Origin: an uncultured Lachnospiraceae bacterium
GTDB lineage: Bacteria > Bacillota > Clostridia > Lachnospirales > Lachnospiraceae
Direction of reading: 5' to 3'
DNA length: 64,000 bases
Assembly: GCA_945868435.1 (NCBI GenBank)
Contig: CAMBLG010000002.1
Coordinates: forward strand, 1-64,000
This document shows, one piece after another, positions 1 to 64,000 of the stretch. The translations under genes were made by a program, and so were the position numbers. The stretch's first letter is position 1. Each line of letters begins with the position of its first letter. The notes under the pieces were generated by a model. It ran no database searches, was not told the DNA's origin, and saw only the letters and a program-made list of their open reading frames with translations.

Positions 1-71
1 AGGCACCTCGGACATTTGTGTAACATTTGTAGTTTATGCTTGTGGTAAATCAATATTGGGGGTGAGGACAC

Positions 72-842
72 ATGAAAAAGATACTGCTGATCGACGACAG
101 CGACACCTATACATGGTGCCTGCAAAAATACTTACAGCACCGGGGCTACCCGGTAAAAACGGCTTCCACTCTGAAAGAAGCGCGGGCCGCCATCCAAGAG
201 GAAATGCCGCTGGTGGTCTGCTGTGATCTCGACCTGCCGGACGGTTCCGGCATGGACTTTCTGGACGAGGTACGGGCCGCAGACAAGGAGCTGCCTTTTA
301 TTCTGGCGTCCTGCCATGACAAGGACGACTACGAACAGGAGGCCAAGTGCCGGGGCGCTACGCTGTGCATGGACAAAATGAAAGAGCTATTGCTGCAAGA
401 TAAGCTGGTGGAATACGCTTACCGGCAGTTATCCGGCGAAAAGGCCCCGACTTTTCACAAGCTGCTCTTTGTCCATGCGGAAGATACCAGCGCCGGAGTG
501 CTGCGGGCTGCTATGCTGCAAAAGGGCTTTGACCTGATTCTGGTTCCCTCGATTGGGGAGGCCAAGCGCCGGATTTTTGAGGATAAGGAAATAGACCTAA
601 TCTTGTGTGATGTGGAACTGCCGGACGGCACAGCAATGGAGCTGTTTCATACGCTGCGGCGGGTGGCGGGGATGTTCCAAATGAAGAATCCCCCTGTCCG
701 GCTTCTGCCGTTCTTTATCCTCACCGAAAACAACGACCTTGCCACGAAATATGAATACCGGCATGAGGGCGTGAATGACTATATCACCGCCCCGGTCAAT
801 ATCCCGGAGCTGATTCGGCGAGTTCTGTTCTTTGTGGAGTAA
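72..842 (+). CDS. Tandem-receiver response regulator without output domain
   Basis: A 256-residue protein with two CheY-like receiver modules. The first (about 1-120) has the acidic pair in LLIDDSD and a phospho-acceptor Asp in CCDLDLPDGSG. The second (about 128-256) starts with LLFVHAEDT and has LILCDVELPDGT. No DNA-binding or enzymatic domain follows. A strong ribosome site (GGGGGTGAGG) precedes the ATG. The next gene down encodes a winged-helix DNA-binding domain of the OmpR type, so receiver and output functions may be split between neighbours. Its role in the element (perhaps phosphorelay control of transfer or excision) is inference. Confidence 0.7.
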   Translation: MKKILLIDDSDTYTWCLQKYLQHRGYPVKTASTLKEARAAIQEEMPLVVCCDLDLPDGSGMDFLDEVRAADKELPFILASCHDKDDYEQEAKCRGATLCMDKMKELLLQDKLVEYAYRQLSGEKAPTFHKLLFVHAEDTSAGVLRAAMLQKGFDLILVPSIGEAKRRIFEDKEIDLILCDVELPDGTAMELFHTLRRVAGMFQMKNPPVRLLPFFILTENNDLATKYEYRHEGVNDYITAPVNIPELIRRVLFFVE

Positions 843-966
843 TTGAAAAATTTTACGGAGGTGATGATGTGATGGGACATTAGCTGTTTTTGATATAGAA
901 GAATCCGGCAAACAGATTGGCGAAAAGTTATTTCTGCTTCTTAACGAGGAACAAAAGAATGCTCTA

Positions 967-1359
967 ATGCAATATATTTTGGAACAAGGAGTCTGTCATG
1001 GAACGATATTCAATTCCTGTCACACTTCCTCCGCAGCAAAGAAGAATCCTCTAACAGAAATACAGGAAGGCGAGCTTTATCTATGCCTGGAGCACCGCAC
1101 TGTCAGGGTTCGTGAACGGATTATCAACCTGACAAGTAAAGAGTTTGATATACTGGCATTGCTCATTGCCAATCCCAAACGTGTTTTTACTTACGAACTA
1201 ATTACCGATTTGGTTTGGAAAGAGGATTGTGATTTCTATTCGAGAAAAGCCATTCATAATCATATAAGTAAGTTGCGTAAGAAATTGCGTTTTGAACCGG
1301 ATCTTCCAAACTATATTGAGAGTGTCGCCGGGATCGGCTATAAATTTGAACATCTATAA
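967..1359 (+). CDS. OmpR-type winged-helix DNA-binding protein, start possibly frameshifted
   Basis: The C-terminal ~95 residues match the Trans_Reg_C winged helix: a strand pair, LTSKEFDILALLIANP, then the recognition region RKAIHNHISKLRKKL and the wing VAGIGYKFE. It would be the output domain of a response regulator but no receiver is attached. The ATG at 967 has no good ribosome site. The open frame continues upstream to 868 without a start codon, with protein-like sequence (LAVFDIEESGKQIGEKL). A good Shine-Dalgarno (GGAGG, 857-861) and ATG at 872 lie one base out of frame, at a GGG run (874-876). One extra G would give a complete gene, so a one-base loss is likely. Confidence 0.6.
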   Translation: MQYILEQGVCHGTIFNSCHTSSAAKKNPLTEIQEGELYLCLEHRTVRVRERIINLTSKEFDILALLIANPKRVFTYELITDLVWKEDCDFYSRKAIHNHISKLRKKLRFEPDLPNYIESVAGIGYKFEHL

Positions 1360-1363
1360 CATG

Positions 1364-1404
1364 AGCCCACAAGGTGTCGTTTTCCCCTTGTGGGCTTGCT
1401 TTTT
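1364..1404 (+). terminator. Intrinsic terminator after the winged-helix gene
   Basis: Perfect 11-bp inverted repeat (1364-1374 with 1386-1396, AGCCCACAAGG) with an 11-base loop, then GC and a T run at 1400-1404. It lies just after the stop codon at 1359. Confidence 0.8.
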
Positions 1405-1863
1405 GCAACATATATTCTAAGAGCAGAATATGTAGAAAATTGCGAATATAAAGAGTAAAAAGCGAATGTCTGCGGACTGATACAGGAAACATAACCAATA
1501 TAATTTACTCCCGAGGAGGTATCAAACAGCCGATTCAGGTTCCTCCTTGATGGGAGGAAATGCCTATGCGTCTATGCAATACAGATCCGCAGATAAGCTG
1601 CTTTACATTCAGTCACCTATACGTCGTAGTCCAGTTCGTATGGATTGCGGCGTTTTTGGTTTCGACAAAGTTTGAGCATTTTCGTTGTCAGCCTCCCGGA
1701 GAAATTTCATACTGCTGCTTTTGCGCGCCTGTTCTTTGTACGGGCGCGCTTTTTTGTACCCTTTTTTCAATCAGAAAGAAACTAAGACCTTATCGCTGCC
1801 GCAGCCCACCCTCTGATTTCGATTTTGCCATCAACTCAAACATCGAAATTGGAGGAAATTACT
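1405..1863 (+). other. Long leader before the sigma-like gene, with an attenuator-like hairpin
   Basis: About 460 bases with no convincing gene; the open frame at 1560-1922 has no protein-like composition and runs into the real gene below in another frame. It contains a GC-rich hairpin (1723-1729 with 1743-1749, GCGCGCC) followed by six T (1750-1755), which is an intrinsic terminator about 110 bases before the sigma-like gene. Further up are purine-rich Shine-Dalgarno-like runs at 1513-1517 and 1554-1558. A terminator inside a leader suggests attenuation, but no leader peptide can be proved. Confidence 0.45.
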
Positions 1864-2313
1864 ATGAAGAAAATCAATCTTCGGGATTATTACCCGTATT
1901 ATACACAGGACATGATCATTGAGGTGCCGGATGAAGTTGCGGATATTCTCCGGGAATATAAACTTGCTGAAGCAGCTTATTTTTTGCGTACATACCGGCA
2001 TAAAGCCTATTTTTCTTTGGATTATGACATCAATGTGGAACATGAGGCTATGGTGCTTGTTTTGACACCGGCAGATATTTTTGAACAGAAGGAAGAAAAC
2101 GCCAGACTATATGAAGCGCTTGCTTCGTTGCCGGAAAAACAGCGTAACCGTATCACTTCACATTTTCTGTTGGGAATGAGTTTATCGGATATTGCAAAAA
2201 GCGAAGGAACCGGCGTCAGCTCTGTACATGAAGGAATCCAACGCGGACTTCGGCGTTTGAAAAAAATTTTAGAAAAAATGAATACAGACCCCGAAAATTA
2301 CCATCAAAAATGA
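1864..2313 (+). CDS. Sigma-70 region 4-like transcription factor of mobile elements
   Basis: 149 residues from the ATG at 1864, chosen because GGAGGAAAT precedes it; an upstream in-frame ATG at 1825 lacks a site. The C-terminal half has the region 4 layout: LYEALASLPEKQRNRITSHF, then a helix-turn-helix LSDIAKSEGTGVSSVHEGIQ, and a basic tail RGLRRLKKIL. No region 2 is present, so it resembles the small sigma-like regulators carried by Firmicute conjugative elements rather than a full sigma factor. It probably controls element genes; this is inferred from position. Confidence 0.65.
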   Translation: MKKINLRDYYPYYTQDMIIEVPDEVADILREYKLAEAAYFLRTYRHKAYFSLDYDINVEHEAMVLVLTPADIFEQKEENARLYEALASLPEKQRNRITSHFLLGMSLSDIAKSEGTGVSSVHEGIQRGLRRLKKILEKMNTDPENYHQK

Positions 2314-2885
2314 AATGTATAATAGAGGGACATATTCGGCGGGACAAGCTGAACGGGTGTGGTAAGGAAGCATATATATCCTCTCACCCCAACTGTAATA
2401 TCAATTTGTCTGCCATGCCCCTTGCTTGTTCCTTGACAACCGAATATACGCTGTTACAGGTACTTCATTCTGTGTTCCGAGCGGCAGATGGGGCGGCGCG
2501 GTGACAGGCAGCCTAAGGAGGTGATGAATCCAGGCTGTCCGAGCGATAAACGCAACCTACGAAACCGGCTGTGGCAAGCCGGACGCGATAACGACACAGA
2601 TCATAATGGTACTTCTTCACAGCTTCCTAAAGACTTGGGGAGAGTTCCTGCGGCGTTTGCTTGCTCTGGCAAAGCGGCGGCGTATGTGGGACTATGATGC
2701 GGTGACGCTATCCGCAGCCTGTAACAGCCCCGTCCTTATAACAGAAGGACTTGCCGGGGTGCGTGGCAAATACGGCAGTAAAATCGAAATCAGATATAAT
2801 GGGCCGGATTTATGTGTGTAACAACCGTAGATCCGACCTATTCATGTGGTTTTGATAACACAGTTTTCAGAAGGGAGTTGATACT
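2314..2885 (+). other. Intergenic stretch with only doubtful small ORFs
   Basis: About 570 bases. Open frames exist at 2488-2697 and 2606-2821 in different frames. The first follows AAGGAGGTGATG but with the start too close to the ribosome site. The second (71 codons, basic stretch LRRLLALAKRRRMW) lacks a ribosome site. Neither resembles a family I know. A TTGACA occurs at about 2432 without a well-spaced -10. This may be a decayed gene or a regulatory stretch between the sigma-like gene and the recombinase module. Confidence 0.3.
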
Positions 2886-3101
2886 ATGGAAATGAACACC
2901 ATTGTCAGTGAAGTGGGTACGCTGGTAGACATTCGGGATGTTTCTGTCAACAAAGAACTTTCCCGTGATGAACGGATTGCAGAATTTGTTCAGCAGATAA
3001 AAAATCCATACCATTTTAAGTGTGGCCGTTTTACTGTACAGGCCAGCTTTTCTGCTGAAGGTGCTACCCTGGAAGAATGTATCAAGGGTATTTTGCGATA
3101 G
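2886..3101 (+). CDS. Small DUF6870-like protein preceding the recombinases
   Basis: 71 residues, ATG preceded by AGAAGGGAG. The order VDIRDVSVNKEL, then RDERIAEFVQQIKNPYHFKCG, then a short strand FTVQASF and LEECIKGIL, resembles the small proteins I recall as DUF6870. Those sit next to serine recombinases in Firmicute elements. Its function is unknown. A role as a recombination-directionality or regulatory factor would fit its place 135 bases before the recombinase triplet, but that is speculation. The family name is from memory. Confidence 0.55.
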   Translation: MEMNTIVSEVGTLVDIRDVSVNKELSRDERIAEFVQQIKNPYHFKCGRFTVQASFSAEGATLEECIKGILR

Positions 3102-3236
3102 GCGCAATTTTAAGAAAGGGGCTGACTTTTCCGTAAAAGCATGGTAGAATAAAAATCGGAAAAGGAATTGAATATGGCATAATCACACTTCTTGAATTGC
3201 GGGGATTTTTCTGTGCAACGAAAGGAGTGTTTTTTT

Positions 3237-4865
3237 ATGCAGGTTTATAAAGCGATTAAGTACATCCGTCTTTCTTATACGGATGATAAAACAGTAGAAA
3301 GTGACAGCGTTGCTAACCAGCGGCGCCTGATTGATGACTACATAGCCCGACACCCGGAAATTGAGGTTGTGGCAGAAAAAATTGACGATGGTTATAGTGG
3401 CGTTTTGTTTGATCGCCCGGCATTTCAGGAAATGATGCGGATGATCGAACAAGGCGAAGCTAATTGCGTGATTGTCAAAGACCTCTCCCGCTTGGGTCGT
3501 GAGTACATAGAAACAGGCCGCTATATGCGCAGGGTGTTTCCAGCCTATGGAGTGCGTTTTATCGCAATTAACGATAATGTGGACACAGAAAATGACGCTG
3601 CCGATGATCTCACGGTTTCTGTCAAAAACATTATGAATGAGGCTTACTGTCGGGATATTTCCGTTAAGACACGGAGTGCCCTGGAAGTAAAACGGCGCAG
3701 CGGGGATTTTGTAGGTGCTTTTACCATCTATGGTTATGTGAAAGTCGGCGATAAACACAAGAGCCTGGAAGTAGACGAATATGCTGCCAATGTTGTGCGG
3801 GATATTTTCAGAAAACGGCTGGAAGGATTCAGCGCTTCCCATATAGCGGATGAACTGAACCGATTAGGAATTCTTTCACCTTTGGCGTATAAGCGCAATC
3901 ACGGAATGCCTCATGCAAAAGGTGGCTATACAGACCGAAAGGATTGCAAATGGTCTGCAACTACAATCATCCGCATTTTACAGGATGAAACTTACACCGG
4001 AACACTGGTCCAGGGTAAGCAGACAACGCCCCATTTCAAATTAAAAGAGCGTGAGGACAAACCTTCTTCGGAATGGATTCGTGTGGAGGGAACCCATGAG
4101 GCAATCATACAAAAGCACGATTTTGATCTGGTGCAAAGGCTCCGCAGGATTGACACAAGGACTTCTCCTAAATCGGATAAGGTTTACTTGTTTTCTGGTA
4201 TTTTGATCTGCGGCTGCTGTGGCTGCCGTATGACCCGCAAGACGAACCGCTATAAAGATAAAGAGTATCACTATTATTACTGCCCGACCGGCAAAAAGAA
4301 TGGCTGCACATCGTCGGTCATGCTGAAAGAGTCGGATCTGATTGAATGTGTACAGGACAGTTTGAAAGGACATATTGAAAATGTTGCTTCTCTGGATGCC
4401 CTGCTGTCCAGTATCAGTCAAGAACGGATTAACCGGGAATTGGCGCAGGAATATGCCGCACAGATCAGAGTAAATGAAAAGCGTGTGGCACAGACCGAGG
4501 GCTTTAAGGCAAAACTCTATGAAAATCTGGTGAGTGGAATTCTGACAAAGGAAGAATTTCTCTCTTACAAGCGAAAATACAATGCAGATATTGAACTGTT
4601 CCAAAAAGCAATCGCTGAATGGAACGAAAAACTTACAGATGTATTAGAAAACCGAAGCGAACGAAACCGTTGGATCAACCATTTTATGAAATTTTCTACT
4701 ATGGAGGGTATTGACCGTCGGGCAGTCATGCAGCTTATCCGAAGCATACGGGTAATGGGTAAAGATGAACTGCATATTGAATTTAATTACCAGGATGAGT
4801 ATCAGAAAGCAATCTCTTTGGCGGAACAGATTGCTACAAAAAACGAAGAAAGGATGGTGGGCTAA
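3237..4865 (+). CDS. Large serine recombinase, first of three
   Basis: 542 residues from the ATG at 3237, which follows AAAGGAG. Resolvase domain (about 5-150) with nucleophile Ser13 in YIRLS and the motif VIVKDLSRLGRE. Then a recombinase domain (about 160-290), a zinc-ribbon with Cys pairs in LICGCCGCRM and YYYCPTGKKNGC (about 330-365), and a C-terminal coiled-coil helix region. Large serine recombinases cut and rejoin att sites through a 5'-phosphoserine link. Its stop touches the start of the second recombinase, so the three form one translation unit. Three divergent paralogues suggest they act together or split integration and excision duties. Confidence 0.92.
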   Translation: MQVYKAIKYIRLSYTDDKTVESDSVANQRRLIDDYIARHPEIEVVAEKIDDGYSGVLFDRPAFQEMMRMIEQGEANCVIVKDLSRLGREYIETGRYMRRVFPAYGVRFIAINDNVDTENDAADDLTVSVKNIMNEAYCRDISVKTRSALEVKRRSGDFVGAFTIYGYVKVGDKHKSLEVDEYAANVVRDIFRKRLEGFSASHIADELNRLGILSPLAYKRNHGMPHAKGGYTDRKDCKWSATTIIRILQDETYTGTLVQGKQTTPHFKLKEREDKPSSEWIRVEGTHEAIIQKHDFDLVQRLRRIDTRTSPKSDKVYLFSGILICGCCGCRMTRKTNRYKDKEYHYYYCPTGKKNGCTSSVMLKESDLIECVQDSLKGHIENVASLDALLSSISQERINRELAQEYAAQIRVNEKRVAQTEGFKAKLYENLVSGILTKEEFLSYKRKYNADIELFQKAIAEWNEKLTDVLENRSERNRWINHFMKFSTMEGIDRRAVMQLIRSIRVMGKDELHIEFNYQDEYQKAISLAEQIATKNEERMVG

Positions 4866-6515
4866 ATGGCAAGAAAAAGCAGAAAACAGACGGCAGCTCC
4901 CATGCCGGCACCATCTTTATATGTACATGTGGCTCTGTATATCCGTCTTTCTGTGGAAGATAACAAAAAGCGGGGCTGCTCAGTAGAAAATCAAAAGCTG
5001 GTACTGAATGACTTTCTTTCGGATAAACCGGACTTCGTTGTGTATGATACTTATATCGACAACGGAGCAACAGGGACAAATTTTCACCGCCCTGGATTTC
5101 AGCAAATGCTATCTGATATTGAAGCAGGCCACATTAACTGTGTGATTGTTAAGGATCTTTCCCGATTAGGGCGAAATTCTATTGACACAGGTTATTATAT
5201 CGAACAATATTTTCATGCACATAATGTTCGGTTCATTGCTGTTACGGATCAGTTTGACACAGCAGATTCCGGAAATCTTCATGGTGGTATCATGCTGCCT
5301 TTGAAAAATATGATCAATGAAGCCTATGCTCTGGACATTGGACGAAAAATCAAAGCACAGGCGCGGCAGGCTATGAAAGATGGCGACTATATTGGTGCAC
5401 GGGCACCTTACGGTTACAGGAAAGACCCGGATGATTGCCATAAACTTCTGATTGATGAAAATACTGCCCCTGTAGTAAAACAGATTTTTGAATGGGCACA
5501 TGAGCATGTGGCACTGAACCGGATTGTCCGCAACCTAAATGAGATGGGGATTCCGGCACCGAGCCATTATAAAAAGACCACTGGCGAGATTACCAGTCCG
5601 GGACTGATTGGAAGCGGCAAATGGCAGACCCGTACAGTGATGAAAATCTTAGAAAGCGAAGTTTATACAGGCGATCTGGTGCAAGGAAAAACAAAGATTG
5701 TAGATCATCAGCAGGTCAAGGCTGGAGAAGATAATCTGATTATTGCAAAATGCACCCATGAACCGATCATCAGCCATGAGTTGTTTCATGCAGTTCAGGA
5801 ATACAGAAAACAGATCTGTGAAGAAAGCAAAGCAACTCCAAAACGTCCCTACACACCAAACATTTTCAAAGGTAAAGTGTTCTGTGCTGATTGTGGCAGA
5901 AGCCTTCACAGGCAACGCGCCGAGCGCCGGAAAGGACCTGACACTTACTGGTTCCACTGCCTTACAAACAGCCGGGTAGAAAAAGATAGCTGCAAAGGTG
6001 CGATGATACAGGAGAAAGAACTGATTTCTACTGTTACGGCTATTCTTGAAAAAGAGCTGACAGTTGCGCTGGGAATGTCGCTGCCACTCTTTCAGTTGGA
6101 GGCAAGACAAAAACAGGAAAAAGATAAGCTGAAAATTCAGATGTCGGCCAAACGGCAGGAAATTGAAAAAACACGCCGGCTGATCCGTGGCCTATATGAA
6201 AATTTTGTGCAGGGTATTTTGACAAATGACGAATACTTTGAATTGAAAGCGGATTATGAACATGCTATCAATGCTCTGTCTGGTGAGATTGAAGTATTTG
6301 AAAAATCTATGGACTCTCTGGACAACCAGCTTGCCAGATACCGCGCAATGGAAAAGGATGCAAAAACACTGGCACAGGATCACGTACTGACTGCAGAACT
6401 GATTGAACGGCTCATTGAACGAATTGAGATAGACCACGAGCGGAATATTCATGTTACCTTCCGTTTCAAAAATGAATTTCAGGGAAAGGCGGTGGAATCG
6501 TGCGCAACTATGTGA
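4866..6515 (+). CDS. Large serine recombinase, second of three
   Basis: 549 residues. A short basic, Pro/Ala-rich leader (1-20) precedes the resolvase domain, with nucleophile Ser29 in LYIRLSVED and IVKDLSRLGRNSIDTGYYIE. A recombinase domain follows, then a zinc-ribbon (FCADCGRSL ... FHCLTNS ... CKGA) and a long charged coiled-coil (about 410-500). The ATG directly follows the stop of the first recombinase, and the last 16 bases overlap the third, so translational coupling is likely. It is clearly a paralogue of the third recombinase (shared YIRLSVED) and more distant from the first. Confidence 0.92.
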   Translation: MARKSRKQTAAPMPAPSLYVHVALYIRLSVEDNKKRGCSVENQKLVLNDFLSDKPDFVVYDTYIDNGATGTNFHRPGFQQMLSDIEAGHINCVIVKDLSRLGRNSIDTGYYIEQYFHAHNVRFIAVTDQFDTADSGNLHGGIMLPLKNMINEAYALDIGRKIKAQARQAMKDGDYIGARAPYGYRKDPDDCHKLLIDENTAPVVKQIFEWAHEHVALNRIVRNLNEMGIPAPSHYKKTTGEITSPGLIGSGKWQTRTVMKILESEVYTGDLVQGKTKIVDHQQVKAGEDNLIIAKCTHEPIISHELFHAVQEYRKQICEESKATPKRPYTPNIFKGKVFCADCGRSLHRQRAERRKGPDTYWFHCLTNSRVEKDSCKGAMIQEKELISTVTAILEKELTVALGMSLPLFQLEARQKQEKDKLKIQMSAKRQEIEKTRRLIRGLYENFVQGILTNDEYFELKADYEHAINALSGEIEVFEKSMDSLDNQLARYRAMEKDAKTLAQDHVLTAELIERLIERIEIDHERNIHVTFRFKNEFQGKAVESCATM

Positions 6516-8038
6516 TTGCCCTTTATATCCGTCTTTCTGTGGAAGATTTCAAAACTGAAAGTTTGAGCATACCAAATCAAAAACTGATCCTTCGTGAAAA
6601 AGCTATGTCTCTGCCGGAATGGGATAACAGCGAGATTTTGGAATTTATTGACAATGGTCATACGGGGACAAACTTTGAGCGTCCGGCGGTGCAGGAACTT
6701 TTAACAATGGTTCAGGCCGGAAAAATCAACTGTATTATTGTAAAAGACCTTTCCCGATTTGGACGTAACAGCATTGAAACCGGCTATTTTATTGAGCGGG
6801 TATTTCCTCTTTACCACACCCGTTTTATTTCCGTCAGTGATGATTTTGACACAGCTAATTTCAAAGGTGATACCGGAGGGATTGATATTGCTTTCAAGTA
6901 TCTTATCAGCGAGTGTTATAGCCGGGATATGTCCATGAAAACCAAAAGTGCAAAATACGCAAAGATGCGTCGTGGGGAATATCAGAGTGTCATCTGTCCT
7001 TACGGCTATCGCAAGAGTGCAGACGGACGTATGGAACCGGACGAGGATGTTGCCCCGAATGTGCAGATGATATTTCAATGGGCGTCTGAAGGCAACACCG
7101 CAGCCGAGATCACAAGAAAATTGTATGCCATGAATATCCCAACCCCTGGGGAATATCGCAAACTTAAAGGCAAGGCCTATTACAATGTTTCCCGAACAAA
7201 CGGCGTTTGGAGTACATCAACGGTTCTGCGTATTTTAGAAGATCAAAGATATATCGGTACCTATGTAATTGGCAAGAGAAAGGTAAAAGAGATTGGCAGC
7301 CGACATACACAGTTAAAGGATGAAAGTGAGTGGTTCAAAATCCCGAACCATCATCCGGCTATTATAAGTATGGATCTATTTGAAAAAGCCAATGCTTCAA
7401 TTAAGCGTTTCTCTCTGTCAAATAAAAAACCGCGTGATTATCTGCTCCGCGGTAAGGTATTCTGTGGATGCTGCGATCATGCAATGTCTCTACGAAATGG
7501 TGCGTGGTTTTATTGCCGTCATTCCGAGGTGGCTGAAACGCTTCCTTGTCATGGTGTGCGCATAAAGATGGCCGATCTGGAGCAGGTTGTATTTGAAACA
7601 ATTCGGGCTCAAATGTGTCCGGCACTGGGAATTGACAGCAATAAGGATAAATTGGATTTGCAGACAGTCCAGCAGGCCGAACATGAAGAAAAACTCCGTT
7701 CTATTCAAGACAGCAAGCGGCATCTTTATGAGCAGTATGCGCTTGGAGAGATTGATTTGGAAACCTATCGAACACGAAAAGCGGTTTATGACACGGAACT
7801 GGTACGAGCTAAAAATGTTCATGCTGTCATTACTGCACAGACAAAGCAGATAAAAAGTGATTATGAGATCAAGCTGAAACAACAGGAAATTGTGCAGGAA
7901 GTCGGAAACGCCAACATGCTGACAAAAGCTCTGATTGACCGGCTTATCAACAAAGTTTACGTCTTTCCAGGAGATCGGATTGAGATTGAATATACAACAC
8001 GGGATTTCTTAGAAACTAAGGAATCCGAAAAGGTATAA
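6500..8038 (+). CDS. Large serine recombinase, third of three
   Basis: 512 residues starting at a GTG that overlaps the end of the second recombinase by 16 bases. Nucleophile Ser13 in LYIRLSVEDF, active-site region VKDLSRFGRNSIETGYFIE, recombinase domain about 150-300, zinc-ribbon FCGCCDHAM/FYCRHSE, then a coiled-coil and a C-terminal strand pair. It is the last gene of the element; the integrase gene broken by the element starts within about 100 bases. That location matches an integrase beside its att site. Confidence 0.92.
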   Translation: MRNYVIALYIRLSVEDFKTESLSIPNQKLILREKAMSLPEWDNSEILEFIDNGHTGTNFERPAVQELLTMVQAGKINCIIVKDLSRFGRNSIETGYFIERVFPLYHTRFISVSDDFDTANFKGDTGGIDIAFKYLISECYSRDMSMKTKSAKYAKMRRGEYQSVICPYGYRKSADGRMEPDEDVAPNVQMIFQWASEGNTAAEITRKLYAMNIPTPGEYRKLKGKAYYNVSRTNGVWSTSTVLRILEDQRYIGTYVIGKRKVKEIGSRHTQLKDESEWFKIPNHHPAIISMDLFEKANASIKRFSLSNKKPRDYLLRGKVFCGCCDHAMSLRNGAWFYCRHSEVAETLPCHGVRIKMADLEQVVFETIRAQMCPALGIDSNKDKLDLQTVQQAEHEEKLRSIQDSKRHLYEQYALGEIDLETYRTRKAVYDTELVRAKNVHAVITAQTKQIKSDYEIKLKQQEIVQEVGNANMLTKALIDRLINKVYVFPGDRIEIEYTTRDFLETKESEKV

Positions 8039-8137
8039 CCGTGAACACCCATTTGAAACAGCTATGGGCAGCTATGAAGCTGCCCGAAAAACTTCAAAAA
8101 AAGTTATAAATTTTTTTGTCGTGGGCTTGACATACGG
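8039..8137. other. Right junction of the recombinase-triplet element inside int
   Basis: Between the last recombinase stop (8038) and the HDLRH codons of the broken integrase (8138-8152). It holds a 7-bp hairpin (GGGCAGC 8066-8072 with GCTGCCC 8079-8085) and a T run (8111-8117). The integrase reading becomes unlike the family right after HDLRH, so the crossover point is most likely at about 8118-8137. The other att copy is outside the window, so the core cannot be defined. Confidence 0.55.
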
Positions 8138-9028
8138 GTGACGCAGATCATGAAGACGGATTCTTTTAACACCTGTTTCCTTTATGCCTCGTACAATCTC
8201 ATGTTCCATATAGGATTTTGTAAAACGGAACATTCTTTCATTTGGCATAATTCCATACAAATGACTGCAATACTCCTTTAGCTCTTCTGCCAAGAATGGT
8301 GGAATTGTAATCTTACGATTGCTCTTTGGTGTCTTAGGCGGTGTAATTACATCCTTTCCGTCTATTCTCTGATATGATTTGGAAATGCTTATAATACGCT
8401 TTTCTAAATCAATATCTTCATAGGTCAGTGCAAGTAATTCTCCTATACGCATTCCCGTCCAATACAGAAGTAGAAATGCCATCCTCGCCTCCGGCTTCTG
8501 ATCCATAGATGGAAGAAACTGCTTAAATTCCTGCTTTGTCCAGAACTCCATATCATCAGCTTTGCTTTTCCCGATACTTCCTGCTTTCCTGCAGGGATTA
8601 TCTTTCAGGTCATAGTATCTGACGGCATAATTGAAAAGTGCAGCCAACTGGTTATTGATACTTTTAAGATATGTCTGTGCATATCCCTGCTTAATCAGTT
8701 CATTCTGCCATGCCCGGATATCCGCTGTCTTAATCTCACACATCTTTTTCTTTTTGAAATAAGGCGTAACCTTCAAATCAAACACATATCTCTTATTCTT
8801 GATTGTACTTTCTCTAAGCCTGTTCTCCATATCAGCAAAGTAGATTTCAACGAAATTCTCAAAGTTGATATCCAAATCTTTTCTCTGCTGTTGCCGAAAG
8901 TTACGCTCCCACTCCTCTGCTTCAGCTTTTGTCTTAAATCCTCTTTTGTTCTTTTTATGACGTACACCCTGCCAGTCCTCATAATAGAACTGGCTACGCC
9001 ACGTCTTGCCATCTCTTGTTGCTGGCAT
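8072..9028 (-). pseudogene. Tyrosine integrase, 3' end lost to element insertion
   Basis: The 318-codon frame has an AP2-like N-terminal arm-binding domain (about 1-50), a SAM-like core-binding domain (about 55-150) and a catalytic domain with Arg194 (TGMRIGEL), lysine region KTPKSNR and His293/Arg296 in RLHDLRH. The family then needs a GH(E/S) box and the catalytic tyrosine about 25-35 residues further on. Here the frame runs into unrelated sequence (PYVKPTTKK...) and stops, so both are missing. The protein cannot carry out recombination. The break coincides with the end of the serine-recombinase element, showing the order of insertion. Confidence 0.88.
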
Positions 9029-9046
9029 GTTATCATCTCCTCTCCA

Positions 9047-9238
9047 TTAACCAACTGCCATACCATAAAACTTTTCTTCAAAATACTTTGTAGGTACCTT
9101 GCCTGAAATCACTCGATAGCCCTTTTCTTTTAATTCATTATTAAGACCACGAATGATTTTGTAAGCATATCCTCGTGATACTCCAAGAATCTGTGCTGCT
9201 TCATCTGCTGTTACATACATCTTCATCGTATTCTCCAT
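9047..9238 (-). CDS. xis: Excisionase-like MerR/HTH_17 protein
   Basis: 63 residues with the excisionase helix-turn-helix VTADEAAQILGVSRGYAYKI and a short C-terminal tail GKVPTKYFEEKFYG. It lies 18 bases upstream of the integrase in the same direction and shares its promoter (9296-9325). Such proteins bend attR DNA to favour excision by the partner tyrosine integrase. With that integrase truncated, it is probably an orphan. Its start (ATG 9238) is preceded by AAGGAGAACTCAAT. Confidence 0.85.
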   Translation of the reverse strand: MENTMKMYVTADEAAQILGVSRGYAYKIIRGLNNELKEKGYRVISGKVPTKYFEEKFYGMAVG

Positions 9239-9269
9239 ATTGAGTTCTCCTTTCCTGTTTAATATTAGT

Positions 9270-9357
9270 ACACTTTTGTGTCCTTGTTTGTTCGCATTAT
9301 ATCAGTACACATTTGTGTCTGTCAAGTGTTTATATAAATTTCTATACACAAATGTGT
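9270..9357. promoter_or_regulatory. Three palindromic operators between xis and the Xre repressor
   Basis: Near-identical 12-bp palindromes at 9270-9281 (ACACTTTTGTGT), 9307-9318 (ACACATTTGTGT) and 9346-9357 (ACACAAATGTGT), with centres 37 and 39 bases apart. The middle one lies between the -35 and -10 boxes of the xis promoter, the left one just downstream of that start, and the right one beside the weak -10 of the Xre gene (TAGAAT, 9368-9373). This is the layout of a lysogeny-type switch in which the Xre protein represses int/xis and itself. Confidence 0.8.
9296..9325 (-). promoter_or_regulatory. Strong xis-int promoter
   Basis: On the minus strand a consensus -35 TTGACA (9320-9325) and a consensus -10 TATAAT (9296-9301), separated by 18 bases. 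The spacer contains the complete middle operator palindrome. It drives xis and int. Confidence 0.85.
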
Positions 9358-9404
9358 CCCGATGTGATAGAATAGGTTTATCAAAACATAAAGGAGCTGT
9401 TTTC

Positions 9405-9944
9405 ATGACTACTGGAGAAAAGATTAAATATTTTCGTAATATGCGTGGAATATCGCAAGAAACGCTCGGTCAGTTGTCCGGCATAAACTCCGCAACCATA
9501 AAGAAATATGAATATGGGATTCGTAATCCCAAGCCAGACCAGCTTTTAAAGATTGCTAATGCATTGGGCATCAGCATTAACATTTTCATGGATTTTGATA
9601 TAGAAACAGTTTCTGATGTATTATCACTACTGTTTAAGTTAGATGACCAAATTGATATGAAATTTGAAGCAGATAAGGATGAGGAAGGCAACTTCAAGCC
9701 AGCTACTGTTAAGCTGTCCTTTAAAAACAATCTCATCAACAAAAAGCTCTGCACCTATATGAAAGCTCTGGAAATTCGTGAAAATATGACAAATGCTAAA
9801 GATGAATATTCAGAAGCAGAGTATGCTGACAGCCTGCAGCACATCAATGAGAATATCGAAGAAATCAAGCAGCACCTGCTTGATGACAGTATGGTTGTCA
9901 AAAAAGGAACTGACAGACTTACCGTGAAAGTTTACCCAAATTAA
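9405..9944 (+). CDS. Xre/Cro-family repressor of the tyrosine-integrase island
   Basis: 179 residues from the ATG at 9405, preceded by AAGGAG; the longer in-frame extension to 9240 would cross the operators and is rejected. Residues 4-60 form an HTH_3 domain (GEKIKYFRNMRGISQETLGQ, then SGINSATIKKYEYG). The C-terminal half is acidic and helical and shows no peptidase motif, so it is not a LexA-type self-cleaving repressor. Divergent from xis-int with three palindromes between, so it probably represses both. Confidence 0.8.
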   Translation: MTTGEKIKYFRNMRGISQETLGQLSGINSATIKKYEYGIRNPKPDQLLKIANALGISINIFMDFDIETVSDVLSLLFKLDDQIDMKFEADKDEEGNFKPATVKLSFKNNLINKKLCTYMKALEIRENMTNAKDEYSEAEYADSLQHINENIEEIKQHLLDDSMVVKKGTDRLTVKVYPN

Positions 9945-9967
9945 TATAAGTAAAGGAGAGTTTTGCT

Positions 9968-10666
9968 ATGGAATATAATATTTATTGTGATGAAAGTTGT
10001 CATTTGCCACACGATAATGTAGATTTAATGGTAATTGGCGGTATTTCATGCCCAAAGGAAAAGGCGGAGTTCATAAACAAAGCAATTCGCGATATCAAGA
10101 TCAAAAATGGTGTATATAAATTTGCTGAAATAAAATGGACCAAAGTATCTGAATCTAAGTACAAAATGTATGAGGAATTAGTGGATTTATTTTTTGATAC
10201 AAGCTACCTCACATTTAGAGCCGTTGTTGCGCTTAATAAATCTCACTTAAATTATGAAAAGTTTCATCTAACCCACGACGACTGGTATCAACGCATATAT
10301 TATTTAACACTTAGAGAAGTTATCGATATCGGTAATGATTACCATATATATGTTGACATTAAAGACACTAAAGGATCGGAAAAAATTGACCAACTAAAAG
10401 ATGTTCTCAACAATGTTGTCGGTTATTTTTATGATGAAACAGTTAAAAACATTCAACTGGTAAGATCAGATCAAATTCAGTTACTTCAATTGGCTGATTT
10501 ATTTATAGGGGCTGTTAGTTATTCCAACCGAGGTTTAAAAGCTAATCCCGCTAAACTGAAACTAATCGAACATATCGAAGAAAAAAGTAACAGAATATTG
10601 ACAAAATCGACACCCAAATCAGAGGAAAAGATTAATATATTTAAGTGGCTACCAAAGGAGGGCTAA
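9968..10666 (+). CDS. DUF3800-family protein
   Basis: 232 residues. The N-terminal IYCDESC followed by MVIGGI is the DUF3800 signature, a predicted RNase H-like fold with acidic residues; a later Asp pair occurs in IYVDIKD and a final DQIQLLQLADLFIGA segment completes the set. The substrate of the family is unknown. It begins 23 bases after the repressor gene with a TAAAGGAGA site and overlaps nothing. A 165-residue partner gene follows 4 bases later. DUF3800 genes are common in phage and island DNA. Confidence 0.75.
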   Translation: MEYNIYCDESCHLPHDNVDLMVIGGISCPKEKAEFINKAIRDIKIKNGVYKFAEIKWTKVSESKYKMYEELVDLFFDTSYLTFRAVVALNKSHLNYEKFHLTHDDWYQRIYYLTLREVIDIGNDYHIYVDIKDTKGSEKIDQLKDVLNNVVGYFYDETVKNIQLVRSDQIQLLQLADLFIGAVSYSNRGLKANPAKLKLIEHIEEKSNRILTKSTPKSEEKINIFKWLPKEG

Positions 10667-10670
10667 TTTG

Positions 10671-11165
10671 ATGAAATGCGATCATATACCTCAGATAATC
10701 GAATATGATTCCTACGATGGCAACTACGAAGAATATGAAAATGATATATATGCTGCTTATCAATCCACTTTTGAAAGTCAAGAGTTTTCCTGGGGCGAAA
10801 AACCTATTCGTCAAAAGAAACATCCTATGTTTAAGGATAAATCTGGAACTTTTTGGCACATTATTTCAAGCGGAGATTCTGAAGAAAGCCGCATACCAGA
10901 CTTCAGAAGATACGAAAGAGTAACTTGGCCTGCATATATATTAAGTTACTGTAAGGACAATTGTGATAAAATCCTTGTATGGAAAAATCAAAGAAAAAAC
11001 AAAACTCGTATTCTTCTTTGGTGTCAAGACATTGATTATTTAGTTGTTCTTGATGAACGAAAAGATTTTTGTCTCTTTTGGACAGCCTATCCTACTACAT
11101 ATTCACATACAAAAGAAAAGCTAATGAAGGAATATACTGAATACTGGAAAAAGCAAGATAAATAA
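10671..11165 (+). CDS. Hypothetical protein paired with the DUF3800 gene
   Basis: 164 residues from the ATG at 10671, with AAAGGAGGG upstream; the TTG at 10668 is less likely. It is soluble, rich in aromatic and charged residues (YDSYDGNYEEYENDIYAAY), and has no motif I recognise. The 4-base gap to the DUF3800 gene indicates co-expression and possibly a functional pair. A strong hairpin terminator follows directly. Confidence 0.6.
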   Translation: MKCDHIPQIIEYDSYDGNYEEYENDIYAAYQSTFESQEFSWGEKPIRQKKHPMFKDKSGTFWHIISSGDSEESRIPDFRRYERVTWPAYILSYCKDNCDKILVWKNQRKNKTRILLWCQDIDYLVVLDERKDFCLFWTAYPTTYSHTKEKLMKEYTEYWKKQDK

Positions 11166-11170
11166 TGCAA

Positions 11171-11197
11171 AAGGCGCTTGCTCAACGCAAGCGCCTT
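11171..11197 (+). terminator. Hairpin terminator after the DUF3800 pair
   Basis: Perfect 10-bp inverted repeat (AAGGCGCTTG, 11171-11180, with 11188-11197) and a 7-base loop, five bases after the stop codon. The following sequence is only moderately T-rich. Confidence 0.65.
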
Positions 11198-11488
11198 CGT
11201 TACTCCTTCTTCCTATAAATGGTAGATGAGCTATAATGTGCACACTAAATAGTATGCAAAAAACTTTTGATATGATACCACTATTTATCAAAAAAGTCAA
11301 TTTCTTTTTTCTACCTTTATTATAAAGAAAATCCAGAAAAAAATCAATAATAACTTTACATTTTTTCTGCTTGACATTTTCAGTGGAATGTTATATTACC
11401 ATATTTCTTCATGTATTGCAACACAAAAAATTCAAAAAAGAATTTCTCCGATATCACTATAAATCAATCTTCAAACATTGCTATAAGT
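11198..11488. other. AT-rich intergenic gap, nothing coding seen
   Basis: About 290 bases between convergent genes with long A and T runs. I see no open frame with a ribosome site, no tRNA and no clear repeat. It could hold island filler or a decayed gene. Confidence 0.4.
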
Positions 11489-12442
11489 TTAATCACCTAA
11501 AAAGCTCTTAATCTCTTCACTAATTCTCTCATACTCATAATCATGTACATAATGTGGGCAGTCCAATTCCATATACTTTCCAGATTCCACTTCTGAAATA
11601 TATTCTTTCGGTATTCTTCTCCATGTCTCTTTATCAAAACCTGTTCCGCCAGTTCCATCAGAAATAAAAAGCAGCATAGCGACCTGCGGTACTCCATTTT
11701 GAGCTACGATCTTCGCATTTTCCTTAATGCTCTTAGCTTCATTAATCATTGTTTCTGTTGCCGTTCTGTTATAAAAAATAGCTCGATAAATATTCTTCTC
11801 ATCCTCAGTAAGTGTTCCGTATTTTATTGCATCGCTTTCTGCTAATCCTGGAATTACTCTGGTAATTCCTAAATCAGCTGCACATTGTCCAAGTTTCATC
11901 AATGGTATATTTATTTTCATGCTCTCGTAATATTCCGGCACAGCCATATCTAAACCTATAATTGCTTCAATTTCATCTGGATACTTCTGTGCCCAATATA
12001 GAGCTTCTATTCCAGACATAGAATGTGGACATAAAACATATGGACCTTCAATCCCTGCTTTATTCAAAGCTAATCTCGTTTCAGATAATACAGTCTGTAT
12101 ATTTCTGTCTTCATCAACAACATCACTATATCCATATCCAAATTTTTCAACCACAACAATTCTATAATCGTCACTCAACAACGAATATAAAGATTTAAAA
12201 TCCAGAATAGGAGAGCATGTTCCAGCTCCCGATAAAAAAACAAGTGTTTTTGAACCGCTCCCTTCCACATATATGCTCATATTATTTTCATTTATATCAA
12301 TAAGCTGTCCTAATGGCTCTCTCAATTTTTTCTCTGCCTTAAGGCTATACCGATGATAAACAAAGCAAATCAAAATTAAAATAACAATAATTGCTACTAT
12401 CCATAATAATACCCGCAATATTGTTTTAGCTCTTTTTTTCAT
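11489..12442 (-). CDS. Membrane-anchored alpha/beta hydrolase
   Basis: 317 residues from the ATG at 12442; a longer frame begins at a TTG. A basic N-terminus and one transmembrane helix (about 8-30) anchor a soluble alpha/beta-hydrolase domain. The oxyanion strand VFLSGAGTCS, the nucleophile elbow in CPHSMSGIEA (S-x-S-x-G instead of the usual G-x-S-x-G) and a C-terminal CPHYVH for the catalytic His are visible. It belongs to the AT-rich island next to guaA. The substrate is unknown; an esterase or peptidase-like role is plausible. Confidence 0.7.
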   Translation of the reverse strand: MKKRAKTILRVLLWIVAIIVILILICFVYHRYSLKAEKKLREPLGQLIDINENNMSIYVEGSGSKTLVFLSGAGTCSPILDFKSLYSLLSDDYRIVVVEKFGYGYSDVVDEDRNIQTVLSETRLALNKAGIEGPYVLCPHSMSGIEALYWAQKYPDEIEAIIGLDMAVPEYYESMKINIPLMKLGQCAADLGITRVIPGLAESDAIKYGTLTEDEKNIYRAIFYNRTATETMINEAKSIKENAKIVAQNGVPQVAMLLFISDGTGGTGFDKETWRRIPKEYISEVESGKYMELDCPHYVHDYEYERISEEIKSFLGD

Positions 12443-12495
12443 TATCTTTACATATCCCTCCTGAAATAAAAACGGCAATACAAATAATAATTACC

Positions 12496-12663
12496 TTACA
12501 CACTAGTAAAACAAAGAGATTTCCACCAACTGAAATTTGCGATAACGCATGTGTCTCTTTCTTTATGTTTGCAAAACACCCACTTGCCATTGCTCTGTGA
12601 GATGATTACTGCAAATTTTAATAATGAATCATCCACTGAATCATAAAACTTGACTTCTAGCAT
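12496..12663 (-). pseudogene. N-terminal fragment of a NUDIX hydrolase
   Basis: 55 codons from an ATG with GGAGAAGGG upstream. The first ~43 residues (EVKFYDSVDDSLLKFAVII, then KWVFCKHKERDT) read like the start of a NUDIX hydrolase. At the point where the NUDIX box (GGHxExGE) should follow, the sequence switches to CVIANFSWWKSLCF and stops. The catalytic motif is absent, so this is a truncated gene. An intact, different NUDIX gene lies 30 bases upstream. Confidence 0.65.
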
Positions 12664-12693
12664 ATCTCTTTTCCCTTCTCCACATAAATCCAA

Positions 12694-13176
12694 TTAAATC
12701 TGCTTTGAAACAAAATGTACAATTTCTTTCCCCGGCTCAAGAATATATGGTATCAACTCCAAAGGATATACCTTAGTACTTTTCTTTAAATCCTCTAGCG
12801 GAACCCAGCAGAAATCCAAATCAATTCTCTCATTATCCAGCTCATCATATCCATGAAACACTCCATCTAATGGAATATTATCATCGACCAGATGCACATT
12901 ATAATATAAGCTTATCTGATGACACGGTCTTTTACCCCATGGAAAATAGATTTCACCTATTGCCAATAGATTATCTACCTCTATCTTAGCGTGAAGCTCT
13001 TCTTCAAATTCTCTTTTTAGCGTTTCCATACTTGTTTCCATCGCTGCTACATGTCCGCCAATAATTGCATAATCGTCATTTTTCGGACGCTGTAACAGAA
13101 TTTTTCCTTCATGTATCAATATACCGCCAACTCTGTATGAAAACACAAAATCATCATTTTTAAATAGAATATCCAT
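12694..13176 (-). CDS. NUDIX hydrolase
   Basis: 160 residues; ATG at 13176 chosen for the GGAGGCGATTAT leader. The NUDIX box reads GGHVAAMETSMETLKREFEE followed by EL, matching GX5EX7REUXEEXGU except for the final Gly. NUDIX enzymes hydrolyse nucleoside diphosphates linked to another moiety; the substrate here is unknown. It resembles the NUDIX gene at 25431-25919 (both start with a short acidic N-terminus and a YR(V/T)GGILI strand), so the two islands draw on a related gene pool. Confidence 0.85.
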   Translation of the reverse strand: MDILFKNDDFVFSYRVGGILIHEGKILLQRPKNDDYAIIGGHVAAMETSMETLKREFEEELHAKIEVDNLLAIGEIYFPWGKRPCHQISLYYNVHLVDDNIPLDGVFHGYDELDNERIDLDFCWVPLEDLKKSTKVYPLELIPYILEPGKEIVHFVSKQI

Positions 13177-13267
13177 ATAATCGCCTCCAATCATTACATA
13201 CTATTACATATTCCCTAATCATTACTCCGCCCACAAATAGAGCCAAAGCAGAGCCATTCGATAAAAC

Positions 13268-13307
13268 AAATGCCGGAAACCCGCATAAATACAGGCTTTC
13301 GGCATTT
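13268..13307 (-). terminator. Terminator downstream of guaA
   Basis: Imperfect 14-bp inverted repeat (13268-13281 with 13294-13307) around AAATGCCG, ending on the minus strand in TTTGTTTT. Located 8 bases after the guaA stop. Confidence 0.7.
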
Positions 13308-13314
13308 TAGTCCG

Positions 13315-14946
13315 TTATTCAAACTCAATCGTCCCCGGTGGCTTACTGGTCAGATCATAGAATACGCGATTGACCCCCTTCACCTCGTTGATGATCCGGC
13401 TCATCACAGTCTGCAGCACCTCGAATGGAATCTCGGCCGCCTCGGCGGTCATGAAGTCTACTGTGGTGACAGCGCGCAACGCCACGGCGTAGTCGTAGGT
13501 TCTCTCGTCACCCATGACACCGACGGAACGCATATTGGTGAGGGCGGCAAAATACTGATTTGGCATCCAGGATGGAGTTTTTCCGTTTTCCTGTTTGTAA
13601 GCTTCCACAGCCTTGTCCACTTCCTCTCGGTAAATGGCATCGGCGTCCTGCACGATGCGCACCTTCTCGGCGGTAACTTCGCCGATGATACGGATGCCAA
13701 GTCCCGGGCCTGGGAACGGCTGGCGGAATACGAGGCGTTCCGGAATTCCAAGTTCAAGGCCGGCCTTGCGCACCTCATCCTTGAACAGGTTGCGGAGCGG
13801 CTCGATAATTTCCTTGAAATCAACGAAATCCGGCAAACCGCCCACATTGTGGTGGGACTTGATGACAGCGGACTCGCCGCCTAAGCCGGATTCTACCACA
13901 TCCGGGTAGATGGTGCCCTGTGCCAGGAAGTCAACGGCGCCGATCTTCTTCGCCTCTTCCTCGAACACGCGGATGAACTCCTCTCCGATGATCTTGCGCT
14001 TCTGCTCCGGCTCTGTGACGTCTGCAAGCTTACTGTAGTAGCGCTCCTGCGCGTTGACGCGGATAAAGTTCAGATCAAAATCGCCATCCGGGCCAAAAAC
14101 CGCTTCCACCTCATCGCCCTCATCCTTGCGGAGCAGACCATGGTCTACGAATACACAGGTCAACTGCTTGCCGATAGCTCTGGACAAAAGGCCTGCTGCA
14201 ACAGAGGAATCCACACCGCCGGACAGTGCAAGAAGCACTTTGCCATCGCCAACTTTCTTGCGGATTTCTTCGATGGAATTCTCCACGAAGGAGTCCATGC
14301 GCCAGGTTCCCTCACATCTACAGACACCTCGCACGAAGTTGTACAGCATCTTACTTCCCTCAATGGTGTGCAGCACCTCCGGGTGGAACTGTATCGCATA
14401 GAGCTTCTTGTCCGCATTTTCCGCAGCCGCAACCGGACAGTCTGCCGTGTGTGCGACAATGCGAAAATCCGGTGCTGCCTTGCTGATATAGTCGAAATGG
14501 CTCATCCAGCAGATAGTTGTGTTGGTGTCGGTCTCATGATCCGGACAGGTCTTTCCAGCAACCGCGCCGGATACCGGCGCTCCAATCCCTTCAAAAAGCG
14601 GAGACGACGGATCGATGAACACCTCTGTCTTCCCGTATTCGCGCACAGGCGCCTTTTCCACCTTGCCTCCGAGAATGTGATTCATAAGCTGTGCTCCGTA
14701 GCACAGTCCCAGCACCGGAATTCCCAGTTCGAATAATTCTTTGGTATATGTCGGGGAATCCGCCTCGTAGCAGCTGTTCGGGCCGCCGGTAAGGATGATG
14801 CCCTTCGGATTCATTTCCTTGATCTGGTCGATGGGTGTACGATATGAATAAATCTCACAGTACACGTTGCACTCGCGGACGCGGCGTGCAACCAGCTGAT
14901 TATACTGACCGCCAAAGTCAATGACGATGACTTTTTCCTGATCCAT
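13315..14946 (-). CDS. guaA: GMP synthase (glutamine-hydrolysing)
   Basis: 543 residues, somewhat longer than the usual ~515-525. It converts XMP to GMP with ATP and glutamine. The class I glutaminase domain has Cys82 in GLCYGAQLM and His in AIQFHPE. The ATP pyrophosphatase domain has the P-loop [12 protein letters not shown] (about 235). The C-terminal dimerisation domain ends in the conserved [16 protein letters not shown] precedes the ATG. Its 3' end is a known integration hot spot for islands in other bacteria, and an island adjoins it here. Confidence 0.97.
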
Positions 14947-15093
14947 TTGTCGTTCCTCCTATGTTCTTTGTCAAAATGTCGCAGCTAAACCGCTACGGCA
15001 GAACTATTATATGATACACAAACTGCTCATGTCTGAGAGGGTTAATCGTCATTGCTCTTATTGCATGAACAAACGATTTCTGACCCTTGTATC

Positions 15094-15122
15094 ATTATAT
15101 TAGACAACCGTACATTTTACAA
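15094..15122 (-). promoter_or_regulatory. Promoter of guaA
   Basis: Minus strand TTGTAA (15117-15122), 17-base spacer, TATAAT (15094-15099). Lies between the hydrolase stop (15148) and guaA (14946), giving a leader of about 140 bases. I looked for a purine riboswitch in this leader and did not see its conserved core. Confidence 0.75.
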
Positions 15123-15147
15123 GCGGGTTTTGCTTACCGCTTTGTCT

Positions 15148-16047
15148 CTACCCCAAAAAAGCGACAATATCCGCGATTACCTGATCCCTGCCATCCTCAT
15201 TCAGAAGCTCGTGCCGCATATGCGTATAAACGTTGGTTCGCAGATTCTGAAAACCGGCTTCCTTAAGCACCCGGATACTGTCAGCTGCTCCCTTGTGAAA
15301 GCCCGTAGATGGATCATCCTCTCCCCGAATGAGAAGCAGCGGGAGGTCCGCATTGACCGCCGTGTAATTCTTTGGCGAAGACATCCCCCGAACCAGTCGA
15401 AACAGATCCCGAAACGCCGACACCTTGAATCCATGTCCGCAATAGTTGTCCGCCATGTAGGTTTGGATATTCTCCTCATTGTAGCTCAGCCAGTCCAGCT
15501 CAGTTTTCGGATTTTGGATGGTCTTATTAAAGCCTCCGATCGCCACAGACTGCACCAGCTTGGAGTAATAGGTCTGTCCACGGAGTGCACCGATCACATT
15601 GCACAGAAAAATGACAACGCCCGTGGTGACGCTGCCCGGGTTGTAAGGGAAGCCGGACAGTATGACTTTTTCGTAGCGATCCGAGTGGGTACGCAACAGG
15701 TTTCTGGTAATAATCGTTCCCATGGAGTGGCTGAAAATGATAACCTTGTCAACGCCAAACCGTGACTTTATGTACTCCGTGATCTGTTCCTGATCGGACA
15801 GTAAATACTGATACCCGTCCTTCTCTTTGAAAAAGCCCAGCATCGGTGCATTGGTTCCGTGTCCTCTCATGTCGGAGCTGATGACCGCATAGCCCGCTTC
15901 GTTTAATTTCCGGGCAAAGTCATCATAGCGCTCCTTATGTTCTTCCATGCCATGAATGAGCTGCACGTATCCCTTGGCACTCTCCACCGGAAATACGCTA
16001 AGACTCAGTTCATAGCCGTCTCTTGCTGTAAGTGTTACAGATTCCAT
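15148..16047 (-). CDS. Monoacylglycerol lipase/lysophospholipase-like hydrolase
   Basis: 299 residues from the ATG at 16047 (AGAGG eight bases upstream). Serine hydrolase of the Hydrolase_4 type: the oxyanion turn in VQLIHGMEEH, a SSDMRGHG motif, nucleophile elbow IIFSHSMGTII, catalytic Asp in IRGEDDPS and His in YTHMRHELL. It probably cleaves glycerol esters or lysophospholipids. No signal peptide. It follows the 3' part of spoIIID in the same direction; in the uninterrupted chromosome it would lie downstream of spoIIID. Confidence 0.85.
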   Translation of the reverse strand: MESVTLTARDGYELSLSVFPVESAKGYVQLIHGMEEHKERYDDFARKLNEAGYAVISSDMRGHGTNAPMLGFFKEKDGYQYLLSDQEQITEYIKSRFGVDKVIIFSHSMGTIITRNLLRTHSDRYEKVILSGFPYNPGSVTTGVVIFLCNVIGALRGQTYYSKLVQSVAIGGFNKTIQNPKTELDWLSYNEENIQTYMADNYCGHGFKVSAFRDLFRLVRGMSSPKNYTAVNADLPLLLIRGEDDPSTGFHKGAADSIRVLKEAGFQNLRTNVYTHMRHELLNEDGRDQVIADIVAFLG

Positions 16048-16152
16048 TGTGATACCTCTTCTCTTGTGTGTATTCCCCATATCGCTCTCCGCCATTTCAG
16101 AAAGTCTATATTAGCATAAGTATAACAAAAAAGGCATAGTTCCCGCAATACA

Positions 16153-16293
16153 TCAGCTCTGATGATGCGCATATTTTTCTTTCGTAGCCATTCCACCGCG
16201 GATATGACGCTCGGACTTGTTGATGTCCAGCACCTTTCTGGTCTCACTGGCCAGTGTGGGATTCACCTGCTCCAACCGCTCGGTCACGTCCTT
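16153..16293 (-). pseudogene. spoIIID: 3' part of spoIIID, separated by the element
   Basis: 46 codons plus TGA in the spoIIID frame, starting right after the 9-bp repeat. It reads KDVTERLEQVNP, then ASETRKVLDINKSERHIRGG and MATKEKY. These are the conserved second half of SpoIIID (compare the DLTERLPEINP and RHLRGG motifs of Bacillus SpoIIID). This basic C-terminal part contributes DNA binding in the family. It has no start of its own. The frame joins exactly, at the AAG after CAT, to the 5' part at 28044-28157. Confidence 0.92.
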
Positions 16294-17977
16294 ATGTACG
16301 GTTGTTGGTATTGGGAATGGTTTTATTTGTGATTACGGTTGTATTTGTTTTACCAGTTGCTTTAGTGTTTATTTTGACTTTTGTTTTACTGGTTTCTTTT
16401 GCTTCTTGGCTATCTTCTTGATGGTCGCCTCTGTTTTCCTCTTTGTTTTCGTATCCATCAATCAAGACGGTTTCGTCTAGTCCTAAGTCCCCGATAAGGC
16501 GCAGATAAATATCCACGTTACCATCCTTGTCCACTTCAATTTTCTGAATCAGGCGTTTTAGTTGAGTGTTGGTCATTTCGTGAACATCCGTAATATCTTC
16601 CATCTGCTTGAAGGTACTGTTAAGAATGGCTTCCAACTGCTCTCCTTTGGTCAGATGATAGGACACCATTTTCAGTTCATTTTCCAATCTATCAATCTCT
16701 TTTCTCATGCCACCGATTTTCTCATTCAATTCCTCTCTGGAAATCAAATCATCGGTGTACATATCCATATATTTCTCACGGGCCTTGCGCAGCTTGTTAA
16801 GTTCAGCGTTCAGTTCATTTTCATACTCGATGTTTTCGTCTTTGGCTTTATACACTCGTTGGAATTCTCTGATCACATGGTCGATTACTTTTTTCTTTTT
16901 GCTGAGAACATCCTGAAAATACTCCTGCAATACCTGAATCAGTTCTTCCTCATCCACAGTTACTGCATTCGGGCAGCTATCCGCACCACGACCATTGTGA
17001 CCGGAGCACACCCACCGGACATAAGTATTTTTATACTGACGGACAGTTCTGCGGAAGGACCAACCGCAATCCTTGCACTTAATTAGGGTAGAAAATAAAT
17101 ACTTGTTGCTCTGGCGTTCATGAGTAAGTTTAAAAGAATCATGACGACCTTTCAAAATATCCTGAGCCTTATCAAAAGTTTCATCATCAATAATACGAAG
17201 TTCCGGTCTGACTGTTACTAGCCATTCCGATTCATCTTTTTCTTTTCTCTGCCCGGTCAGGAAATCTGCAATTTCTTCTTTGCCGTTAATAATCTTTCCG
17301 GTATATATCTCATTGGTCAGAATACGGCATATAGAATTCTGGCTCCAGTTATTTCCTCGTTTTGTTTTGACTCCACGTTCATTAAGCATGTTTGCAATCT
17401 TCGCACCACCAAAGCCTTCTTCTGTGTACCACTCATACATCTGACGGATAACTTTTGCCTCTTCTTCATTGATAGATAGATTGAAATAATCACCAATGGT
17501 TTTATCGTATCCGTAAACAATGTTTGGAACTCGACCTTTTTCTGCATTCATCTTCTTACCAAATTTGATACGCTTAGAAGTGTTCGCACTTTCCTCTTGG
17601 GCTAATGCACCGAAGATAGTTAATACAAATTCAGAGTTACCCATGCTAGTCATGTTAGCAGTAAGGAACTGTGTCTCGATACCAAGCGCTTTCAGCTTAC
17701 GAACACTCTGTAATAAATCAACGGTATTTCTGGCAAAACGGGAAATATCCTTTACCACAACCATATCAAATAATCCTTTTTCAGCATCTGCAAGCATACG
17801 CTGGAATTCCTTACGATTCTTGATTTTGGTTCCGGAAATACCTTCATCTGCATATAATTTAATAAGGTTGTCCCCCGTACGTTTTGTATACTCCAAGAAA
17901 AACTCTTTCTGAGTCTCTAAGCTGTTGAGCTGATCTTCTTTATCTGTGGAAACTCGGCAGTATGCTGCGATGTTCAT
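16292..17977 (-). CDS. Large serine recombinase of the spoIIID element
   Basis: 561 residues from the ATG at 17977 (AGAAAGG upstream; the TTG at 17986 is less likely). Resolvase domain with nucleophile Ser10 in AYCRVSTDKEDQ and VVKDISRFARN, recombinase domain (about 160-270), zinc-ribbon with IKCKDCGWSF and WVCSGHNG, coiled-coil, then a Thr/Lys/Asn-rich tail. It is the expected enzyme for excision and integration, like SpoIVCA of skin. Its last codons run into the att core, and its TAA is completed by host spoIIID bases. In the excised circle the frame would continue 18 codons. Confidence 0.93.
   Translation of the reverse strand: MNIAAYCRVSTDKEDQLNSLETQKEFFLEYTKRTGDNLIKLYADEGISGTKIKNRKEFQRMLADAEKGLFDMVVVKDISRFARNTVDLLQSVRKLKALGIETQFLTANMTSMGNSEFVLTIFGALAQEESANTSKRIKFGKKMNAEKGRVPNIVYGYDKTIGDYFNLSINEEEAKVIRQMYEWYTEEGFGGAKIANMLNERGVKTKRGNNWSQNSICRILTNEIYTGKIINGKEEIADFLTGQRKEKDESEWLVTVRPELRIIDDETFDKAQDILKGRHDSFKLTHERQSNKYLFSTLIKCKDCGWSFRRTVRQYKNTYVRWVCSGHNGRGADSCPNAVTVDEEELIQVLQEYFQDVLSKKKKVIDHVIREFQRVYKAKDENIEYENELNAELNKLRKAREKYMDMYTDDLISREELNEKIGGMRKEIDRLENELKMVSYHLTKGEQLEAILNSTFKQMEDITDVHEMTNTQLKRLIQKIEVDKDGNVDIYLRLIGDLGLDETVLIDGYENKEENRGDHQEDSQEAKETSKTKVKINTKATGKTNTTVITNKTIPNTNNRT
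16294..16322. other. Attachment site, recombinase end of the element
   Basis: Contains the 9-bp core ATGTACGGT (16294-16302) and the arm GGGAATGGTT (16313-16322). The arm is the inverted copy of 28019-28028 at the opposite end. The left of the core is host spoIIID. Confidence 0.85.
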
Positions 17978-17989
17978 GTTTATCAACCT

Positions 17990-18017
17990 TTCTGTTAGAG
18001 TTGTTACGTTCTGTTAG
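17990..18017. repeat. Direct repeats in the recombinase leader
   Basis: Two copies of TTCTGTTAG (17990-17998 and 18009-18017), 19 bases apart, between the recombinase promoter and its start codon. Roughly two helical turns of spacing suggests a protein-binding site, perhaps a regulator of recombinase expression. Confidence 0.45.
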
Positions 18018-18021
18018 GACT

Positions 18022-18049
18022 ATTATACCCCTTTTGCAGAATAAAACAA
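18022..18049 (-). promoter_or_regulatory. Putative promoter of the serine recombinase
   Basis: Minus strand TTGTTT (18044-18049), 16-base spacer, TATAAT (18022-18027). It looks like a vegetative sigma-A promoter; I did not see an evident sigma-E or sigma-K sequence here. Confidence 0.6.
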
Positions 18050-18083
18050 TAAGAACTTCTGGTTTACCCCAGAAGTTCCTATT
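18048..18083 (-). terminator. Terminator of the SIR2-STAND gene
   Basis: Perfect 10-bp inverted repeat GAACTTCTGG (18053-18062 with 18069-18078), extended by AATA/TATT, followed on the minus strand by ATTGTTTTATT. It starts 4 bases after the stop codon and overlaps the -35 of the recombinase promoter. Confidence 0.7.
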
Positions 18084-18086
18084 GTT

Positions 18087-20528
18087 CTATGTATTCGAGC
18101 AAGCACGTAACAAAGCATTTTGCAGGCTATTATAACGTTCCCTATCTCTTTCATTTCTTAATCTTTTCAAGAATATCGTAATCTTGTTGTATGCCTCACC
18201 GCAATACTTTTGATACTGTGGCAACAAATTCTCTCGATTAATCTGTTCAACAAATCTTCTATCAACATATGTGTTAAATAAACGTATAGTTGTTTCTTCT
18301 CTATCTTTTTCCGAAAAAAGGGGTTGCATAGCTAAACGATGTGCTTTCTCAAAATCCTCACTTATATTTTTTGATTTGCCATATTTAATCTGCTCAAGAT
18401 AGATTCGAGCCTGTTGATTATCACATTGAAAAGGAACATTCACTTCATTCTCTCTAAATTTCCCATATGCAACATCAATATAATTTTGAGCAAGTTCAAA
18501 GTTCTTATAGCGCATACATGCTATAGAATACTGTAGCCAAAAAAAACTATTCTCTCTATAATACTCAATATCTTTGAGGGTATCATAATAATCCATAATA
18601 AAGCCAATATTGTCTCGTTTTCCATATAAAAAAGAATTCACATGTGAAAAAGAAACAATATTTTGTAATATACTTTCATATCTCACATTTTCAGAATATC
18701 TATTTGCATATATCGCAATCTTCTTCAGCGCATCAATAATCTCTGCAGAGTTATCGATGCCATTCAGAATGACCTTTGCTATAATTGACGATTTAATCCT
18801 GTAATCCATTTTCCCATTTGAGTCAAATGTTACCAATTCTTGAATAGCATCATTCTTAACAAATCGAACATCAAACATTCTTAGTTGATCTTCTATACTG
18901 CTTATATCCTTTATTCGTAATTCCAAGGACATGACTTTCGATATCAACATCAGAACAATAGCATGATAATCACTGGATTCCTCCTCTATCTTTTTGACTA
19001 TCTCATTAATCTTCTCTCTTATTGTCGTCGAATTGATAACTGCCAGCAAAATAGACTGTAATTCACAATTGCCCATTGTTTTTTTGGTTAATAACGCAAT
19101 TTTTTCTTTCATAGGCAGTGCTGTCATATTTCCCCAAAATTCATACCTTTGAAGAATATTATAACAATTCTGAATCTCCTTTCTACTCAATTTGTTGATA
19201 TCAAATATGACACTTTCCCCTGACTTAACATCAAACAACTCGCATGTCTCAATTAGTTTAACCTCATACACCATTGTTCTAGCCGTCAACACAAATGTTA
19301 AATCTTCGCAATTATGACGCGAAAAAATCCGCAAAACATCGATGTGATTAAAATAGTTTTCAATAATAACCACTTTAGGTCCTGTTTCCGACATAATCTT
19401 TTCAATATCAGCTATTTCTCGTTTGTTATTTTCTTCCAGTAGTGTATATACCGAAATCCCCTTTGAGTATAATTGTTGCTTCAGTTGTTCTAGAAAAATG
19501 CCTTTTCCATTTCCCAAGTTCGCATGAATAAAAACAAGCTTAATTCGCTTATCAATCGCATCAATAACATTATACACCTGATCCCTATATATTAGAGCTT
19601 TATATTTTCCTGCTTCTCTCCAAAATAGATTATTAGCTAATTCACCTCTCATCAACAACTCGTATACTTCTCTAGACGTCGCTTCTTTCTGGACATTTTT
19701 GCGAGAATTTCTTTCAAAACATATCAATCTATTCTCCTTATTTGTTTGAATAAACTCCGTCCTTTTGTATTCATCGAGTCCAATTGCAAATCTCTCTAGT
19801 CCAATATCTATAACAGTCCCAAATCTTCCCAGTTTCCGCTTCTTATCCTCAGTTATTCCTTCCTTTTCGATAAAAACCACTTTTTCTGCCAATGTTTTGT
19901 CTCGAAGTATTCTTTCCAAATCCAAATCATACTCTAGTGATAATCCTGTTACGATAATTCTTGTGGCACACTCTAAATCATCTTTTAACACACTTCCCCA
20001 CTGACTTGCTAATATATTATTCATAGACAAATAACTCGTTTTTGTAAGTTTGAATTCACTAAATAGACTCTTCTCATCAAGTCTGCCTAGATATCCATTT
20101 ATATATACACAGCACGCACCATAATCAATAAGTTTTTTAGTACTCTGATTAATCGTAACTGGCAGTAGTCTTCTGTCAGACGCCAATAATGGCACCTCAT
20201 CGTAATTCGTGGTATAGCATCGCATCCAAGGCATACTATATATTATTTTTACTGTTTCACTCAACTCACCAACATTAAACGTTTGCCTGAGCAGTTTAAT
20301 TAATTCATTTACCGTTTTGCGTTCAAGAAACGTTTCCGAAGCATCTTGCAAATCATATGGATTATCTGGGGCATTAATTCCGCATTGTTTATAAAGTAGT
20401 TCCGGTAACGCCGACCCAACTGGAAATGCATCCCCATTATGATTTTTCACACCAACATTAGCCCCAGATCCGGTAATTAAAACTGTATTTCCACTCAGTA
20501 TCTCTTTATAAATTTCTTTTATATTCAT
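18087..20528 (-). CDS. SIR2-STAND-TPR protein, candidate antiphage defence
   Basis: 813 residues. N-terminal SIR2-like domain (about 10-250) with the nucleotide loop LITGSGANVG and TTNYDEV (106-112). Where the family usually has the catalytic His-Gly, this protein reads YINGYLG (Asn144). A P-loop ATPase follows, with a variant Walker A HANLGNGKG (336-343) and Walker B-like KVVIIENY (about 383-390). The C-terminal ~250 residues are helical with TPR-like repeats. This order matches SIR2-STAND defence proteins (Avs5-type), in which sensing triggers NAD depletion. The missing His makes NADase activity uncertain. AAGGAG precedes the start. Confidence 0.7.
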   Translation of the reverse strand: MNIKEIYKEILSGNTVLITGSGANVGVKNHNGDAFPVGSALPELLYKQCGINAPDNPYDLQDASETFLERKTVNELIKLLRQTFNVGELSETVKIIYSMPWMRCYTTNYDEVPLLASDRRLLPVTINQSTKKLIDYGACCVYINGYLGRLDEKSLFSEFKLTKTSYLSMNNILASQWGSVLKDDLECATRIIVTGLSLEYDLDLERILRDKTLAEKVVFIEKEGITEDKKRKLGRFGTVIDIGLERFAIGLDEYKRTEFIQTNKENRLICFERNSRKNVQKEATSREVYELLMRGELANNLFWREAGKYKALIYRDQVYNVIDAIDKRIKLVFIHANLGNGKGIFLEQLKQQLYSKGISVYTLLEENNKREIADIEKIMSETGPKVVIIENYFNHIDVLRIFSRHNCEDLTFVLTARTMVYEVKLIETCELFDVKSGESVIFDINKLSRKEIQNCYNILQRYEFWGNMTALPMKEKIALLTKKTMGNCELQSILLAVINSTTIREKINEIVKKIEEESSDYHAIVLMLISKVMSLELRIKDISSIEDQLRMFDVRFVKNDAIQELVTFDSNGKMDYRIKSSIIAKVILNGIDNSAEIIDALKKIAIYANRYSENVRYESILQNIVSFSHVNSFLYGKRDNIGFIMDYYDTLKDIEYYRENSFFWLQYSIACMRYKNFELAQNYIDVAYGKFRENEVNVPFQCDNQQARIYLEQIKYGKSKNISEDFEKAHRLAMQPLFSEKDREETTIRLFNTYVDRRFVEQINRENLLPQYQKYCGEAYNKITIFLKRLRNERDRERYNSLQNALLRACSNT

Positions 20529-20668
20529 ATCTTTCTCCTTATCTTATCGTACTAATTCGCATATATTTTCCTTCTACACAAATGCCATTCCTGTCTCTTT
20601 TGCCAATAATCTTCCAAATAGTCTCTAACCCCATAATTAACTATCATTTCTTTTGTTCCTCCCTACAA

Positions 20669-21385
20669 CTAAACAAACATGTATTTTTGTTTCTCCGGCA
20701 AATACTTCTCCAATTCCTCTACCAACTCATACACCTTGGTTCCCGGAGCGATCTCTGTTGGTGTCTTACCTTCTCCATCCTTTATAATTCGCTTCGCATA
20801 TCGAATCGCTAGCCTCGGATTCCCATACTCCATCAGAATCTCAAAGATATTATTCATATTCTTGTGATACTTTCCGATTCCTAGTTCTTTAAACTTGTCA
20901 TTCAAAAATGCAATATACTCTGTTCTATGGTTATTCGCCGTGTAATATGCAAAGTGAAGCAGAAACCAAAACTCAATACACTCGTTACTCCATGCAGTAT
21001 GGTATTGCAATTCCGGATTTTCTTTGTTTAAACTCTCCGCACGCTCTACAACACCATTAAATCGTTCTGGTGGGAAGCTGTCCTTATCATAAACGCACCA
21101 GATTTGTCCCTTTTTGATTTTATTCTTCTTTACATAGTCTTCTGCCATTCCGATTACTCGCATGGTTTCTGCCTGACAAGGCTCAATCTCTATCAAGACC
21201 ATATCCTTATAGATTGGATTTTCCTCTATCAATTTCTTGAAGCCCGCAAAATACAAAGGTTCCGTCTGCTGTCCTTCACAGAAGATATAGTACCGGTACT
21301 GCTTCATCTCCAAATATTCTTGGCGACGTTTCTTCTTCCAATCAAGCTTGCTTGATTTTTTTCCGATTCCGGCTTTTTTAGGCAT
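20669..21385 (-). CDS. RloB-family protein (AbiLii-like)
   Basis: 238 residues. A basic N-terminus is followed by a TOPRIM-like core: IFCEGQQTEPLYF with the acidic Glu, VYDKDSFP with the Asp-x-Asp pair, then SNECIEFWFLLHF, a recurrent RloB feature. It overlaps the upstream RloA gene by 8 bases, so the two are translationally coupled. RloA/RloB pairs correspond to the lactococcal abortive-infection system AbiL; RloB is probably the nuclease partner. The start follows GGGGGAAAG. Confidence 0.82.
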   Translation of the reverse strand: MPKKAGIGKKSSKLDWKKKRRQEYLEMKQYRYYIFCEGQQTEPLYFAGFKKLIEENPIYKDMVLIEIEPCQAETMRVIGMAEDYVKKNKIKKGQIWCVYDKDSFPPERFNGVVERAESLNKENPELQYHTAWSNECIEFWFLLHFAYYTANNHRTEYIAFLNDKFKELGIGKYHKNMNNIFEILMEYGNPRLAIRYAKRIIKDGEGKTPTEIAPGTKVYELVEELEKYLPEKQKYMFV

Positions 21386-22601
21386 TGACTTTCCCCCAAT
21401 CTATAATTCTTCTGAGGTACGGATCAGCACCGTACTTACCTTCAAGATACTGCTTATCGAACTTGGCATCTTTTCTGACAGCTTCACCTTTTTCATTCTT
21501 GAACTCTACCAGAGAATACAACTTGGAATTCTGCGCATTCCCCTTTGCCACAAACCAAATCTCATCTCTACGGAATACTTCGCTGTTCATGGTAGATAAA
21601 TCATGGGATGTGAATATTAGCTGTGCTTTATGTCTGTTGATGTTCATATCATTAAACATCATGATAATATGACGCAGCAACACCGGGTGAATCTTCGCAT
21701 CCAATTCATCAATCACAAGCACAGTTCCATCAAGCAAACTTGCCGCTATAAACGGAAGCAGACCAAACAACTTCTTTGTTCCGCTGGATTCATCAGATAG
21801 GCTAAGCTCTGTTTCCACATCACCTACAAGGTGTTTTGTAAACACTTCTATCCTATCGTTCTCTTTTTCTTCCACTCTGAAATCAACGATATCCAAATCC
21901 ATTTCCTGAATCATTTCAAGCATCAGATGCTTCACATCTTCTGATGTGGATATTGCCATTCTAAGCTCCTGAATAGGATTACCATAATTCAAGAAATCCA
22001 CGCCGAACTCGAACCAATTCAATACATCCTTTACTACTGCATTTCCCTTATAGGCGATACCTAAATAGGAAAGCAAGGTAAGTGTCTTAGATAAATCATC
22101 ACTGACTTTCAGTTTCGCAAATGCCCCCTTTAAAACAATCCCTTTATCGTCTCTTGTGTATAATGCAGAACGTCTTCCGGTCTCAAGCTTCACTCTGTCC
22201 AAGCTCTCATATATAACCACATCACGCTTCACATGCAAGATATATCTGTACTCTGCAGACTCTGTACGGAAAAACAGTTCAAACTCTGTTGGTTCATTTT
22301 TACTATCCGAAAAAGCAAATGGCTCGACGATAATTCTTTTTTGTAAAAGAACCTTATCTTCGTTGTCTTCTGTGGCATACAACGGGCGCAGAATTTTTGC
22401 AACCAATGTGTGCAACGCTGCCAGAACATTGGATTTTCCTCCACCATTAGGACCGTAAATGGCAGACACCGGTAAATACATCTCACCATCCTGGTCTTTG
22501 ATTATTCTATCTTCATGCTCCGAGATTGCTGCTGCCTGCATATCAAAGGTCACTTCATCTCTTATACTCTTGTAATTCTTCACAGTAAACTGACATAACA
22601 T
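21378..22601 (-). CDS. RloA-family AAA15 ATPase (AbiLi-like)
   Basis: 407 residues. SMC/OLD-type ATPase with the opening FTVKNYKSIRDEVTFDM, Walker A YGPNGGGKSN (49-58), a signature-like LSDESSGTKKLFG, Walker B TVLVIDELDAKIHP and switch IFTSHD. The ATPase probably senses phage infection and licenses the RloB effector encoded in the overlapping next gene. GGAGGG precedes the start. Together with the SIR2-STAND gene downstream it makes the left half of the element a small defence island. Confidence 0.85.
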   Translation of the reverse strand: MLCQFTVKNYKSIRDEVTFDMQAAAISEHEDRIIKDQDGEMYLPVSAIYGPNGGGKSNVLAALHTLVAKILRPLYATEDNEDKVLLQKRIIVEPFAFSDSKNEPTEFELFFRTESAEYRYILHVKRDVVIYESLDRVKLETGRRSALYTRDDKGIVLKGAFAKLKVSDDLSKTLTLLSYLGIAYKGNAVVKDVLNWFEFGVDFLNYGNPIQELRMAISTSEDVKHLMLEMIQEMDLDIVDFRVEEKENDRIEVFTKHLVGDVETELSLSDESSGTKKLFGLLPFIAASLLDGTVLVIDELDAKIHPVLLRHIIMMFNDMNINRHKAQLIFTSHDLSTMNSEVFRRDEIWFVAKGNAQNSKLYSLVEFKNEKGEAVRKDAKFDKQYLEGKYGADPYLRRIIDWGKVNA

Positions 22602-22743
22602 ATCTTTTACCCTCCATTCTATCTATATTATATCCCGTTTTTCTCATTTCGCAACATATATTTGAGATTTTGTCTCATATTTTGTTTTGAAAATGCAGTT
22701 TTACCTCTCATAGAAACCCTCTCATAGAAAAAGCAAGGCATCT

Positions 22744-22968
22744 CTACCTTGCTTTTCTCCGTCTTATACTCACCGATTCTTCCACCTTTTCTATCTCCTC
22801 CGGTTCTGCTATGTATTCGCCATCTTCGACACACCGTGCTGCAACTTCTTCAATCGCGCGTTCCACTTTGCCTGCATTTGCTTCAATCAAAAGCTTACAC
22901 AAGAAATTAGCGGTATCTTCCGCCGAATTTGGATTATGAAAGCGATAATTCAATTTTCTTTGTTTCAA
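22744..22968 (-). CDS. Small conserved element protein
   Basis: 74 residues starting at a TTG with a very strong AAGGAGGTGGAG leader. The opening RKLNYRFHNPNSAEDTANFL and the following LLIEANAGKVERAIEE recall short proteins I have seen near serine recombinases in Lachnospiraceae elements. The C-terminus is acidic then basic. Function unknown. It lies between the defence genes and a long hairpin-rich gap, a place where a regulator or directionality factor might sit. Confidence 0.55.
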   Translation of the reverse strand: MKQRKLNYRFHNPNSAEDTANFLCKLLIEANAGKVERAIEEVAARCVEDGEYIAEPEEIEKVEESVSIRRRKAR

Positions 22969-23499
22969 GCGGAATCTCCACCTCCTTCTCTTGCTTGTCT
23001 TACTTTTTCAATACTATGAGATTGATTCTCAGGTTAGACCTATTTTCGTTTTTCATTAAGTACTTAGGGTTCGAAAAAGCTGATTACAAATTTTATGCAA
23101 TATATTTTGAAAAAAATATGGTCAAGCGCATTGACAAAATGTGTCAATGCAGTGACCACGCAAAAATAGAGGTCAATTGCGTTGACCTCTAATATTCCTT
23201 GATTTTATGCGGTTTTTAAGAGATTGGGGCAAGTGTCATGACCGTTGACCACACTACAAAATAAAGAAGAACAGGATACGCCTAAAGTTGCATTGTCAAC
23301 TCGGCTGACGCTTCCAAACTCCTATGTCGTTTGCTTTAGGGGATCCCTATGACCCATGTTTATACACCTTTGGTCTCGGGGACCAAAAGAACCTTTAACC
23401 TTTTAGCCCCTGCTGAATAAGTGGTTGCCATGGCAACAAGTCTACCACATGCTACTTATGTAAAGAAAGTGGTGCAAATTTTTACACAAAGCTTCCTTA
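22969..23499. other. Noncoding, hairpin-rich region with clustered TTGAC motifs
   Basis: About 530 bases with no credible gene. It has several inverted repeats: an imperfect long one around 23112-23158 (TGGTCA...TGACCA arms), GAGGTCAA/TTGACCTC (about 23170-23190), TTGGTC/GACCAA (about 23371-23387) and the palindrome GTTGCCATGGCAAC (about 23422-23435). TTGACC or GGTCAA half sites recur at least four times in 140 bases. It looks like a control or replication/transfer region, or a structured RNA; the sequence alone does not decide. Confidence 0.45.
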
Positions 23500-23715
23500 C
23501 TATTTCCTTACTTTGACCAACAAAAAATCCGGCTTATGGAATAAATCTTTGTAATCAGGATACTTCTCAAGCAATTCCGTCGTAGGGAAAGGTTCAATCA
23601 TCTTCTCAATGGAAGCAGGTATTTCAAATAAATTATTGGCGTTTACTTCATTGTCCCTTATTTTCTTATACCCCTCAAAAAAGATTTCATTATCATATAT
23701 ATTCTGCTGTGCCAT
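23500..23715 (-). pseudogene. Methyltransferase with in-frame internal deletion
   Basis: 71 codons. The first ~34 residues (MAQQNIYDNEIFFEGYKKIR, then NEVNANNLFEIPA) are the usual start of a class I SAM-dependent methyltransferase. The last ~37 (IEKMIEPFPTTELLEKYPDY and the tail FHKPDFLLVKVRK) are the usual end. The SAM-binding core (about 170 residues with a DLGCG-type motif) is missing and the two ends are joined in frame. The product cannot be a working methyltransferase. Confidence 0.7.
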
Positions 23716-23727
23716 TCTAATTCTCCT

Positions 23728-24120
23728 CTACAATCTATCCCTAATTTTCTCTGCAACCCTCTCAGAATACTCTGACTCACCCTCAGGATATGTCCAACCA
23801 AAGCCATAATTATCGTATCTCGGAAATACATGAAAATGAGCATGTCCATAATCGCAAAACTTTCCACCGTTTTGCATAGTACTATAGCCGTCATTTCCAT
23901 AAATATACTTCAATGCGACAACAATCTTTCTCGCCACACCCATAATATCTATGATTTCATCATCTGACAACTTTTCTATAGAATCAACGTGCTGCTTTGG
24001 TACAATAAGTACATGACCTTCATGAATAGGATCTATATCCAAAAATGAAATCACCTGCTCATCTTCATATACAACATAAGCAGGTAACTATTTATTTATT
24101 ATCTTGCAAAAATCACACAT
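23728..24120 (-). pseudogene. HIT-family hydrolase with a nonsense codon
   Basis: From the ATG at 24120 the frame reads MCDFCKIINK, then TAG (24090-24088), then LPAYVVYEDEQVISFLDID and a complete HIT domain with the histidine triad HAHFHVFPR. The normal protein has Glu or Gln at the stop position. Downstream translation could restart at the GTG at 24054, giving 108 residues that keep the triad but lose the N-terminal Cys pair. The 5' end overlaps the C15-like gene by 8 bases. Confidence 0.75.
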
Positions 24121-24574
24121 TTTCAATTTCCTCCATACTCTTCACAATTTTCTCCATCGTATGTTCGGACATATTCTTTAGTGATGGAATATGAATAAAC
24201 ACTGCTTTGCCAGAAACTTTTTGTAGCATATAAAAGTATGCAGCATTGCACAGGTATTTTGTTGGTATCTCTGAGATAACACACTGAACACCACTCTCTA
24301 TCAGGCACCTGCACATTTCATCACAGTCTATCTTGGTGGCTCTTTCTTCACCGTCCCATTCTGCAATACTCTCAATCCTAACTGTATTCTTTAAGCTTGT
24401 ATCTAAGCCAAACATTACAACCAAGTCATATTTGTCTGTAACATTCATAATATCTTTTTTCAAACCATCATATGAATTGGTCAAAAACAATTTCTGTCCA
24501 GAAATCTTGGATAGCAAATAATACGAAGAGTTGTTTTTCCCTTTGAATCCTGTACATAAAACTTTCATTTTCAC
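24113..24574 (-). CDS. Pyroglutamyl-peptidase (C15)-like protein
   Basis: 153 residues starting at a GTG with GGGAGAATTG upstream. It resembles a short peptidase C15 protein: VLCTGFKGKNNSS at the start, a strand-turn VVMFGLD, the catalytic-type Cys in YLCNAAYFYML and a His in VFIHIPSL. Typical pyroglutamyl peptidases have about 200-215 residues, so this is a reduced version that may act on another substrate. It overlaps the HIT gene and follows the kinase gene by 15 bases, so the group is transcribed together. Confidence 0.6.
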   Translation of the reverse strand: MKMKVLCTGFKGKNNSSYYLLSKISGQKLFLTNSYDGLKKDIMNVTDKYDLVVMFGLDTSLKNTVRIESIAEWDGEERATKIDCDEMCRCLIESGVQCVISEIPTKYLCNAAYFYMLQKVSGKAVFIHIPSLKNMSEHTMEKIVKSMEEIENV

Positions 24575-24589
24575 ACTTACAATTCTCCC

Positions 24590-25378
24590 TTAAAATAGTT
24601 CATCCAACAAAATATAATACCTTATCTTTTTCCAGTCAGGCTTGACGTCAAGTTTTTCAAAGAACTTATCAGTGTCTAAACCTTCACAGGCTGCTCTACC
24701 ATATATTCCTTTAAAATTATTGCTAAGACTTCTGTAACAAAGAGCAATATCCTGATATCTGTCTGCAATACAAATTTTACCCAAATCAATAAAACCGGAT
24801 ACATCCTTACCCATAAAGAAAATATTAGGCAAACATAAATCCCCATGAGAAAGCACCAAATCCTCCTCCGGACGATTTTCTATCAACCACTCCAATAACT
24901 CTTTTGGATTTTTAAAACCATCTCCCCCAAAAGTATCCGGCTGAACATTTTCCATATCCACTAAATCATGTTCCACATTATATCTTGCCATTTCTAATTT
25001 TTTATCAAGGTTTATAATACTTGGACAATCTGATATGTCAACTTCCCATAACATATGAATCGCCTTTGCAAGCAAATCCGTCAATAACTCTGGAGCCTTC
25101 ATATAGTAATCATCGCATGCCATTGCACCACTAATTCTTGACATAAGTAAATAACTTTTCGAATCATCTTTTTCATAAGCAAGAACTTCAGGTATTAAAA
25201 GTTTCCCTTGAAGCCATTTCATCATTAAATACTCATTCTCTGATTCACTACCTGCTGCTTGAATTTTTAGAACCTTATCCTCAAACACATAAACTGAACT
25301 GCCGGACATTCCAACATTGTCTATAATATATTTTTCATTACCAATTATTTTTTGTATTTTACTCGGTATTTGTATCAT
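24590..25378 (-). CDS. APH(3')-like aminoglycoside phosphotransferase
   Basis: 262 residues, the length of APH(3') enzymes. Kinase signatures are present: ATP-site Lys in DKVLKIQ, catalytic loop LVLSHGDLCLPNIFF with Asp180 and Asn185, metal-binding SGFIDLG with Asp198, and the C-terminus KPDWKKIRYYILLDELF, which closely follows the end of APH(3')-III. If active it would phosphorylate kanamycin/neomycin-type drugs. Overall divergence and the loss of some substrate-loop residues mean resistance is not certain. Preceded by GAGGATAACAAA. Confidence 0.8.
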   Translation of the reverse strand: MIQIPSKIQKIIGNEKYIIDNVGMSGSSVYVFEDKVLKIQAAGSESENEYLMMKWLQGKLLIPEVLAYEKDDSKSYLLMSRISGAMACDDYYMKAPELLTDLLAKAIHMLWEVDISDCPSIINLDKKLEMARYNVEHDLVDMENVQPDTFGGDGFKNPKELLEWLIENRPEEDLVLSHGDLCLPNIFFMGKDVSGFIDLGKICIADRYQDIALCYRSLSNNFKGIYGRAACEGLDTDKFFEKLDVKPDWKKIRYYILLDELF

Positions 25379-25430
25379 TTTGTTATCCTCAAATTAAATG
25401 TTTTTTCATTCAGCAACAAAACTTCATATT

Positions 25431-25919
25431 TTATCTATCTCTCTCTTCGATAACATGTATCGTTTGCCTTTCACCGATAATCCTATCTATACATTCTCTT
25501 ATAAATGTTGGCTTAATTTCATTTTCTTTTATTTCATCTATTGGTAGCCACACCAACTCTTCGCCTTCATCTGTCATATTTTTGCAGACATCCAAGCCAT
25601 TATCCAAAATATTCATGTAATAATAAAACTCTATTGTATGGCAGTTAAGTCCATCAATTTTTCCGCCTTTGCCTTTAAAGAAATTTTCGCATACAACCGC
25701 AAGATGATCAACACATGCAGTTATACCTGATTCCTCAAGTATCTCTCTTTCTATACACGACTCGGATGTTTCGCCCAAGTGAACTCCACCACCAATCATA
25801 TAATAGTAATCACCTATAGCACTCTTAACAAAAAGCATTTTATTATCTTTAATCAAGATTCCGCCTGTGCGATATCTAAACCAATTATCTCCTTTTTCAA
25901 AACCGCAATCGTACTTCAT
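25431..25919 (-). CDS. NUDIX hydrolase of the spoIIID element
   Basis: 162 residues from the ATG at 25919 (GGGGGC upstream). Complete NUDIX box GGGVHLGETSESCIEREILE followed by ESGI. The N-terminal RYRTGGILIKDNKMLFVKS matches the NUDIX gene at 12694-13176 in the other island. Its promoter seems to be the TATAAT beside the hairpin repeat at 25963-26002. Substrate unknown. Confidence 0.85.
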   Translation of the reverse strand: MKYDCGFEKGDNWFRYRTGGILIKDNKMLFVKSAIGDYYYMIGGGVHLGETSESCIEREILEESGITACVDHLAVVCENFFKGKGGKIDGLNCHTIEFYYYMNILDNGLDVCKNMTDEGEELVWLPIDEIKENEIKPTFIRECIDRIIGERQTIHVIEERDR

Positions 25920-25962
25920 ATATGCCCCCAGCAATTATATATTTCCAACTTCATCATTTCCC

Positions 25963-26002
25963 ATTATATCAAAAACACTCCCGGATTTCCACCGGGAGTG
26001 TT
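25963..26002 (-). repeat. Hairpin-promoter repeat, copy 1
   Basis: Inverted repeat AACACTCCCGG (25974-25984 with 25992-26002), loop ATTTCCA, followed on the minus strand by TTTTTGA and TATAAT (25963-25968). It can end transcription of the S41 fragment and start that of the NUDIX gene. See copies at 26494 and 27935. Confidence 0.7.
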
Positions 26003-26039
26003 TTTATCTATTCATTCTCTGTTTTAAAATAAAATGCTG

Positions 26040-26459
26040 TCAAATTCTGACCGTTGCCAAATAAATGTTTTCATGGGGTATTTTGTCAGCGAAGGCAACT
26101 ATTAAGTCTTCAATAGACGCTCCTTCCACGCTCATTATCCGCGCATGTTTCGGAATATCCTCATATCCATCTTTCAAGATTAGCTCATTATCATCAGTTC
26201 CACTCCAACAACATTTTAGATTCAAGCATAAATCCTGTGGTGTATAGGGAACCTCTATATTCGTGTGTCCATCTTGGAAAAAGGTCGTTAATTCTGTTGC
26301 TACATCTATAAAACTGTCATAATCATACACCACTTCGCATATGGCTATATATAATGCTTCTAATTCAGCTTTTTTCTTCTCGACCATTTTTATAGACGGA
26401 TGATTCAATAATGCTGAATATAAATATTCTAGATCTTCTTTATAGTCGTTTGTTTCCAT
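26040..26459 (-). pseudogene. N-terminal fragment of an S41-type peptidase
   Basis: 139 codons. The segment FFQDGHTNIEVPYTP and the following strand pattern (RIMSVEGASIEDLI) match the N-terminal part of tail-specific (S41) peptidases. The frame ends at KIPHENIYLATVRI; the PDZ-distal catalytic domain with its Ser/Lys is missing. So the gene has lost its 3' two thirds. It is followed by hairpin repeat copy 1. Confidence 0.6.
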
Positions 26460-26493
26460 TTATACACCTACTTAATCTCCAGATTTATTTTCT

Positions 26494-26534
26494 ATTATAC
26501 CAAAAACACTCCCAAGTTTCTACCTGGGAGTGTT
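26494..26534 (-). repeat. Hairpin-promoter repeat, copy 2
   Basis: Inverted repeat AACACTCCCA (26505-26514 with 26525-26534) with loop AGTTTCTACC, followed on the minus strand by TTTTTGG and TATAAT (26494-26499). Located between the ECF sigma gene and the S41 fragment. Confidence 0.7.
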
Positions 26535-26576
26535 CCTACTTTTACCCTATCTGATTAAAATAAGTATTTTGAATAA

Positions 26577-27848
26577 TTAAAGAATATAATCCGTAATACA
26601 ATCATACCAATGTACATAAGTCGTTCCATTTACTACGATCTTCTCATTATCTGGAAGTTGCTCACTCCACAATTTTTTATATCGGTCTATTGCCCAGTCG
26701 TCGCGATTAAATCGGCGCCACAAAATTGTCCTGCCATTTTTGTCGAGATACTGTTCCGACACAACTCCACAATTGTAGGTTTCGATATCCATTACACACA
26801 CCGTATCATAACTTTTCCCGTTAATCGTAACTAAATATCTTCCTACAATATCCAACAAGAAATCTTTCTTTATGCTTGTTACAACCGAACCAACTCTTTG
26901 AATATCAGACTTTTGAGTCAGATTTGTCTCGTTACCGCAATTATCTTCACCAAATCCCCAATTCAGCATGAATTCATCACCATCGAGAAAAGTAATATAA
27001 TTTCGAACATCTCCATCGTTTCTGAGTGTTGCAAGGTATCGACAATGGGTATCTGTAAGCTGAGCAACAAATGTGCGATTAATTACATCGGTCTTATCCG
27101 AATATGCTGCCTCTCTTGCCGTTAATTCAACACCTTCAATTCCATGCACTTTAGCTTTTCCTGTCACTTGCATATCATATATATGACTACATTTTCGAGA
27201 TGGAATATCATACATACCCCATGACAACTTTTCTCCAAGTTTCGGCACCAAAAACCATCCCATAAGTTCTTCCCACTTAACATCAAATGCCTTCTTATCA
27301 CTTACTTCAATTTTATACTCCGGTATAAATTCCGGTAATCTCTTCATAGTATTCTCTCCTTTCGATATTCCAGTATAATATGGATACTTGTTTTTAAAGT
27401 TTTGTTTTGCAGTATGTAATCTGCTTTTAACTGTTCCTATCGGAACATTAAGCCTTTTCGCAATCTCTGCCTGTGGTATTTCCTTCCAAAAGAATAAATA
27501 TAATATCTGTTTATCCTTATCCCCTAGCATCTCAATTGTATCCCTTACCAAGCTTATTTCAGCAGTTCCATATCTACTGTCAGACTGATGCAGTTCAGTC
27601 AATTCTTCCAAAGGAATTTCAAATTGATTAGCTATCCCACGAAAATAATCATTGCATTTATTTCGCGCAATACTTATTATCCATGCTTTAAAAGAATCTC
27701 TACTTTTCAGTTGAGCAAATTTCTGATATGCAGTCAAATAAACTTCTTGCAGTATATCATCTGCATCTGCTTTAGAATTAATTTTAAACCTTACAAATCG
27801 TTCTACTGAAATCTTCTCTGCATCTAACAATACTTCAAATTCATCCAC
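26577..27848 (-). CDS. ECF sigma factor with a long C-terminal domain
   Basis: 423 residues from a GTG at 27848, with GGGAGGTG upstream. The first ~165 residues are an ECF sigma factor: region 2 (RFVRFKINSKADADDILQEV, then FKAWIISIARNKCNDYFR) and region 4 (LYLFFWKEIPQAEIAKRLNV, PIGTVKSRLHTAKQNF). The rest (about 260 residues, starting MKRLPEFIPEYKIEV) is rich in aromatic strands and carries no motif I know. It may be a ligand-sensing or regulatory domain, as in other C-terminally extended ECF factors. An internal ATG with a good site could also make the C-terminal part alone. Confidence 0.75.
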   Translation of the reverse strand: MDEFEVLLDAEKISVERFVRFKINSKADADDILQEVYLTAYQKFAQLKSRDSFKAWIISIARNKCNDYFRGIANQFEIPLEELTELHQSDSRYGTAEISLVRDTIEMLGDKDKQILYLFFWKEIPQAEIAKRLNVPIGTVKSRLHTAKQNFKNKYPYYTGISKGENTMKRLPEFIPEYKIEVSDKKAFDVKWEELMGWFLVPKLGEKLSWGMYDIPSRKCSHIYDMQVTGKAKVHGIEGVELTAREAAYSDKTDVINRTFVAQLTDTHCRYLATLRNDGDVRNYITFLDGDEFMLNWGFGEDNCGNETNLTQKSDIQRVGSVVTSIKKDFLLDIVGRYLVTINGKSYDTVCVMDIETYNCGVVSEQYLDKNGRTILWRRFNRDDWAIDRYKKLWSEQLPDNEKIVVNGTTYVHWYDCITDYIL

Positions 27849-27934
27849 ATTAACACCTCCCATCTATAGCTTATTGATAACCGGTTTCACTTATATAGAC
27901 GTTCAGAAACATCAAAAGGTTCATTCCTTATAAA

Positions 27935-27972
27935 ATTATACAAAAAACACTCCCAAATTTCCACCTGAGAGT
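27935..27972 (-). repeat. Hairpin-promoter repeat, copy 3
   Basis: Degenerate copy: ACACTCCC (27947-27954) pairs with GAGAGTG (27967-27973) with one mismatch; loop AAATTTCCACCT. TATAAT follows on the minus strand (27935-27940). It precedes the ECF sigma gene, and no element gene lies before it, so here it can only act as promoter or boundary. Confidence 0.6.
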
Positions 27973-28004
27973 GCCTCTACCTTATCCCTATTCAATTGCC
28001 CATA

Positions 28005-28157
28005 TCATCTTACTCCGTAACCATTCCCTATTGTTACAACTGCATGTACGGTAGATTTAGATATGCCAAAATGACTGGCTGCCTGTCGTACGGTTGTGTT
28101 ATTTTCAATAATATAGTTAGCGATTTCCACTACCCGCTCTTCAATATAAGTTTTCAA
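28005..28157 (-). pseudogene. spoIIID: 5' part of spoIIID, cut by the element
   Basis: Start TTG at 28157. The 38 codons up to the core encode KTYIEERVVEIANYIIENN and the helix-turn-helix TVRQAASHFGISKSTVH, the N-terminal half of SpoIIID. The frame then enters the element and adds 12 foreign codons (AVVTIGNGYGVR) before a stop. The protein in this state keeps the HTH but lacks the basic C-terminal half. SpoIIID is a mother-cell regulator acting with sigma-E and needed for sigK expression. Non-ATG starts are usual for this gene. Confidence 0.93.
28019..28052. other. Attachment site, distal end of the element
   Basis: Holds arm AACCATTCCC (28019-28028) and core ATGTACGGT (28044-28052). Together with 16303-16322 it makes a 54-bp symmetric site. 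The right of the core is host spoIIID. Confidence 0.85.
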
Positions 28158-28161
28158 AAAA

Positions 28162-28203
28162 ATACCCCTGCATTGTCTGTTTGTACAGTTTATGCAAGGG
28201 TAT
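28162..28203 (-). terminator. Hairpin and U-tract abutting the spoIIID start
   Basis: Minus strand arms ATACCCTTGCAT (28203-28192) and ATGCAGGGGTAT (28173-28162), one mismatch, then seven T running directly into the TTG start at 28157. It can terminate the small membrane-protein gene upstream. The only candidate ribosome site (GGGG) is inside the right arm. A weak sigma-E-like -10 (CATACCCT, 28204-28197) overlaps the left arm. Confidence 0.6.
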
Positions 28204-28262
28204 GTTTGGTTATTCTTGGATTCTACTCCGTAGTTTCACGCATGCATAGACACGCGGCCCAA

Positions 28263-28385
28263 TTACTTCTCGGTCTTTGGGTCATCCTTGTCCTTGGTCT
28301 CCGGGCCGTTCTCAAGCCACCATACCCAGATGCCCAAAACGATGATTGCCACGACAATAACGCCTACTACAATATTTCCTGCCAT
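28263..28385 (-). CDS. Small single-span membrane protein
   Basis: 40 residues: a hydrophobic helix (about 4-23, NIVVGVIVVAIIVLGIWVWW) and a charged tail (ETKDKDDPKTEK). GGAGG lies 12 bases before the ATG. It stands between a secreted protein gene and spoIIID. No family recognised. Confidence 0.65.
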   Translation of the reverse strand: MAGNIVVGVIVVAIIVLGIWVWWLENGPETKDKDDPKTEK

Positions 28386-28434
28386 AATAGATCAAATCCT
28401 CCATCTCTTTTATGATTTTACTGTTCTATGTACC

Positions 28435-28857
28435 TCATAAAAGAGCGTCCGGTTTTGCCCCATCCTGACAATGGATGTAATGCATAATGAGCGAGTGACT
28501 GCGTATGGACATATTCTCGATACGACAAGATGGCAGGATAATTCTTGTGTATGTATCGGAATAGGTTCGCACAGTCTCCGCTCCGGTCAAAAGCCGCCGA
28601 AAACAGGTGTTACGTCTGCTCCGCTCCGGCCGCACAACGTTCTGCAGATTTCTCCAGCTTGGCTCCTCCACCGTCTGATCAGACTTGGCCAAAATCGTTG
28701 CAGCCGCGCTGATGGTACTTCCGGTCTGCGCCTCACACGCATTCGTCCACGACAAAAAGGCATACGTCTCGGTGTAGCCAAACTGTATGCCGGCAATCGT
28801 TATGAGTAATGTCAGGATGAGCCCTGCCCACCGTCTTTTTCTCATAGGAAAATGCAT
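28435..28857 (-). CDS. Exported hypothetical protein
   Basis: 140 residues with a basic start and hydrophobic segment (about 5-30, KRRWAGLILTLLITIAG) typical of a signal peptide or anchor. GAGGAGGT precedes the ATG. The mature part is Ser/Thr/Arg-rich and ends in MHYIHCQDGAKPDALL; this IHxQDG ending recurs in small exported proteins of Lachnospiraceae as I remember them. Function unknown. Confidence 0.6.
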   Translation of the reverse strand: MHFPMRKRRWAGLILTLLITIAGIQFGYTETYAFLSWTNACEAQTGSTISAAATILAKSDQTVEEPSWRNLQNVVRPERSRRNTCFRRLLTGAETVRTYSDTYTRIILPSCRIENMSIRSHSLIMHYIHCQDGAKPDALL

Positions 28858-28926
28858 GGTGTACCTCCTCAGGTCATATTATACCACACGACATCCATAT
28901 TTCCATATTAGAATTTTCAAAAACAG

Positions 28927-28955
28927 TTGACATCTATCTGTAAATGGTGTATATA
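28927..28955 (+). promoter_or_regulatory. Promoter of the ABC exporter operon
   Basis: Consensus TTGACA (28927-28932), 17-base spacer, TATATA (28950-28955), about 35 bases before the ABC ATPase start and divergent from the exported-protein gene. Confidence 0.75.
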
Positions 28956-28992
28956 TAACACATAAACAGTAACAGAAAGGAGATCTGTTCTT

Positions 28993-29772
28993 ATGGAAAC
29001 GATATTATCAGTACAGAATTTGCAGAAGACCTTCAAGCTTTCCAAGAAGCAACAGAAGCTTGAGAAGAGCAACGCCGCCACCAAGGTTGCGGTAGACGGG
29101 CTCAGCTTCGACGCATACAAGGGTGAAGTGTTCGCCCTGCTTGGCCCCAACGGCGCAGGTAAAACAACCACTCTCCGCATGATTGCAACGCTCATCAAGC
29201 CGGACGCCGGCGACTGCATTGTGGACGGTGCAAGTGTGGTGAAGGATCCTGCCATGGTGCGAAGCAAGATCGGATTTTTGACAAGTGAACTGAAGCTGGA
29301 GGACTTCTTTACCCCAAGCTATCTCTTCGATTTCTTCTCCGACCTGCACGGCGTTTCAGACGAAGACAGAAAGGCACGCAAGGAAAAATTATTTGGAATC
29401 TTTGGAATTGATCAGTTTGCCGAGGTGAAGATTGCAAATCTCTCCACCGGTATGAAGCAGAAGGCGTCCATCGCCATCTCACTGGTGCATGACCCGGACA
29501 TCATCATCTTCGATGAGCCGACCAATGGACTGGATGTCATCACGGCCAAGACCGTCACCGATTTCCTGTTGTCCCTCAAGGCAGAAGGAAAAACCGTCAT
29601 TGTCTCCACCCACATTTTCAGCCTGGTGGAAAAACTGGCAGACCGTGTCGGAATCATTATTAACGGTAAGATGGTACAATGCGATTCCTTTGCCAATATG
29701 ACTGCGGAAAAATGTTTAGAGGATGTGTTCTTTGATACTTATGTGAAGGAGGTGGGCACCGATGAAAAGTAA
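28993..29772 (+). CDS. ABC transporter ATP-binding protein (NatA-like)
   Basis: 259 residues. Walker A LLGPNGAGKTTTL, signature NLSTGMKQKASIA, Walker B IIIFDEPTNGLDV and the H-loop VSTHIF. Its best likeness is NatA/CcmA-type exporters of sodium ions or small molecules. The stop overlaps the permease start by 11 bases, so the two are coupled. AAAGGAG-type site before the ATG. Confidence 0.92.
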   Translation: METILSVQNLQKTFKLSKKQQKLEKSNAATKVAVDGLSFDAYKGEVFALLGPNGAGKTTTLRMIATLIKPDAGDCIVDGASVVKDPAMVRSKIGFLTSELKLEDFFTPSYLFDFFSDLHGVSDEDRKARKEKLFGIFGIDQFAEVKIANLSTGMKQKASIAISLVHDPDIIIFDEPTNGLDVITAKTVTDFLLSLKAEGKTVIVSTHIFSLVEKLADRVGIIINGKMVQCDSFANMTAEKCLEDVFFDTYVKEVGTDEK

Positions 29773-30949
29773 TCTCGCCACAATTATCAAGAAGGAGTTG
29801 TCCCGCTTCTTTATGGACCGAAAGCTTTTGCTCACAACGGTCATTATGCCGGGACTCATGATCTACATTATCTATTCCCTGATGGGCACCATGTTTACAA
29901 ATCTGCTGACCACCGAGGAAGATTACGTTTACAAGATTGAGACGGTAAATATGCCAGCCAGCATTGATGCCTTTTTCACACAGTCGGAAGTTCCCTATAA
30001 TGAGATTGGCACAGATAAACTGGAGGATGCCAAGACCGCGATTACAGAAGGAGAGTTGGATCTGTGCATCGTATTTCCGGAGGATTTTGATTCTTCCGTA
30101 AGTGCTTATGAGGTAGCATCCGGCGCAGCCGCTCCAGAGATTCAGATGTTCTACAACTCTGGTGAGACTGCATCCCTGGAAGCATATCAGGGCATATCTT
30201 CCATGTTGGATATGTATGAAAACAGCATGATCAACAAGTTTGACATCAACCTGTCGGACAACGAGTATGATCTGGCAGACGGAACCGATCTGATGTCCCG
30301 TCTTATGACCGCCCTGATACCGATGCTGTTTTTGACCCTGCTGTTCTCCGGCTGCTGCTCCATTGCTCCGGACTTTATTGCAGGCGAGAAGGAGCGCGGA
30401 ACTATTGCCACCCTGCTTGTCACACCGATGAAGCGCAGTTCCCTGGCACTGGGCAAGATTATCAGCATGAGCGTCATGACACTGCTCAGCGGTATTTCCA
30501 GTTTCCTTGGCGTTGCGCTGTCACTGCCAAAGCTTGCCAACATGGGTGAAGATACCTCATTCTTTGATTTTTCCGGCTTGGGAGTTCCGGAGTATGGGCT
30601 TTTACTTCTTTTAGTTCTCTCAGTCGTATTAGTTCTGATTTCACTGTTATCTCTGGTGTCTGCCCAGGCAAAAACCGTAAAGGAATCTGCCACCGCCATC
30701 GGCCCGCTGAACATCGTCGTGATGGTCATCGGAATTGCCGGAGGATACATGGGTGTACAGGACATGAACCTGGCTACAAGCCTTGTTCCGATTTACAACT
30801 TTGCCAAAAGCATGAGCGCAATCTTGTGCGGACAGATCAATGTGGCAAACATTGCCGTCACAATTGTCAGCAATCTGGTTTACACCGCAATCTGCACCTG
30901 GCTTTTGACCAAAATGTTTGACAATGAAAAAGTCATGTTCTCGAACTAG
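29762..30949 (+). CDS. ABC-2 type permease (NatB-like)
   Basis: 395 residues with one N-terminal membrane helix (about 22-42), a large extracytoplasmic domain (about 45-175) and five C-terminal helices from about 180 on. FIAGEKERGTIATLLVTP is the typical ABC-2 cytoplasmic motif. It partners the ATPase encoded by the overlapping upstream gene; the substrate is unknown. A strong terminator follows at 30995. Confidence 0.9.
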   Translation: MKSNLATIIKKELSRFFMDRKLLLTTVIMPGLMIYIIYSLMGTMFTNLLTTEEDYVYKIETVNMPASIDAFFTQSEVPYNEIGTDKLEDAKTAITEGELDLCIVFPEDFDSSVSAYEVASGAAAPEIQMFYNSGETASLEAYQGISSMLDMYENSMINKFDINLSDNEYDLADGTDLMSRLMTALIPMLFLTLLFSGCCSIAPDFIAGEKERGTIATLLVTPMKRSSLALGKIISMSVMTLLSGISSFLGVALSLPKLANMGEDTSFFDFSGLGVPEYGLLLLLVLSVVLVLISLLSLVSAQAKTVKESATAIGPLNIVVMVIGIAGGYMGVQDMNLATSLVPIYNFAKSMSAILCGQINVANIAVTIVSNLVYTAICTWLLTKMFDNEKVMFSN

Positions 30950-30994
30950 TTCATGCCATATCCGTTTCAACAAAACAATGATTTTTCTATAACA

Positions 30995-31030
30995 AAAACA
31001 GGCAGTTTCCACACGGTAACTGCCTGTTTT
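30995..31030 (+). terminator. Terminator after the ABC exporter
   Basis: Perfect 13-bp inverted repeat AAAACAGGCAGTT (30995-31007 with 31018-31030) with flanking A and T runs, so it may work in both directions. Confidence 0.85.
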
Positions 31031-31078
31031 ATACATTCATGGAACCTCTCAGCGTAAATTTCCACAACGATTCTGTTT

Positions 31079-31703
31079 TCACATAACACTCAATTTTTCC
31101 GGATAGAATTCCGCTTTCAACCGCTCTTCGAAATCGTCATGCCGAAGAGGCTTATAGAACAAAAATCCCTGCGCCACATCGCAGCGCATATTGCGCATGA
31201 AAGCCAGTTCCTCGATCATCCCACGCTTTTCACAAAGTGGAACAAATTTCGCCGGTGATATGACCTGTCCATCATGATTCCAGCGGATCAATGCCTCCGC
31301 ACCAATCAACTGTCTGGTGTGCATATCCACCTTCGGCTGATAATATACCTCAAATTCACGGTGCTCCAAGGCCGGTTCAATCAGTTCAAAAATGCGGTCT
31401 TCCTCCTCAAGCCTTTTGCGAAGCTCATGGTCATGATACATAACCATTTTCGTTTTGTCCTGCAACAGCAGGGAATACGTTGTTGACAGACATTCTGAAA
31501 TCATGGATGCACTCCCTGGCATTGTGTGGGCATACTTCCAGACATTTTCCACAGTGAATACAGGCATCTCCGTCCACCTCAATCCGGTTCGATTCCCCTT
31601 CCGTCACGGATATGTTGGCCCCCAACACCGGACAGCCTAAAATACAATGATTGCAGCCAATACAATTGTCATTGGCATAGATTAATCCTTCATTCAATTT
31701 CAT
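31079..31703 (-). pseudogene. Decayed ferredoxin-GGDEF-EAL signalling gene
   Basis: Two remnants in different frames. The 5' part (from 31703) encodes two 4Fe-4S motifs (CIGCNHCILGCP and CIHCGKCLEVCP). The 3' part (to 31079) encodes the end of a GGDEF region (MVMYHDHELRKRLEEE) and the start of an EAL domain (YYQPKVDMHTRQLIGAEALI). It then jumps from VPLCEKRGMIEE to CDVAQGFLFYKPL, losing about 130 residues of the EAL domain. One ancestral 4Fe-4S/GGDEF/EAL protein reduced by at least two deletions and a frameshift explains both parts. Confidence 0.7.
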
Positions 31704-31815
31704 AACACGCCTCGAATTCCCATCGAATACCTATAGATACTTTTATCATATCACTTTTATAGGGAAAATCCACAATATTTTCGGTCTATTTCGTGCTTTT
31801 TCATTCAAAATTAAC

Positions 31816-31845
31816 AAAGAACCGTAGGCTTCCCTACGGTCCTTT
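31816..31845 (-). terminator. Terminator after the membrane protein gene
   Basis: Inverted repeat ACCGTAGG (31821-31828 with 31833-31840), extended to about 13 bp with AAAG/CTTT, 40 bases after the stop of the gene at 31883. Confidence 0.7.
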
Positions 31846-31882
31846 GCAAAATGCATACTATGACAATTATGTGTGGGAAATT

Positions 31883-32449
31883 TTATGCTCCCAGCGCCTG
31901 ATAACTCTTGTTTAAGAAGATCATATACAGAATAGATGCAATAATAGATACGATTGCAATGACGAGGTTTGCAACTGTTGCAATCATGCTCAATACCGGA
32001 ATTACGGCAAGAATTGCAATCACGATTGCTGCTACATAGCAGACAAGATTAATCTTCCAAACAGTAACGCCTCTCTCAGCAATATCCGCAGCTCCTACCT
32101 GTGTCATAACCTCTGCAACAGAGTTGCATACATAATATACAACAAGGAATGAGATTATGCTTCCTGCAATGCTGCAAATAACGGAAAGTACAGGAATTAA
32201 AGATGTCAGAGATCCTACGATGCTGATCACGAGGTTCACGATTGTAAGGATAAATGCGGTCTTGCAGCCTGCGATGTCCTTACCTACACTGTACAATCCG
32301 ACAAGACTGATGACAGCAAATACGATTGCAGCAATTCCTGCGATCAGATTAATGATCGGAATGATTGCAAGTACAGCACAGATGATTGCGCCGACCTCTG
32401 CCATAAACATTTTCTTCAATCCTGCGCCTGCATTTGGATACTGGTTCAT
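31883..32449 (-). CDS. Multi-span membrane protein of unknown function
   Basis: 188 residues, almost entirely hydrophobic, with about five or six membrane helices rich in Ile/Val/Ala (IICAVLAIIPIINLIAGIAA and later repeats). The halves look similar (AIIPIINLIAGIAAIVFAVI versus AVIPVLSMIATVANLVIAIV), suggesting an internal duplication. No signature of a known family. Stand-alone gene with its own terminator. Confidence 0.75.
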   Translation of the reverse strand: MNQYPNAGAGLKKMFMAEVGAIICAVLAIIPIINLIAGIAAIVFAVISLVGLYSVGKDIAGCKTAFILTIVNLVISIVGSLTSLIPVLSVICSIAGSIISFLVVYYVCNSVAEVMTQVGAADIAERGVTVWKINLVCYVAAIVIAILAVIPVLSMIATVANLVIAIVSIIASILYMIFLNKSYQALGA

Positions 32450-32572
32450 AACTATTTTCCTCCTTAGAATTCAAATCTATGTATCACCATTTATTATAGA
32501 AGTCATTGTTCCATCTGGCTAGAGGTACTTTACTCCCAGACTTCTGTCATTTTGTCCATAATCGGCTCGTGT

Positions 32573-33592
32573 TTATGCCTTTCCCGCACGTTTTCTTAGC
32601 ATGTCATACATCCACTTACCTGCGGTGCTCAACTCACTTCGCTTAAATCCGCTTGTTTTATTACAGCTATTGGCAATCATAGCGGAAGATTCCGACTTAT
32701 TGGACAGATTCCACCCCACATAACTTACGTGATATTTATCCAGAAGCTTAATCCACTTATTGGCCTGGGTTTTGTTGACGTTGCCGTTTCCGCTGGCATC
32801 ACAGATTCCAAATTCACTGACGAAAATTGGAAGTCCTGCCTTGATGGCGTTCTCCGCAGTTTTTCTCAGGGAATCCTGATGTGTGTCCGCGTAAAAATGC
32901 AGGGCGTACATCACATTTTCATACTTCAACGGACTCGCGGCCGCCTTATCTACCTCCTGGGACCAGGTGGGTGTTCCTACAATAATGACAGCATCCTCAT
33001 CGTTTGCCCGAATCGCCGGAATGATGTCATTGGCGTAGGATTTGATATCCTTCCAGGTAGTTCCGCCATTGGGCTCATTGCAGATTTCATAAAGCACATT
33101 ATCATAATCTGCAAGACTCTTCGACATATCCTTGAAAAATGCCTTTGCGGCTTTCTTATGGGTCTTCGGATTGCCATCGCTTAGGATATGCCAGTCAACG
33201 ATGACGTACATATCATATTTTGCCGCCAGTTGAACGCCTTTTTTGACGAGCTTCTTTAATGATTTTCGGTTTGCGGCATCTCCGCTGCAATACCCGTTAT
33301 ATTCCTCGGTATACATGGCGAGCCTTACGACGTTTGCGCCCCACTTATCGTGTAGTTCCTTGAAACATTTATCATTGACATACTCCGGATACCAGGACAG
33401 TCCGTGGGTACTGACGCCCCGAAGCTGTACGACTTTGCCGTCCGCGTCGCACAGGATGGTTCCCTCCACATGCAACGCACCTGAGGACGCATCCTGAAAT
33501 GCTGTTTTCGCCTGTACTGCCTGTGTCCCGGCCAGGCACCCGATCGCCAGTGCCAATGTGCACAGTACCGCAACCATTCTCCTCTTATCCAT
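32573..33592 (-). CDS. Secreted GH5 endoglucanase
   Basis: 339 residues from the ATG at 33592, preceded by GGAGGAATATGGT. Signal peptide (about 1-28, ending VQAKTA). GH5 catalytic domain: LRGVSTHGLSWYPE, VRLAMY, VIVDWHI, the acid/base Glu in YEICNEPNG and the nucleophile Glu in PIFVSEFG. It should cut internal beta-1,4-glucan or related links outside the cell. No carbohydrate-binding module or dockerin is attached. The upstream aminotransferase gene ends 20 bases before this start, so co-transcription is possible but functionally unobvious. Confidence 0.9.
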   Translation of the reverse strand: MDKRRMVAVLCTLALAIGCLAGTQAVQAKTAFQDASSGALHVEGTILCDADGKVVQLRGVSTHGLSWYPEYVNDKCFKELHDKWGANVVRLAMYTEEYNGYCSGDAANRKSLKKLVKKGVQLAAKYDMYVIVDWHILSDGNPKTHKKAAKAFFKDMSKSLADYDNVLYEICNEPNGGTTWKDIKSYANDIIPAIRANDEDAVIIVGTPTWSQEVDKAAASPLKYENVMYALHFYADTHQDSLRKTAENAIKAGLPIFVSEFGICDASGNGNVNKTQANKWIKLLDKYHVSYVGWNLSNKSESSAMIANSCNKTSGFKRSELSTAGKWMYDMLRKRAGKA

Positions 33593-33611
33593 ACCATATT
33601 CCTCCTGACAA

Positions 33612-34805
33612 TCATGTCCGGTATCTCTTATACAATCGTTCAAAAGCCGCAAAAGAGCGCTTTATCATATCCTCATCCACGCAGTAGGAAATGCGCGCAT
33701 ACCCCGGACAGCCAAATCCGGTTGCAGATACAATGAGCAGGTCCTCTTCTTTTGCCCTCTCGCAAAAGGCATCGGAATCCTCTTCCAACGTTTTGACAAA
33801 CAGATAGAACGCTCCCTGGGGCTTGAAGCACTCGTATCCAATCTTCGTCAGTCCCTCATACAGCAGGTCACGGTTCTTCTTATACAGCTCTATGTCCCCG
33901 GTCTGACCCATGCATTTCACAAGGACCTTCTGGAACATGCTTGGCGCACACACATAGCCCAACGCCCGTCCGGCTCCGGCGATGGCGGCATACACGATAC
34001 GGCTTTCCGTCACTTCCTTCGGAACAAGCACATAACCGATACGCTCTCCCGGCAGGGACAGGGATTTGCTGTAGGAATAGCAAACCAGCGTATTGTCATA
34101 ATATTTGGTGACAAACGGCACCTCCACGCCATCGTAAGCAATCTCGCGGTACGGCTCATCTGCCAGAATAAAGATCTCCGTTCCGTATTCGTTTGCCTTT
34201 TTCCGCAGAAGGAAAGCAAGCTTCTCAATTGTCTCCTCAGAATATACGGCTCCAGAAGGATTGTTTGGCGAATTGATAATAACTCCCTTGGTATGGGGCG
34301 TAATCCGCTCGGTGAGCGCCGCAAAATCGATCTGAAACGCCTTCGTGTCTGCCGGAACTACCACCAGCTTTGCGCCTGCCGCCTCAACAAACACCCGATA
34401 TTCCGGGAAAAACGGCGCGATGGTGATAAATTCATCCTCCCGGCTTGTGGTCAATGCACGGAAGCACAGGGACAGGGATGCTGCAGCTCCCATCGTCATG
34501 TAGAAATCGTCCGCCGTAAAATGCGTTCCGTGAGTCTGATTCAGATAATCCGCAATGGCCTGCCTGGTGGCAAGGTCTCCCTGAGCCGATGTATACCCAT
34601 GCAGGCTGATGCTGTCCAAAGTCTGTGTCAGTTCCCGAATGGTTTCGTTCACACAGTCCGGAGCTGGAACCGTCGGGTTCCCCAAAGAAAAATCATAGAC
34701 ATTCTCTACGCCGACCACCTCGGCACGCTTTTTGCCATATTCAAACAACTCACGGATTGCCGAGCGCTGACTGCCCAGCCGATACATATCTTCTGCTGCG
34801 ATCAT
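33612..34805 (-). CDS. Class I/II aminotransferase
   Basis: 397 residues from the ATG at 34805 (GGGAGGAACAATC). PLP enzyme of the AspC fold-type I family: DFSLGNPTVPAP, YTSAQGD, the NSPNNPSG motif, Asp in LADEPYRE and the PLP lysine in YSYSKSLSLPGERIGYV. It probably transfers amino groups between an amino acid and 2-oxoglutarate; substrate not predictable. Start and the upstream regulator's stop overlap by 4 bases (ATGA), so they are coupled. Confidence 0.9.
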   Translation of the reverse strand: MIAAEDMYRLGSQRSAIRELFEYGKKRAEVVGVENVYDFSLGNPTVPAPDCVNETIRELTQTLDSISLHGYTSAQGDLATRQAIADYLNQTHGTHFTADDFYMTMGAAASLSLCFRALTTSREDEFITIAPFFPEYRVFVEAAGAKLVVVPADTKAFQIDFAALTERITPHTKGVIINSPNNPSGAVYSEETIEKLAFLLRKKANEYGTEIFILADEPYREIAYDGVEVPFVTKYYDNTLVCYSYSKSLSLPGERIGYVLVPKEVTESRIVYAAIAGAGRALGYVCAPSMFQKVLVKCMGQTGDIELYKKNRDLLYEGLTKIGYECFKPQGAFYLFVKTLEEDSDAFCERAKEEDLLIVSATGFGCPGYARISYCVDEDMIKRSFAAFERLYKRYRT

Positions 34806-35320
34806 GATTGTTCCTCCCTCCGGCACTGCTCCAACAGTTCCTCGTTAATATTATTTTCTGCTGCAGTCTTCTCCACCCACAAATGCAGGGTATCCACCGC
34901 CAGCGACACCTGATCGAGGTGTCTTTGGATCATGGCAAAATCCGGAAGTTCATCATCGGATATCACGCCATCTCTGGAGATCTCAATTAGGCGGTTGGTA
35001 AGCGGATACATGGCATTGAGACTGGCCACAGTCTCCAATATGATATTCGGAAGCTCCGTGACCTCCACCGCCGGCACATACTTTTTCCCGATCGGGCACT
35101 GATGTGAACAGTAATAGTTGCAAAGCTCCGGTGCATGATACACCTCAGACATACGGATCACATCGTCCGGCTCCGGCAGCGTGCGCTCATTCTCAATGCG
35201 CTCAATGCGGTCGGAGGACACCACGTCTAACAGTTCTGCCGCCTGCTCCCGCGTAAGTTCTTCTTTCTCACGGTACTGCTGATATATTGTCTTATTCTCT
35301 TTCACGGATTTTCTTCCCAT
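34802..35320 (-). CDS. Xre-type helix-turn-helix protein
   Basis: 172 residues. N-terminal HTH (about 10-60): IYQQYREKEELTREQAAELL and SSDRIERIENERTLPEPDDV. A Cys-containing segment CNYYCSHQCPIGKKYVP (about 85-105) could bind metal. The C-terminus is helical. It is coupled to the aminotransferase and may regulate it. The combination of an HTH with a short CxxxCxxxC stretch recurs in Clostridia, but I know no characterised member. Confidence 0.75.
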   Translation of the reverse strand: MGRKSVKENKTIYQQYREKEELTREQAAELLDVVSSDRIERIENERTLPEPDDVIRMSEVYHAPELCNYYCSHQCPIGKKYVPAVEVTELPNIILETVASLNAMYPLTNRLIEISRDGVISDDELPDFAMIQRHLDQVSLAVDTLHLWVEKTAAENNINEELLEQCRREEQS

Positions 35321-35398
35321 ACGTTCCCCCTTTCAAGCCATTCCATAACTATATAAAAGTATAGCACAAAAGAAAAGCCGCGCAAGGGCGTTTCTTCT

Positions 35399-37700
35399 CT
35401 ACTTTCCTGCCCGCTGGAGCTCTTCCTTCAAATTCTCCGCCGTCATGCGAAGCGCCCCCTGACTCATGACAGTAAGCTGTTCCAACCCATCGTTGGTTGC
35501 GACCGCAATCCGGTACTTTCCCTTCTCGTCGTGAACCAGCCGTTCAATGTACGCATCTGCCGTCTCATCTGTGCGGGTGTACACCACTTCGATACCCACC
35601 TCGCGCTCCCGGGAACCATTGATCTCCGGTTTTACGCTGCCACCGGCACTTTTTCCTGATTTTTTGCGTTTACCATCGTAAAATTCCTTTTTCCCGGCAT
35701 TGCCCTTTACCTTGTAGGCATCGAACACCACCACAAGGCGACAGCGCTCATAGGCCTGATAGTTAAGAAGAATATCCTTAAGCCGGTCTCGTGCCGAGTC
35801 GATATTCACCCGGGAAAGTTCCTGCAATTCCTTCCATGCAAAAATAATGTTATATCCATCCACCACCAAAAGCCTCTCTGTGGGTCCCTTTGCCGGATAG
35901 ATGGGATTTCCCTTCTTGTCCAGCTTCGTGACAGGCGCCTTTGGTTTTTCCTGTCGCTTCTGTCCCCATCTTCGCCGTTCCCGATCTTCCAGATCCTCCC
36001 GGCTCATACCAAACTCCCGAGCATACACATCCGCCAGCTCTTTGTCCAGTTCATAGGAACTCATTTTCGACACGGACTTCTCCCAGCTTCCCCGCCGCGA
36101 TACGCCCGCCAGCACATCCGCTTCGTCAGCACTATAATTCGCCCCGTCCGTCCGATACGCCCTGCCATCCGCCGCGTTTACATCCGTTCCCGGAACATAC
36201 ACCCGGGGCAGATGCATATAGGAATCCACCTCATCCCAGGGCACCACAAATCCTGCGCCGTGGGCGCAGAACACAGAGCCCGTCGGATTGGCCGTATCCG
36301 CTTCACTGTCGTAGCCCTTGGCGGCGATGACCTCCTCACTGTTATGGCACACATCGTAACCTGCAAGCTCCAGAGTCAAATGCCCCAGCCCCTTGGTGTA
36401 AGCGTGCACCTCACTCATATAATCCTGCATCGTTGCCACCGGAGCCGTACCTTTCATGAGCGCCCGATCTCCCCGTGCATCCGACAGATACTCCGGTGAA
36501 TCAAACACTGCGCTGCGCTGACGAAGATCTGTCATTGCCCGTCCCACCGCATCCTGCGGCACCTCCAGCAAAAAGGCATAGATCGGCTCCAACAGCACAC
36601 ATTCGGTGGACTTTAACCCCTGCCGGATGGCACGGTAGGTCGCCTGTCTGAAATCGCCACCCTCGGTGTGTTTCAGGTGCGCGCGTCCGGTAAGTATCGT
36701 CACCTTCACGTCTGTAAGGGGCGCGCCGATCAGCACGCCCGGATGCTCCCGCTCCTCCACATGGGTGGCAATGAGACGCTGCCAGTTCAAATCCAACACA
36801 TCCTCACTGCAGGCAGACTGCACCTGTATTCCACTCCCCGGTTCCCCCGGTCACCTTCAGGTAGGTGAGTCTTGCGCCCCTGGCATCCCGACCAATCTTG
36901 TACACCCGCGCAGCGAATTCCTTCGGGTATGACGGTACCAAGGTATAAGATTCCAGTCCTTCCAAAAGCGACTTTACACCGGAAAGCTTGAGGGCCGAGC
37001 CGTAAAAACACGGAAATACCTTGCGCTCTGCAATGGCAACCGCAATGTGCGCCCCATCGATATTTCCCGTCTCCATATATTCATTCAACAGCGCTTCATC
37101 ACAGACCGCCAGCTCCTCATACAAATTCTGCAGGTTAAGTTTTGCATCCCCGGGATTTTCCTCCTCTTTGCAGCCCGGCGCTTCCGCAAAGTCTACGCAG
37201 CCGTCCGAGAGTTCCCGCCTAAGCGCACTCTGCAGTTCTGCCCTGTCTGCACCCTCCAGATCCATTTTATTGACGAACAGAAAGGTGGGTACGTTGTAAT
37301 GCTTCAAAAGCCGCCACAGCGTGCGGGTGTGCCCCTGCACGCCATCCGTTCCGCTGATGACCAGAATTGCATAATCCAACACCGTAAGCGCCCGCTCCAT
37401 CTCTGCGGAAAAGTCCACATGGCCCGGCGTATCCACCAGAGTGAGGGCCAGTCCGCCTTCCAGTGTCATCCGCGCCTGCTTGGAAAAAATCGTGATTCCC
37501 CGGTCCCGCTCCTGCGTATCCGTATCCAGATGCGCATCCATATGGTCAACACGACCAAGAGACCGGATTGCTCCGGTCTCATACAGCATCGCCTCTGATA
37601 AAGTTGTCTTTCCAGCATCTACGTGCGCCAGCACGCCCACGCAGAGATACTTTCCCGCACTTGCACCGGACGCTGCTGTCACGTCTGTCGTGCCACTCAT
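35399..37700 (-). pseudogene. TetM-like translation GTPase with NYN domain, internally deleted
   Basis: 5' part (37700 to about 36845): GTPase domain with VGVLAHVDAGKTTL, DTPGHVDF and NKMDLEG. 3' part (about 36840-35399): the EF-G domain IV/V-like section (SACSEDVLDLNWQRL, HTEGGDFRQATYRA) followed by a YacP-like NYN domain (LLVVDGYNIIFAWKEL, ATNDGLEQL). Between RLTYLKVTGG and GEPGSGIQVQSAC about 200 residues of the usual sequence are missing, and the two parts are out of frame. A direct repeat CCCCGGT (36836-36842 and 36845-36851) marks the junction, the footprint of a microhomology deletion. Confidence 0.85.
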
Positions 37701-37790
37701 GTTGGTCGCTCCTCTCTTCGGAAATTTTTCCGGTCCGTTATGTGTATACTCCGTTTTATAGACATCTATTGATATAATTTATCCCGTAAT

Positions 37791-39074
37791 CTATACCGTT
37801 GTATTTACTCCATTGATTGTGGCGTGCTCATCTTCCTTCATGGGAATAACCAGACACTTCTGCCCATCTATAATCTGAGACTTGATCTGAGACGCCTTCT
37901 CCGGTTTTACCCGAAGCACCACATCGTAGGTCTTTGTCTCCGCAATGTAGTTATCGATCTCCTCCTGCTTCTCGATCAGCTGGGTTGTACGCTCCTTCAG
38001 CTCGTCCTCTTTCTTGTTCAGCTGCAAGGTCAGATCTCCGACCTGATCCTCCAGCGCCAGCTTCTCCACGCGGAGTTCATTCTGCAACAGAGCCTTGGAA
38101 TCAATCACATGCTCCGCCACCGGCGGCTTCTCCCCGAAAGCCTCATCCACAGACTTCTCGATCCGTGACGCCTTTTCCTCTGAAATATTACTGTCGGTAA
38201 GCAGCTTGCTCACCACATCCTTATCCAGGAGAAATACGTCCTCCTCATCGTGAGTCTCCTCGTACTCGTCAATCATCTCACTTAAGTTCTGCTGGATATC
38301 CAACAGCACTTCCTCCGTGTGCTCATCCTCCGCACCAAGCACGTTGCGAACAATAGAGTGAAAGGCCATCTTCTGCTCTGTGGCGGTGCGCTCCACCCCA
38401 CAGCCTAACCCGTTGGCCATAAACTCGGAGTGCGGTTCCTTCGTATTCTTCGTGTAAAAAAGCGTTGCGTGGATGTCCGTGCTCCGGTCATTGAAGGCAG
38501 GGAACAAAAATGCCGTGTCAACTGCTCCCACGATCCAGTCCCGAATTCTCGGTCCAATGCGATGCTCCTCCTCCAGATAGCCCAGCCCCGGTTTGGACAA
38601 ATCTACCGGACAGATGGCGCAGATCAGATACTCGTACACTTCCTCGGACTCATCCAGATTATTGTTATCACTGGTTCTCGTCATGACGTCATAAGCATCG
38701 TGAAACAACAGGATCAAATAGTTTCCGGCATGATCATAGGTGTCAATGACCAGATCATAATAAGTGTCCAAAAGCGCCTCATCCTGCAGCTTTGTCTCCC
38801 GAAGTGCCATGAGAATCTGCTGGCGTCCGCCAACCTCCTCCTCTTCCACCGGGAAATCCAGGTTCAGAAGATTGTTGCCCAGCGTACCGGACAATGCTTT
38901 ATTGGCAATCTCCAGATATTTATAAAACTCATCCTCGTCCAGATTCAAAAAGGTGTTTCCAATCTTGCACACCTTATTGTGATTTCCGTCCACATAACAG
39001 CCCACAACTCTTGTGAAGGTCGCAGACTCTTTCTTAAATCTTTTTTTAATTTCTAATATTTCCTTTTTATTCAT
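37791..39074 (-). CDS. DUF4317 family protein
   Basis: 427 residues, soluble and acidic. The opening EILEIKKRFKKESATFTRVV and CYVDGNHNKV are typical of DUF4317, a family widespread in Lachnospiraceae with unknown function. The C-terminal ~110 residues contain a coiled coil (about 330-385) and a short strand-rich end. It ends 90 bases before the start of the broken GTPase gene. No motif suggests an enzymatic activity. Confidence 0.85.
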   Translation of the reverse strand: MNKKEILEIKKRFKKESATFTRVVGCYVDGNHNKVCKIGNTFLNLDEDEFYKYLEIANKALSGTLGNNLLNLDFPVEEEEVGGRQQILMALRETKLQDEALLDTYYDLVIDTYDHAGNYLILLFHDAYDVMTRTSDNNNLDESEEVYEYLICAICPVDLSKPGLGYLEEEHRIGPRIRDWIVGAVDTAFLFPAFNDRSTDIHATLFYTKNTKEPHSEFMANGLGCGVERTATEQKMAFHSIVRNVLGAEDEHTEEVLLDIQQNLSEMIDEYEETHDEEDVFLLDKDVVSKLLTDSNISEEKASRIEKSVDEAFGEKPPVAEHVIDSKALLQNELRVEKLALEDQVGDLTLQLNKKEDELKERTTQLIEKQEEIDNYIAETKTYDVVLRVKPEKASQIKSQIIDGQKCLVIPMKEDEHATINGVNTTV

Positions 39075-39197
39075 GGCATCTCTTTATTCCTTACATCTAT
39101 TTCTGAATTCAACTGAATCCCATCTTACTTCTTTGCGTCTGTTTCCAAATTCCAACGGATTCCAATGGATCCCAACTTAATTCCTGTTGTGCCTGCC

Positions 39198-39749
39198 TTA
39201 GCCCGTCTGCATCTGTGCGGAAAGCTTATGGAACAACGCAAGGAACTCCTCCTCCACATCCTTCATAGGCTGCACACTGTAATCCGGATCACTTACCATC
39301 ACCGGTTCTACCGGGAACAGCTTCTCGTCCATAAAATGCATAAATTCATAGTAGAGGCATGCATCATCAATGTTTTTGACCAGCTCCGCCTCTTCTCCCT
39401 CCGGCACGTAATCCAGGAATTTGTGGTAGATCATGTTCTGAAGCTGCTCTTCAATCTGTATGTACATGGTCATATTCTTCTTCACCGGCCGGGTAATATC
39501 CGCAAGATATGCTTCGCTGGCATCATGCAGAAGACAAGCCATAGCTACCTGCGGCACATAATTTCTGGCCAGTGCCTCTTTGCAGCACTGAATACTGTGC
39601 TGTCCGACCGAGAAAAATTCCGGAAAATGCCCATTGGCTCTGGTCATCATGGACAGGGCGTGGGCAATATCTTCCATCCGAATCTTGTCCGCCTCCGGTT
39701 CAAATGTGTTGAACTGCACTTTCGTATACGTTGTCAAACAATCCTTCAT
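39198..39749 (-). CDS. HD-domain phosphohydrolase (YfbR-like)
   Basis: 183 residues. HD motif residues in VGQHSIQCC, LLHDASEAYLADI and a later Asp in VKNIDDACLYYEF. Members such as YfbR dephosphorylate deoxynucleoside monophosphates. The start has AGGAGAAGGAGAGG upstream and follows the alpha/beta hydrolase gene by 26 bases, so the group 41428-39198 (map, hydrolase, HD) is probably one operon. Confidence 0.8.
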   Translation of the reverse strand: MKDCLTTYTKVQFNTFEPEADKIRMEDIAHALSMMTRANGHFPEFFSVGQHSIQCCKEALARNYVPQVAMACLLHDASEAYLADITRPVKKNMTMYIQIEEQLQNMIYHKFLDYVPEGEEAELVKNIDDACLYYEFMHFMDEKLFPVEPVMVSDPDYSVQPMKDVEEEFLALFHKLSAQMQTG

Positions 39750-39775
39750 GTTCCTCTCCTTCTCCTACTGAAGCT

Positions 39776-40540
39776 TTACTGATCGTAGCACAAGGCATCC
39801 ACAACCGCCTCCTGCTGTTCCTTGGGGCTGATTCCAGCCACATGATCCCCCTTTTGTTGTCCGTAATAACCAAACCCGCTGTGATTCCCACCATCAATCA
39901 CATACTCCATCGCATTCTCCGGCAGATTGGCACGATTCTTCTCGTACTTTTCCCGGTTCAACACGCCATCCTCGCTACCATAGATGCTGAGAACCGTAAT
40001 CCCGCACTCCGACAAGTCCACCGTGCTATAAGCTGCGAGAAGCACCAGCTCCGACACACAGTCATTATGTTCCGCTGCATAATCCGCTGCCATAGCCCCT
40101 CCCAGGGAATGTCCCATGAGTGTCCACTGGCGGATATCCTCCCTTTCCTCTATCACAGGATCCGCCGCATTGGGTTTCAGCACAGCCAATCTCGCCGGCA
40201 TACGCATCAGATACACCTCATATCCACACTCTGCCAGTTCAGCCATCAATGGCGCATATGCGGTCTCCTCCACCTTACCTCCGGGATAGAAGATAATCCC
40301 CTTCTCATCTTCCTGTACTTCCGGTGTATCGGCAGACTGAAAAAGGTAATAGTCGTCGGTCTGAGTCACTGTCACATTCCCCGTTCCCCGCAAAGCTTCA
40401 TGCGCAGTCTCTGTAGCCTCATAGTAGTTGCCGATGTATCCCTTCACCGCGCATCCACAGGCCACCATCAGCACCACGATGACCATAATCCTTCGAATCG
40501 GTACCGTTTCTTTTGTCTGCTTCGGCTTTCTCTCTTTCAT
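39776..40540 (-). CDS. Membrane-anchored alpha/beta hydrolase
   Basis: 254 residues. N-terminal basic stretch and one membrane helix (about 16-34), then an alpha/beta-hydrolase domain with FYPGGKVE, nucleophile GHSLGGAMA, Asp in IYGSEDGV and His in DGGNHSGFGYYG. The GGNHSGFGYYG motif matches a family of surface-exposed esterase-like proteins in Firmicutes. Substrate unknown. It begins 12 bases after the methionine aminopeptidase gene ends. Confidence 0.82.
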   Translation of the reverse strand: MKERKPKQTKETVPIRRIMVIVVLMVACGCAVKGYIGNYYEATETAHEALRGTGNVTVTQTDDYYLFQSADTPEVQEDEKGIIFYPGGKVEETAYAPLMAELAECGYEVYLMRMPARLAVLKPNAADPVIEEREDIRQWTLMGHSLGGAMAADYAAEHNDCVSELVLLAAYSTVDLSECGITVLSIYGSEDGVLNREKYEKNRANLPENAMEYVIDGGNHSGFGYYGQQKGDHVAGISPKEQQEAVVDALCYDQ

Positions 40541-40552
40541 TGCTCGACACTC

Positions 40553-41428
40553 CTACCAGCACAGTACCTCATGTCCGTCCTCGGTGACGAGCACCATAAT
40601 CTCCCACTGTGCGGAAGGAAGGCCATCATCGGTATAGACTTCCCATTCATTCTCATCATCCGTATAGATTCCCACGCCCCCCATGTTCACCATAGGTTCA
40701 ATCGTAAAAATCATACCCGGGGCCATAACCATCTGCGTCCCACGTTTCGAATTATAACCTACCCATGGTTCTTCATGGAATTCCAGTCCTACACCGTGTC
40801 CGCCGATTTCCCGTACAACGGTATAGCCATTGGCATACGCGTGATCATGCACCGCCTGCCCCATATCGCCTAGAAACCCCCAGGGTTTTACTTCCTTCAG
40901 TCCAAGTTCCACACACTCCTTCGTCACCTGGACAAGGCGCTTTTTCTCCGGAGAGACCTCTCCGATACAGAACATCCGGGAAGAGTCGGAGAAATATCCA
41001 TTCAGGATGGTGGAACAATCCACGTTGATAATATCTCCCTCCTGTAAAACAACCTTCTCCGATGGGAACCCGTGACATACCTGATCATTTACCGAGGTGC
41101 ACACACTATATGGGTACCCCTCATAATTCAACGGTGCCGGAATTCCTCCCATGTCCGTAGTCATATCATAAACAATCTTGTCAATCTCTGCAGTATTCAT
41201 GCCTGCATGAATATTCTTCTCGATGTAGTCCAGCACCGCGATGTTGATCTTCGCGCTCTCCTTAATTCCGGCAATCTGTTCCGGTGTCTTAATGATCCCG
41301 TGGGAAGGAATCTTGTGTCCCTCCGCCGCCAAACGCATCAGCCTGTCGTCGAAAGCCGCATGACAAATCTTATACTTCTTTCCGCTGCCACACCAGCAGG
41401 GATCATTTCTACCAATCTTTACCGACAT
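40553..41428 (-). CDS. map: Methionine aminopeptidase with SEC-C zinc motif
   Basis: 291 residues. The N-terminus carries a SEC-C motif (RNDPCWCGSGKKYKICH, about 7-23), as in the longer MAPs of many anaerobes, which may help ribosome binding. The type I peptidase domain shows the metal ligands in NVDCSTILNGYFSDSSR (two Asp), GGHGVGLEFHE (His) and FTIEPM and SAQWEIMVLV (two Glu). It removes the initiator Met from new proteins. First gene of a small operon with the hydrolase and HD genes. Confidence 0.93.
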   Translation of the reverse strand: MSVKIGRNDPCWCGSGKKYKICHAAFDDRLMRLAAEGHKIPSHGIIKTPEQIAGIKESAKINIAVLDYIEKNIHAGMNTAEIDKIVYDMTTDMGGIPAPLNYEGYPYSVCTSVNDQVCHGFPSEKVVLQEGDIINVDCSTILNGYFSDSSRMFCIGEVSPEKKRLVQVTKECVELGLKEVKPWGFLGDMGQAVHDHAYANGYTVVREIGGHGVGLEFHEEPWVGYNSKRGTQMVMAPGMIFTIEPMVNMGGVGIYTDDENEWEVYTDDGLPSAQWEIMVLVTEDGHEVLCW

Positions 41429-41505
41429 TTCCCATTCTTCTTTCTATTTTTATGCTTTATTTCAATTAGTTAAATCTTTCTTTAACTTTCTTCTCATTCT
41501 TGCTT

Positions 41506-42219
41506 CTACGAGCCATCACCGGTTTTCTCGTGGGTCAGCGTCACATTTCCGAAATCTATCCTGCCCCAGACATCCTTGTTGATTGAATATGTCTGTTCCT
41601 TCAACAGGGTCTCATAAACCGCTTCCCCATAATTGCATTGCTCATACTCCACATCCTGAAGCTGCGCATAAATCGACTGATACTTTTGTGCCAGCGCCAT
41701 CCGATACATACAATCCCTGATATCCTCCGCCGCAACGCCAAGCCTCTTTGCCTTGCCGTCCGCCGTAAGGTCAGACCAAAAATCCTCGTATGCAAGCTGG
41801 CAGGAGGACTCTTCCTCACTGGTCAGACGAATCTTCTCCTCCATCGCCATCTGGTAGAACAGTTCATCATGAATCGCCATCTGAATAGCCGCATTCCGAG
41901 CCGCAACTCTTATATATATACCATCCACATGAACATTCCAGTACTCACTTGTGTCCTCAGGATTATACTCGCATGCCTGCTCCTCTACCAGCTCTTCCTC
42001 AAAGGCCACGTAGAAGGCCACATCCCGAAGTGTCAAATCCGTACCGTTCACAGTCGCTGCCACCTCATCTAACGCCTGGCTGTAAACAAGCTTCGTCCTT
42101 CGTTCTCCCGTGTCTTTTCCGTAGATCATCAAAACCACCAGAGTCACCAGCAAAATAAGTGTAATGATATATTTCTTCCGGCTCTGCCGAAATGCGTTCA
42201 GACTCTCCCACACCTTCAT
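41506..42219 (-). CDS. Membrane-anchored SurA-N-like protein
   Basis: 237 residues with one N-terminal membrane helix (about 17-35) and an external domain. VAATVNGTDLTLRDVAFYVA recalls the SurA/PrsA N-terminal segment that precedes parvulin domains, but no parvulin domain follows. A chaperone-like role at the cell surface is possible. It follows the NlpC/P60 gene by 12 bases in the same direction, suggesting a cell-envelope function. Confidence 0.6.
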   Translation of the reverse strand: MKVWESLNAFRQSRKKYIITLILLVTLVVLMIYGKDTGERRTKLVYSQALDEVAATVNGTDLTLRDVAFYVAFEEELVEEQACEYNPEDTSEYWNVHVDGIYIRVAARNAAIQMAIHDELFYQMAMEEKIRLTSEEESSCQLAYEDFWSDLTADGKAKRLGVAAEDIRDCMYRMALAQKYQSIYAQLQDVEYEQCNYGEAVYETLLKEQTYSINKDVWGRIDFGNVTLTHEKTGDGS

Positions 42220-42231
42220 AGGTTTCTCAGC

Positions 42232-43449
42232 TTACAGCAGCCGCCGGATTGCTGTAATAGTGTGACAGTTTACCGAACGATCGTCCGTGATTCCGGCCTT
42301 CGTCGACTGTGCCTCCACAATACAACCGTTGCCGATGTAGATGGCCACATGTCCCGGATATACTACAATATCACCGGCTTTGATATTCTCATAAGCCACC
42401 GGCTGCCCCACCGTCTTAAAGGACTGAGAATAACGCGGAGTACTGAATCCGAAATGCTGGTAAATCAAGTGCACAAAACCGGAACAGTCCACACCATTTG
42501 TCAAACTGTTCCCGCCCCATTTGTATGGATTGCCCACAAATTGACGCGCATACGCCACCAGTTCCTCTCCGGTGACATTTGAAGTAAATTCCGGGTCATA
42601 GCTTGGATCATTCAGGTAATCCGCGTCCCCAAGACCTCCGTTTCCGGTGCCTCCACCCTCATAGGTATCCTTATTCGCGGCGGCTGCTGCTGCCTCCTGC
42701 TCACGGATAATCCGTTCCTGCTCGTCAATGGTATTCTGAAATCCCTGCGCTGCCGCCTGCGCCTCCGCCAGCTGCTCCGCATACTGATCCTGCTTCTCCT
42801 GTAGCGCCGCAATCAAAACCTGAAGATCATCCTCCTGCCCCTCGTAATCATCCTGCAGTGCCATCAGTTGCTCCATCTCCTGCGCCAACTGTTCTGTCCA
42901 ATCCTCCACCATCTGAACAGCCAACTGGTAGGATTCCATCATATCCCGGTCAGACTGGTACAGATCGGACGCGTACTCGATCCGGTTCAGCATATCCCCC
43001 AAGCCGTCCGACTCAAAGATCGCCGTCCACAAGGAAGTGTCTGCACTGTTCTCGTACATATACTGGATACGGAGCTTCATAGATTCATACTGCTCCGCCT
43101 CCACACGTTTTGCCTCCACCAGCTCATCCGCAGCCTTCTCCACCTCGGCCTGCTTATCCACGATATCACTTTTCAGCTGATCCATTTTGGCAACCAGTGC
43201 CTTCATATCTGCCGCTGCCTGTCTTAAATCCGACGCTACGCCAGCCTGATTGTTCTCGATCTCGTCAATTTTCTCGTTGGTATCTGCCAGATCTTCCTTG
43301 GCCTGATCACGTATTTGCTCGGCAGTCGTCGCATACGCCGGGCGTACATATACCGCTCCTGCAGCCAAAGAGGCCGCCAATGCTCCAACCAGAAGAGCTG
43401 AGTACAATCTGGTATGTATCCGATTACTTTTGTGTCTATAAAAACGCAT
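42232..43449 (-). CDS. Secreted NlpC/P60 peptidoglycan hydrolase with coiled coil
   Basis: 405 residues from the ATG at 43449 (AGGAGG, AATTTT). Signal peptide (about 1-40, ending VRPAYAT), a long coiled coil (about 45-265; KIDEIENNQAGVASDLRQAA, and LAEAQAAAQGFQNTIDEQER), a Gly-rich linker, then an NlpC/P60 domain with Cys in GVDCSGFVHLIY, His in YPGHVAIYIGN and a polar third residue. It cleaves D-gamma-glutamyl-diaminopimelate links in stem peptides. The coiled coil resembles PcsB/CwlO-type hydrolases, which depend on FtsEX. Confidence 0.9.
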   Translation of the reverse strand: MRFYRHKSNRIHTRLYSALLVGALAASLAAGAVYVRPAYATTAEQIRDQAKEDLADTNEKIDEIENNQAGVASDLRQAAADMKALVAKMDQLKSDIVDKQAEVEKAADELVEAKRVEAEQYESMKLRIQYMYENSADTSLWTAIFESDGLGDMLNRIEYASDLYQSDRDMMESYQLAVQMVEDWTEQLAQEMEQLMALQDDYEGQEDDLQVLIAALQEKQDQYAEQLAEAQAAAQGFQNTIDEQERIIREQEAAAAAANKDTYEGGGTGNGGLGDADYLNDPSYDPEFTSNVTGEELVAYARQFVGNPYKWGGNSLTNGVDCSGFVHLIYQHFGFSTPRYSQSFKTVGQPVAYENIKAGDIVVYPGHVAIYIGNGCIVEAQSTKAGITDDRSVNCHTITAIRRLL

Positions 43450-43539
43450 AAAATTCCTCCTGCAAACCAATTCTGGTTCTATTTTACCATAAATCACACA
43501 TGATTTACATAGCTTTAGAGAAATTTTATCTTCCAAAAA

Positions 43540-43564
43540 ACCCCAGGCCATAGGGCCTGAGGCT
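43540..43564 (-). terminator. Terminator of the Asn-rich membrane protein gene
   Basis: Hairpin CCCCAGGCC/GGCCTGAGG (43541-43549 with 43554-43562) with minus-strand sequence ending in TTTTTTGG; 29 bases after the stop at 43593. Confidence 0.75.
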
Positions 43565-43592
43565 TTCTATTCTTGTATTCGAAAGAAAACGC

Positions 43593-44987
43593 TTACTCCT
43601 CTAAAGCACGATCATTCATGATCCATACCTCAGACAGTTCGCCATCCCAGAAATCCAATTCCAGACTGCTTGCATAGCGATTATTCATATACCAATCCAA
43701 ATAAGCGCTGTCTTCACTAACGGAAGCGTCTGTCGGATTACCATAAGCAGCAATCGCATCTGCTGCAGAGCTATCAAAGGTGATTCCGCCTACCATCTCA
43801 AGAGTCACACCATCGTATGCATTGATGGTAATACCTGCAGCCACACCCTTAGAAACCTTGGCATCTTTTCCTGACACATTGTAAACAAACAGAGTTCCCA
43901 GATAGTTGCCCTCACTGTCATAATAAGCGTAACCATCATAGTTGTCAGCCTCAATCACATCATCCAGATCTTCATCGTTCATCTGGAAACCTGCATCCAG
44001 GAAATCGTCCAAATCCATCGGAAGGGAGATTGCGCTGCCGTTCAACACGAACTCATTGAATCCTTCGATATAGAGATCCTCGCCATCAATGGTCTCATAA
44101 TTGCCGATTGGCTCATGATCGTCTTTTTCCTGATGGTCATCTGTATACGAATTGCTATCAGAGTCATCCATATCACTGTCACCAGAATTCAGGTAGTCCT
44201 CAATATCCTCCATATCATCGATAGAATAATCCGAGTCAGACTCAATTGCCTCCTGCAAATCCTTCAGCGCATCCGGATCAAACTCTGAACCCAACGCTCC
44301 AAGGAAGCTTGCACCGGCCACAGCTGCAATGATCACCACTACAATCACCAAAATGAGCCCGATCATATAGAATGCAAATGCAATCCATAACAGTACCGTA
44401 GATGCTTTTCTGCTGGAGGTAAATCCGTTCCAGTTGCCCTCTTTATAGTTCTTGTTCTGCATGCATACCAGTACGCATGCAATAACGGAAAGAATCAACG
44501 GAATCAGACCAAAGCACCATGACTTCGCACAAGTCAGAAGCAAGCCAATAACCATCTCGATAATGGAAAAGGTCAGCTTCATACCGAAGTTGTTCTTCAC
44601 CGGCTGCCCGTTCTTATCCAGAGGCGCGCTTCCCTGATTCATGTTGTAATTGCCGTTGCTGTAGTTATATCCGCCATTCTGGTACTGATTGGCATTGTAC
44701 TGGTTGGCGTCATACTGTCCGGCCGAATTCTGGAAAGCACTTCCGTTGTATGCATTCTGATTCGCACTATAGCTTCCATCTGAAGTAGTGTACTGACCAT
44801 TCAGATTGTATCCGCCGGATGTCGGATTGCTGTATGTATTGTTCTGATACTGCTGCGCATTGTTCGCATCCGTTGTTCCCGTAGAGGAAAATCCGTACTG
44901 CGCGTCCGGATTGTAGGTAGATTCCGGTGAAGTGTAACCATTGTTATCATTTCCGGAATAACCAAACTGATTATTGTTGTTATCCAT
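43593..44987 (-). CDS. Membrane protein with prion-like Asn/Gln/Tyr-rich N-terminus
   Basis: 464 residues. The first ~125 are Asn, Gln, Tyr, Gly and Ser with repeats such as NQYQN and YDANQYNANQYQ, a disordered prion-like stretch. Then four membrane helices in two pairs (about 130-175 and 195-235), an acidic linker (Asp/Ser-rich, about 255-305) and a C-terminal domain of about 150 residues with LYIEGFNEFVLNGSAISLP and a repeated GxPTDA-like end. DUF4190-like membrane core at best. Extracytoplasmic C-terminus likely. Function unknown. Confidence 0.75.
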   Translation of the reverse strand: MDNNNNQFGYSGNDNNGYTSPESTYNPDAQYGFSSTGTTDANNAQQYQNNTYSNPTSGGYNLNGQYTTSDGSYSANQNAYNGSAFQNSAGQYDANQYNANQYQNGGYNYSNGNYNMNQGSAPLDKNGQPVKNNFGMKLTFSIIEMVIGLLLTCAKSWCFGLIPLILSVIACVLVCMQNKNYKEGNWNGFTSSRKASTVLLWIAFAFYMIGLILVIVVVIIAAVAGASFLGALGSEFDPDALKDLQEAIESDSDYSIDDMEDIEDYLNSGDSDMDDSDSNSYTDDHQEKDDHEPIGNYETIDGEDLYIEGFNEFVLNGSAISLPMDLDDFLDAGFQMNDEDLDDVIEADNYDGYAYYDSEGNYLGTLFVYNVSGKDAKVSKGVAAGITINAYDGVTLEMVGGITFDSSAADAIAAYGNPTDASVSEDSAYLDWYMNNRYASSLELDFWDGELSEVWIMNDRALEE

Positions 44988-45031
44988 AACTTCTCTCCTT
45001 TGTTTTTTGCGTTTACGTACTTATACTATCA

Positions 45032-46597
45032 TTAACTAACGCTTTTTACAATGAGTATTTTGTCACCCAATTTGAGTCTCGGCGCCTTCAATCCGTTTGT
45101 TGCCACAAGCTCCTGCACCGTTGTATGATACTTTTTTGCAATATCCCACAGATCCTGCTCTTCCTGTGCCACAAAGCCCGTCAGCCCCGGCTGCCCCTGC
45201 AGGCTCTCCACATCAAAGGGCTCCTCCTCGATCTCCACGATCTTATCCAGGCACTCCTCCGACAGAACCAGCGTGGCCAGACGAATCGCAGCCTTCACCT
45301 CATAACGGTCACTGTCCAGAAGATTTACCTGCAACTGGTCAATTCCCGGCTCAAGTTCATAGGTGATATTCCTGTCGTCCGCCCGAAGCCCCGGTACATC
45401 CACCGTCTGGGAAAACGGCACCTGGGCAAAAGCATGCCCTACCGGGAAACTGTCATCTGCGGTAGCATACAGAATATGAAGCAAAAGAACACCCTCCACC
45501 TGAAGCCCGTTATCCACCTGTTCCACCTGATCCATATGTAAATCGCCCTCATAGCTGCATAGCTGAAGAATTTTTTCCTGACCGCTCTCCAGCGTCATCT
45601 GCTCGGATACCCGAAGCTTCGCCACATTCTTCATGAGAAGCCTCCAGAGGCACATACGCTCATAATGCGGCTTAAGATTCCGATCCAGTGCATAGGCATC
45701 TGTAAGCACCTGAACACTCTCCTCATTCCATATCTTTACGTCCATGTCGAACACGATATCCAGATGCAGCGTGCGCATCTCTCCATCATAATCCGCCGCA
45801 GCCTCCAGTTCGATCTCCGAAGGGACTGCCTTGATCCAGTCAAGCGACTGACCTTCAGCCTCCTCCACATCCATCATCCCGTTGATTGGAACGGTAATGT
45901 CGTACCATTCAGACTGCCCTTCTTCGCTGGCATAAAGCACCGTTACGCCGGCCTCCCCCTGTAACTGGATCCGCCCGCTCCCCAGCGTAATCTCACGATT
46001 CCGAACATCCACATTGTGATAGATCACCCTGCCTATATTGGGCCGCGCCCCGGGTAAATTGATTTCATTGTGGGTGCGAAGAATATCCTTCTTGGAGGTA
46101 ACCGGAAGCAGCATCTCCTTTTCCTCCAGACGCTGCTGTACATCCTCCTCTCCAATCACCGCGTTTACCAGGGTTTCTTCCCTCTGTTGCTCCGCCACCG
46201 CACCAATACCGATCAGGGCTCGCACCGCCAGTTTTCGTGAATTGATTGCAGAGATGGCCAGATCCTCCAGCGTACCTGTCAGCTTTACCATATCCAGATC
46301 CTCTACTCCATCCAGAATCAGTTTCTCTCCAAAGGGCACCACATCACTCAAGCTTTCCAGTTTCCCCTCTTTCTCATCGCTGCGATACAGCACTGTGAAT
46401 TTCAGTTTTCCGGTCACCCAGACCGTCTGATTGCTGACCTTGTTTTCCTCGAAGCATACACTTCCCCTTGTATGTATGATTTTGATCACATCCGGCTTAT
46501 TGTCTTTCACAATACAGTCATCATCCAAAGTGATCTGGGTAAATGCTCTGCTTTTTTCTGTATTCTGCTTTAAGACCTGCTTCTTTAATTCCAACAA
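45032..46597 (-). CDS. sipL: SipL-like spore morphogenetic protein (DUF3794 and LysM)
   Basis: 521 residues. Three DUF3794-type repeats (about 20-140, 165-290, 315-440) and a C-terminal LysM domain (about 470-518, LWDIAKKYHTTVQELVATNG and LGDKILIV). This order matches SipL, which binds SpoIVA and anchors the coat to the forespore in Clostridioides. It starts at a TTG right after a hairpin with U-tract, a context shared with spoIIID here. Presence supports a spore-forming host. Confidence 0.82.
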   Translation of the reverse strand: MLELKKQVLKQNTEKSRAFTQITLDDDCIVKDNKPDVIKIIHTRGSVCFEENKVSNQTVWVTGKLKFTVLYRSDEKEGKLESLSDVVPFGEKLILDGVEDLDMVKLTGTLEDLAISAINSRKLAVRALIGIGAVAEQQREETLVNAVIGEEDVQQRLEEKEMLLPVTSKKDILRTHNEINLPGARPNIGRVIYHNVDVRNREITLGSGRIQLQGEAGVTVLYASEEGQSEWYDITVPINGMMDVEEAEGQSLDWIKAVPSEIELEAAADYDGEMRTLHLDIVFDMDVKIWNEESVQVLTDAYALDRNLKPHYERMCLWRLLMKNVAKLRVSEQMTLESGQEKILQLCSYEGDLHMDQVEQVDNGLQVEGVLLLHILYATADDSFPVGHAFAQVPFSQTVDVPGLRADDRNITYELEPGIDQLQVNLLDSDRYEVKAAIRLATLVLSEECLDKIVEIEEEPFDVESLQGQPGLTGFVAQEEQDLWDIAKKYHTTVQELVATNGLKAPRLKLGDKILIVKSVS

Positions 46598-46602
46598 AAA
46601 AA

Positions 46603-46649
46603 TCCCTCACTTTGCTCTTAGTATAAAAATACTTATTCAAAGTGAGGGA
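46603..46649 (-). terminator. Hairpin between veg and the sipL-like gene
   Basis: Perfect 12-bp arms TCCCTCACTTTG (46603-46614 with 46638-46649), 23-base loop. On the minus strand a T run follows and runs into the TTG start at 46597. It ends the veg transcript and its right arm holds the GAGGGA ribosome site of the sipL-like gene. Confidence 0.8.
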
Positions 46650-46681
46650 CTTTTATTCCTGATTCTATAAAATTCAGCCAA

Positions 46682-46924
46682 TTAACAGAGCTTCATTCTG
46701 ATATCCTTGGTAATGATGTCTGTATAACTGAATGATAACAACTGAGGAGGATTCTCCTCACGCTCATCATCTACAAGTACCGTAAACACACTTGGATACG
46801 CCTTCTGGATAACTCCTTCCTGAATATCCACCTTGTTTCGGCCACGATCCAACTGAATCTTAACCCGATTGCCGCACTGCTGATGAACGGATGCCCGAAC
46901 CTTGCTGATTTCTGCCTGTTCCAT
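46682..46924 (-). CDS. veg: Veg family protein
   Basis: 80 residues. The sequence KVRASVHQQCGNRVKIQLDR, with GRNKVDIQEGVIQKAYPSVF and a basic end, is characteristic of Veg, a small SH3-like protein of Firmicutes. In Bacillus it promotes biofilm formation by affecting SinR and is strongly expressed in growth. Stand-alone gene with a strong terminator. Start ATG after GGAGGCAGAC. Confidence 0.92.
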   Translation of the reverse strand: MEQAEISKVRASVHQQCGNRVKIQLDRGRNKVDIQEGVIQKAYPSVFTVLVDDEREENPPQLLSFSYTDIITKDIRMKLC

Positions 46925-47042
46925 GTCTGCCTCCTCTATTTTGCGTCTCTTATTCTAGATTAATACAATATCTAGTAGCTTTAGTATAGCAAAGTATGAA
47001 AGCTATGGCAATAGTGCAAAAGTACCTGGTTATGGAAATAGA

Positions 47043-47465
47043 TTATCGAAATACAACCTTTTCTTCCCGCAGTTCCATCTTCAATACGATATATGGATAG
47101 CTCGGCTCCTTGTGCACCTTTTCACCAACCTGCGGCCCCTGCAGCACAGTCTCCACACATATGGCATTTTCTGCCAGATAGCATTCTTCCACCGCAATGC
47201 TGTATCCTCCGGTCTCCTGCTGACCATACCCCCTTGCGATATACAGATAAGCCTCATCACTGTAGGTAAGCGAAAACCCTGCCTCCTTCTCTTCTTCAAT
47301 TTGATTTTTCAAAGTTTCCGGAACCGCTTCCGTTTTCACGACCGTATATTCCAGATCCCGGAGCTTCTCATTCCCCTGCTGCAGCACACAGCCACCGGTA
47401 ATTCCTATTACACACAGCAGCATCCCAAGGCTGATTCCTCTGACGATTTTCTTTCCCCAATCCAT
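47043..47465 (-). CDS. PrcB-type lipoprotein
   Basis: 140 residues from the ATG at 47465. Lipobox in VIGITGGCVLQ gives Cys about 24. The C-terminal part (SLTYSDEAYLYIARGYGQQE, GGYSIAVEEC, then PYIVLKMEL) fits the PrcB C-terminal domain, first described in a protease complex subunit of Treponema. It is probably a surface protein with a beta-fold. Longer upstream reading is rejected because the signal sequence would be internal. Divergent from plsC. Confidence 0.75.
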   Translation of the reverse strand: MDWGKKIVRGISLGMLLCVIGITGGCVLQQGNEKLRDLEYTVVKTEAVPETLKNQIEEEKEAGFSLTYSDEAYLYIARGYGQQETGGYSIAVEECYLAENAICVETVLQGPQVGEKVHKEPSYPYIVLKMELREEKVVFR

Positions 47466-47613
47466 GACAATCCCCAATCGGCTCTTTGTGTTACTATTCA
47501 CAGCTCGATATGGATAGTAACCTCTTTGTAACAGTTCTATGTGCCCGGCATTGATTTTATTCCTAATTTTGCGTATAATGAGAATGAAAGTCATTTGCAA
47601 AAGGGGTATTCAC

Positions 47614-48351
47614 ATGAGAACTATTTTAGCAGGTATTTATGTGTTCTTTTTTCTGTTACTGGGAATTCCGGTACTGGCTGTAGACTGGATCATCCGCAAG
47701 TTCAATCCCAAGCTTTCCGGCTATTGTCAGCTTCGAATCGTACAGTGGGGATTCCGGTGTATCAGTTTTCTGTCCGGCGTACAACTAACCGTGATCGGAG
47801 AAGAAAATGTTCCGAAGGATCAAGCCGTACTCTACATCGGAAATCACCGGAGCATCTTCGATATCGTAATCACATATGCACGCTGTCCCGGGCTCACGGG
47901 CTATATTTCCAAGGGAAGTGTGGACAAAGTTCCGGTGCTGGGTATCATTATGCGGCGCCTTTACTGCCTGTTTCTCGACCGCGAGGACATGAAACAGGGA
48001 CTGAAGGTCATCCTGCAGGCCATTGAATATATCAAACAGGGCATTTCCATCTGTGTGTTCCCGGAAGGGACCCGCAACAAAGATACAGAGCATCCGGAAA
48101 GCCTTCTGTCTTTCAAGGAAGGCACCTTCAAGATTGCCCAGAAGACAAACTGCCCCATCATTCCCATGGCGATGACGGGCACCGCCGATATTTTTGAGAA
48201 TCATTTTCCGTGGATCAAGCGCACAAAAGTTACACTGGTCTACGGTACACCGATTATTCCATCGGAGCTGGACAAGGATACGCAGAAGCATCTCGGCGCC
48301 TACACCCAGAACATCATCCAGAATATGCTGCTGGAGCAGTTAGAGAAATAA
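47614..48351 (+). CDS. plsC: 1-acyl-sn-glycerol-3-phosphate acyltransferase
   Basis: 245 residues from the ATG at 47614 with AAGGGG upstream. N-terminal membrane helix (about 5-25), then the acyltransferase blocks: IGNHRSIFDIV (NHx4D), a Gly-rich GYISKGSVDKVPVLG, VFPEGTRNKD and PIIPMAMTG. It makes phosphatidic acid from lysophosphatidic acid at the membrane. Plus strand, against most neighbours; ends in a shared bidirectional terminator. Confidence 0.92.
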   Translation: MRTILAGIYVFFFLLLGIPVLAVDWIIRKFNPKLSGYCQLRIVQWGFRCISFLSGVQLTVIGEENVPKDQAVLYIGNHRSIFDIVITYARCPGLTGYISKGSVDKVPVLGIIMRRLYCLFLDREDMKQGLKVILQAIEYIKQGISICVFPEGTRNKDTEHPESLLSFKEGTFKIAQKTNCPIIPMAMTGTADIFENHFPWIKRTKVTLVYGTPIIPSELDKDTQKHLGAYTQNIIQNMLLEQLEK

Positions 48352-48377
48352 TCCCATATCGTTTTTCTATATCGATC

Positions 48378-48417
48378 AAAAAGGACACATCCGAAAACTT
48401 TCGGACATGTCCTTTTT
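48378..48417. terminator. Bidirectional terminator between plsC and the chemotaxis receptor
   Basis: Nested inverted repeats AAAAAGGACA/TGTCCTTTTT (48378-48387 with 48408-48417) and TCCGAAA/TTTCGGA, with A and T runs outside. Works for convergent plsC and the receptor gene. Confidence 0.85.
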
Positions 48418-48457
48418 TATATCCATTATTCCACATTTGACATCTGCCGATACACTT

Positions 48458-50605
48458 CTACACATGGAAAGTAGCCAGAATATCTAACAGGCTGTCCGCC
48501 TTGGACGCCAGTTTCTGCGATGCCTGATCCAGATCCTGAATAGCCTTCATCTGCGTCCCCGCTGCATCATACACAGAGGTGGAGCATGCTGCGGTCTCCG
48601 TAGAAGCAGCCGATATACTCTCAATCGCGCTCAACGTCTCATTGCGTGCACCATTCATCTCCTGTACATTGTTGGAAATAGTCTGAAGAGCCCGCAACAG
48701 TTCTTCTACCTGATTGTCAATCTGTCGGAAGGATGAAGTCGTATCATCCACTGCACCGGACTGAGAAGAGACAACCGACTCTGCCTGTTTCGCAATGGAT
48801 ACCACATCTATGGTCTGCGCAACAATCTCATCTACGATCTTGGAGATCTGTCCAGCGGATGCCAGACACTGGTCTGACAGCTTGCGGATTTCTTCGGCAA
48901 CCACTGCAAATCCTCTTCCTGCCTCCCCGGCTCTGGCTGCTTCAATCGATGCATTGAGGGACAAGAGATTGGTCTGTTCCGCAATATCGTTAATCGCAGA
49001 AACAATGTTGCTGATGGATTTGGACTTATTCTCCAACTCCTCAATAGAGCTGATTACATTTCTTGTAATCTCTGCGGTAGATTCCGCGCTCTTAGTCAGC
49101 CCCTGCACAGAACTGATACCTGAATTGATAGTTGTTCCCGTTGCATTGGTCAGTTTCTCAATCTCATCCGCATTGGAGCTTACATTGTTAATCTTACCGG
49201 ACAGCATATCCATCTGGTTCAGGCAGTCTCCCGATCCGGTATCCAGTTTGTTGACGCCAATCTCAATCTCGGACACTGCATTCTGAATATCCTGCGAAGT
49301 CTCCATAAATGTGCCGGAAGCTTCCGCGACGTACGCAGCCGCCTCCCCCACCTGCTGGCTGACATCATTGACACTGGTAATCAGCGACTTCACATTCGAA
49401 ACCGTATCATTTACGCCATCGCACAACAAACCAAGCTCATCCTTGCGTTTTGTGGTCAGATGAATCGTCAAATCTCCCTTGGAAACCTTTCGCAGCTGAC
49501 GAAGAATATAATGAATCGTTCCTGACATCCTGCCTGCGATTACAGCTCCCAGCACAAAGGCAATGATGGCAGCAATAATCGTCAAAGCAATAGACAATTT
49601 CTGAATATCAGAGGTCTGGGATAGCAATGTATCCGAATGAATCAGCGTTGCGATCAACGCGTTACAGCCTTCCATTCTGCTGTACACAAAAAGATATTCC
49701 TCATCGTCCAAATATACGGTACTGTTTCCACTAACCTCTTCGGACTCCATCGCCTTTTGAAAGAAATCTGTACCGGCAACCCTTGTCACACTGTTGTCTA
49801 CCTCTTTATCGGAATAAAACTCGCTTCCATCCCCGGTAACAAGTACGACATATCCGCTCTCACCCGGATCCATGGACTGCATGGCTTCGCGCACCGTATC
49901 TGAATCGATATCCACAATCATCGCCTGCGGAATGTCGTTCAGCTTGCGTACCATTCGAAGCGCATAGGTACTTGTATCCAAATTGACCGCCTCATCCACG
50001 GCAGTATTCTGTCCGAACACATGCCAGTCATAAGGCGCCGCCACCATCTGCTGGCCTTCTGTGGATTCCTTGAACTGTGTGTACGCATCTGCCACCAATT
50101 CTCGGTTGGCACTGTATATGCTCTTTCCATCATCACTGATAAAATATACCCCACCGATTTTGGAATCACGCACCAGCTTATCACGAATTTCGCTTGTATA
50201 ATCCGTTTTGGCCTGTATTGCCGCGTCCTTATCCAAAAGCCCCTTGTAATAATAAATCAGGTTCTCTTCCTTGATATAGGCTTTAAATTCTTCCTTCTCA
50301 CTGTTGACAATCAATTCCAGGTATTGCTGCATCATATTCATTGTCTGCTCAGTGGACTCTTTGTAGCTATTCACAATTGCAGAGGACGCTTTCTGATAAG
50401 AGGCAACACCCAACACAATAATACAGCCAACCGGGATCAAAAATGACAAAATAAGCTGCATCCGAATACTGCGGTAAAATGGGATATCACTTTTCTCCCG
50501 TTTTCCCCGTTCCTTCACACGCTTTTCTTTTTTCACACGCTCTTTTACAGGCTTCTCCTTTTTCACGATTTCCTTCAAAGGTTTTTCCTTGCGCATTTTT
50601 TTCAT
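48458..50605 (-). CDS. Methyl-accepting chemotaxis protein with basic N-terminal tail
   Basis: 715 residues from the ATG at 50605 (AGGAGGATTACGA). An unusual cytosolic leader of about 45 residues with repeats [18 protein letters not shown] and further KEK units precedes the first membrane helix (about 52-72). Then a dCache-type sensor (about 75-330), second helix, HAMP, and a signalling domain with hairpin tip [20 protein letters not shown]. The sensor ligand is unknown; the maltodextrin genes upstream suggest sugar, by inference. It lies 106 bases after the amylase gene. Confidence 0.9.
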
Positions 50606-50711
50606 TCGTAATCCTCCTGCCTTTGAACATCGGTCCATACAAAATTTGCTTTCAGCAAATAGTTCGACCTCTGTGGTACATCTATGATGTATCACTTTAT
50701 ATATTCCTTAT

Positions 50712-52400
50712 CTACCGAAACAGTTCCACGGAAAACGGAGGCAATGTCACTTTGCCGCCCTCCCACAGCACTGAAGTCTCTCCCGTAATCAACATACCGG
50801 CCACCGTGAGATCTCCGGCCTCTTTTTGATTCAGCGCAACTGACGTAAGATCAATCACTTTTTCGGTATCGGAAAGGTTCATAACGATCAGAAGCTGCGA
50901 ATCTTCGTAAGTCTTCTGCAATACAACCACATCGTCATCCGACAATTCTTCCAGCATGGTCGTCTCACCGCGCGCAATCTCCGGATAAGTGTTTCTGAGT
51001 TTCAATCCCTCTTTGACAAAATAGTAGATGGAGTTTTCGTCTGCCATCTGTTCCTCTAGACTTCCGTAGATCATATCCACCTGCTTTGTTGCAATGCTGT
51101 CACACATACCTTCCGCATCTGCATTGCTCCACTGCATTGGACAGCGCTTGTTCTCATCGTCGCCGCTGCCCTTCATTCCAATCTCATCACCATAGTAGAG
51201 GAAATAGTTTCCGCCCATCATCATCGCCATCCCCTGAGCCATCTTAATTTGGGCTGTAGCGTAGTCTCCCGCGTAATATCCACCGGAGCGTCCTGTATCG
51301 TGATTGGATGTAAAGGCAGCATCAATATAGTCTGGATTCTTTGCCCTGCTCTCCTCGTCAGCAGCTATAATCGCCGTGCCAAAGCTTTTGGCAGAACCAT
51401 TGACCAAAACCTTATTGATCGTGCCTCCCTGATCGGCAAAGTCAAAATTAAAGAAGCTGTCAATACCGCTTGCATAATAGGAAGAATACGTCTGCTTATT
51501 CGCCCAGCATTCCCCCACCAGATATGCATCCGGCTTTTTGCCCTTCACACATTCATTCAGCCACGCCATAAATGCAATATTGCTTGCATCATCTCCGGTA
51601 TAGTAAGAGGTTGTGGCGTCCAAACGGAATCCTGCCACGCCCTTATCCAGCCAAAACTGCACAATTGCGTCTATCTCCTGCCGCACCGCCTCACTGTCCA
51701 GATTCAAATCCGGCATCTCACTCCAAAACCGAGACTCGTAATACCATTCCGTCCCCTCGATCTTGGTATATCCACTGGCAAATTCCTGGGAAAAATTGTA
51801 GTACTCCACATACGGACACACACCGGCATCCGGCTGTTCTCCCTCTCCCAGGGTCTTTATGTACTCTACTGCCTGTGTAAACCACTCGTGATGGGAAGAT
51901 GTGTGATTTACCACAAGATCCAGAATCACATCGATTCCTTTGGCCTCACACTCTGCCATCAATGAATCAAAGTCCTCCATGGTTCCGAATCGTGTATCAA
52001 TCTCACAGTAATTAATCACATCATACTTATGATACGTGGTTGACGGATAGATTGGAGTGAGCCATATTCCATTGATACCCAAGTCCGCAAGATAATCCAG
52101 CTGACCGGTAATTCCGTTTAAATCTCCAATTCCGTCGTCGTTACTGTCGCAGAAACTGTATGGAAATATTTCGTAATAATTCCGATACTTATCATCAATG
52201 ATATTCTGCTCCTGTATATTCACAGCCTCCATCTGCTGATATGCACTCTGCTGCCCCACAGCCTCGGTACTGCTCTGACTCTCTGTTCCCTGGGAGCCAC
52301 CAGATACTGCTGCCGACTGGTCGTCCCCCGTGCATCCACCGAGCAGCAGACACAGACTCAAACCGACCGCGCCAAGCGCAGATAACTTTCTGCGTAACAT
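50712..52400 (-). CDS. Secreted alpha-amylase lipoprotein (GH13)
   Basis: 562 residues from the ATG at 52400 (GGAGGAAGGAAC). Lipobox LLLGGCTG (Cys about 23) anchors it to the membrane outside. GH13 regions I-IV are visible: DLVVNHTSSHHEW, GFRLDATTSYY (nucleophile Asp), LVGECW (acid/base Glu) and FTSNHDTGR (transition-state Asp). It would trim starch or maltodextrins for the transporter encoded upstream in the same direction. Last gene of the mal operon. Confidence 0.92.
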   Translation of the reverse strand: MLRRKLSALGAVGLSLCLLLGGCTGDDQSAAVSGGSQGTESQSSTEAVGQQSAYQQMEAVNIQEQNIIDDKYRNYYEIFPYSFCDSNDDGIGDLNGITGQLDYLADLGINGIWLTPIYPSTTYHKYDVINYCEIDTRFGTMEDFDSLMAECEAKGIDVILDLVVNHTSSHHEWFTQAVEYIKTLGEGEQPDAGVCPYVEYYNFSQEFASGYTKIEGTEWYYESRFWSEMPDLNLDSEAVRQEIDAIVQFWLDKGVAGFRLDATTSYYTGDDASNIAFMAWLNECVKGKKPDAYLVGECWANKQTYSSYYASGIDSFFNFDFADQGGTINKVLVNGSAKSFGTAIIAADEESRAKNPDYIDAAFTSNHDTGRSGGYYAGDYATAQIKMAQGMAMMMGGNYFLYYGDEIGMKGSGDDENKRCPMQWSNADAEGMCDSIATKQVDMIYGSLEEQMADENSIYYFVKEGLKLRNTYPEIARGETTMLEELSDDDVVVLQKTYEDSQLLIVMNLSDTEKVIDLTSVALNQKEAGDLTVAGMLITGETSVLWEGGKVTLPPFSVELFR

Positions 52401-52487
52401 GTTCCTTCCTCCATCTAAAATCAAGTCTGCAATCATTCCCTATATAGGAAAAGAACCCGCTCAATTGGAGCGGGTTCCACACTAACT

Positions 52488-53330
52488 CTAGCCCTTTACA
52501 GCACCGCCAGTAATACCTTCTACATAGAATTTCTGCATAATTACAAACAGAATTGAAATCGGGATTGCAACAACTACGCCACCGGCACAGAATACTGAGA
52601 AATACTCAGAAATCAATGTCTTCTGCAACATGTTGAACAGACCGATTGCAACCGTCCAGTCTGCCGGGTTCTTAGACTTAATCATAAGTCTTGCCATAAC
52701 GAAATCCATCCATGGCGCCAGGAAGGAATTGATAACCGTGTACACGATAATTGGCTTGGAAAGCGGAATAACAATTCTTGTAAAGATTGTAAATTCAGAT
52801 GCTCCCTCCAGCTTTGCTGACTCTCGCAATGAAATCGGAATCGTATCGAAGAATCCCTTACAGATCAGGTAACCCATACCGGATCCTGCGGAGTAGATCA
52901 TAATCAAGCCGAGCAAGCTATCCGTCAATCCCATCTCTCTCAATACGAAATATACCGCAATCATGGAAAGTACACCTGGGAACATTCCCAAAATAATCAT
53001 AAAGCTCATGAGTGGCTTTCTTGCCTTAAAACGCATACAGCTCATTGCATATGCCACCATCAGTACAAAGATGGTAGAGATGATACAGCAGGCAACACCA
53101 ATGATCATGGAATTCTTAAACCACGCCGGGAAGTTACATACCGTATCCGGTCGTGTCAAAAGCTGTACATAATTATCAAATGACCACTGCTTCGGGAAGA
53201 AGTTGTTGGTTGCCAGCCCCTTGTGGGCACTGAACGATGTTACGACCAACCAGATGATCGGAATCAACCAGAAAAGTGCAAGGAGTGCCAACACAATATG
53301 TCTGATAATTAACTTAATTGTTTTTTTCAT
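52488..53330 (-). CDS. malG: Maltodextrin ABC permease MalG-type
   Basis: 280 residues, six membrane helices, with the EAA loop SLRESAKLEGASEFTIFTRI and VIPLSKP that contacts the ATPase. Its start overlaps the malF stop by one base. No ATPase gene is present here, so a shared MsmX-type ATPase encoded elsewhere is expected. C-terminal residues VEGITGGAVKG match MalG. Confidence 0.92.
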   Translation of the reverse strand: MKKTIKLIIRHIVLALLALFWLIPIIWLVVTSFSAHKGLATNNFFPKQWSFDNYVQLLTRPDTVCNFPAWFKNSMIIGVACCIISTIFVLMVAYAMSCMRFKARKPLMSFMIILGMFPGVLSMIAVYFVLREMGLTDSLLGLIMIYSAGSGMGYLICKGFFDTIPISLRESAKLEGASEFTIFTRIVIPLSKPIIVYTVINSFLAPWMDFVMARLMIKSKNPADWTVAIGLFNMLQKTLISEYFSVFCAGGVVVAIPISILFVIMQKFYVEGITGGAVKG

Positions 53331-54751
53331 TACTGGAACTCCTCCTCTCTATCACCCTTAATCAAATTGGTAAATCCGATTAACGTAATACCCGCGCAGA
53401 CAATAAATACGAAAATACCAATTACAGAAGCCATCTTGAAGTTCGAGTAATCGTTCGTCAACGTGAACAACCAGGTTACCAAGAGGTCAATTTCCTTCGC
53501 CTGCGAATTCGCCATGGTCGGATTCGGCGTTGTATATCCATTTGTCAACAGATAGATTACGTTGAAGTTGTTAATATTTGATACAATTGATGTAATCAAG
53601 CTCGGTCCGGTGATGAAGAGCATGTACGGCATTGTAATCTTCCAGAAGATCTGGAACTCGGTAGCACCGTCAATCTTCGCGCTCTCCAGCTGATCATTCG
53701 GAATGTTCATCAAAATACCGGTGGCAATCAGCATCTGATATGGAACACCGACCCAGATATTGATCAGAACAATCATCACATGAGCCCAGCCAGGCTGCGA
53801 CAGGAACGGGATACCATTCTGTCCCTGTGCGATAATTCCCGCTTCCTTCAAGGCATCTACAATTCCCCACTGATTTGCAAGACCATTGATAATACCGTTA
53901 TCACTGAACATCTTGTTGATCAGAAGAAGCGTTACGAACTGTGGGATTGCAATTGTAACTACGAATAAGGTTCTCCACAGCTTCTTGCACTTAGTTCTCT
54001 CGTTGTTGATAAACTTTGCAAGTAAAATACCGCCAATATAAGTAGTAAAAGTTGCAAGAACTGCCCAGATCAAGGTCCATGCAAGAATTCTTACAAACGC
54101 ATAACCAAAGCTTACGGTCATACTGTTGGTAAACAAATTCTTAAAGTTCTTAAGTCCAACCCAGGTAAACAGGTAGGTCGGAGGCTGATGATTCTGATCA
54201 TAGTTGGTGAACGCAACGCAGATCATGAAAATCAGCGGAACAACTGTAAACACAAGAATACCGATACTCGGAAGTGTCAACAGCGTAATATGAAAGTTGC
54301 CATTAAATAATGACTTTACGTCCTCGACGAAACTGTTGATATGCTTTCCCTTCTCCTTCAGAACCTGAAGTTCATACACCTTCTTGATGTTGTTCAGATA
54401 CAACAGAACAAAGGCAACCAGCACCAGCATTCCAACTACGGAAAACAGCAGAATCAACAGTGAGTTATCATAATCATTAACGGTTTTTGTCATAGTTGCC
54501 GCGTCAAAAACCTCTTCTCTTTGAACAGTACCCAAAGTACCAAACTTAGCTAGATACGGTACTGAAAACAGAGCCGTAAATAAAATGACGCCAATTTCGA
54601 TCAGGGTCATAAGAATGCCCTTAATGATCTGCCCGCGCCCAAAATACCCCATACCCATAACCAGTAGGGATGATTTGGTCCAGAAATCGCCCTTTGCAAC
54701 TGCTGTACCAAATTCTTTAAAATAATTTTTAATTCCGTTTAAAAAATTCTT
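53330..54751 (-). CDS. malF: Maltodextrin ABC permease MalF-type
   Basis: 473 residues from the ATG at 54751 (AAAGGAG). It has an N-terminal extension with two or three extra helices (about 25-130), then the permease core with the EAA loop LESAKIDGATEFQIFWKITM. In MalF proteins the extra helices are typical. Its upstream gap of 151 bases contains a hairpin (54830-54859) that may limit transcription into the permeases, as is usual after binding-protein genes. Confidence 0.9.
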   Translation of the reverse strand, partial: KNFLNGIKNYFKEFGTAVAKGDFWTKSSLLVMGMGYFGRGQIIKGILMTLIEIGVILFTALFSVPYLAKFGTLGTVQREEVFDAATMTKTVNDYDNSLLILLFSVVGMLVLVAFVLLYLNNIKKVYELQVLKEKGKHINSFVEDVKSLFNGNFHITLLTLPSIGILVFTVVPLIFMICVAFTNYDQNHQPPTYLFTWVGLKNFKNLFTNSMTVSFGYAFVRILAWTLIWAVLATFTTYIGGILLAKFINNERTKCKKLWRTLFVVTIAIPQFVTLLLINKMFSDNGIINGLANQWGIVDALKEAGIIAQGQNGIPFLSQPGWAHVMIVLINIWVGVPYQMLIATGILMNIPNDQLESAKIDGATEFQIFWKITMPYMLFITGPSLITSIVSNINNFNVIYLLTNGYTTPNPTMANSQAKEIDLLVTWLFTLTNDYSNFKMASVIGIFVFIVCAGITLIGFTNLIKGDREEEFQ

Positions 54752-54829
54752 CATACACAAACTCCTTTGCAGAGTTATCTCATTCTTCGTTCGCCGCATG
54801 TCATATCCGAAATCCGGATATATAGAAAT

Positions 54830-54859
54830 CTGTAACCCACAGCTTTGTGTGGGTTACAG
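54830..54859 (-). terminator. Hairpin between the binding protein and malF
   Basis: Perfect 12-bp arms CTGTAACCCACA (54830-54841 with 54848-54859), 6-base loop, no long U-tract on the minus strand. It probably stabilises or partly terminates the binding-protein mRNA and sets the higher level of that protein. Confidence 0.8.
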
Positions 54860-54902
54860 ATCTATATTTAATTCAATGGAAATTCCATTCCGTTACCGGA
54901 AT

Positions 54903-56222
54903 TTATTCTGCCGGAGCAGTAATACCAGCTACTGCCTCATCAAGAGCTGCCTGGTAATCAGTTACAGTACCCTCTGCAAGGTTCTTACCAAGTGTAGCTG
55001 CCGGATCCCAATACTTTCCGCCTACACGCTGTGGATCAGCGTATGGAGACTGAGCAACCAGAGCTGCGATAGCAGGAGAAGCCATAACTTCTTCTGAAGA
55101 ACCAGCTACTGTATTTGCAGGACCCTCACCAGTTGCCTCGAAGATTGCAAGCTGGCTTGCCTCGTTAGAGATGAACTCAGCAAGAAGCATAGACCAACCA
55201 ACGTTCTCAGAGTATGCGTTAACACCAACAAGCTTGTATCCAGCGTATGAACCCTGCTGTACCTGTGCACCATTTACTGTGAAGGTAGGAAGCTTTGTAG
55301 CTGCATATCCATCACCGTAAGCTGCCTGAATATCTCCAGATCTCCAAGTACCATCTACATAAGCCTTGATGTTGCAATCACCCTCGGCAAGCTTAGCAGA
55401 GAAATCTGTATCTGTAATGTTGATAAATGCAGGATCTGCTGCTATCTTAGCACATGCCTCAGCTACAGCAACACCGGTCTCGTTGTTCCAGTCACATGAG
55501 TTAGACTGATCCTCGTTCATAGAAAGAGTACATCCAGCGCCTGAGAACATACCATACAGATACCAAGCACCGCTCATCTCCATACCTACCTGAACACCAG
55601 CCTCGTTAGCCTTTGCAAGAAGAGCATCCCAAGACTGAACATCTTCCTCAGAGAATACAGTTGAATCATAGAATAAGAAGTATCCGTTAGAAGCTGTCAG
55701 AGGATAAGCGTAAAGCTTTCCATCTACAGAAGCAGCATCTACAGCACCAGCAGAGTTTGTCTCTGATGGGTTGTATGTGTAAGTAGCCTCAACCGGCTGA
55801 AGTGCACCAGCGTTAACAAGTTCTGTTACCTGGTCATCAGCGAATACATATACATCAGCAGCTGCGGTCACGTCCTCAAGAACGCGGTCCTTACACTCTG
55901 CCTCAGACTGAGCACCAATTGTGATGTCGAAATCTACCTCAGAGTATGTCTGCTTGAAGTTCTCAACGATCTGAGCCATAACCTCCTGGTATGCAGGGGT
56001 CTCAGAGCACCACAGATCAAGAGCTACAGTTCCCTCTGTTGCTGCGATCAGGTTAGCAATCGGATCTTCAGCTGTGTCCCCACCAGCCTGGCTGTCCTCA
56101 GCTGCAGGAGCCTGTGTATCAGGGGTGTTGTTTGTTGTTCCTTCGTCCTTGTTGCCACATCCAGCAAACAGAGTAGCTGTCATAGCTGCAACAAGCATCA
56201 ATGATAATACTTTCTTTTTCAT
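54903..56222 (-). CDS. malE: Maltodextrin-binding lipoprotein
   Basis: 439 residues. Signal peptide with lipobox ATLFAGCGNK (Cys about 22), a Thr/Gln/Asp-rich linker, then an SBP_bac family 1 fold (LDLWCSETPAYQEVMAQIVE). It captures maltooligosaccharides and hands them to MalFG. The codon use is strikingly biased and regular, which suits a highly expressed protein. GGAGAGGAAGACA precedes the ATG. Confidence 0.88.
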   Translation of the reverse strand: MKKKVLSLMLVAAMTATLFAGCGNKDEGTTNNTPDTQAPAAEDSQAGGDTAEDPIANLIAATEGTVALDLWCSETPAYQEVMAQIVENFKQTYSEVDFDITIGAQSEAECKDRVLEDVTAAADVYVFADDQVTELVNAGALQPVEATYTYNPSETNSAGAVDAASVDGKLYAYPLTASNGYFLFYDSTVFSEEDVQSWDALLAKANEAGVQVGMEMSGAWYLYGMFSGAGCTLSMNEDQSNSCDWNNETGVAVAEACAKIAADPAFINITDTDFSAKLAEGDCNIKAYVDGTWRSGDIQAAYGDGYAATKLPTFTVNGAQVQQGSYAGYKLVGVNAYSENVGWSMLLAEFISNEASQLAIFEATGEGPANTVAGSSEEVMASPAIAALVAQSPYADPQRVGGKYWDPAATLGKNLAEGTVTDYQAALDEAVAGITAPAE

Positions 56223-56315
56223 TGTCTTCCTCTCCTTTTTTGAATGATTTACAAAAGTATTTATATAAAACGCATCCGCGCTCTATATCGAGTACATAAA
56301 AGATCGGTGCAGGTT

Positions 56316-57821
56316 CTACCTGCGATACACTGCTGCGAGGTTTCGAATCCATGCTCTGCGGCTCTCGTCCAGCTGTTCTTTATTCAATCTCCAACGCCAA
56401 TTGTATCCAACTGTGGCCGGGGCATTCATGCGTGCCTCATTGCCAAGCTTCAACACATCCTGCATCTGGATAATCGCAATATCCGCAATACTTGCATATG
56501 CGCATCGAATCAGTGCATCCGGAATCTCTTCCTGGCTGTCTATATTCAGGTATTCATACAGATAAGCCAATTCATATTCCGTCTTCTCCCGAAAATATCC
56601 TACAATCGTTTCATTGTCATGGGTACCTGCATAAACAGTCAGATGTCTGTCCGCATAATTATGGGGGAGATGTTCATTGGCAGTATCTCCGTCAAAGGCA
56701 AACATGAGAACCTTCGTTCCCATCCATTCCGATTTGGATAGAAGCTTTTTCACTCCCGGAATCAAGACCTTGCATCCATAATCGTCAGCAATCAGTCCCT
56801 TATCTCCAACCGCCATGCGGATTGCATCCACCAGCTTCTTGCCCGGCCCCTTCTGCCACTTTCCACCGAAAGCATTTTCTGCTCCCCACGGAACCATATA
56901 GCTCTTAACAAATCCGTTAAAATGGTCAATACGAAGTAAGTCAAAGTTCTCTGCACAGCATTCCATTCTCCTCCGCCACCATGCAAACCCGTCGTTTTCC
57001 ATTTGTGTCCAGTCATACAATGGGTTTCCCCACACCTGCCCGGTCTCTGAAAACTTATCGGGAACTGCAGCGGCCACATAAGTCGGATTACCATCCGCAT
57101 CCAGCTGGAACAGTTCACTGTGCGCCCAAGTATCCGCACTGTCGAGTCCCACATAAAACGGAACATCTCCAATCAGCTGCACCCCTCTGGAGTTCGCATA
57201 TTCTCGTAATTTTGACCACTGTTCGTAGAACTTATATTGGCAAAACCCCCAAAACCTGATGTCATTATACAACACTTTTCGGCATTTTGCAAGCGCAACC
57301 GGTTGCTTTTTTTTAATTTCTTCCGGCCACTCCTGCCAGCACTTATTTTCATGCTGTTCTTTCAATGCCATAAACAGCATATAATCCTCCAACCAGTCCT
57401 GATTGCGTTCAAGGAACGAGACAAATCCTGCGTCCTCCTGATTGAATCTCTCATATGCTTTTTTCAAAATATGGATTCGATTCTCAAACATTACGGCATA
57501 ATCAATGGCCGATTCATCGGTTCCCCAATTATAACAGTGAATCTCCTCCGCCGTCAGCAGATGCTCCTCTACCAGTTCATCCAAATCAATCAGATATGGA
57601 TTCCCCGCAAATGCTGACATTGCCTGATACGGGCTATCGCCATAGCTGGTCGGTCCCATCGGAAGCACCTGCCAGTATTTCTGCTTCAAATCAACAAGAA
57701 GATCCACAAACCGGAACGCTGCCTTTCCCAATGTACCAATTCCGTACGGAGACGGAAGGCTGGATACGGCAAGAAGGATTCCCGAACCTCTCGTTATATT
57801 CTGTGCGCCCAAAATTCCCAC
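56316..57821 (-). CDS. malQ: 4-alpha-glucanotransferase (amylomaltase)
   Basis: 501 residues. GH77 enzyme: ARGSGIL-like opening with SSLPSPYGIGTLG, VQLIGDVPFYV, RIDHFNGFVKSYMVPWG (nucleophile region), IADDYG and the late YAGTHDNETIVGY. It rearranges maltodextrins, releasing glucose. It is the first gene of the mal operon with its promoter at 57916. The start is a GTG at 57821 with GATGAGG close by; a TTG 9 bases further on is an alternative. Confidence 0.92.
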   Translation of the reverse strand: MGILGAQNITRGSGILLAVSSLPSPYGIGTLGKAAFRFVDLLVDLKQKYWQVLPMGPTSYGDSPYQAMSAFAGNPYLIDLDELVEEHLLTAEEIHCYNWGTDESAIDYAVMFENRIHILKKAYERFNQEDAGFVSFLERNQDWLEDYMLFMALKEQHENKCWQEWPEEIKKKQPVALAKCRKVLYNDIRFWGFCQYKFYEQWSKLREYANSRGVQLIGDVPFYVGLDSADTWAHSELFQLDADGNPTYVAAAVPDKFSETGQVWGNPLYDWTQMENDGFAWWRRRMECCAENFDLLRIDHFNGFVKSYMVPWGAENAFGGKWQKGPGKKLVDAIRMAVGDKGLIADDYGCKVLIPGVKKLLSKSEWMGTKVLMFAFDGDTANEHLPHNYADRHLTVYAGTHDNETIVGYFREKTEYELAYLYEYLNIDSQEEIPDALIRCAYASIADIAIIQMQDVLKLGNEARMNAPATVGYNWRWRLNKEQLDESRRAWIRNLAAVYRR

Positions 57822-57915
57822 CTCATCTACACGGTTCCGTTATCAGCCGTTCTCACGTTCCTGTTTTCCGAAACATCCGGCCAATATGTTTTCGTGTTTT
57901 TTCGTATCTGTCTTA

Positions 57916-57944
57916 ATTTTAGATTCGTTTTGGTGGTTTGTCAA
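57916..57944 (-). promoter_or_regulatory. Promoter of the mal operon
   Basis: Minus strand TTGACA (57939-57944), 17-base spacer, TAAAAT (57916-57921), about 90 bases before malQ. The 70 bases upstream on the minus strand have runs such as TTTTTCACG and TTTCCG but no clear palindrome. Confidence 0.8.
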
Positions 57945-58031
57945 CGTTTTTCACCCCTCTAGAATCATTTTTTCCGTTTTTCACGTATTTATTTACTTGT
58001 TTTTGTATATATTCACAACAATATATAATGC

Positions 58032-58089
58032 TTTTTTCGAAAAAAAAGTTTTCGAAACAATTGCGATACGCCGCACCTTGTTTTATAAT
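58032..58089 (+). promoter_or_regulatory. Promoter and operators of the LacI-type regulator
   Basis: Promoter TTGCGA (58061-58066), 17-base spacer, TATAAT (58084-58089). Just upstream lie two palindromes with TTTCGAAA cores (58035-58042 and 58050-58057), 15 bases apart, in a TTTTTTCGAAAAAA/GTTTTCGAAAC context. LacI-family operators are palindromes with a central CG, so they probably bind the regulator itself. Confidence 0.65.
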
Positions 58090-58135
58090 ATCAAGTATGT
58101 AAATTTGGAAAGAGATTCTATAATAGGAGAAGACT

Positions 58136-59131
58136 ATGGCTACAATCAAAGATATCGCGAATCGGCTCGGGGTGTCGGTGAGCACTGTTTCTAAAGGGCT
58201 GAACGGGGCCAGCGACATCAGTGAAGAGTTGCGGCAGATGGTTTTGGACACTGCTGTGGAGATGGGCTACGCCACCAAGCGCTCAAAGAAAACGGAGAAC
58301 CGCAAACTATGCATTTTTATCGAAAACATGAACTATGAATCGATTGACGAGTTCGGCTATGATATCGTCCTCGGTTTCAAGCAAAATGCGTTCCGGCACA
58401 ATTGGGATGTAGATATCGTTCCAATTACACCCACATTTCAAGCTGAAGAAAAATACGACACATATATGCTGAAGAATGGCTACTGCGGAGCCTTTCTCGT
58501 AGGCTTCGCGCTACACGATGAATGGATGAGGCAGCTGGAAGATACAACAATGCCCACAGTGCTGTTCGATAACTTTATTGCCAACAACCCCAATGTATGC
58601 TACATCGGAACGGACAGCTACGAGGGAATCGGCATGGCAGTCAACCATTTGTTTAAATTAGGCCACAGAGATATTGCATTTCTAAATGGTTCCCTGTACT
58701 CCATGGTATCCGATCAGAGACAGGAAGCATTTGAGAGTTCTATGACCGAACTTGGACTTGAAATCCGCCCTGACCTCATGGCCCGCGGCTACTATGTGTC
58801 CGACAGTGCCAAGTACCACGTTCCCGGATTTCTTGCAGCCGGAGCCACAGCGATTGTCTGCGGTAACGACCTGATTGCAAAGGGTGTCATGGAAGAATGC
58901 GTACAGAGGGGATTCCGTGTGCCGGAGGATATCAGTGTGATCGGCTTTGATGATATCTCACTGGCCGCCACCTACAATCCGCCTCTCACGACCATTCGCC
59001 AGGAACGCAACGAACTGGGAAAATGTGCATACGTTATTTTAAATTCCCTGATTCATCACATTTCCATCAGTAAGACACTGCTCCGACCGAAGCTGATCGA
59101 GCGGGAGTCCACCACACGCAGAGAGGGATAA
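58136..59131 (+). CDS. LacI/MalR-family transcriptional regulator
   Basis: 331 residues. The N-terminal HTH TIKDIANRLGVSVSTVSKGL and hinge are followed by a periplasmic-binding-protein-like effector domain (about 60-330; VLFDNFIANNPNVCYIGTDS, VIGFDDISLAATYNPPLTTI). Divergent from malQ, so it probably controls the maltodextrin genes and itself. GGAGAAGACT precedes the ATG. The terminator at 59146-59183 follows. Confidence 0.92.
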   Translation: MATIKDIANRLGVSVSTVSKGLNGASDISEELRQMVLDTAVEMGYATKRSKKTENRKLCIFIENMNYESIDEFGYDIVLGFKQNAFRHNWDVDIVPITPTFQAEEKYDTYMLKNGYCGAFLVGFALHDEWMRQLEDTTMPTVLFDNFIANNPNVCYIGTDSYEGIGMAVNHLFKLGHRDIAFLNGSLYSMVSDQRQEAFESSMTELGLEIRPDLMARGYYVSDSAKYHVPGFLAAGATAIVCGNDLIAKGVMEECVQRGFRVPEDISVIGFDDISLAATYNPPLTTIRQERNELGKCAYVILNSLIHHISISKTLLRPKLIERESTTRREG

Positions 59132-59145
59132 CAAATAGGTATAGC

Positions 59146-59183
59146 AAAAGCCACACTTGCGAGCACTCGCAAGTGTGGCTTTT
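59146..59183. terminator. Perfect long hairpin between the regulator and tRNA-Tyr
   Basis: Perfect 18-bp inverted repeat (59146-59163 with 59166-59183) with a 2-base spacer, AAAAGCCACACTTGCGAG, flanked by A and T. It ends the regulator transcript on the plus strand and the tRNA transcript on the minus strand. Confidence 0.9.
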
Positions 59184-59187
59184 CCAA

Positions 59188-59269
59188 TGGGCAGAGGTGG
59201 ATTCGAACCACCGAAGCAATTTGCAGCAGATTTACAGTCTGTCCCCTTTGGCCACTCGGGAATCTGCCC
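59188..59269 (-). tRNA. tRNA-Tyr (GTA anticodon)
   Basis: 82 bases on the minus strand. Acceptor stem GGGCAGA/TCTGCCC with discriminator A; D-loop CCGAGTGGCCAAAGGG; anticodon loop ACTGTAAAT with GTA; long variable arm (class II); T-loop GGTTCGAATCC. CCA is not encoded. Single tRNA, not part of a cluster in the window. Confidence 0.95.
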
Positions 59270-59673
59270 ATTCCATATGTAGCATTGTCCGGATAAACGA
59301 TCCTGACAAGATAGAAGTATAGCATAGCATGTCTCTGTTGGCAAGCAATTTTTGCGCTTTCTTAATCGATCGCTTTTGCGGTTTTTTGAAAGACAAAAAC
59401 AAAGTAAAAAAGACAGCACCGAACGCTGTCTTTTTAGGAGAAGGTATTTTTACTATGGGGTATAGTAAAAACTATATATAATGTATTGGGGGGTTTTTAC
59501 GGTTATTATAGTACCATGTTTCCGTGGATAAGTGTGCACAAAGTTCACAAAATTTGGTTTTCATTTCTGTACAGATTGTACAGTACCTAAGTCACACTTT
59601 TCCACACTATCCACGAATTATTCACAAAAACATGCCATTCAAGGTCAATTTCTTGCCATCCAAGGTTAAAACC
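59270..59673. other. Intergenic region with hairpins and DnaA-box-like sites
   Basis: About 400 bases without a gene. It includes a terminator-like hairpin AAAAAGACAGC/GCTGTCTTTTT (59407-59435), a hairpin TTTTTACTAT/ATAGTAAAAA (59447-59456 with 59462-59471), paired TGTACAG units (59567-59583), and DnaA-box-like 9-mers at 59523-59531 (reverse), 59598-59606, 59607-59615 and 59618-59626. It lies downstream of ftsH and upstream of tRNA-Tyr. Confidence 0.55.
59523..59626. promoter_or_regulatory. Cluster of DnaA-box-like sequences
   Basis: TTTTCCACA (59598-59606) and TTATTCACA (59618-59626) fit the TTWTNCACA consensus. CTATCCACG (59607-59615) and TTATCCACG on the minus strand (59531-59523) are near matches. 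Three of them follow each other at 9- and 11-base steps, about one helical turn. Confidence 0.5.
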
Positions 59674-61494
59674 TTACGCAAACAACCCCTCAAACTCTTC
59701 CCTTGTAATCTTCTCTTTTTCAAGAAGAAGCTCCGCACAGCGATCCAACACATCGCGATACTCACCGATAATCTTCTTCGCCTGATCATAGGCGTGATCG
59801 ATAATGCTCTTGACCTCCGCGTCGATTGCGCTGGCAACGCCTTCACTGTAGCCTCTGGCATGGGCGAGATCCCGGCCGATAAACACTTCATCGTCATCAT
59901 CCTTGTAGCAGATCAAACCGATATTTTCAGACATTCCATATCGTGTCACCATATCCCGCGCCATCTGAGTTGCCTGCTTGATATCCTGGGACGCACCGGT
60001 GGTAATGTCGTCAAAGACCAGTTCTTCCGCCACTCGTCCACCCAGGTCCACAATGATCTCCTGCAGCATCCGGCCTTTGGAATTGAACATCTCATCCCGC
60101 TCCGGCAATGGCATGGTGTAACCGGCAGCCCCTGCACCGGTCGGAATAATGGATACCGTATGCACCGGTCCCACATCCGGCAGCACATGAAACAGAATCG
60201 CGTGTCCAGCCTCATGAAATGCCGTAATACGTTTCTCCTTCTCAGAGATCACACGGCTGCGTTTCTCTGCACCGATTCCCACTTTGATAAAGGCTTTCTG
60301 GATATCCGGCTGTGTAATAAATGCTCTTCCATCCTTCGCTGTGATGATCGCAGCCTCGTTCAAAAGATTCTCCAGGTCTGCCCCTGTAAAGCCTGCAGTG
60401 GTCTGTGCCACCTGCTTCAAGTCTACGTCTTCGCCAATCGGCTTGTTCTTCGCATGCACCGCGAGAATCTCCTCGCGCCCTGCCACATCCGGTCTACCCA
60501 CCACGATCTTGCGGTCAAACCGGCCCGGACGCATAATGGCCGGGTCCAGGATATCCACACGATTGGTAGCCGCCATAACAATGATGCCCTCGTTGATGCC
60601 AAATCCGTCCATCTCCACCAGCATCTGGTTCAAGGTCTGCTCACGCTCGTCGTGTCCGCCGCCCATACCGGTTCCTCTGCGTCTTGCCACAGCGTCAATC
60701 TCGTCAATAAAAACGATACATGGCGCGTTTTTCTTCGCATCCTCAAACAGGTCACGAACGCGGGAAGCTCCGACACCGACAAACATCTCAACGAAATCAG
60801 AACCGGAAATACTGAAAAATGGCACCCCGGCCTCTCCTGCAATGGCCTTGGCCAAAAGCGTCTTACCGGTTCCGGGAGGTCCCACCAGAAGCACTCCCTT
60901 CGGTATGCGGGCTCCAAGCTTCGTATATTTGCGTGGGTCCTTCAGGAAGTCAACGATCTCCTCCAGTTCTTCCTTCTCTTCTCTGAGTCCGGCAACATTT
61001 TCAAAACGCGTCTGGTTATCCTCATCCGTGGACAGCTTTGCACGATTTTTGCCAAAATTCATCATCTTGCCGCCGCTGTTGTTGGCCGCCGCATTGTTGC
61101 TCATGATCATAAACAGAATGAACAGCGCTCCGAAGATCAACAGATACGGCAGAAGCGTCATGATCCAGCTCTCCGCCGGGACCTCAGAAACTGTGTAGTT
61201 CACATAGCCGGCATCCTCCATGGCAAGCTGCAGTTCGTTGACATCCGAGGTGTAGAGCACACTCTGTGAGCCATTCTTCAAGGTCACCTTCAGACTTCCT
61301 GTAGGAATCTCCCGATTCTGCACCACCGTGACGGCAGTGACATTTCCAGCCTCAATGTCCTTCATGAATTGTGCCTTGGTATATGAGCTCGTAGCGCTGG
61401 AGCCACTGAGCCAGAACCAGATTAATATGACAAGCAGGATCAGCATTCCATAAATGCCGAAACCGCGGTAGTTGCTTCGATTATTTGTATTCAA
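59674..61494 (-). CDS. ftsH: ATP-dependent membrane zinc protease FtsH
   Basis: 606 residues. Two membrane helices (about 12-32 and 112-132) flank an external domain. AAA domain with Walker A GPPGTGKT (205-212), Walker [19 protein letters not shown], then the zinc protease motif HEAGH (427-431) and a C-terminal helix. It degrades damaged or regulatory membrane proteins, including SpoVM-related substrates in sporulating cells. It follows hpt by 12 bases in the conserved spoIIE-tilS-hpt-ftsH order. Confidence 0.97.
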
Positions 61495-61506
61495 TGTACT
61501 ATTCTC

Positions 61507-62040
61507 CTATTCCTCTACAAAGCCAATATATGGCAGATTGCGATATCTCTGGTCGTAATCCAGGCCGTATCCCACCACGAATTTATCCGGAATCACAAAG
61601 CCTGTATAATCCACCTGCAGTCCTTCCACTACGCGGCGGTCCGGCTTATCCAGCAGTGTACAGATCGTAAGGGTTTTCGGATGCCGGCTCTCAAAGAGAC
61701 TCATGAGGCGGCTTAACGTATTGCCGGAATCAACGATATCCTCCACAATGATAACATTTTCACCCTCGATGGAATGCTCCAGATCCTTTTTGACGTTGAC
61801 CACCCCCGATGACTTGGTGGATGCCCCGTAGCTGGATACGGACATAAAATCAATCGTCATGGGCAGCTCTATCCGCTTGGCCAGCTCTGTTGTAAAGAAA
61901 ATGGATCCCTTCAGAATGCACACCAGATATACGGATTCCCCTCGGAAACGCTCTGTGATCTGCGCTCCGATCTCTGCGATCCGCTTGTCAAGCTGCTCCT
62001 CGGTCAGATAAACCGATATGTTATGCTTTTTACTATAATC
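61507..62040 (-). CDS. hpt: Hypoxanthine phosphoribosyltransferase
   Basis: 177 residues from the ATG at 62040, with AGGAGGATCTGACA upstream; a longer in-frame reading lies inside tilS and is rejected. PRPP-binding motif NVIIVEDIVDSGNTLS, substrate loop LKGSIFFTTELAKRI, and the C-terminal FVVGYGLDYDQRYRNLPYIG. It salvages hypoxanthine and guanine to IMP and GMP. Its start overlaps the tilS end by 8 bases, so the genes are coupled. Confidence 0.95.
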   Translation of the reverse strand, partial: DYSKKHNISVYLTEEQLDKRIAEIGAQITERFRGESVYLVCILKGSIFFTTELAKRIELPMTIDFMSVSSYGASTKSSGVVNVKKDLEHSIEGENVIIVEDIVDSGNTLSRLMSLFESRHPKTLTICTLLDKPDRRVVEGLQVDYTGFVIPDKFVVGYGLDYDQRYRNLPYIGFVEE

Positions 62041-63583
62041 CATTGTCAGATCCTCCTTGGTATGTAATCTCAACAATTCTGCGGGTATCTGCCGTAACCA
62101 TGGCGCTTCGTCCCATACGCCCCCCGACCAGCCAGAGCACCTCACTCCCCTGCGCCAGAAGCAGTGCTTCCTTACGCTCGGCAGCCGGAAGCTTCCGGTC
62201 AATAAAATAGCGTTCCAGCTTCTTGCGGTGTCCCGTCTCATCCATAATAAAGTAATCCCCGCTTTTACAGTTGCGAATCAAAAAACCATCTTTTATCTTA
62301 TCATAATCAAACCATTTCGTATACATTTTCGAAGAAATTTCTGCCGGATTCCCTTCATAGGAAAAAACGCGGAGTGTGAAAAAACCCGTTTTACCCTCCA
62401 GCGGAATATGACGCACGTCTCCCTGCCGCATACAACCCGCAAGCTCCGCTTCCGTAACCGCCGTCTCCCGCATCATTCCTCCGGACGCTTCCCAAGTGTT
62501 GTCTGCAACGGCATCCGCATGATACATCCGCCGCAAATAGAGGGTATCATACTCCCGTCCTGCCACAACGTCATAGGGAAGACGGATTCTTTTTCCACTC
62601 TGCACATCCATCAAATTCTCCACGGCCTGAATATGCACCGCCGCAATATCTTTTCTTGCTCCCGCCGTCTCCGCGATGGCACGGTGCAGCACCCGCTGTC
62701 GGATTGCGGAAGGAATATCTTTCAAAACAAAAATCTGCAGACATACCTCCTTCTTCACAGGCTTCGTCTGCTCCTGCAAGTCCGCTCTATCATCTTGGCA
62801 CATCTCAGTCCTTCTGCACAACGCCTTCTCATATGCCCGGTCTGTTTCACCCTCCAGGTACTCGCGAAGCTCCCTGAGTCGCTCTGCAGTCTGATTCATA
62901 TGGCTTACCGCCTGCGCATTGACCGCCGTAAGCTCCGGCAGCACCTTGTGCCTGATGCGGTTGCGGCTGTAATCCAGTTCCAGATTCGTGGAATCCTGAC
63001 AATAATCCTGCCTCCATGCCGCAAGAAAGTCCTCAATTGCGCTCCTGCTCTCAGCAAGAAGCGGACGAATATACACACATCCGTCCGGATCCTCCCTCAC
63101 AGGAGCCATCCCGCACAAGCCATCCAGTCCGGTCCCCCGCACCAGTGAAAAAAGCATGGTCTCCGCATTGTCTTCCATATGATGCGCCAGCGCAACCCGC
63201 ACCCTGCCTTCTCCTTCACAAAAGCAGCCGGCCTCCTTCGCCTCATCGGCAAACGCCTCATAGCGCAGTTTCCTCGCCGCTTCCTCCTCACTCATATGAA
63301 GCGTTTTTGCCGCGGCCGGTACATCCACCTCACGCAGTGCAAAAGGAATCGACAGTCCCTCGCACAACTGCTCCACAAAAGCGGCGTCCGTCAGACTCTC
63401 CTCTCCCCGGATTCCATGCTCCACATGCACCACCCGCAGGGTAAAATGCATACGCTTGGAAAGCTCCCGAAGCACAAGACACAGGCACACCGAATCCGCC
63501 CCGCCGGACACGCCGGCCAGCACTACATCTCCCTGCCCGATCATATTCCATTGTTCCACGTAGGCTCTTACCCGTTCAACCAT
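62033..63583 (-). CDS. tilS: tRNA(Ile)-lysidine synthase
   Basis: 516 residues. N-terminal PP-loop VLAGVSGGADSVCL (about 25-38), then HHMEDNAETMLFSLVRGTGL and RIRHKVLPEL, and a C-terminal TilS domain (about 400-470, DYFIMDETGHRKKLERYFID). It converts the wobble C of tRNA-Ile(CAU) to lysidine and is essential. The start overlaps the stop of spoIIE by one base (TAATG). An internal region around 240-310 is longer than in Bacillus TilS. Confidence 0.95.
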   Translation of the reverse strand: MVERVRAYVEQWNMIGQGDVVLAGVSGGADSVCLCLVLRELSKRMHFTLRVVHVEHGIRGEESLTDAAFVEQLCEGLSIPFALREVDVPAAAKTLHMSEEEAARKLRYEAFADEAKEAGCFCEGEGRVRVALAHHMEDNAETMLFSLVRGTGLDGLCGMAPVREDPDGCVYIRPLLAESRSAIEDFLAAWRQDYCQDSTNLELDYSRNRIRHKVLPELTAVNAQAVSHMNQTAERLRELREYLEGETDRAYEKALCRRTEMCQDDRADLQEQTKPVKKEVCLQIFVLKDIPSAIRQRVLHRAIAETAGARKDIAAVHIQAVENLMDVQSGKRIRLPYDVVAGREYDTLYLRRMYHADAVADNTWEASGGMMRETAVTEAELAGCMRQGDVRHIPLEGKTGFFTLRVFSYEGNPAEISSKMYTKWFDYDKIKDGFLIRNCKSGDYFIMDETGHRKKLERYFIDRKLPAAERKEALLLAQGSEVLWLVGGRMGRSAMVTADTRRIVEITYQGGSDNGL

Positions 63584-64000
63584 TATTTCTCCCAAATGCC
63601 GGTCACTAAAATCGTCATATCATCCATCGCATGTCCTCCGGTAAAAAGCAGAACACGCTCCATGAGTGACTTCGCCAGAACTCCGGCATTGTCCGTATTG
63701 ATATCACTGATCATCTCCGAAAGCTTTTCCTCCGGATTTTTCACATGTAGATATTCTAACACACCATCTGTCACCATTACAAGGAAATCCCCGTTCCTCA
63801 TCGTTCTTTTCAATGGCTCTACAACCTGTGATACATCTGCCCCCGCAGGCAGAGAGGTGGAGCGCATGCAGCTGGTCTCCCCCTTGGATCGCACAAAGGA
63901 TGCTGCCGCGCCGATCTTTGTCAGTTCCAGTTCTCCCGTGTACAGGTCAAGCGCTGCGAAATCCATGGTAGAAAACGAGTTGTCCTCCCCCTGCAGAACC
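63583..64000 (-). CDS. spoIIE: SpoIIE phosphatase, C-terminal part (continues past window)
   Basis: The open frame runs off the window end. The 139 visible residues are the end of a PP2C-type domain: EDNSFSTMDFAALDLYTGEL, VTDGVLEYLHVKNPEE and the metal-binding HAMDDMTILVTGIW. In sporulating Firmicutes SpoIIE dephosphorylates SpoIIAA in the forespore to activate sigma-F; it stands next to tilS and hpt as here. Partial, the 5' end is missing from the window. Confidence 0.9.
   Translation of the reverse strand, partial: VLQGEDNSFSTMDFAALDLYTGELELTKIGAAASFVRSKGETSCMRSTSLPAGADVSQVVEPLKRTMRNGDFLVMVTDGVLEYLHVKNPEEKLSEMISDINTDNAGVLAKSLMERVLLFTGGHAMDDMTILVTGIWEK

Follow-up and report, generated by a model that had tools for sequence, protein, structure and literature searches.

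Serine-recombinase elements that split spoIIID: a family with features of a skin-like developmental switch

Why should a sporulation regulator gene be carried in two pieces, and can a cell that carries it so still use it? The question is raised by the spoIIID locus in a 64,000-nucleotide stretch of DNA from an uncultured Lachnospiraceae bacterium (contig CAMBLG010000002.1; hereafter the window), where the gene is broken after codon 38 by an element of 11,750 bp (measured repeat to repeat; 11.76 kb in the initial annotation). The 5′ half (28044–28157, minus strand) is open from its TTG start through codons 1–38 and ends in SKSTVH; the 3′ half (16153–16293, minus strand) begins with KDVTERL and comprises codons 39–84 plus the stop. 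Both halves matched the PF12116 profile above its cut-off (76.8 and 57.9 bits). The 9-bp direct repeat ATGTACGGT lies at the junctions with the 5′ half (28044–28052) and the 3′ half (16294–16302), and these are its only two plus-strand copies in the window. Fusing the flanks at the repeat yields an open 84-codon gene, with a TTG start, for an 84-aa SpoIIID, so that the coordinates, repeat and join originally claimed for two halves flanking an element were all reproduced. The element is a gene-intervening one, lying within a sporulation gene whose frame is restored by a precise join. Barely inside it is the attP arm ACCATTCCC (28020–28028, plus strand), which is the inverted partner of the arm GGGAATGGT (16313–16321, plus strand); the joints thus combine a direct repeat with flanking inverted repeats, and similar arms were seen again in other elements. 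Upstream of the gene, a CATAAA box (28183–28194, minus strand) was taken as a spoIIID promoter of the mother-cell sigma type.

As first noted, a large serine recombinase occupies one end of the element, that of the 3′ half (16292–17986, minus strand; 564 aa from TTG, with an ATG start, MNIAAYCR, at 17977). It carries the domains Resolvase, Recombinase and Zn_ribbon_recom; at the junction, spoIIID sequence completes its stop codon, and a TATAAT box lies upstream (18022–18027, minus strand). The initial annotation had asked whether intact spoIIID occurs in relatives and whether a second copy exists. A whole, uninterrupted gene was found at the syntenic locus of a relative. In the window's genome, which is 83.7% complete, so that a further spoIIID could lie in the missing ~16%, the PF12116 search returned no match at E≤0.001 besides the two halves, and the single-contig genome G343 likewise has no second copy. 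A divergent complete SpoIIID paralogue is additionally present in some hosts.

The arrangement recurs well beyond the window. Relatives of the recombinase were collected at 72 named loci, in genomes sampled at one per species and including many MAGs. A SpoIIID 3′ half is present at 69 of these loci (within ~250 bp in 68); at a 70th the contig ends inside the junction, and the remaining two (L105 and L109) are located elsewhere. All 24 complete elements (24 genomes; 4.5–29 kb) break spoIIID at the same codon boundary, and this recurrence, together with the uninterrupted syntenic gene, bears out an insertion beyond chance. Codon 38 begins with CA at both junctions of the 24 elements, its third base varying in some; the exactly shared junction stretch in relatives is 0–10 bp. 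In the family sample, at least 20 of the 247 SpoIIID-bearing genomes, of which only 30 were reopened, carry the two halves without a complete copy; the window's genome makes 21. Gut-commensal isolates in which both halves were found include Lachnospiraceae bacterium 3-2, Mordavella massiliensis An582, Clostridium sp. Marseille-P3244 and Lachnoclostridium sp. An118. Recombinases 98% alike occur in hosts whose SpoIVA diverges by ~50%, which points to horizontal spread. Judged from these sequence comparisons, the family is widespread and moves horizontally, a point missed by the initial annotation.

An ordinary mobile island that has disabled spoIIID, and hence sporulation, in the window's strain would also account for a split gene, and one half alone should not give a DNA-binding protein. 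Some loci fit this account: only the 3′ half was found in 12 of 50 element-bearing genomes, as in [Ruminococcus] torques ATCC 27756, where the 5′ half is absent from the 25.7 kb upstream on the contig; SpoIVA is missing in 3 of the 50; and genome G018 (68% complete) has a decayed 5′ half (L044) and no SpoIVA that could be found. Against this account, the other 47 of the 50 retain SpoIVA, as do all 7 genomes of the genus that carry both spoIIID halves. Sporulation genes are present in sister genomes, contrary to a refuting condition named in the initial annotation (sister strains wholly without sporulation). None of 89 distinct 3′ halves contains a stop, and degeneration among the 66 distinct 5′ halves is confined to L044, L045 and an extra partial copy at L255. 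In genome G000, SpoIVA is present and the sigK profile hits two open frames, read as sigK-like and sigE-like; the sigK-like match is one 207-codon frame without a stop and falls under the profile cut-off, which none of the 62 genus genomes, nor the B. subtilis control, passed. What real loss looks like is seen in four genus genomes (≥96% complete) that lack SpoIIID, in which SpoIVA and such sigma matches are absent too. Taken together, these observations make the disabling account highly improbable. In a further genus genome, G044, the element is decayed and a complete spoIIID lies ~4 kb further on. Median dN/dS values for the split halves (0.23 and 0.21; 34 and 11 usable pairs) and for intact genus genes (0.11 and 0.09; 105 and 34 pairs) were set aside and not used as evidence because, although well below 1, they are not comparable in depth and the signal possibly predates the insertions.

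Cargo differs between the elements, and the recombinase and one small protein are common to all 24 complete elements. In the window the small gene (22744–22968, minus strand) encodes 74 aa from a TTG start behind the ribosome-binding site AGGAGGTGG. The remaining window genes, all on the minus strand, encode an 813-aa protein with a weak, below-cut-off nSTAND NTPase match (18087–20528), an RloB/AbiLii-like protein (20669–21385; its cluster is represented in 10 of the 24 elements), an AbiLi-like AAA ATPase (21378–22601; 11 of 24), a HIT-domain protein (23728–24054), a 153-aa protein with a weak Peptidase_C15 match below cut-off (24113–24574), an APH phosphotransferase family protein (24590–25378), a NUDIX protein (25431–25934), a 139-aa protein without a Pfam match (26040–26459), and a protein in which an ECF-type sigma factor domain is joined to a long C-terminal region (26577–27863). 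Pfam scans of 10 window proteins and 10 from other elements revealed no phage structural or lysis genes, and on this content the element would not be classed as a prophage. One tyrosine integrase was present among the scanned proteins of the element in G343. No confirmed relative of the recombinase was found in viral_contigs, and every match in the phage and plasmid collections (585 and 709 records) was below 60% identity. Top among the "phage" records is MT838016, a scaffold on which the recombinase adjoins a SpoIIID 3′ half; it is therefore not a vehicle.

The 74-aa protein is proposed as the recombination directionality factor. Because sequence searches matched it to no known family, known directionality factors included, and its structure model is a single helix (pTM 0.40), this role rests on association. 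Apart from the recombinase, it is the only gene found in all 24 complete elements. Within the genus the gene occurs in 10 of 62 genomes, eight with a split or element-cut spoIIID and two with weak remnants near spoIIID. In G135, a diverged copy adjoins a recombinase of 46% identity. It might instead serve another core function, such as regulator, antitoxin or maintenance protein, with excision needing something else. The lack of a match to known factors would fit this alternative, as would the gene's distance from the recombinase, which can reach several kilobases and does so in the window, and a second copy in G033, which lies on a separate contig where the 3.2 kb examined contain no recombinase and no spoIIID. 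Yet the universal pairing and the G135 copy speak for a partnership with the recombinase, and the known factors of such elements are themselves small and mutually unlike (excerpts of PMC10747680 and PMC5595907), so we regard another core function as unlikely.

Promoter patterns suggest when the two core genes would be expressed. The window's small gene is preceded by a candidate sporulation-type promoter, CTAA-N15-CATAG (23011–23037, minus strand). The general form [AC]TA[AT]-N15-CATA[CGT], derived from the same sequences used for counting, precedes 37 of the 46 distinct small genes (in shuffles 0.32 on average and at most 2; 11 hits without an NPN/DPN motif were omitted) and 18 of the 27 representatives at <80% identity (in shuffles 0.20 on average and at most 3); six of the nine representatives in which the exact pattern is missing come from hosts outside Lachnospiraceae. 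It also precedes 21 of 30 intact spoIIID genes, making the small-gene promoter a candidate counterpart of that of spoIIID itself, and sigma-E would drive the small gene. SpoIVA upstream regions, intended to serve as a control for sigma-E, were abandoned because 5 of 30 could be recovered and their starts were unclear. Recombinase genes carry TATAAT in 15 of 24 cases (shuffles mean 2.1, max 6), with a −35-like partner to this −10 box in only 6 of 24 (shuffles mean 0.71, max 4), and the recombinase is probably made in growing cells.

These patterns bear on a third account, in which a spoIIID-targeting element excises occasionally in any growing cell, free of developmental control, and only the excised fraction sporulates. 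Horizontal spread, varied cargo and two elements at other sites are compatible with it, and the C. botulinum yabG element has a precedent to offer, its excised and integrated forms occurring together at all times tested (excerpts of PMC10747680). The sporulation-type pattern is nevertheless specific to the small gene: the 37 of 46 above stand against 1 of 24 recombinases (shuffles mean 0.20), and a looser-spacing version was found at 6 of 297 other mechanically defined element ORFs (shuffles mean 5.0). Uncontrolled excision is accordingly considered very unlikely. Neither an excised joint nor a circle was seen in these genomes. Candidates for excised and integrated forms within one MAG were rejected: in G074, G102 and G109, comparing the DNA around each complete copy with the element locus of that genome gave no match at E≤1e-5, and the G074 copy is a divergent paralogue (54%) and not an excised form.

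Of the two readings first offered, a skin-like switch or a disabling island, the former is favored because SpoIVA is kept, nearly all copies of the halves are open, the recombinase and small protein form a conserved pair with a sporulation-type promoter pattern, and a complete spoIIID lies near the decayed element of G044. Very probably, then, we are dealing with a site-specific mobile element whose excision takes place in the mother cell, as that of skin from sigK does, though one tier earlier. Positions 16294–28043 would be the integrated element and codon 38 of spoIIID its attachment site. The recombinase would integrate the element and excise it only together with the directionality factor. 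Activation of sigma-E in the mother cell would bring on production of the small protein, and the element would leave as a circle, rebuilding spoIIID exactly in a cell that needs SpoIIID and later dies; the forespore would retain the split gene and the element. Excision, which would occur in the mother cell and be confined to it, would gate SpoIIID and, through it, sigK.

Programmed excision during sporulation has been described for sigK, spsM, spoVFB, gerE and yabG (excerpts of PMC10747680), and no report of an element-interrupted spoIIID was found in the excerpts available from the open-licence PMC literature. A close parallel is the skin element in sigK of C. difficile, which likewise has a serine recombinase and a mother-cell regulator as target, together with a small factor to which the 74-aa protein would correspond (excerpts of PMC5025042). 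There, the recombinase CD1231 is constitutive and the 72-aa directionality factor CD1234 is under sigma-E and SpoIIID (excerpts of PMC5025042); the promoter patterns predict counterparts of the constitutive recombinase and the sigma-E-dependent factor in the window. CD1234 needs SpoIIID (PMC5025042, in part), however, which would be impossible for the window's element before excision. Unlike skin, the element targets spoIIID, upstream of sigK, has no phage gene among its scanned proteins, and is not in sigK, whose G000 match is one open frame. The gin element in gerE of Bacillus cereus (GirC, GirX), with a serine recombinase and a 42-aa directionality factor, is similar in being a non-phage element whose cargo varies and whose target is a very small gene for a mother-cell regulator (excerpts of PMC5595907). 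It differs in target gene and hosts and in having three sporulation-specific serine recombinases (PMC5595907, in part), whereas the window has one with a TATAAT box. Yin (Clostridium botulinum, yabG), SPbeta (spsM), vfbin (spoVFB) and B. subtilis skin (sigK) likewise lie in sporulation genes and use serine-type recombinases, but are described as prophages or prophage-like, and none is in spoIIID (excerpts of PMC10747680 and PMC5595907).

If true, excision would act on a mother-cell regulator directly below sigma-E, in a family where split spoIIID is common. It would explain sporulation by gut bacteria whose sporulation regulator looks broken, and would caution against labeling genomes with a split spoIIID as asporogenous. 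Mobile cargo could hide in a gene needed solely by a cell about to die, and the recombinase together with its candidate directionality factor and the natural attB/attP sites is a potential resource. We lean toward a broader reading in which spoIIID serves elements of gut Clostridia generally as a developmental attachment site. At least three kinds of recombinase (the window's type, a type ~45–46% identical, and two or three tandem serine recombinases one codon further) would have converged on codons 38–40. A transmissible two-gene switch, comprising the recombinase and a new directionality-factor family, would have spread between genera as a DNA-level gate between sigma-E and SpoIIID/sigma-K, carrying defense and other cargo through the spore. 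Tandem serine recombinases were found in the spoIIID elements of G187, G243 and G282, which may stand nearer to gin.

The window sequence bears out the initial annotation of two spoIIID halves flanking an element, with a repeat at both ends and an open product on joining. The sequence places the 5′ half at 28157–28044 and the 3′ half at 16293–16153 (both minus strand), and the 9-bp direct repeat ATGTACGGT lies at both element junctions (28044–28052 and 16294–16302), with a repeat-to-repeat distance of 11,750 bp across the element. Fusion of the halves at the repeat yields a stop-free, 84-residue SpoIIID, and the stop codon of the element's serine recombinase borrows spoIIID bases for its completion. 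The arms ACCATTCCC (28020–28028) and GGGAATGGT (16313–16321) lie just within the two element ends; because they are inverted, the joint of a circle would form a palindromic attP. A search for other spoIIID copies, proposed at the outset, gave none: in the window's genome (2.57 Mb, 37 contigs, 83.7% complete), the PF12116 profile matched the two halves only.

Intact spoIIID was likewise to be sought in sister genomes and proved common there. SpoIIID matches were found in 53 of the 62 genus genomes, most of them with one complete copy. In G061 (L014), the whole gene encodes a product 91% identical to the window's joined product over 81 residues and is syntenic with the window: upstream lies the window's ABC gene (84%) and downstream its hydrolase, 65% identical over the 81 residues that the stretch covers. 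Seven genus genomes (the window's own, G000, and G004, G011, G015, G017, G033, and G034) contain both halves and no complete copy, and in G042 and G020 the 5′ half continues into element-like sequence and the 3′ half was not found. In many genus members (upstream regions in L003–L032), an inverted repeat like CCCCTGCA...TGCAGGGG covers the spoIIID −10 box and leader and could be an operator or leader hairpin.

The break follows codon 38 (STVH/KD) in all 24 complete elements, with the aligned 3′ half reset where a gap had offset the alignment. The stretch exactly common to both junctions ranges from 0 to 10 bp in these elements. The part seen in all junctions is CA, from positions one and two of the His codon, and it is thus taken as the putative crossover dinucleotide. 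Arms like AACCGTTC/GAACGGTT reappear in many complete elements. In L033 of G004 (6896–8614), the recombinase frame stays open across the junction and continues into the 3′ half of SpoIIID, creating a 573-codon fusion frame.

A scan with the window's recombinase as query gave 72 named loci, ranked by NCBI as Lachnospiraceae (39), Oscillospiraceae (7), Clostridiaceae (2), Eubacteriaceae (1), other Eubacteriales (2), unranked (20), and Parabacteroides (1, taken for a mis-binned contig). The SpoIIID 3′ half shares the locus with the recombinase in 69 of the 72, at most about 250 bp from the recombinase match in 68 and 2.4 kb away in L081. The remaining three are L093, whose junction is truncated by the contig end, plus L105 and L109, in which close recombinase relatives occupy other chromosomal sites; spoIIID is complete in L109's genome. 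The SpoIIID search covered 50 of 67 host genomes: 35 contain both halves without a complete copy, 12 contain the 3′ half only (G078 has two such halves, G087 an additional weak match), and three have a complete copy, with a 3′ half (G074), with a 5′ fragment (G102), or alone (G109). In the family sample, 247 of 397 genomes (the window's included) gave a SpoIIID match, and 30 of these, picked because their matches were partial or multiple, were reopened. Twenty of the 30 (hence at least 20 of the 247) carry both halves but lack a complete copy, among them the single-contig genome G343 with a 17.8-kb interval; eight had one half or a partial match, and G135 and G455 had a complete SpoIIID paralogue in addition. 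The family and host samples overlap, as identical coordinates reveal (G142/G068, G399/G067, and G503/G062). The divergent paralogue (54–58% identical) occurs in some Lachnospiraceae (L261, L262, and L144), and in G455 and G135 lies upstream of the split copy's 5′ half, no more than about 1 kb away. The widest same-contig interval seen, 75 kb, separates the halves in G217 (L254/L255).

Two further recombinase kinds occupy the same place in spoIIID. One is 45–46% identical to the window's recombinase (G166, G380, G455, and G135). The other comprises two or three tandem serine recombinases (21–24% identity; G187, G243, and G282) and breaks the gene between Lys39 and Asp40, a junction also present in G457, where the contig stops ahead of any recombinase. 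The gin element in gerE likewise has three serine recombinases, according to the available text of PMC5595907. The ends of the tandem-recombinase elements (L256–L259 and L266–L268) appear inverted, with GGTGTCATAAT and ATTATGACACC or similar. In G463 (L260), the 3′ half starts at an unusual junction matching neither element kind.

The initial annotation had also weighed sister strains lacking sporulation altogether. Against this, SpoIVA was found in all seven genus genomes with both halves. Of 50 element-bearing genomes, 47 gave a SpoIVA match (46 above the cut-off), the exceptions being G076, G091, and G101. Four genus genomes without SpoIIID (G001, G009, G013, and G038; at least 96% complete) gave neither SpoIVA nor a sigK-profile match at E ≤ 1e-30. 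At that threshold, six of the seven split genus genomes, including G000, have two matches each and G017 has one; none of the 62 genomes' matches passed the sigK-profile cut-off, nor did B. subtilis, so these sigma matches are named sigK-like and sigE-like only. Internal stops occur in none of the 24 complete split spoIIID genes, nor in the codons checked of 89 distinct 3′ halves. The degenerate 5′ halves, out of 66 distinct ones, are L044 (G018), L045 (G044), and a further partial copy in L255; L043 (contig edge) and L275 (ending CAA) do not end in His. In G044, a dead element retains ~24 spoIIID codons and a remnant of the small gene, and the 10 kb read contained no match to the recombinase; ~4 kb beyond, on the same strand, lies a complete spoIIID that has a promoter of its own.

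When all mechanical ORFs of the 24 complete elements were clustered, the recombinase was present in 24 and a small protein, the candidate directionality factor, in 23. Every other cluster represented in over half of the elements consists of minus-strand frames; where such a cluster has a window member, that member falls inside the recombinase. In the 24th element (G081) the small protein was recovered by profile search, the sole independent hit because the profile was built from the other elements. The window's copy (74 aa; 22744–22968, minus strand) has a good ribosome site, and lengths in most other elements are about 53–79 residues. It is found in 49 of the 72 named loci, and many of the other 23 end at a contig edge near the recombinase. 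In the genus, the profile matches 10 of 62 genomes (G000, G004, G011, G015, G017, G033, G034, and G042; weakly G044 and G048, close to spoIIID) and none in G020; in G033, another copy occurs on a stretch of contig where neither the recombinase nor spoIIID is present. Pfam, NCBIfam, and PHROGs gave no family at useful E-values. Cargo varies: 11 of the 24 complete elements encode an AbiLi-like protein and 10 an AbiLii-like one; 10 proteins scanned from other elements included a MatE transporter, two-component systems, a permease, a rolling-circle Rep protein, and a tyrosine integrase. G004's 6.4-kb element contains a rolling-circle replication initiator (L033, 5360–6448), and its circle might replicate.

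A conserved pattern ending TCATAG.ATTG lies upstream of the small gene. The form [AC]TA[AT]-N15-CATA[CGT], defined post hoc from the sequences in which it was counted, precedes 37 of 46 distinct small genes (mean 0.32, maximum 2 in 300 rounds of first-order Markov shuffles), 18 of 27 once thinned to <80% identity, 21 of 30 intact spoIIID genes, and 1 of 24 recombinases. Allowing N14–16, it precedes 28/30 intact and 16/23 split spoIIID genes, 0/24 recombinases, and 6/297 other element ORFs. TATAAT precedes 15/24 recombinases (maximum 6 and mean 2.1 in shuffles), 2/53 small genes, and 49/297 other ORFs (shuffle mean 21.8); a −35-like box accompanies it in only 6 of the 24 recombinases. As B. subtilis spoIIID is switched on by sigma-E (available text of PMC517825), the pattern common to the small gene and spoIIID points to a mother-cell sigma factor, which we infer to be sigma-E, not sigma-K. 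At 18007–18027 of the window (minus strand), the TATAAT box of the recombinase is followed downstream by repeats that resemble the attP arm, such as CTAACAGAACG and CTAACAGAAAGG (in relatives, GTAACAGAACG); binding of the recombinase to the promoter of its own gene is possible.

The nearest described element is C. difficile skin, in which, in the available text of PMC5025042, the recombinase is made constitutively and direction is set by a 72-aa factor that sigma-E and SpoIIID control. In the window's system, by contrast, SpoIIID is unavailable before the predicted excision, so the candidate factor must be driven without it. Other cases described in the accessible parts of PMC10747680 and PMC5595907 are B. 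subtilis skin, SPbeta, vfbin, gin, and yin. The window's element was filed with the skin/SPbeta/gin kind, with excision predicted; its target and small-protein family are new relative to these described elements, it is widespread, and no phage genes occur among the element proteins scanned.

SpoIVA and recombinase distances across 53 genomes are only moderately correlated (Spearman 0.47, against 0.30 at best in 500 permutations). G065 and G067 have recombinases 98.4% identical and SpoIVA proteins only 48% identical. Mis-binning could fake this contrast, but on the two recombinase contigs the SpoIIID 3′ halves agree at only 30 of 40 residues. The elements thus move between genera. L279 (MT838016.1), filed as a bacteriophage, has the recombinase followed by the SpoIIID 3′ half and looks like a bacterial chromosome scaffold.
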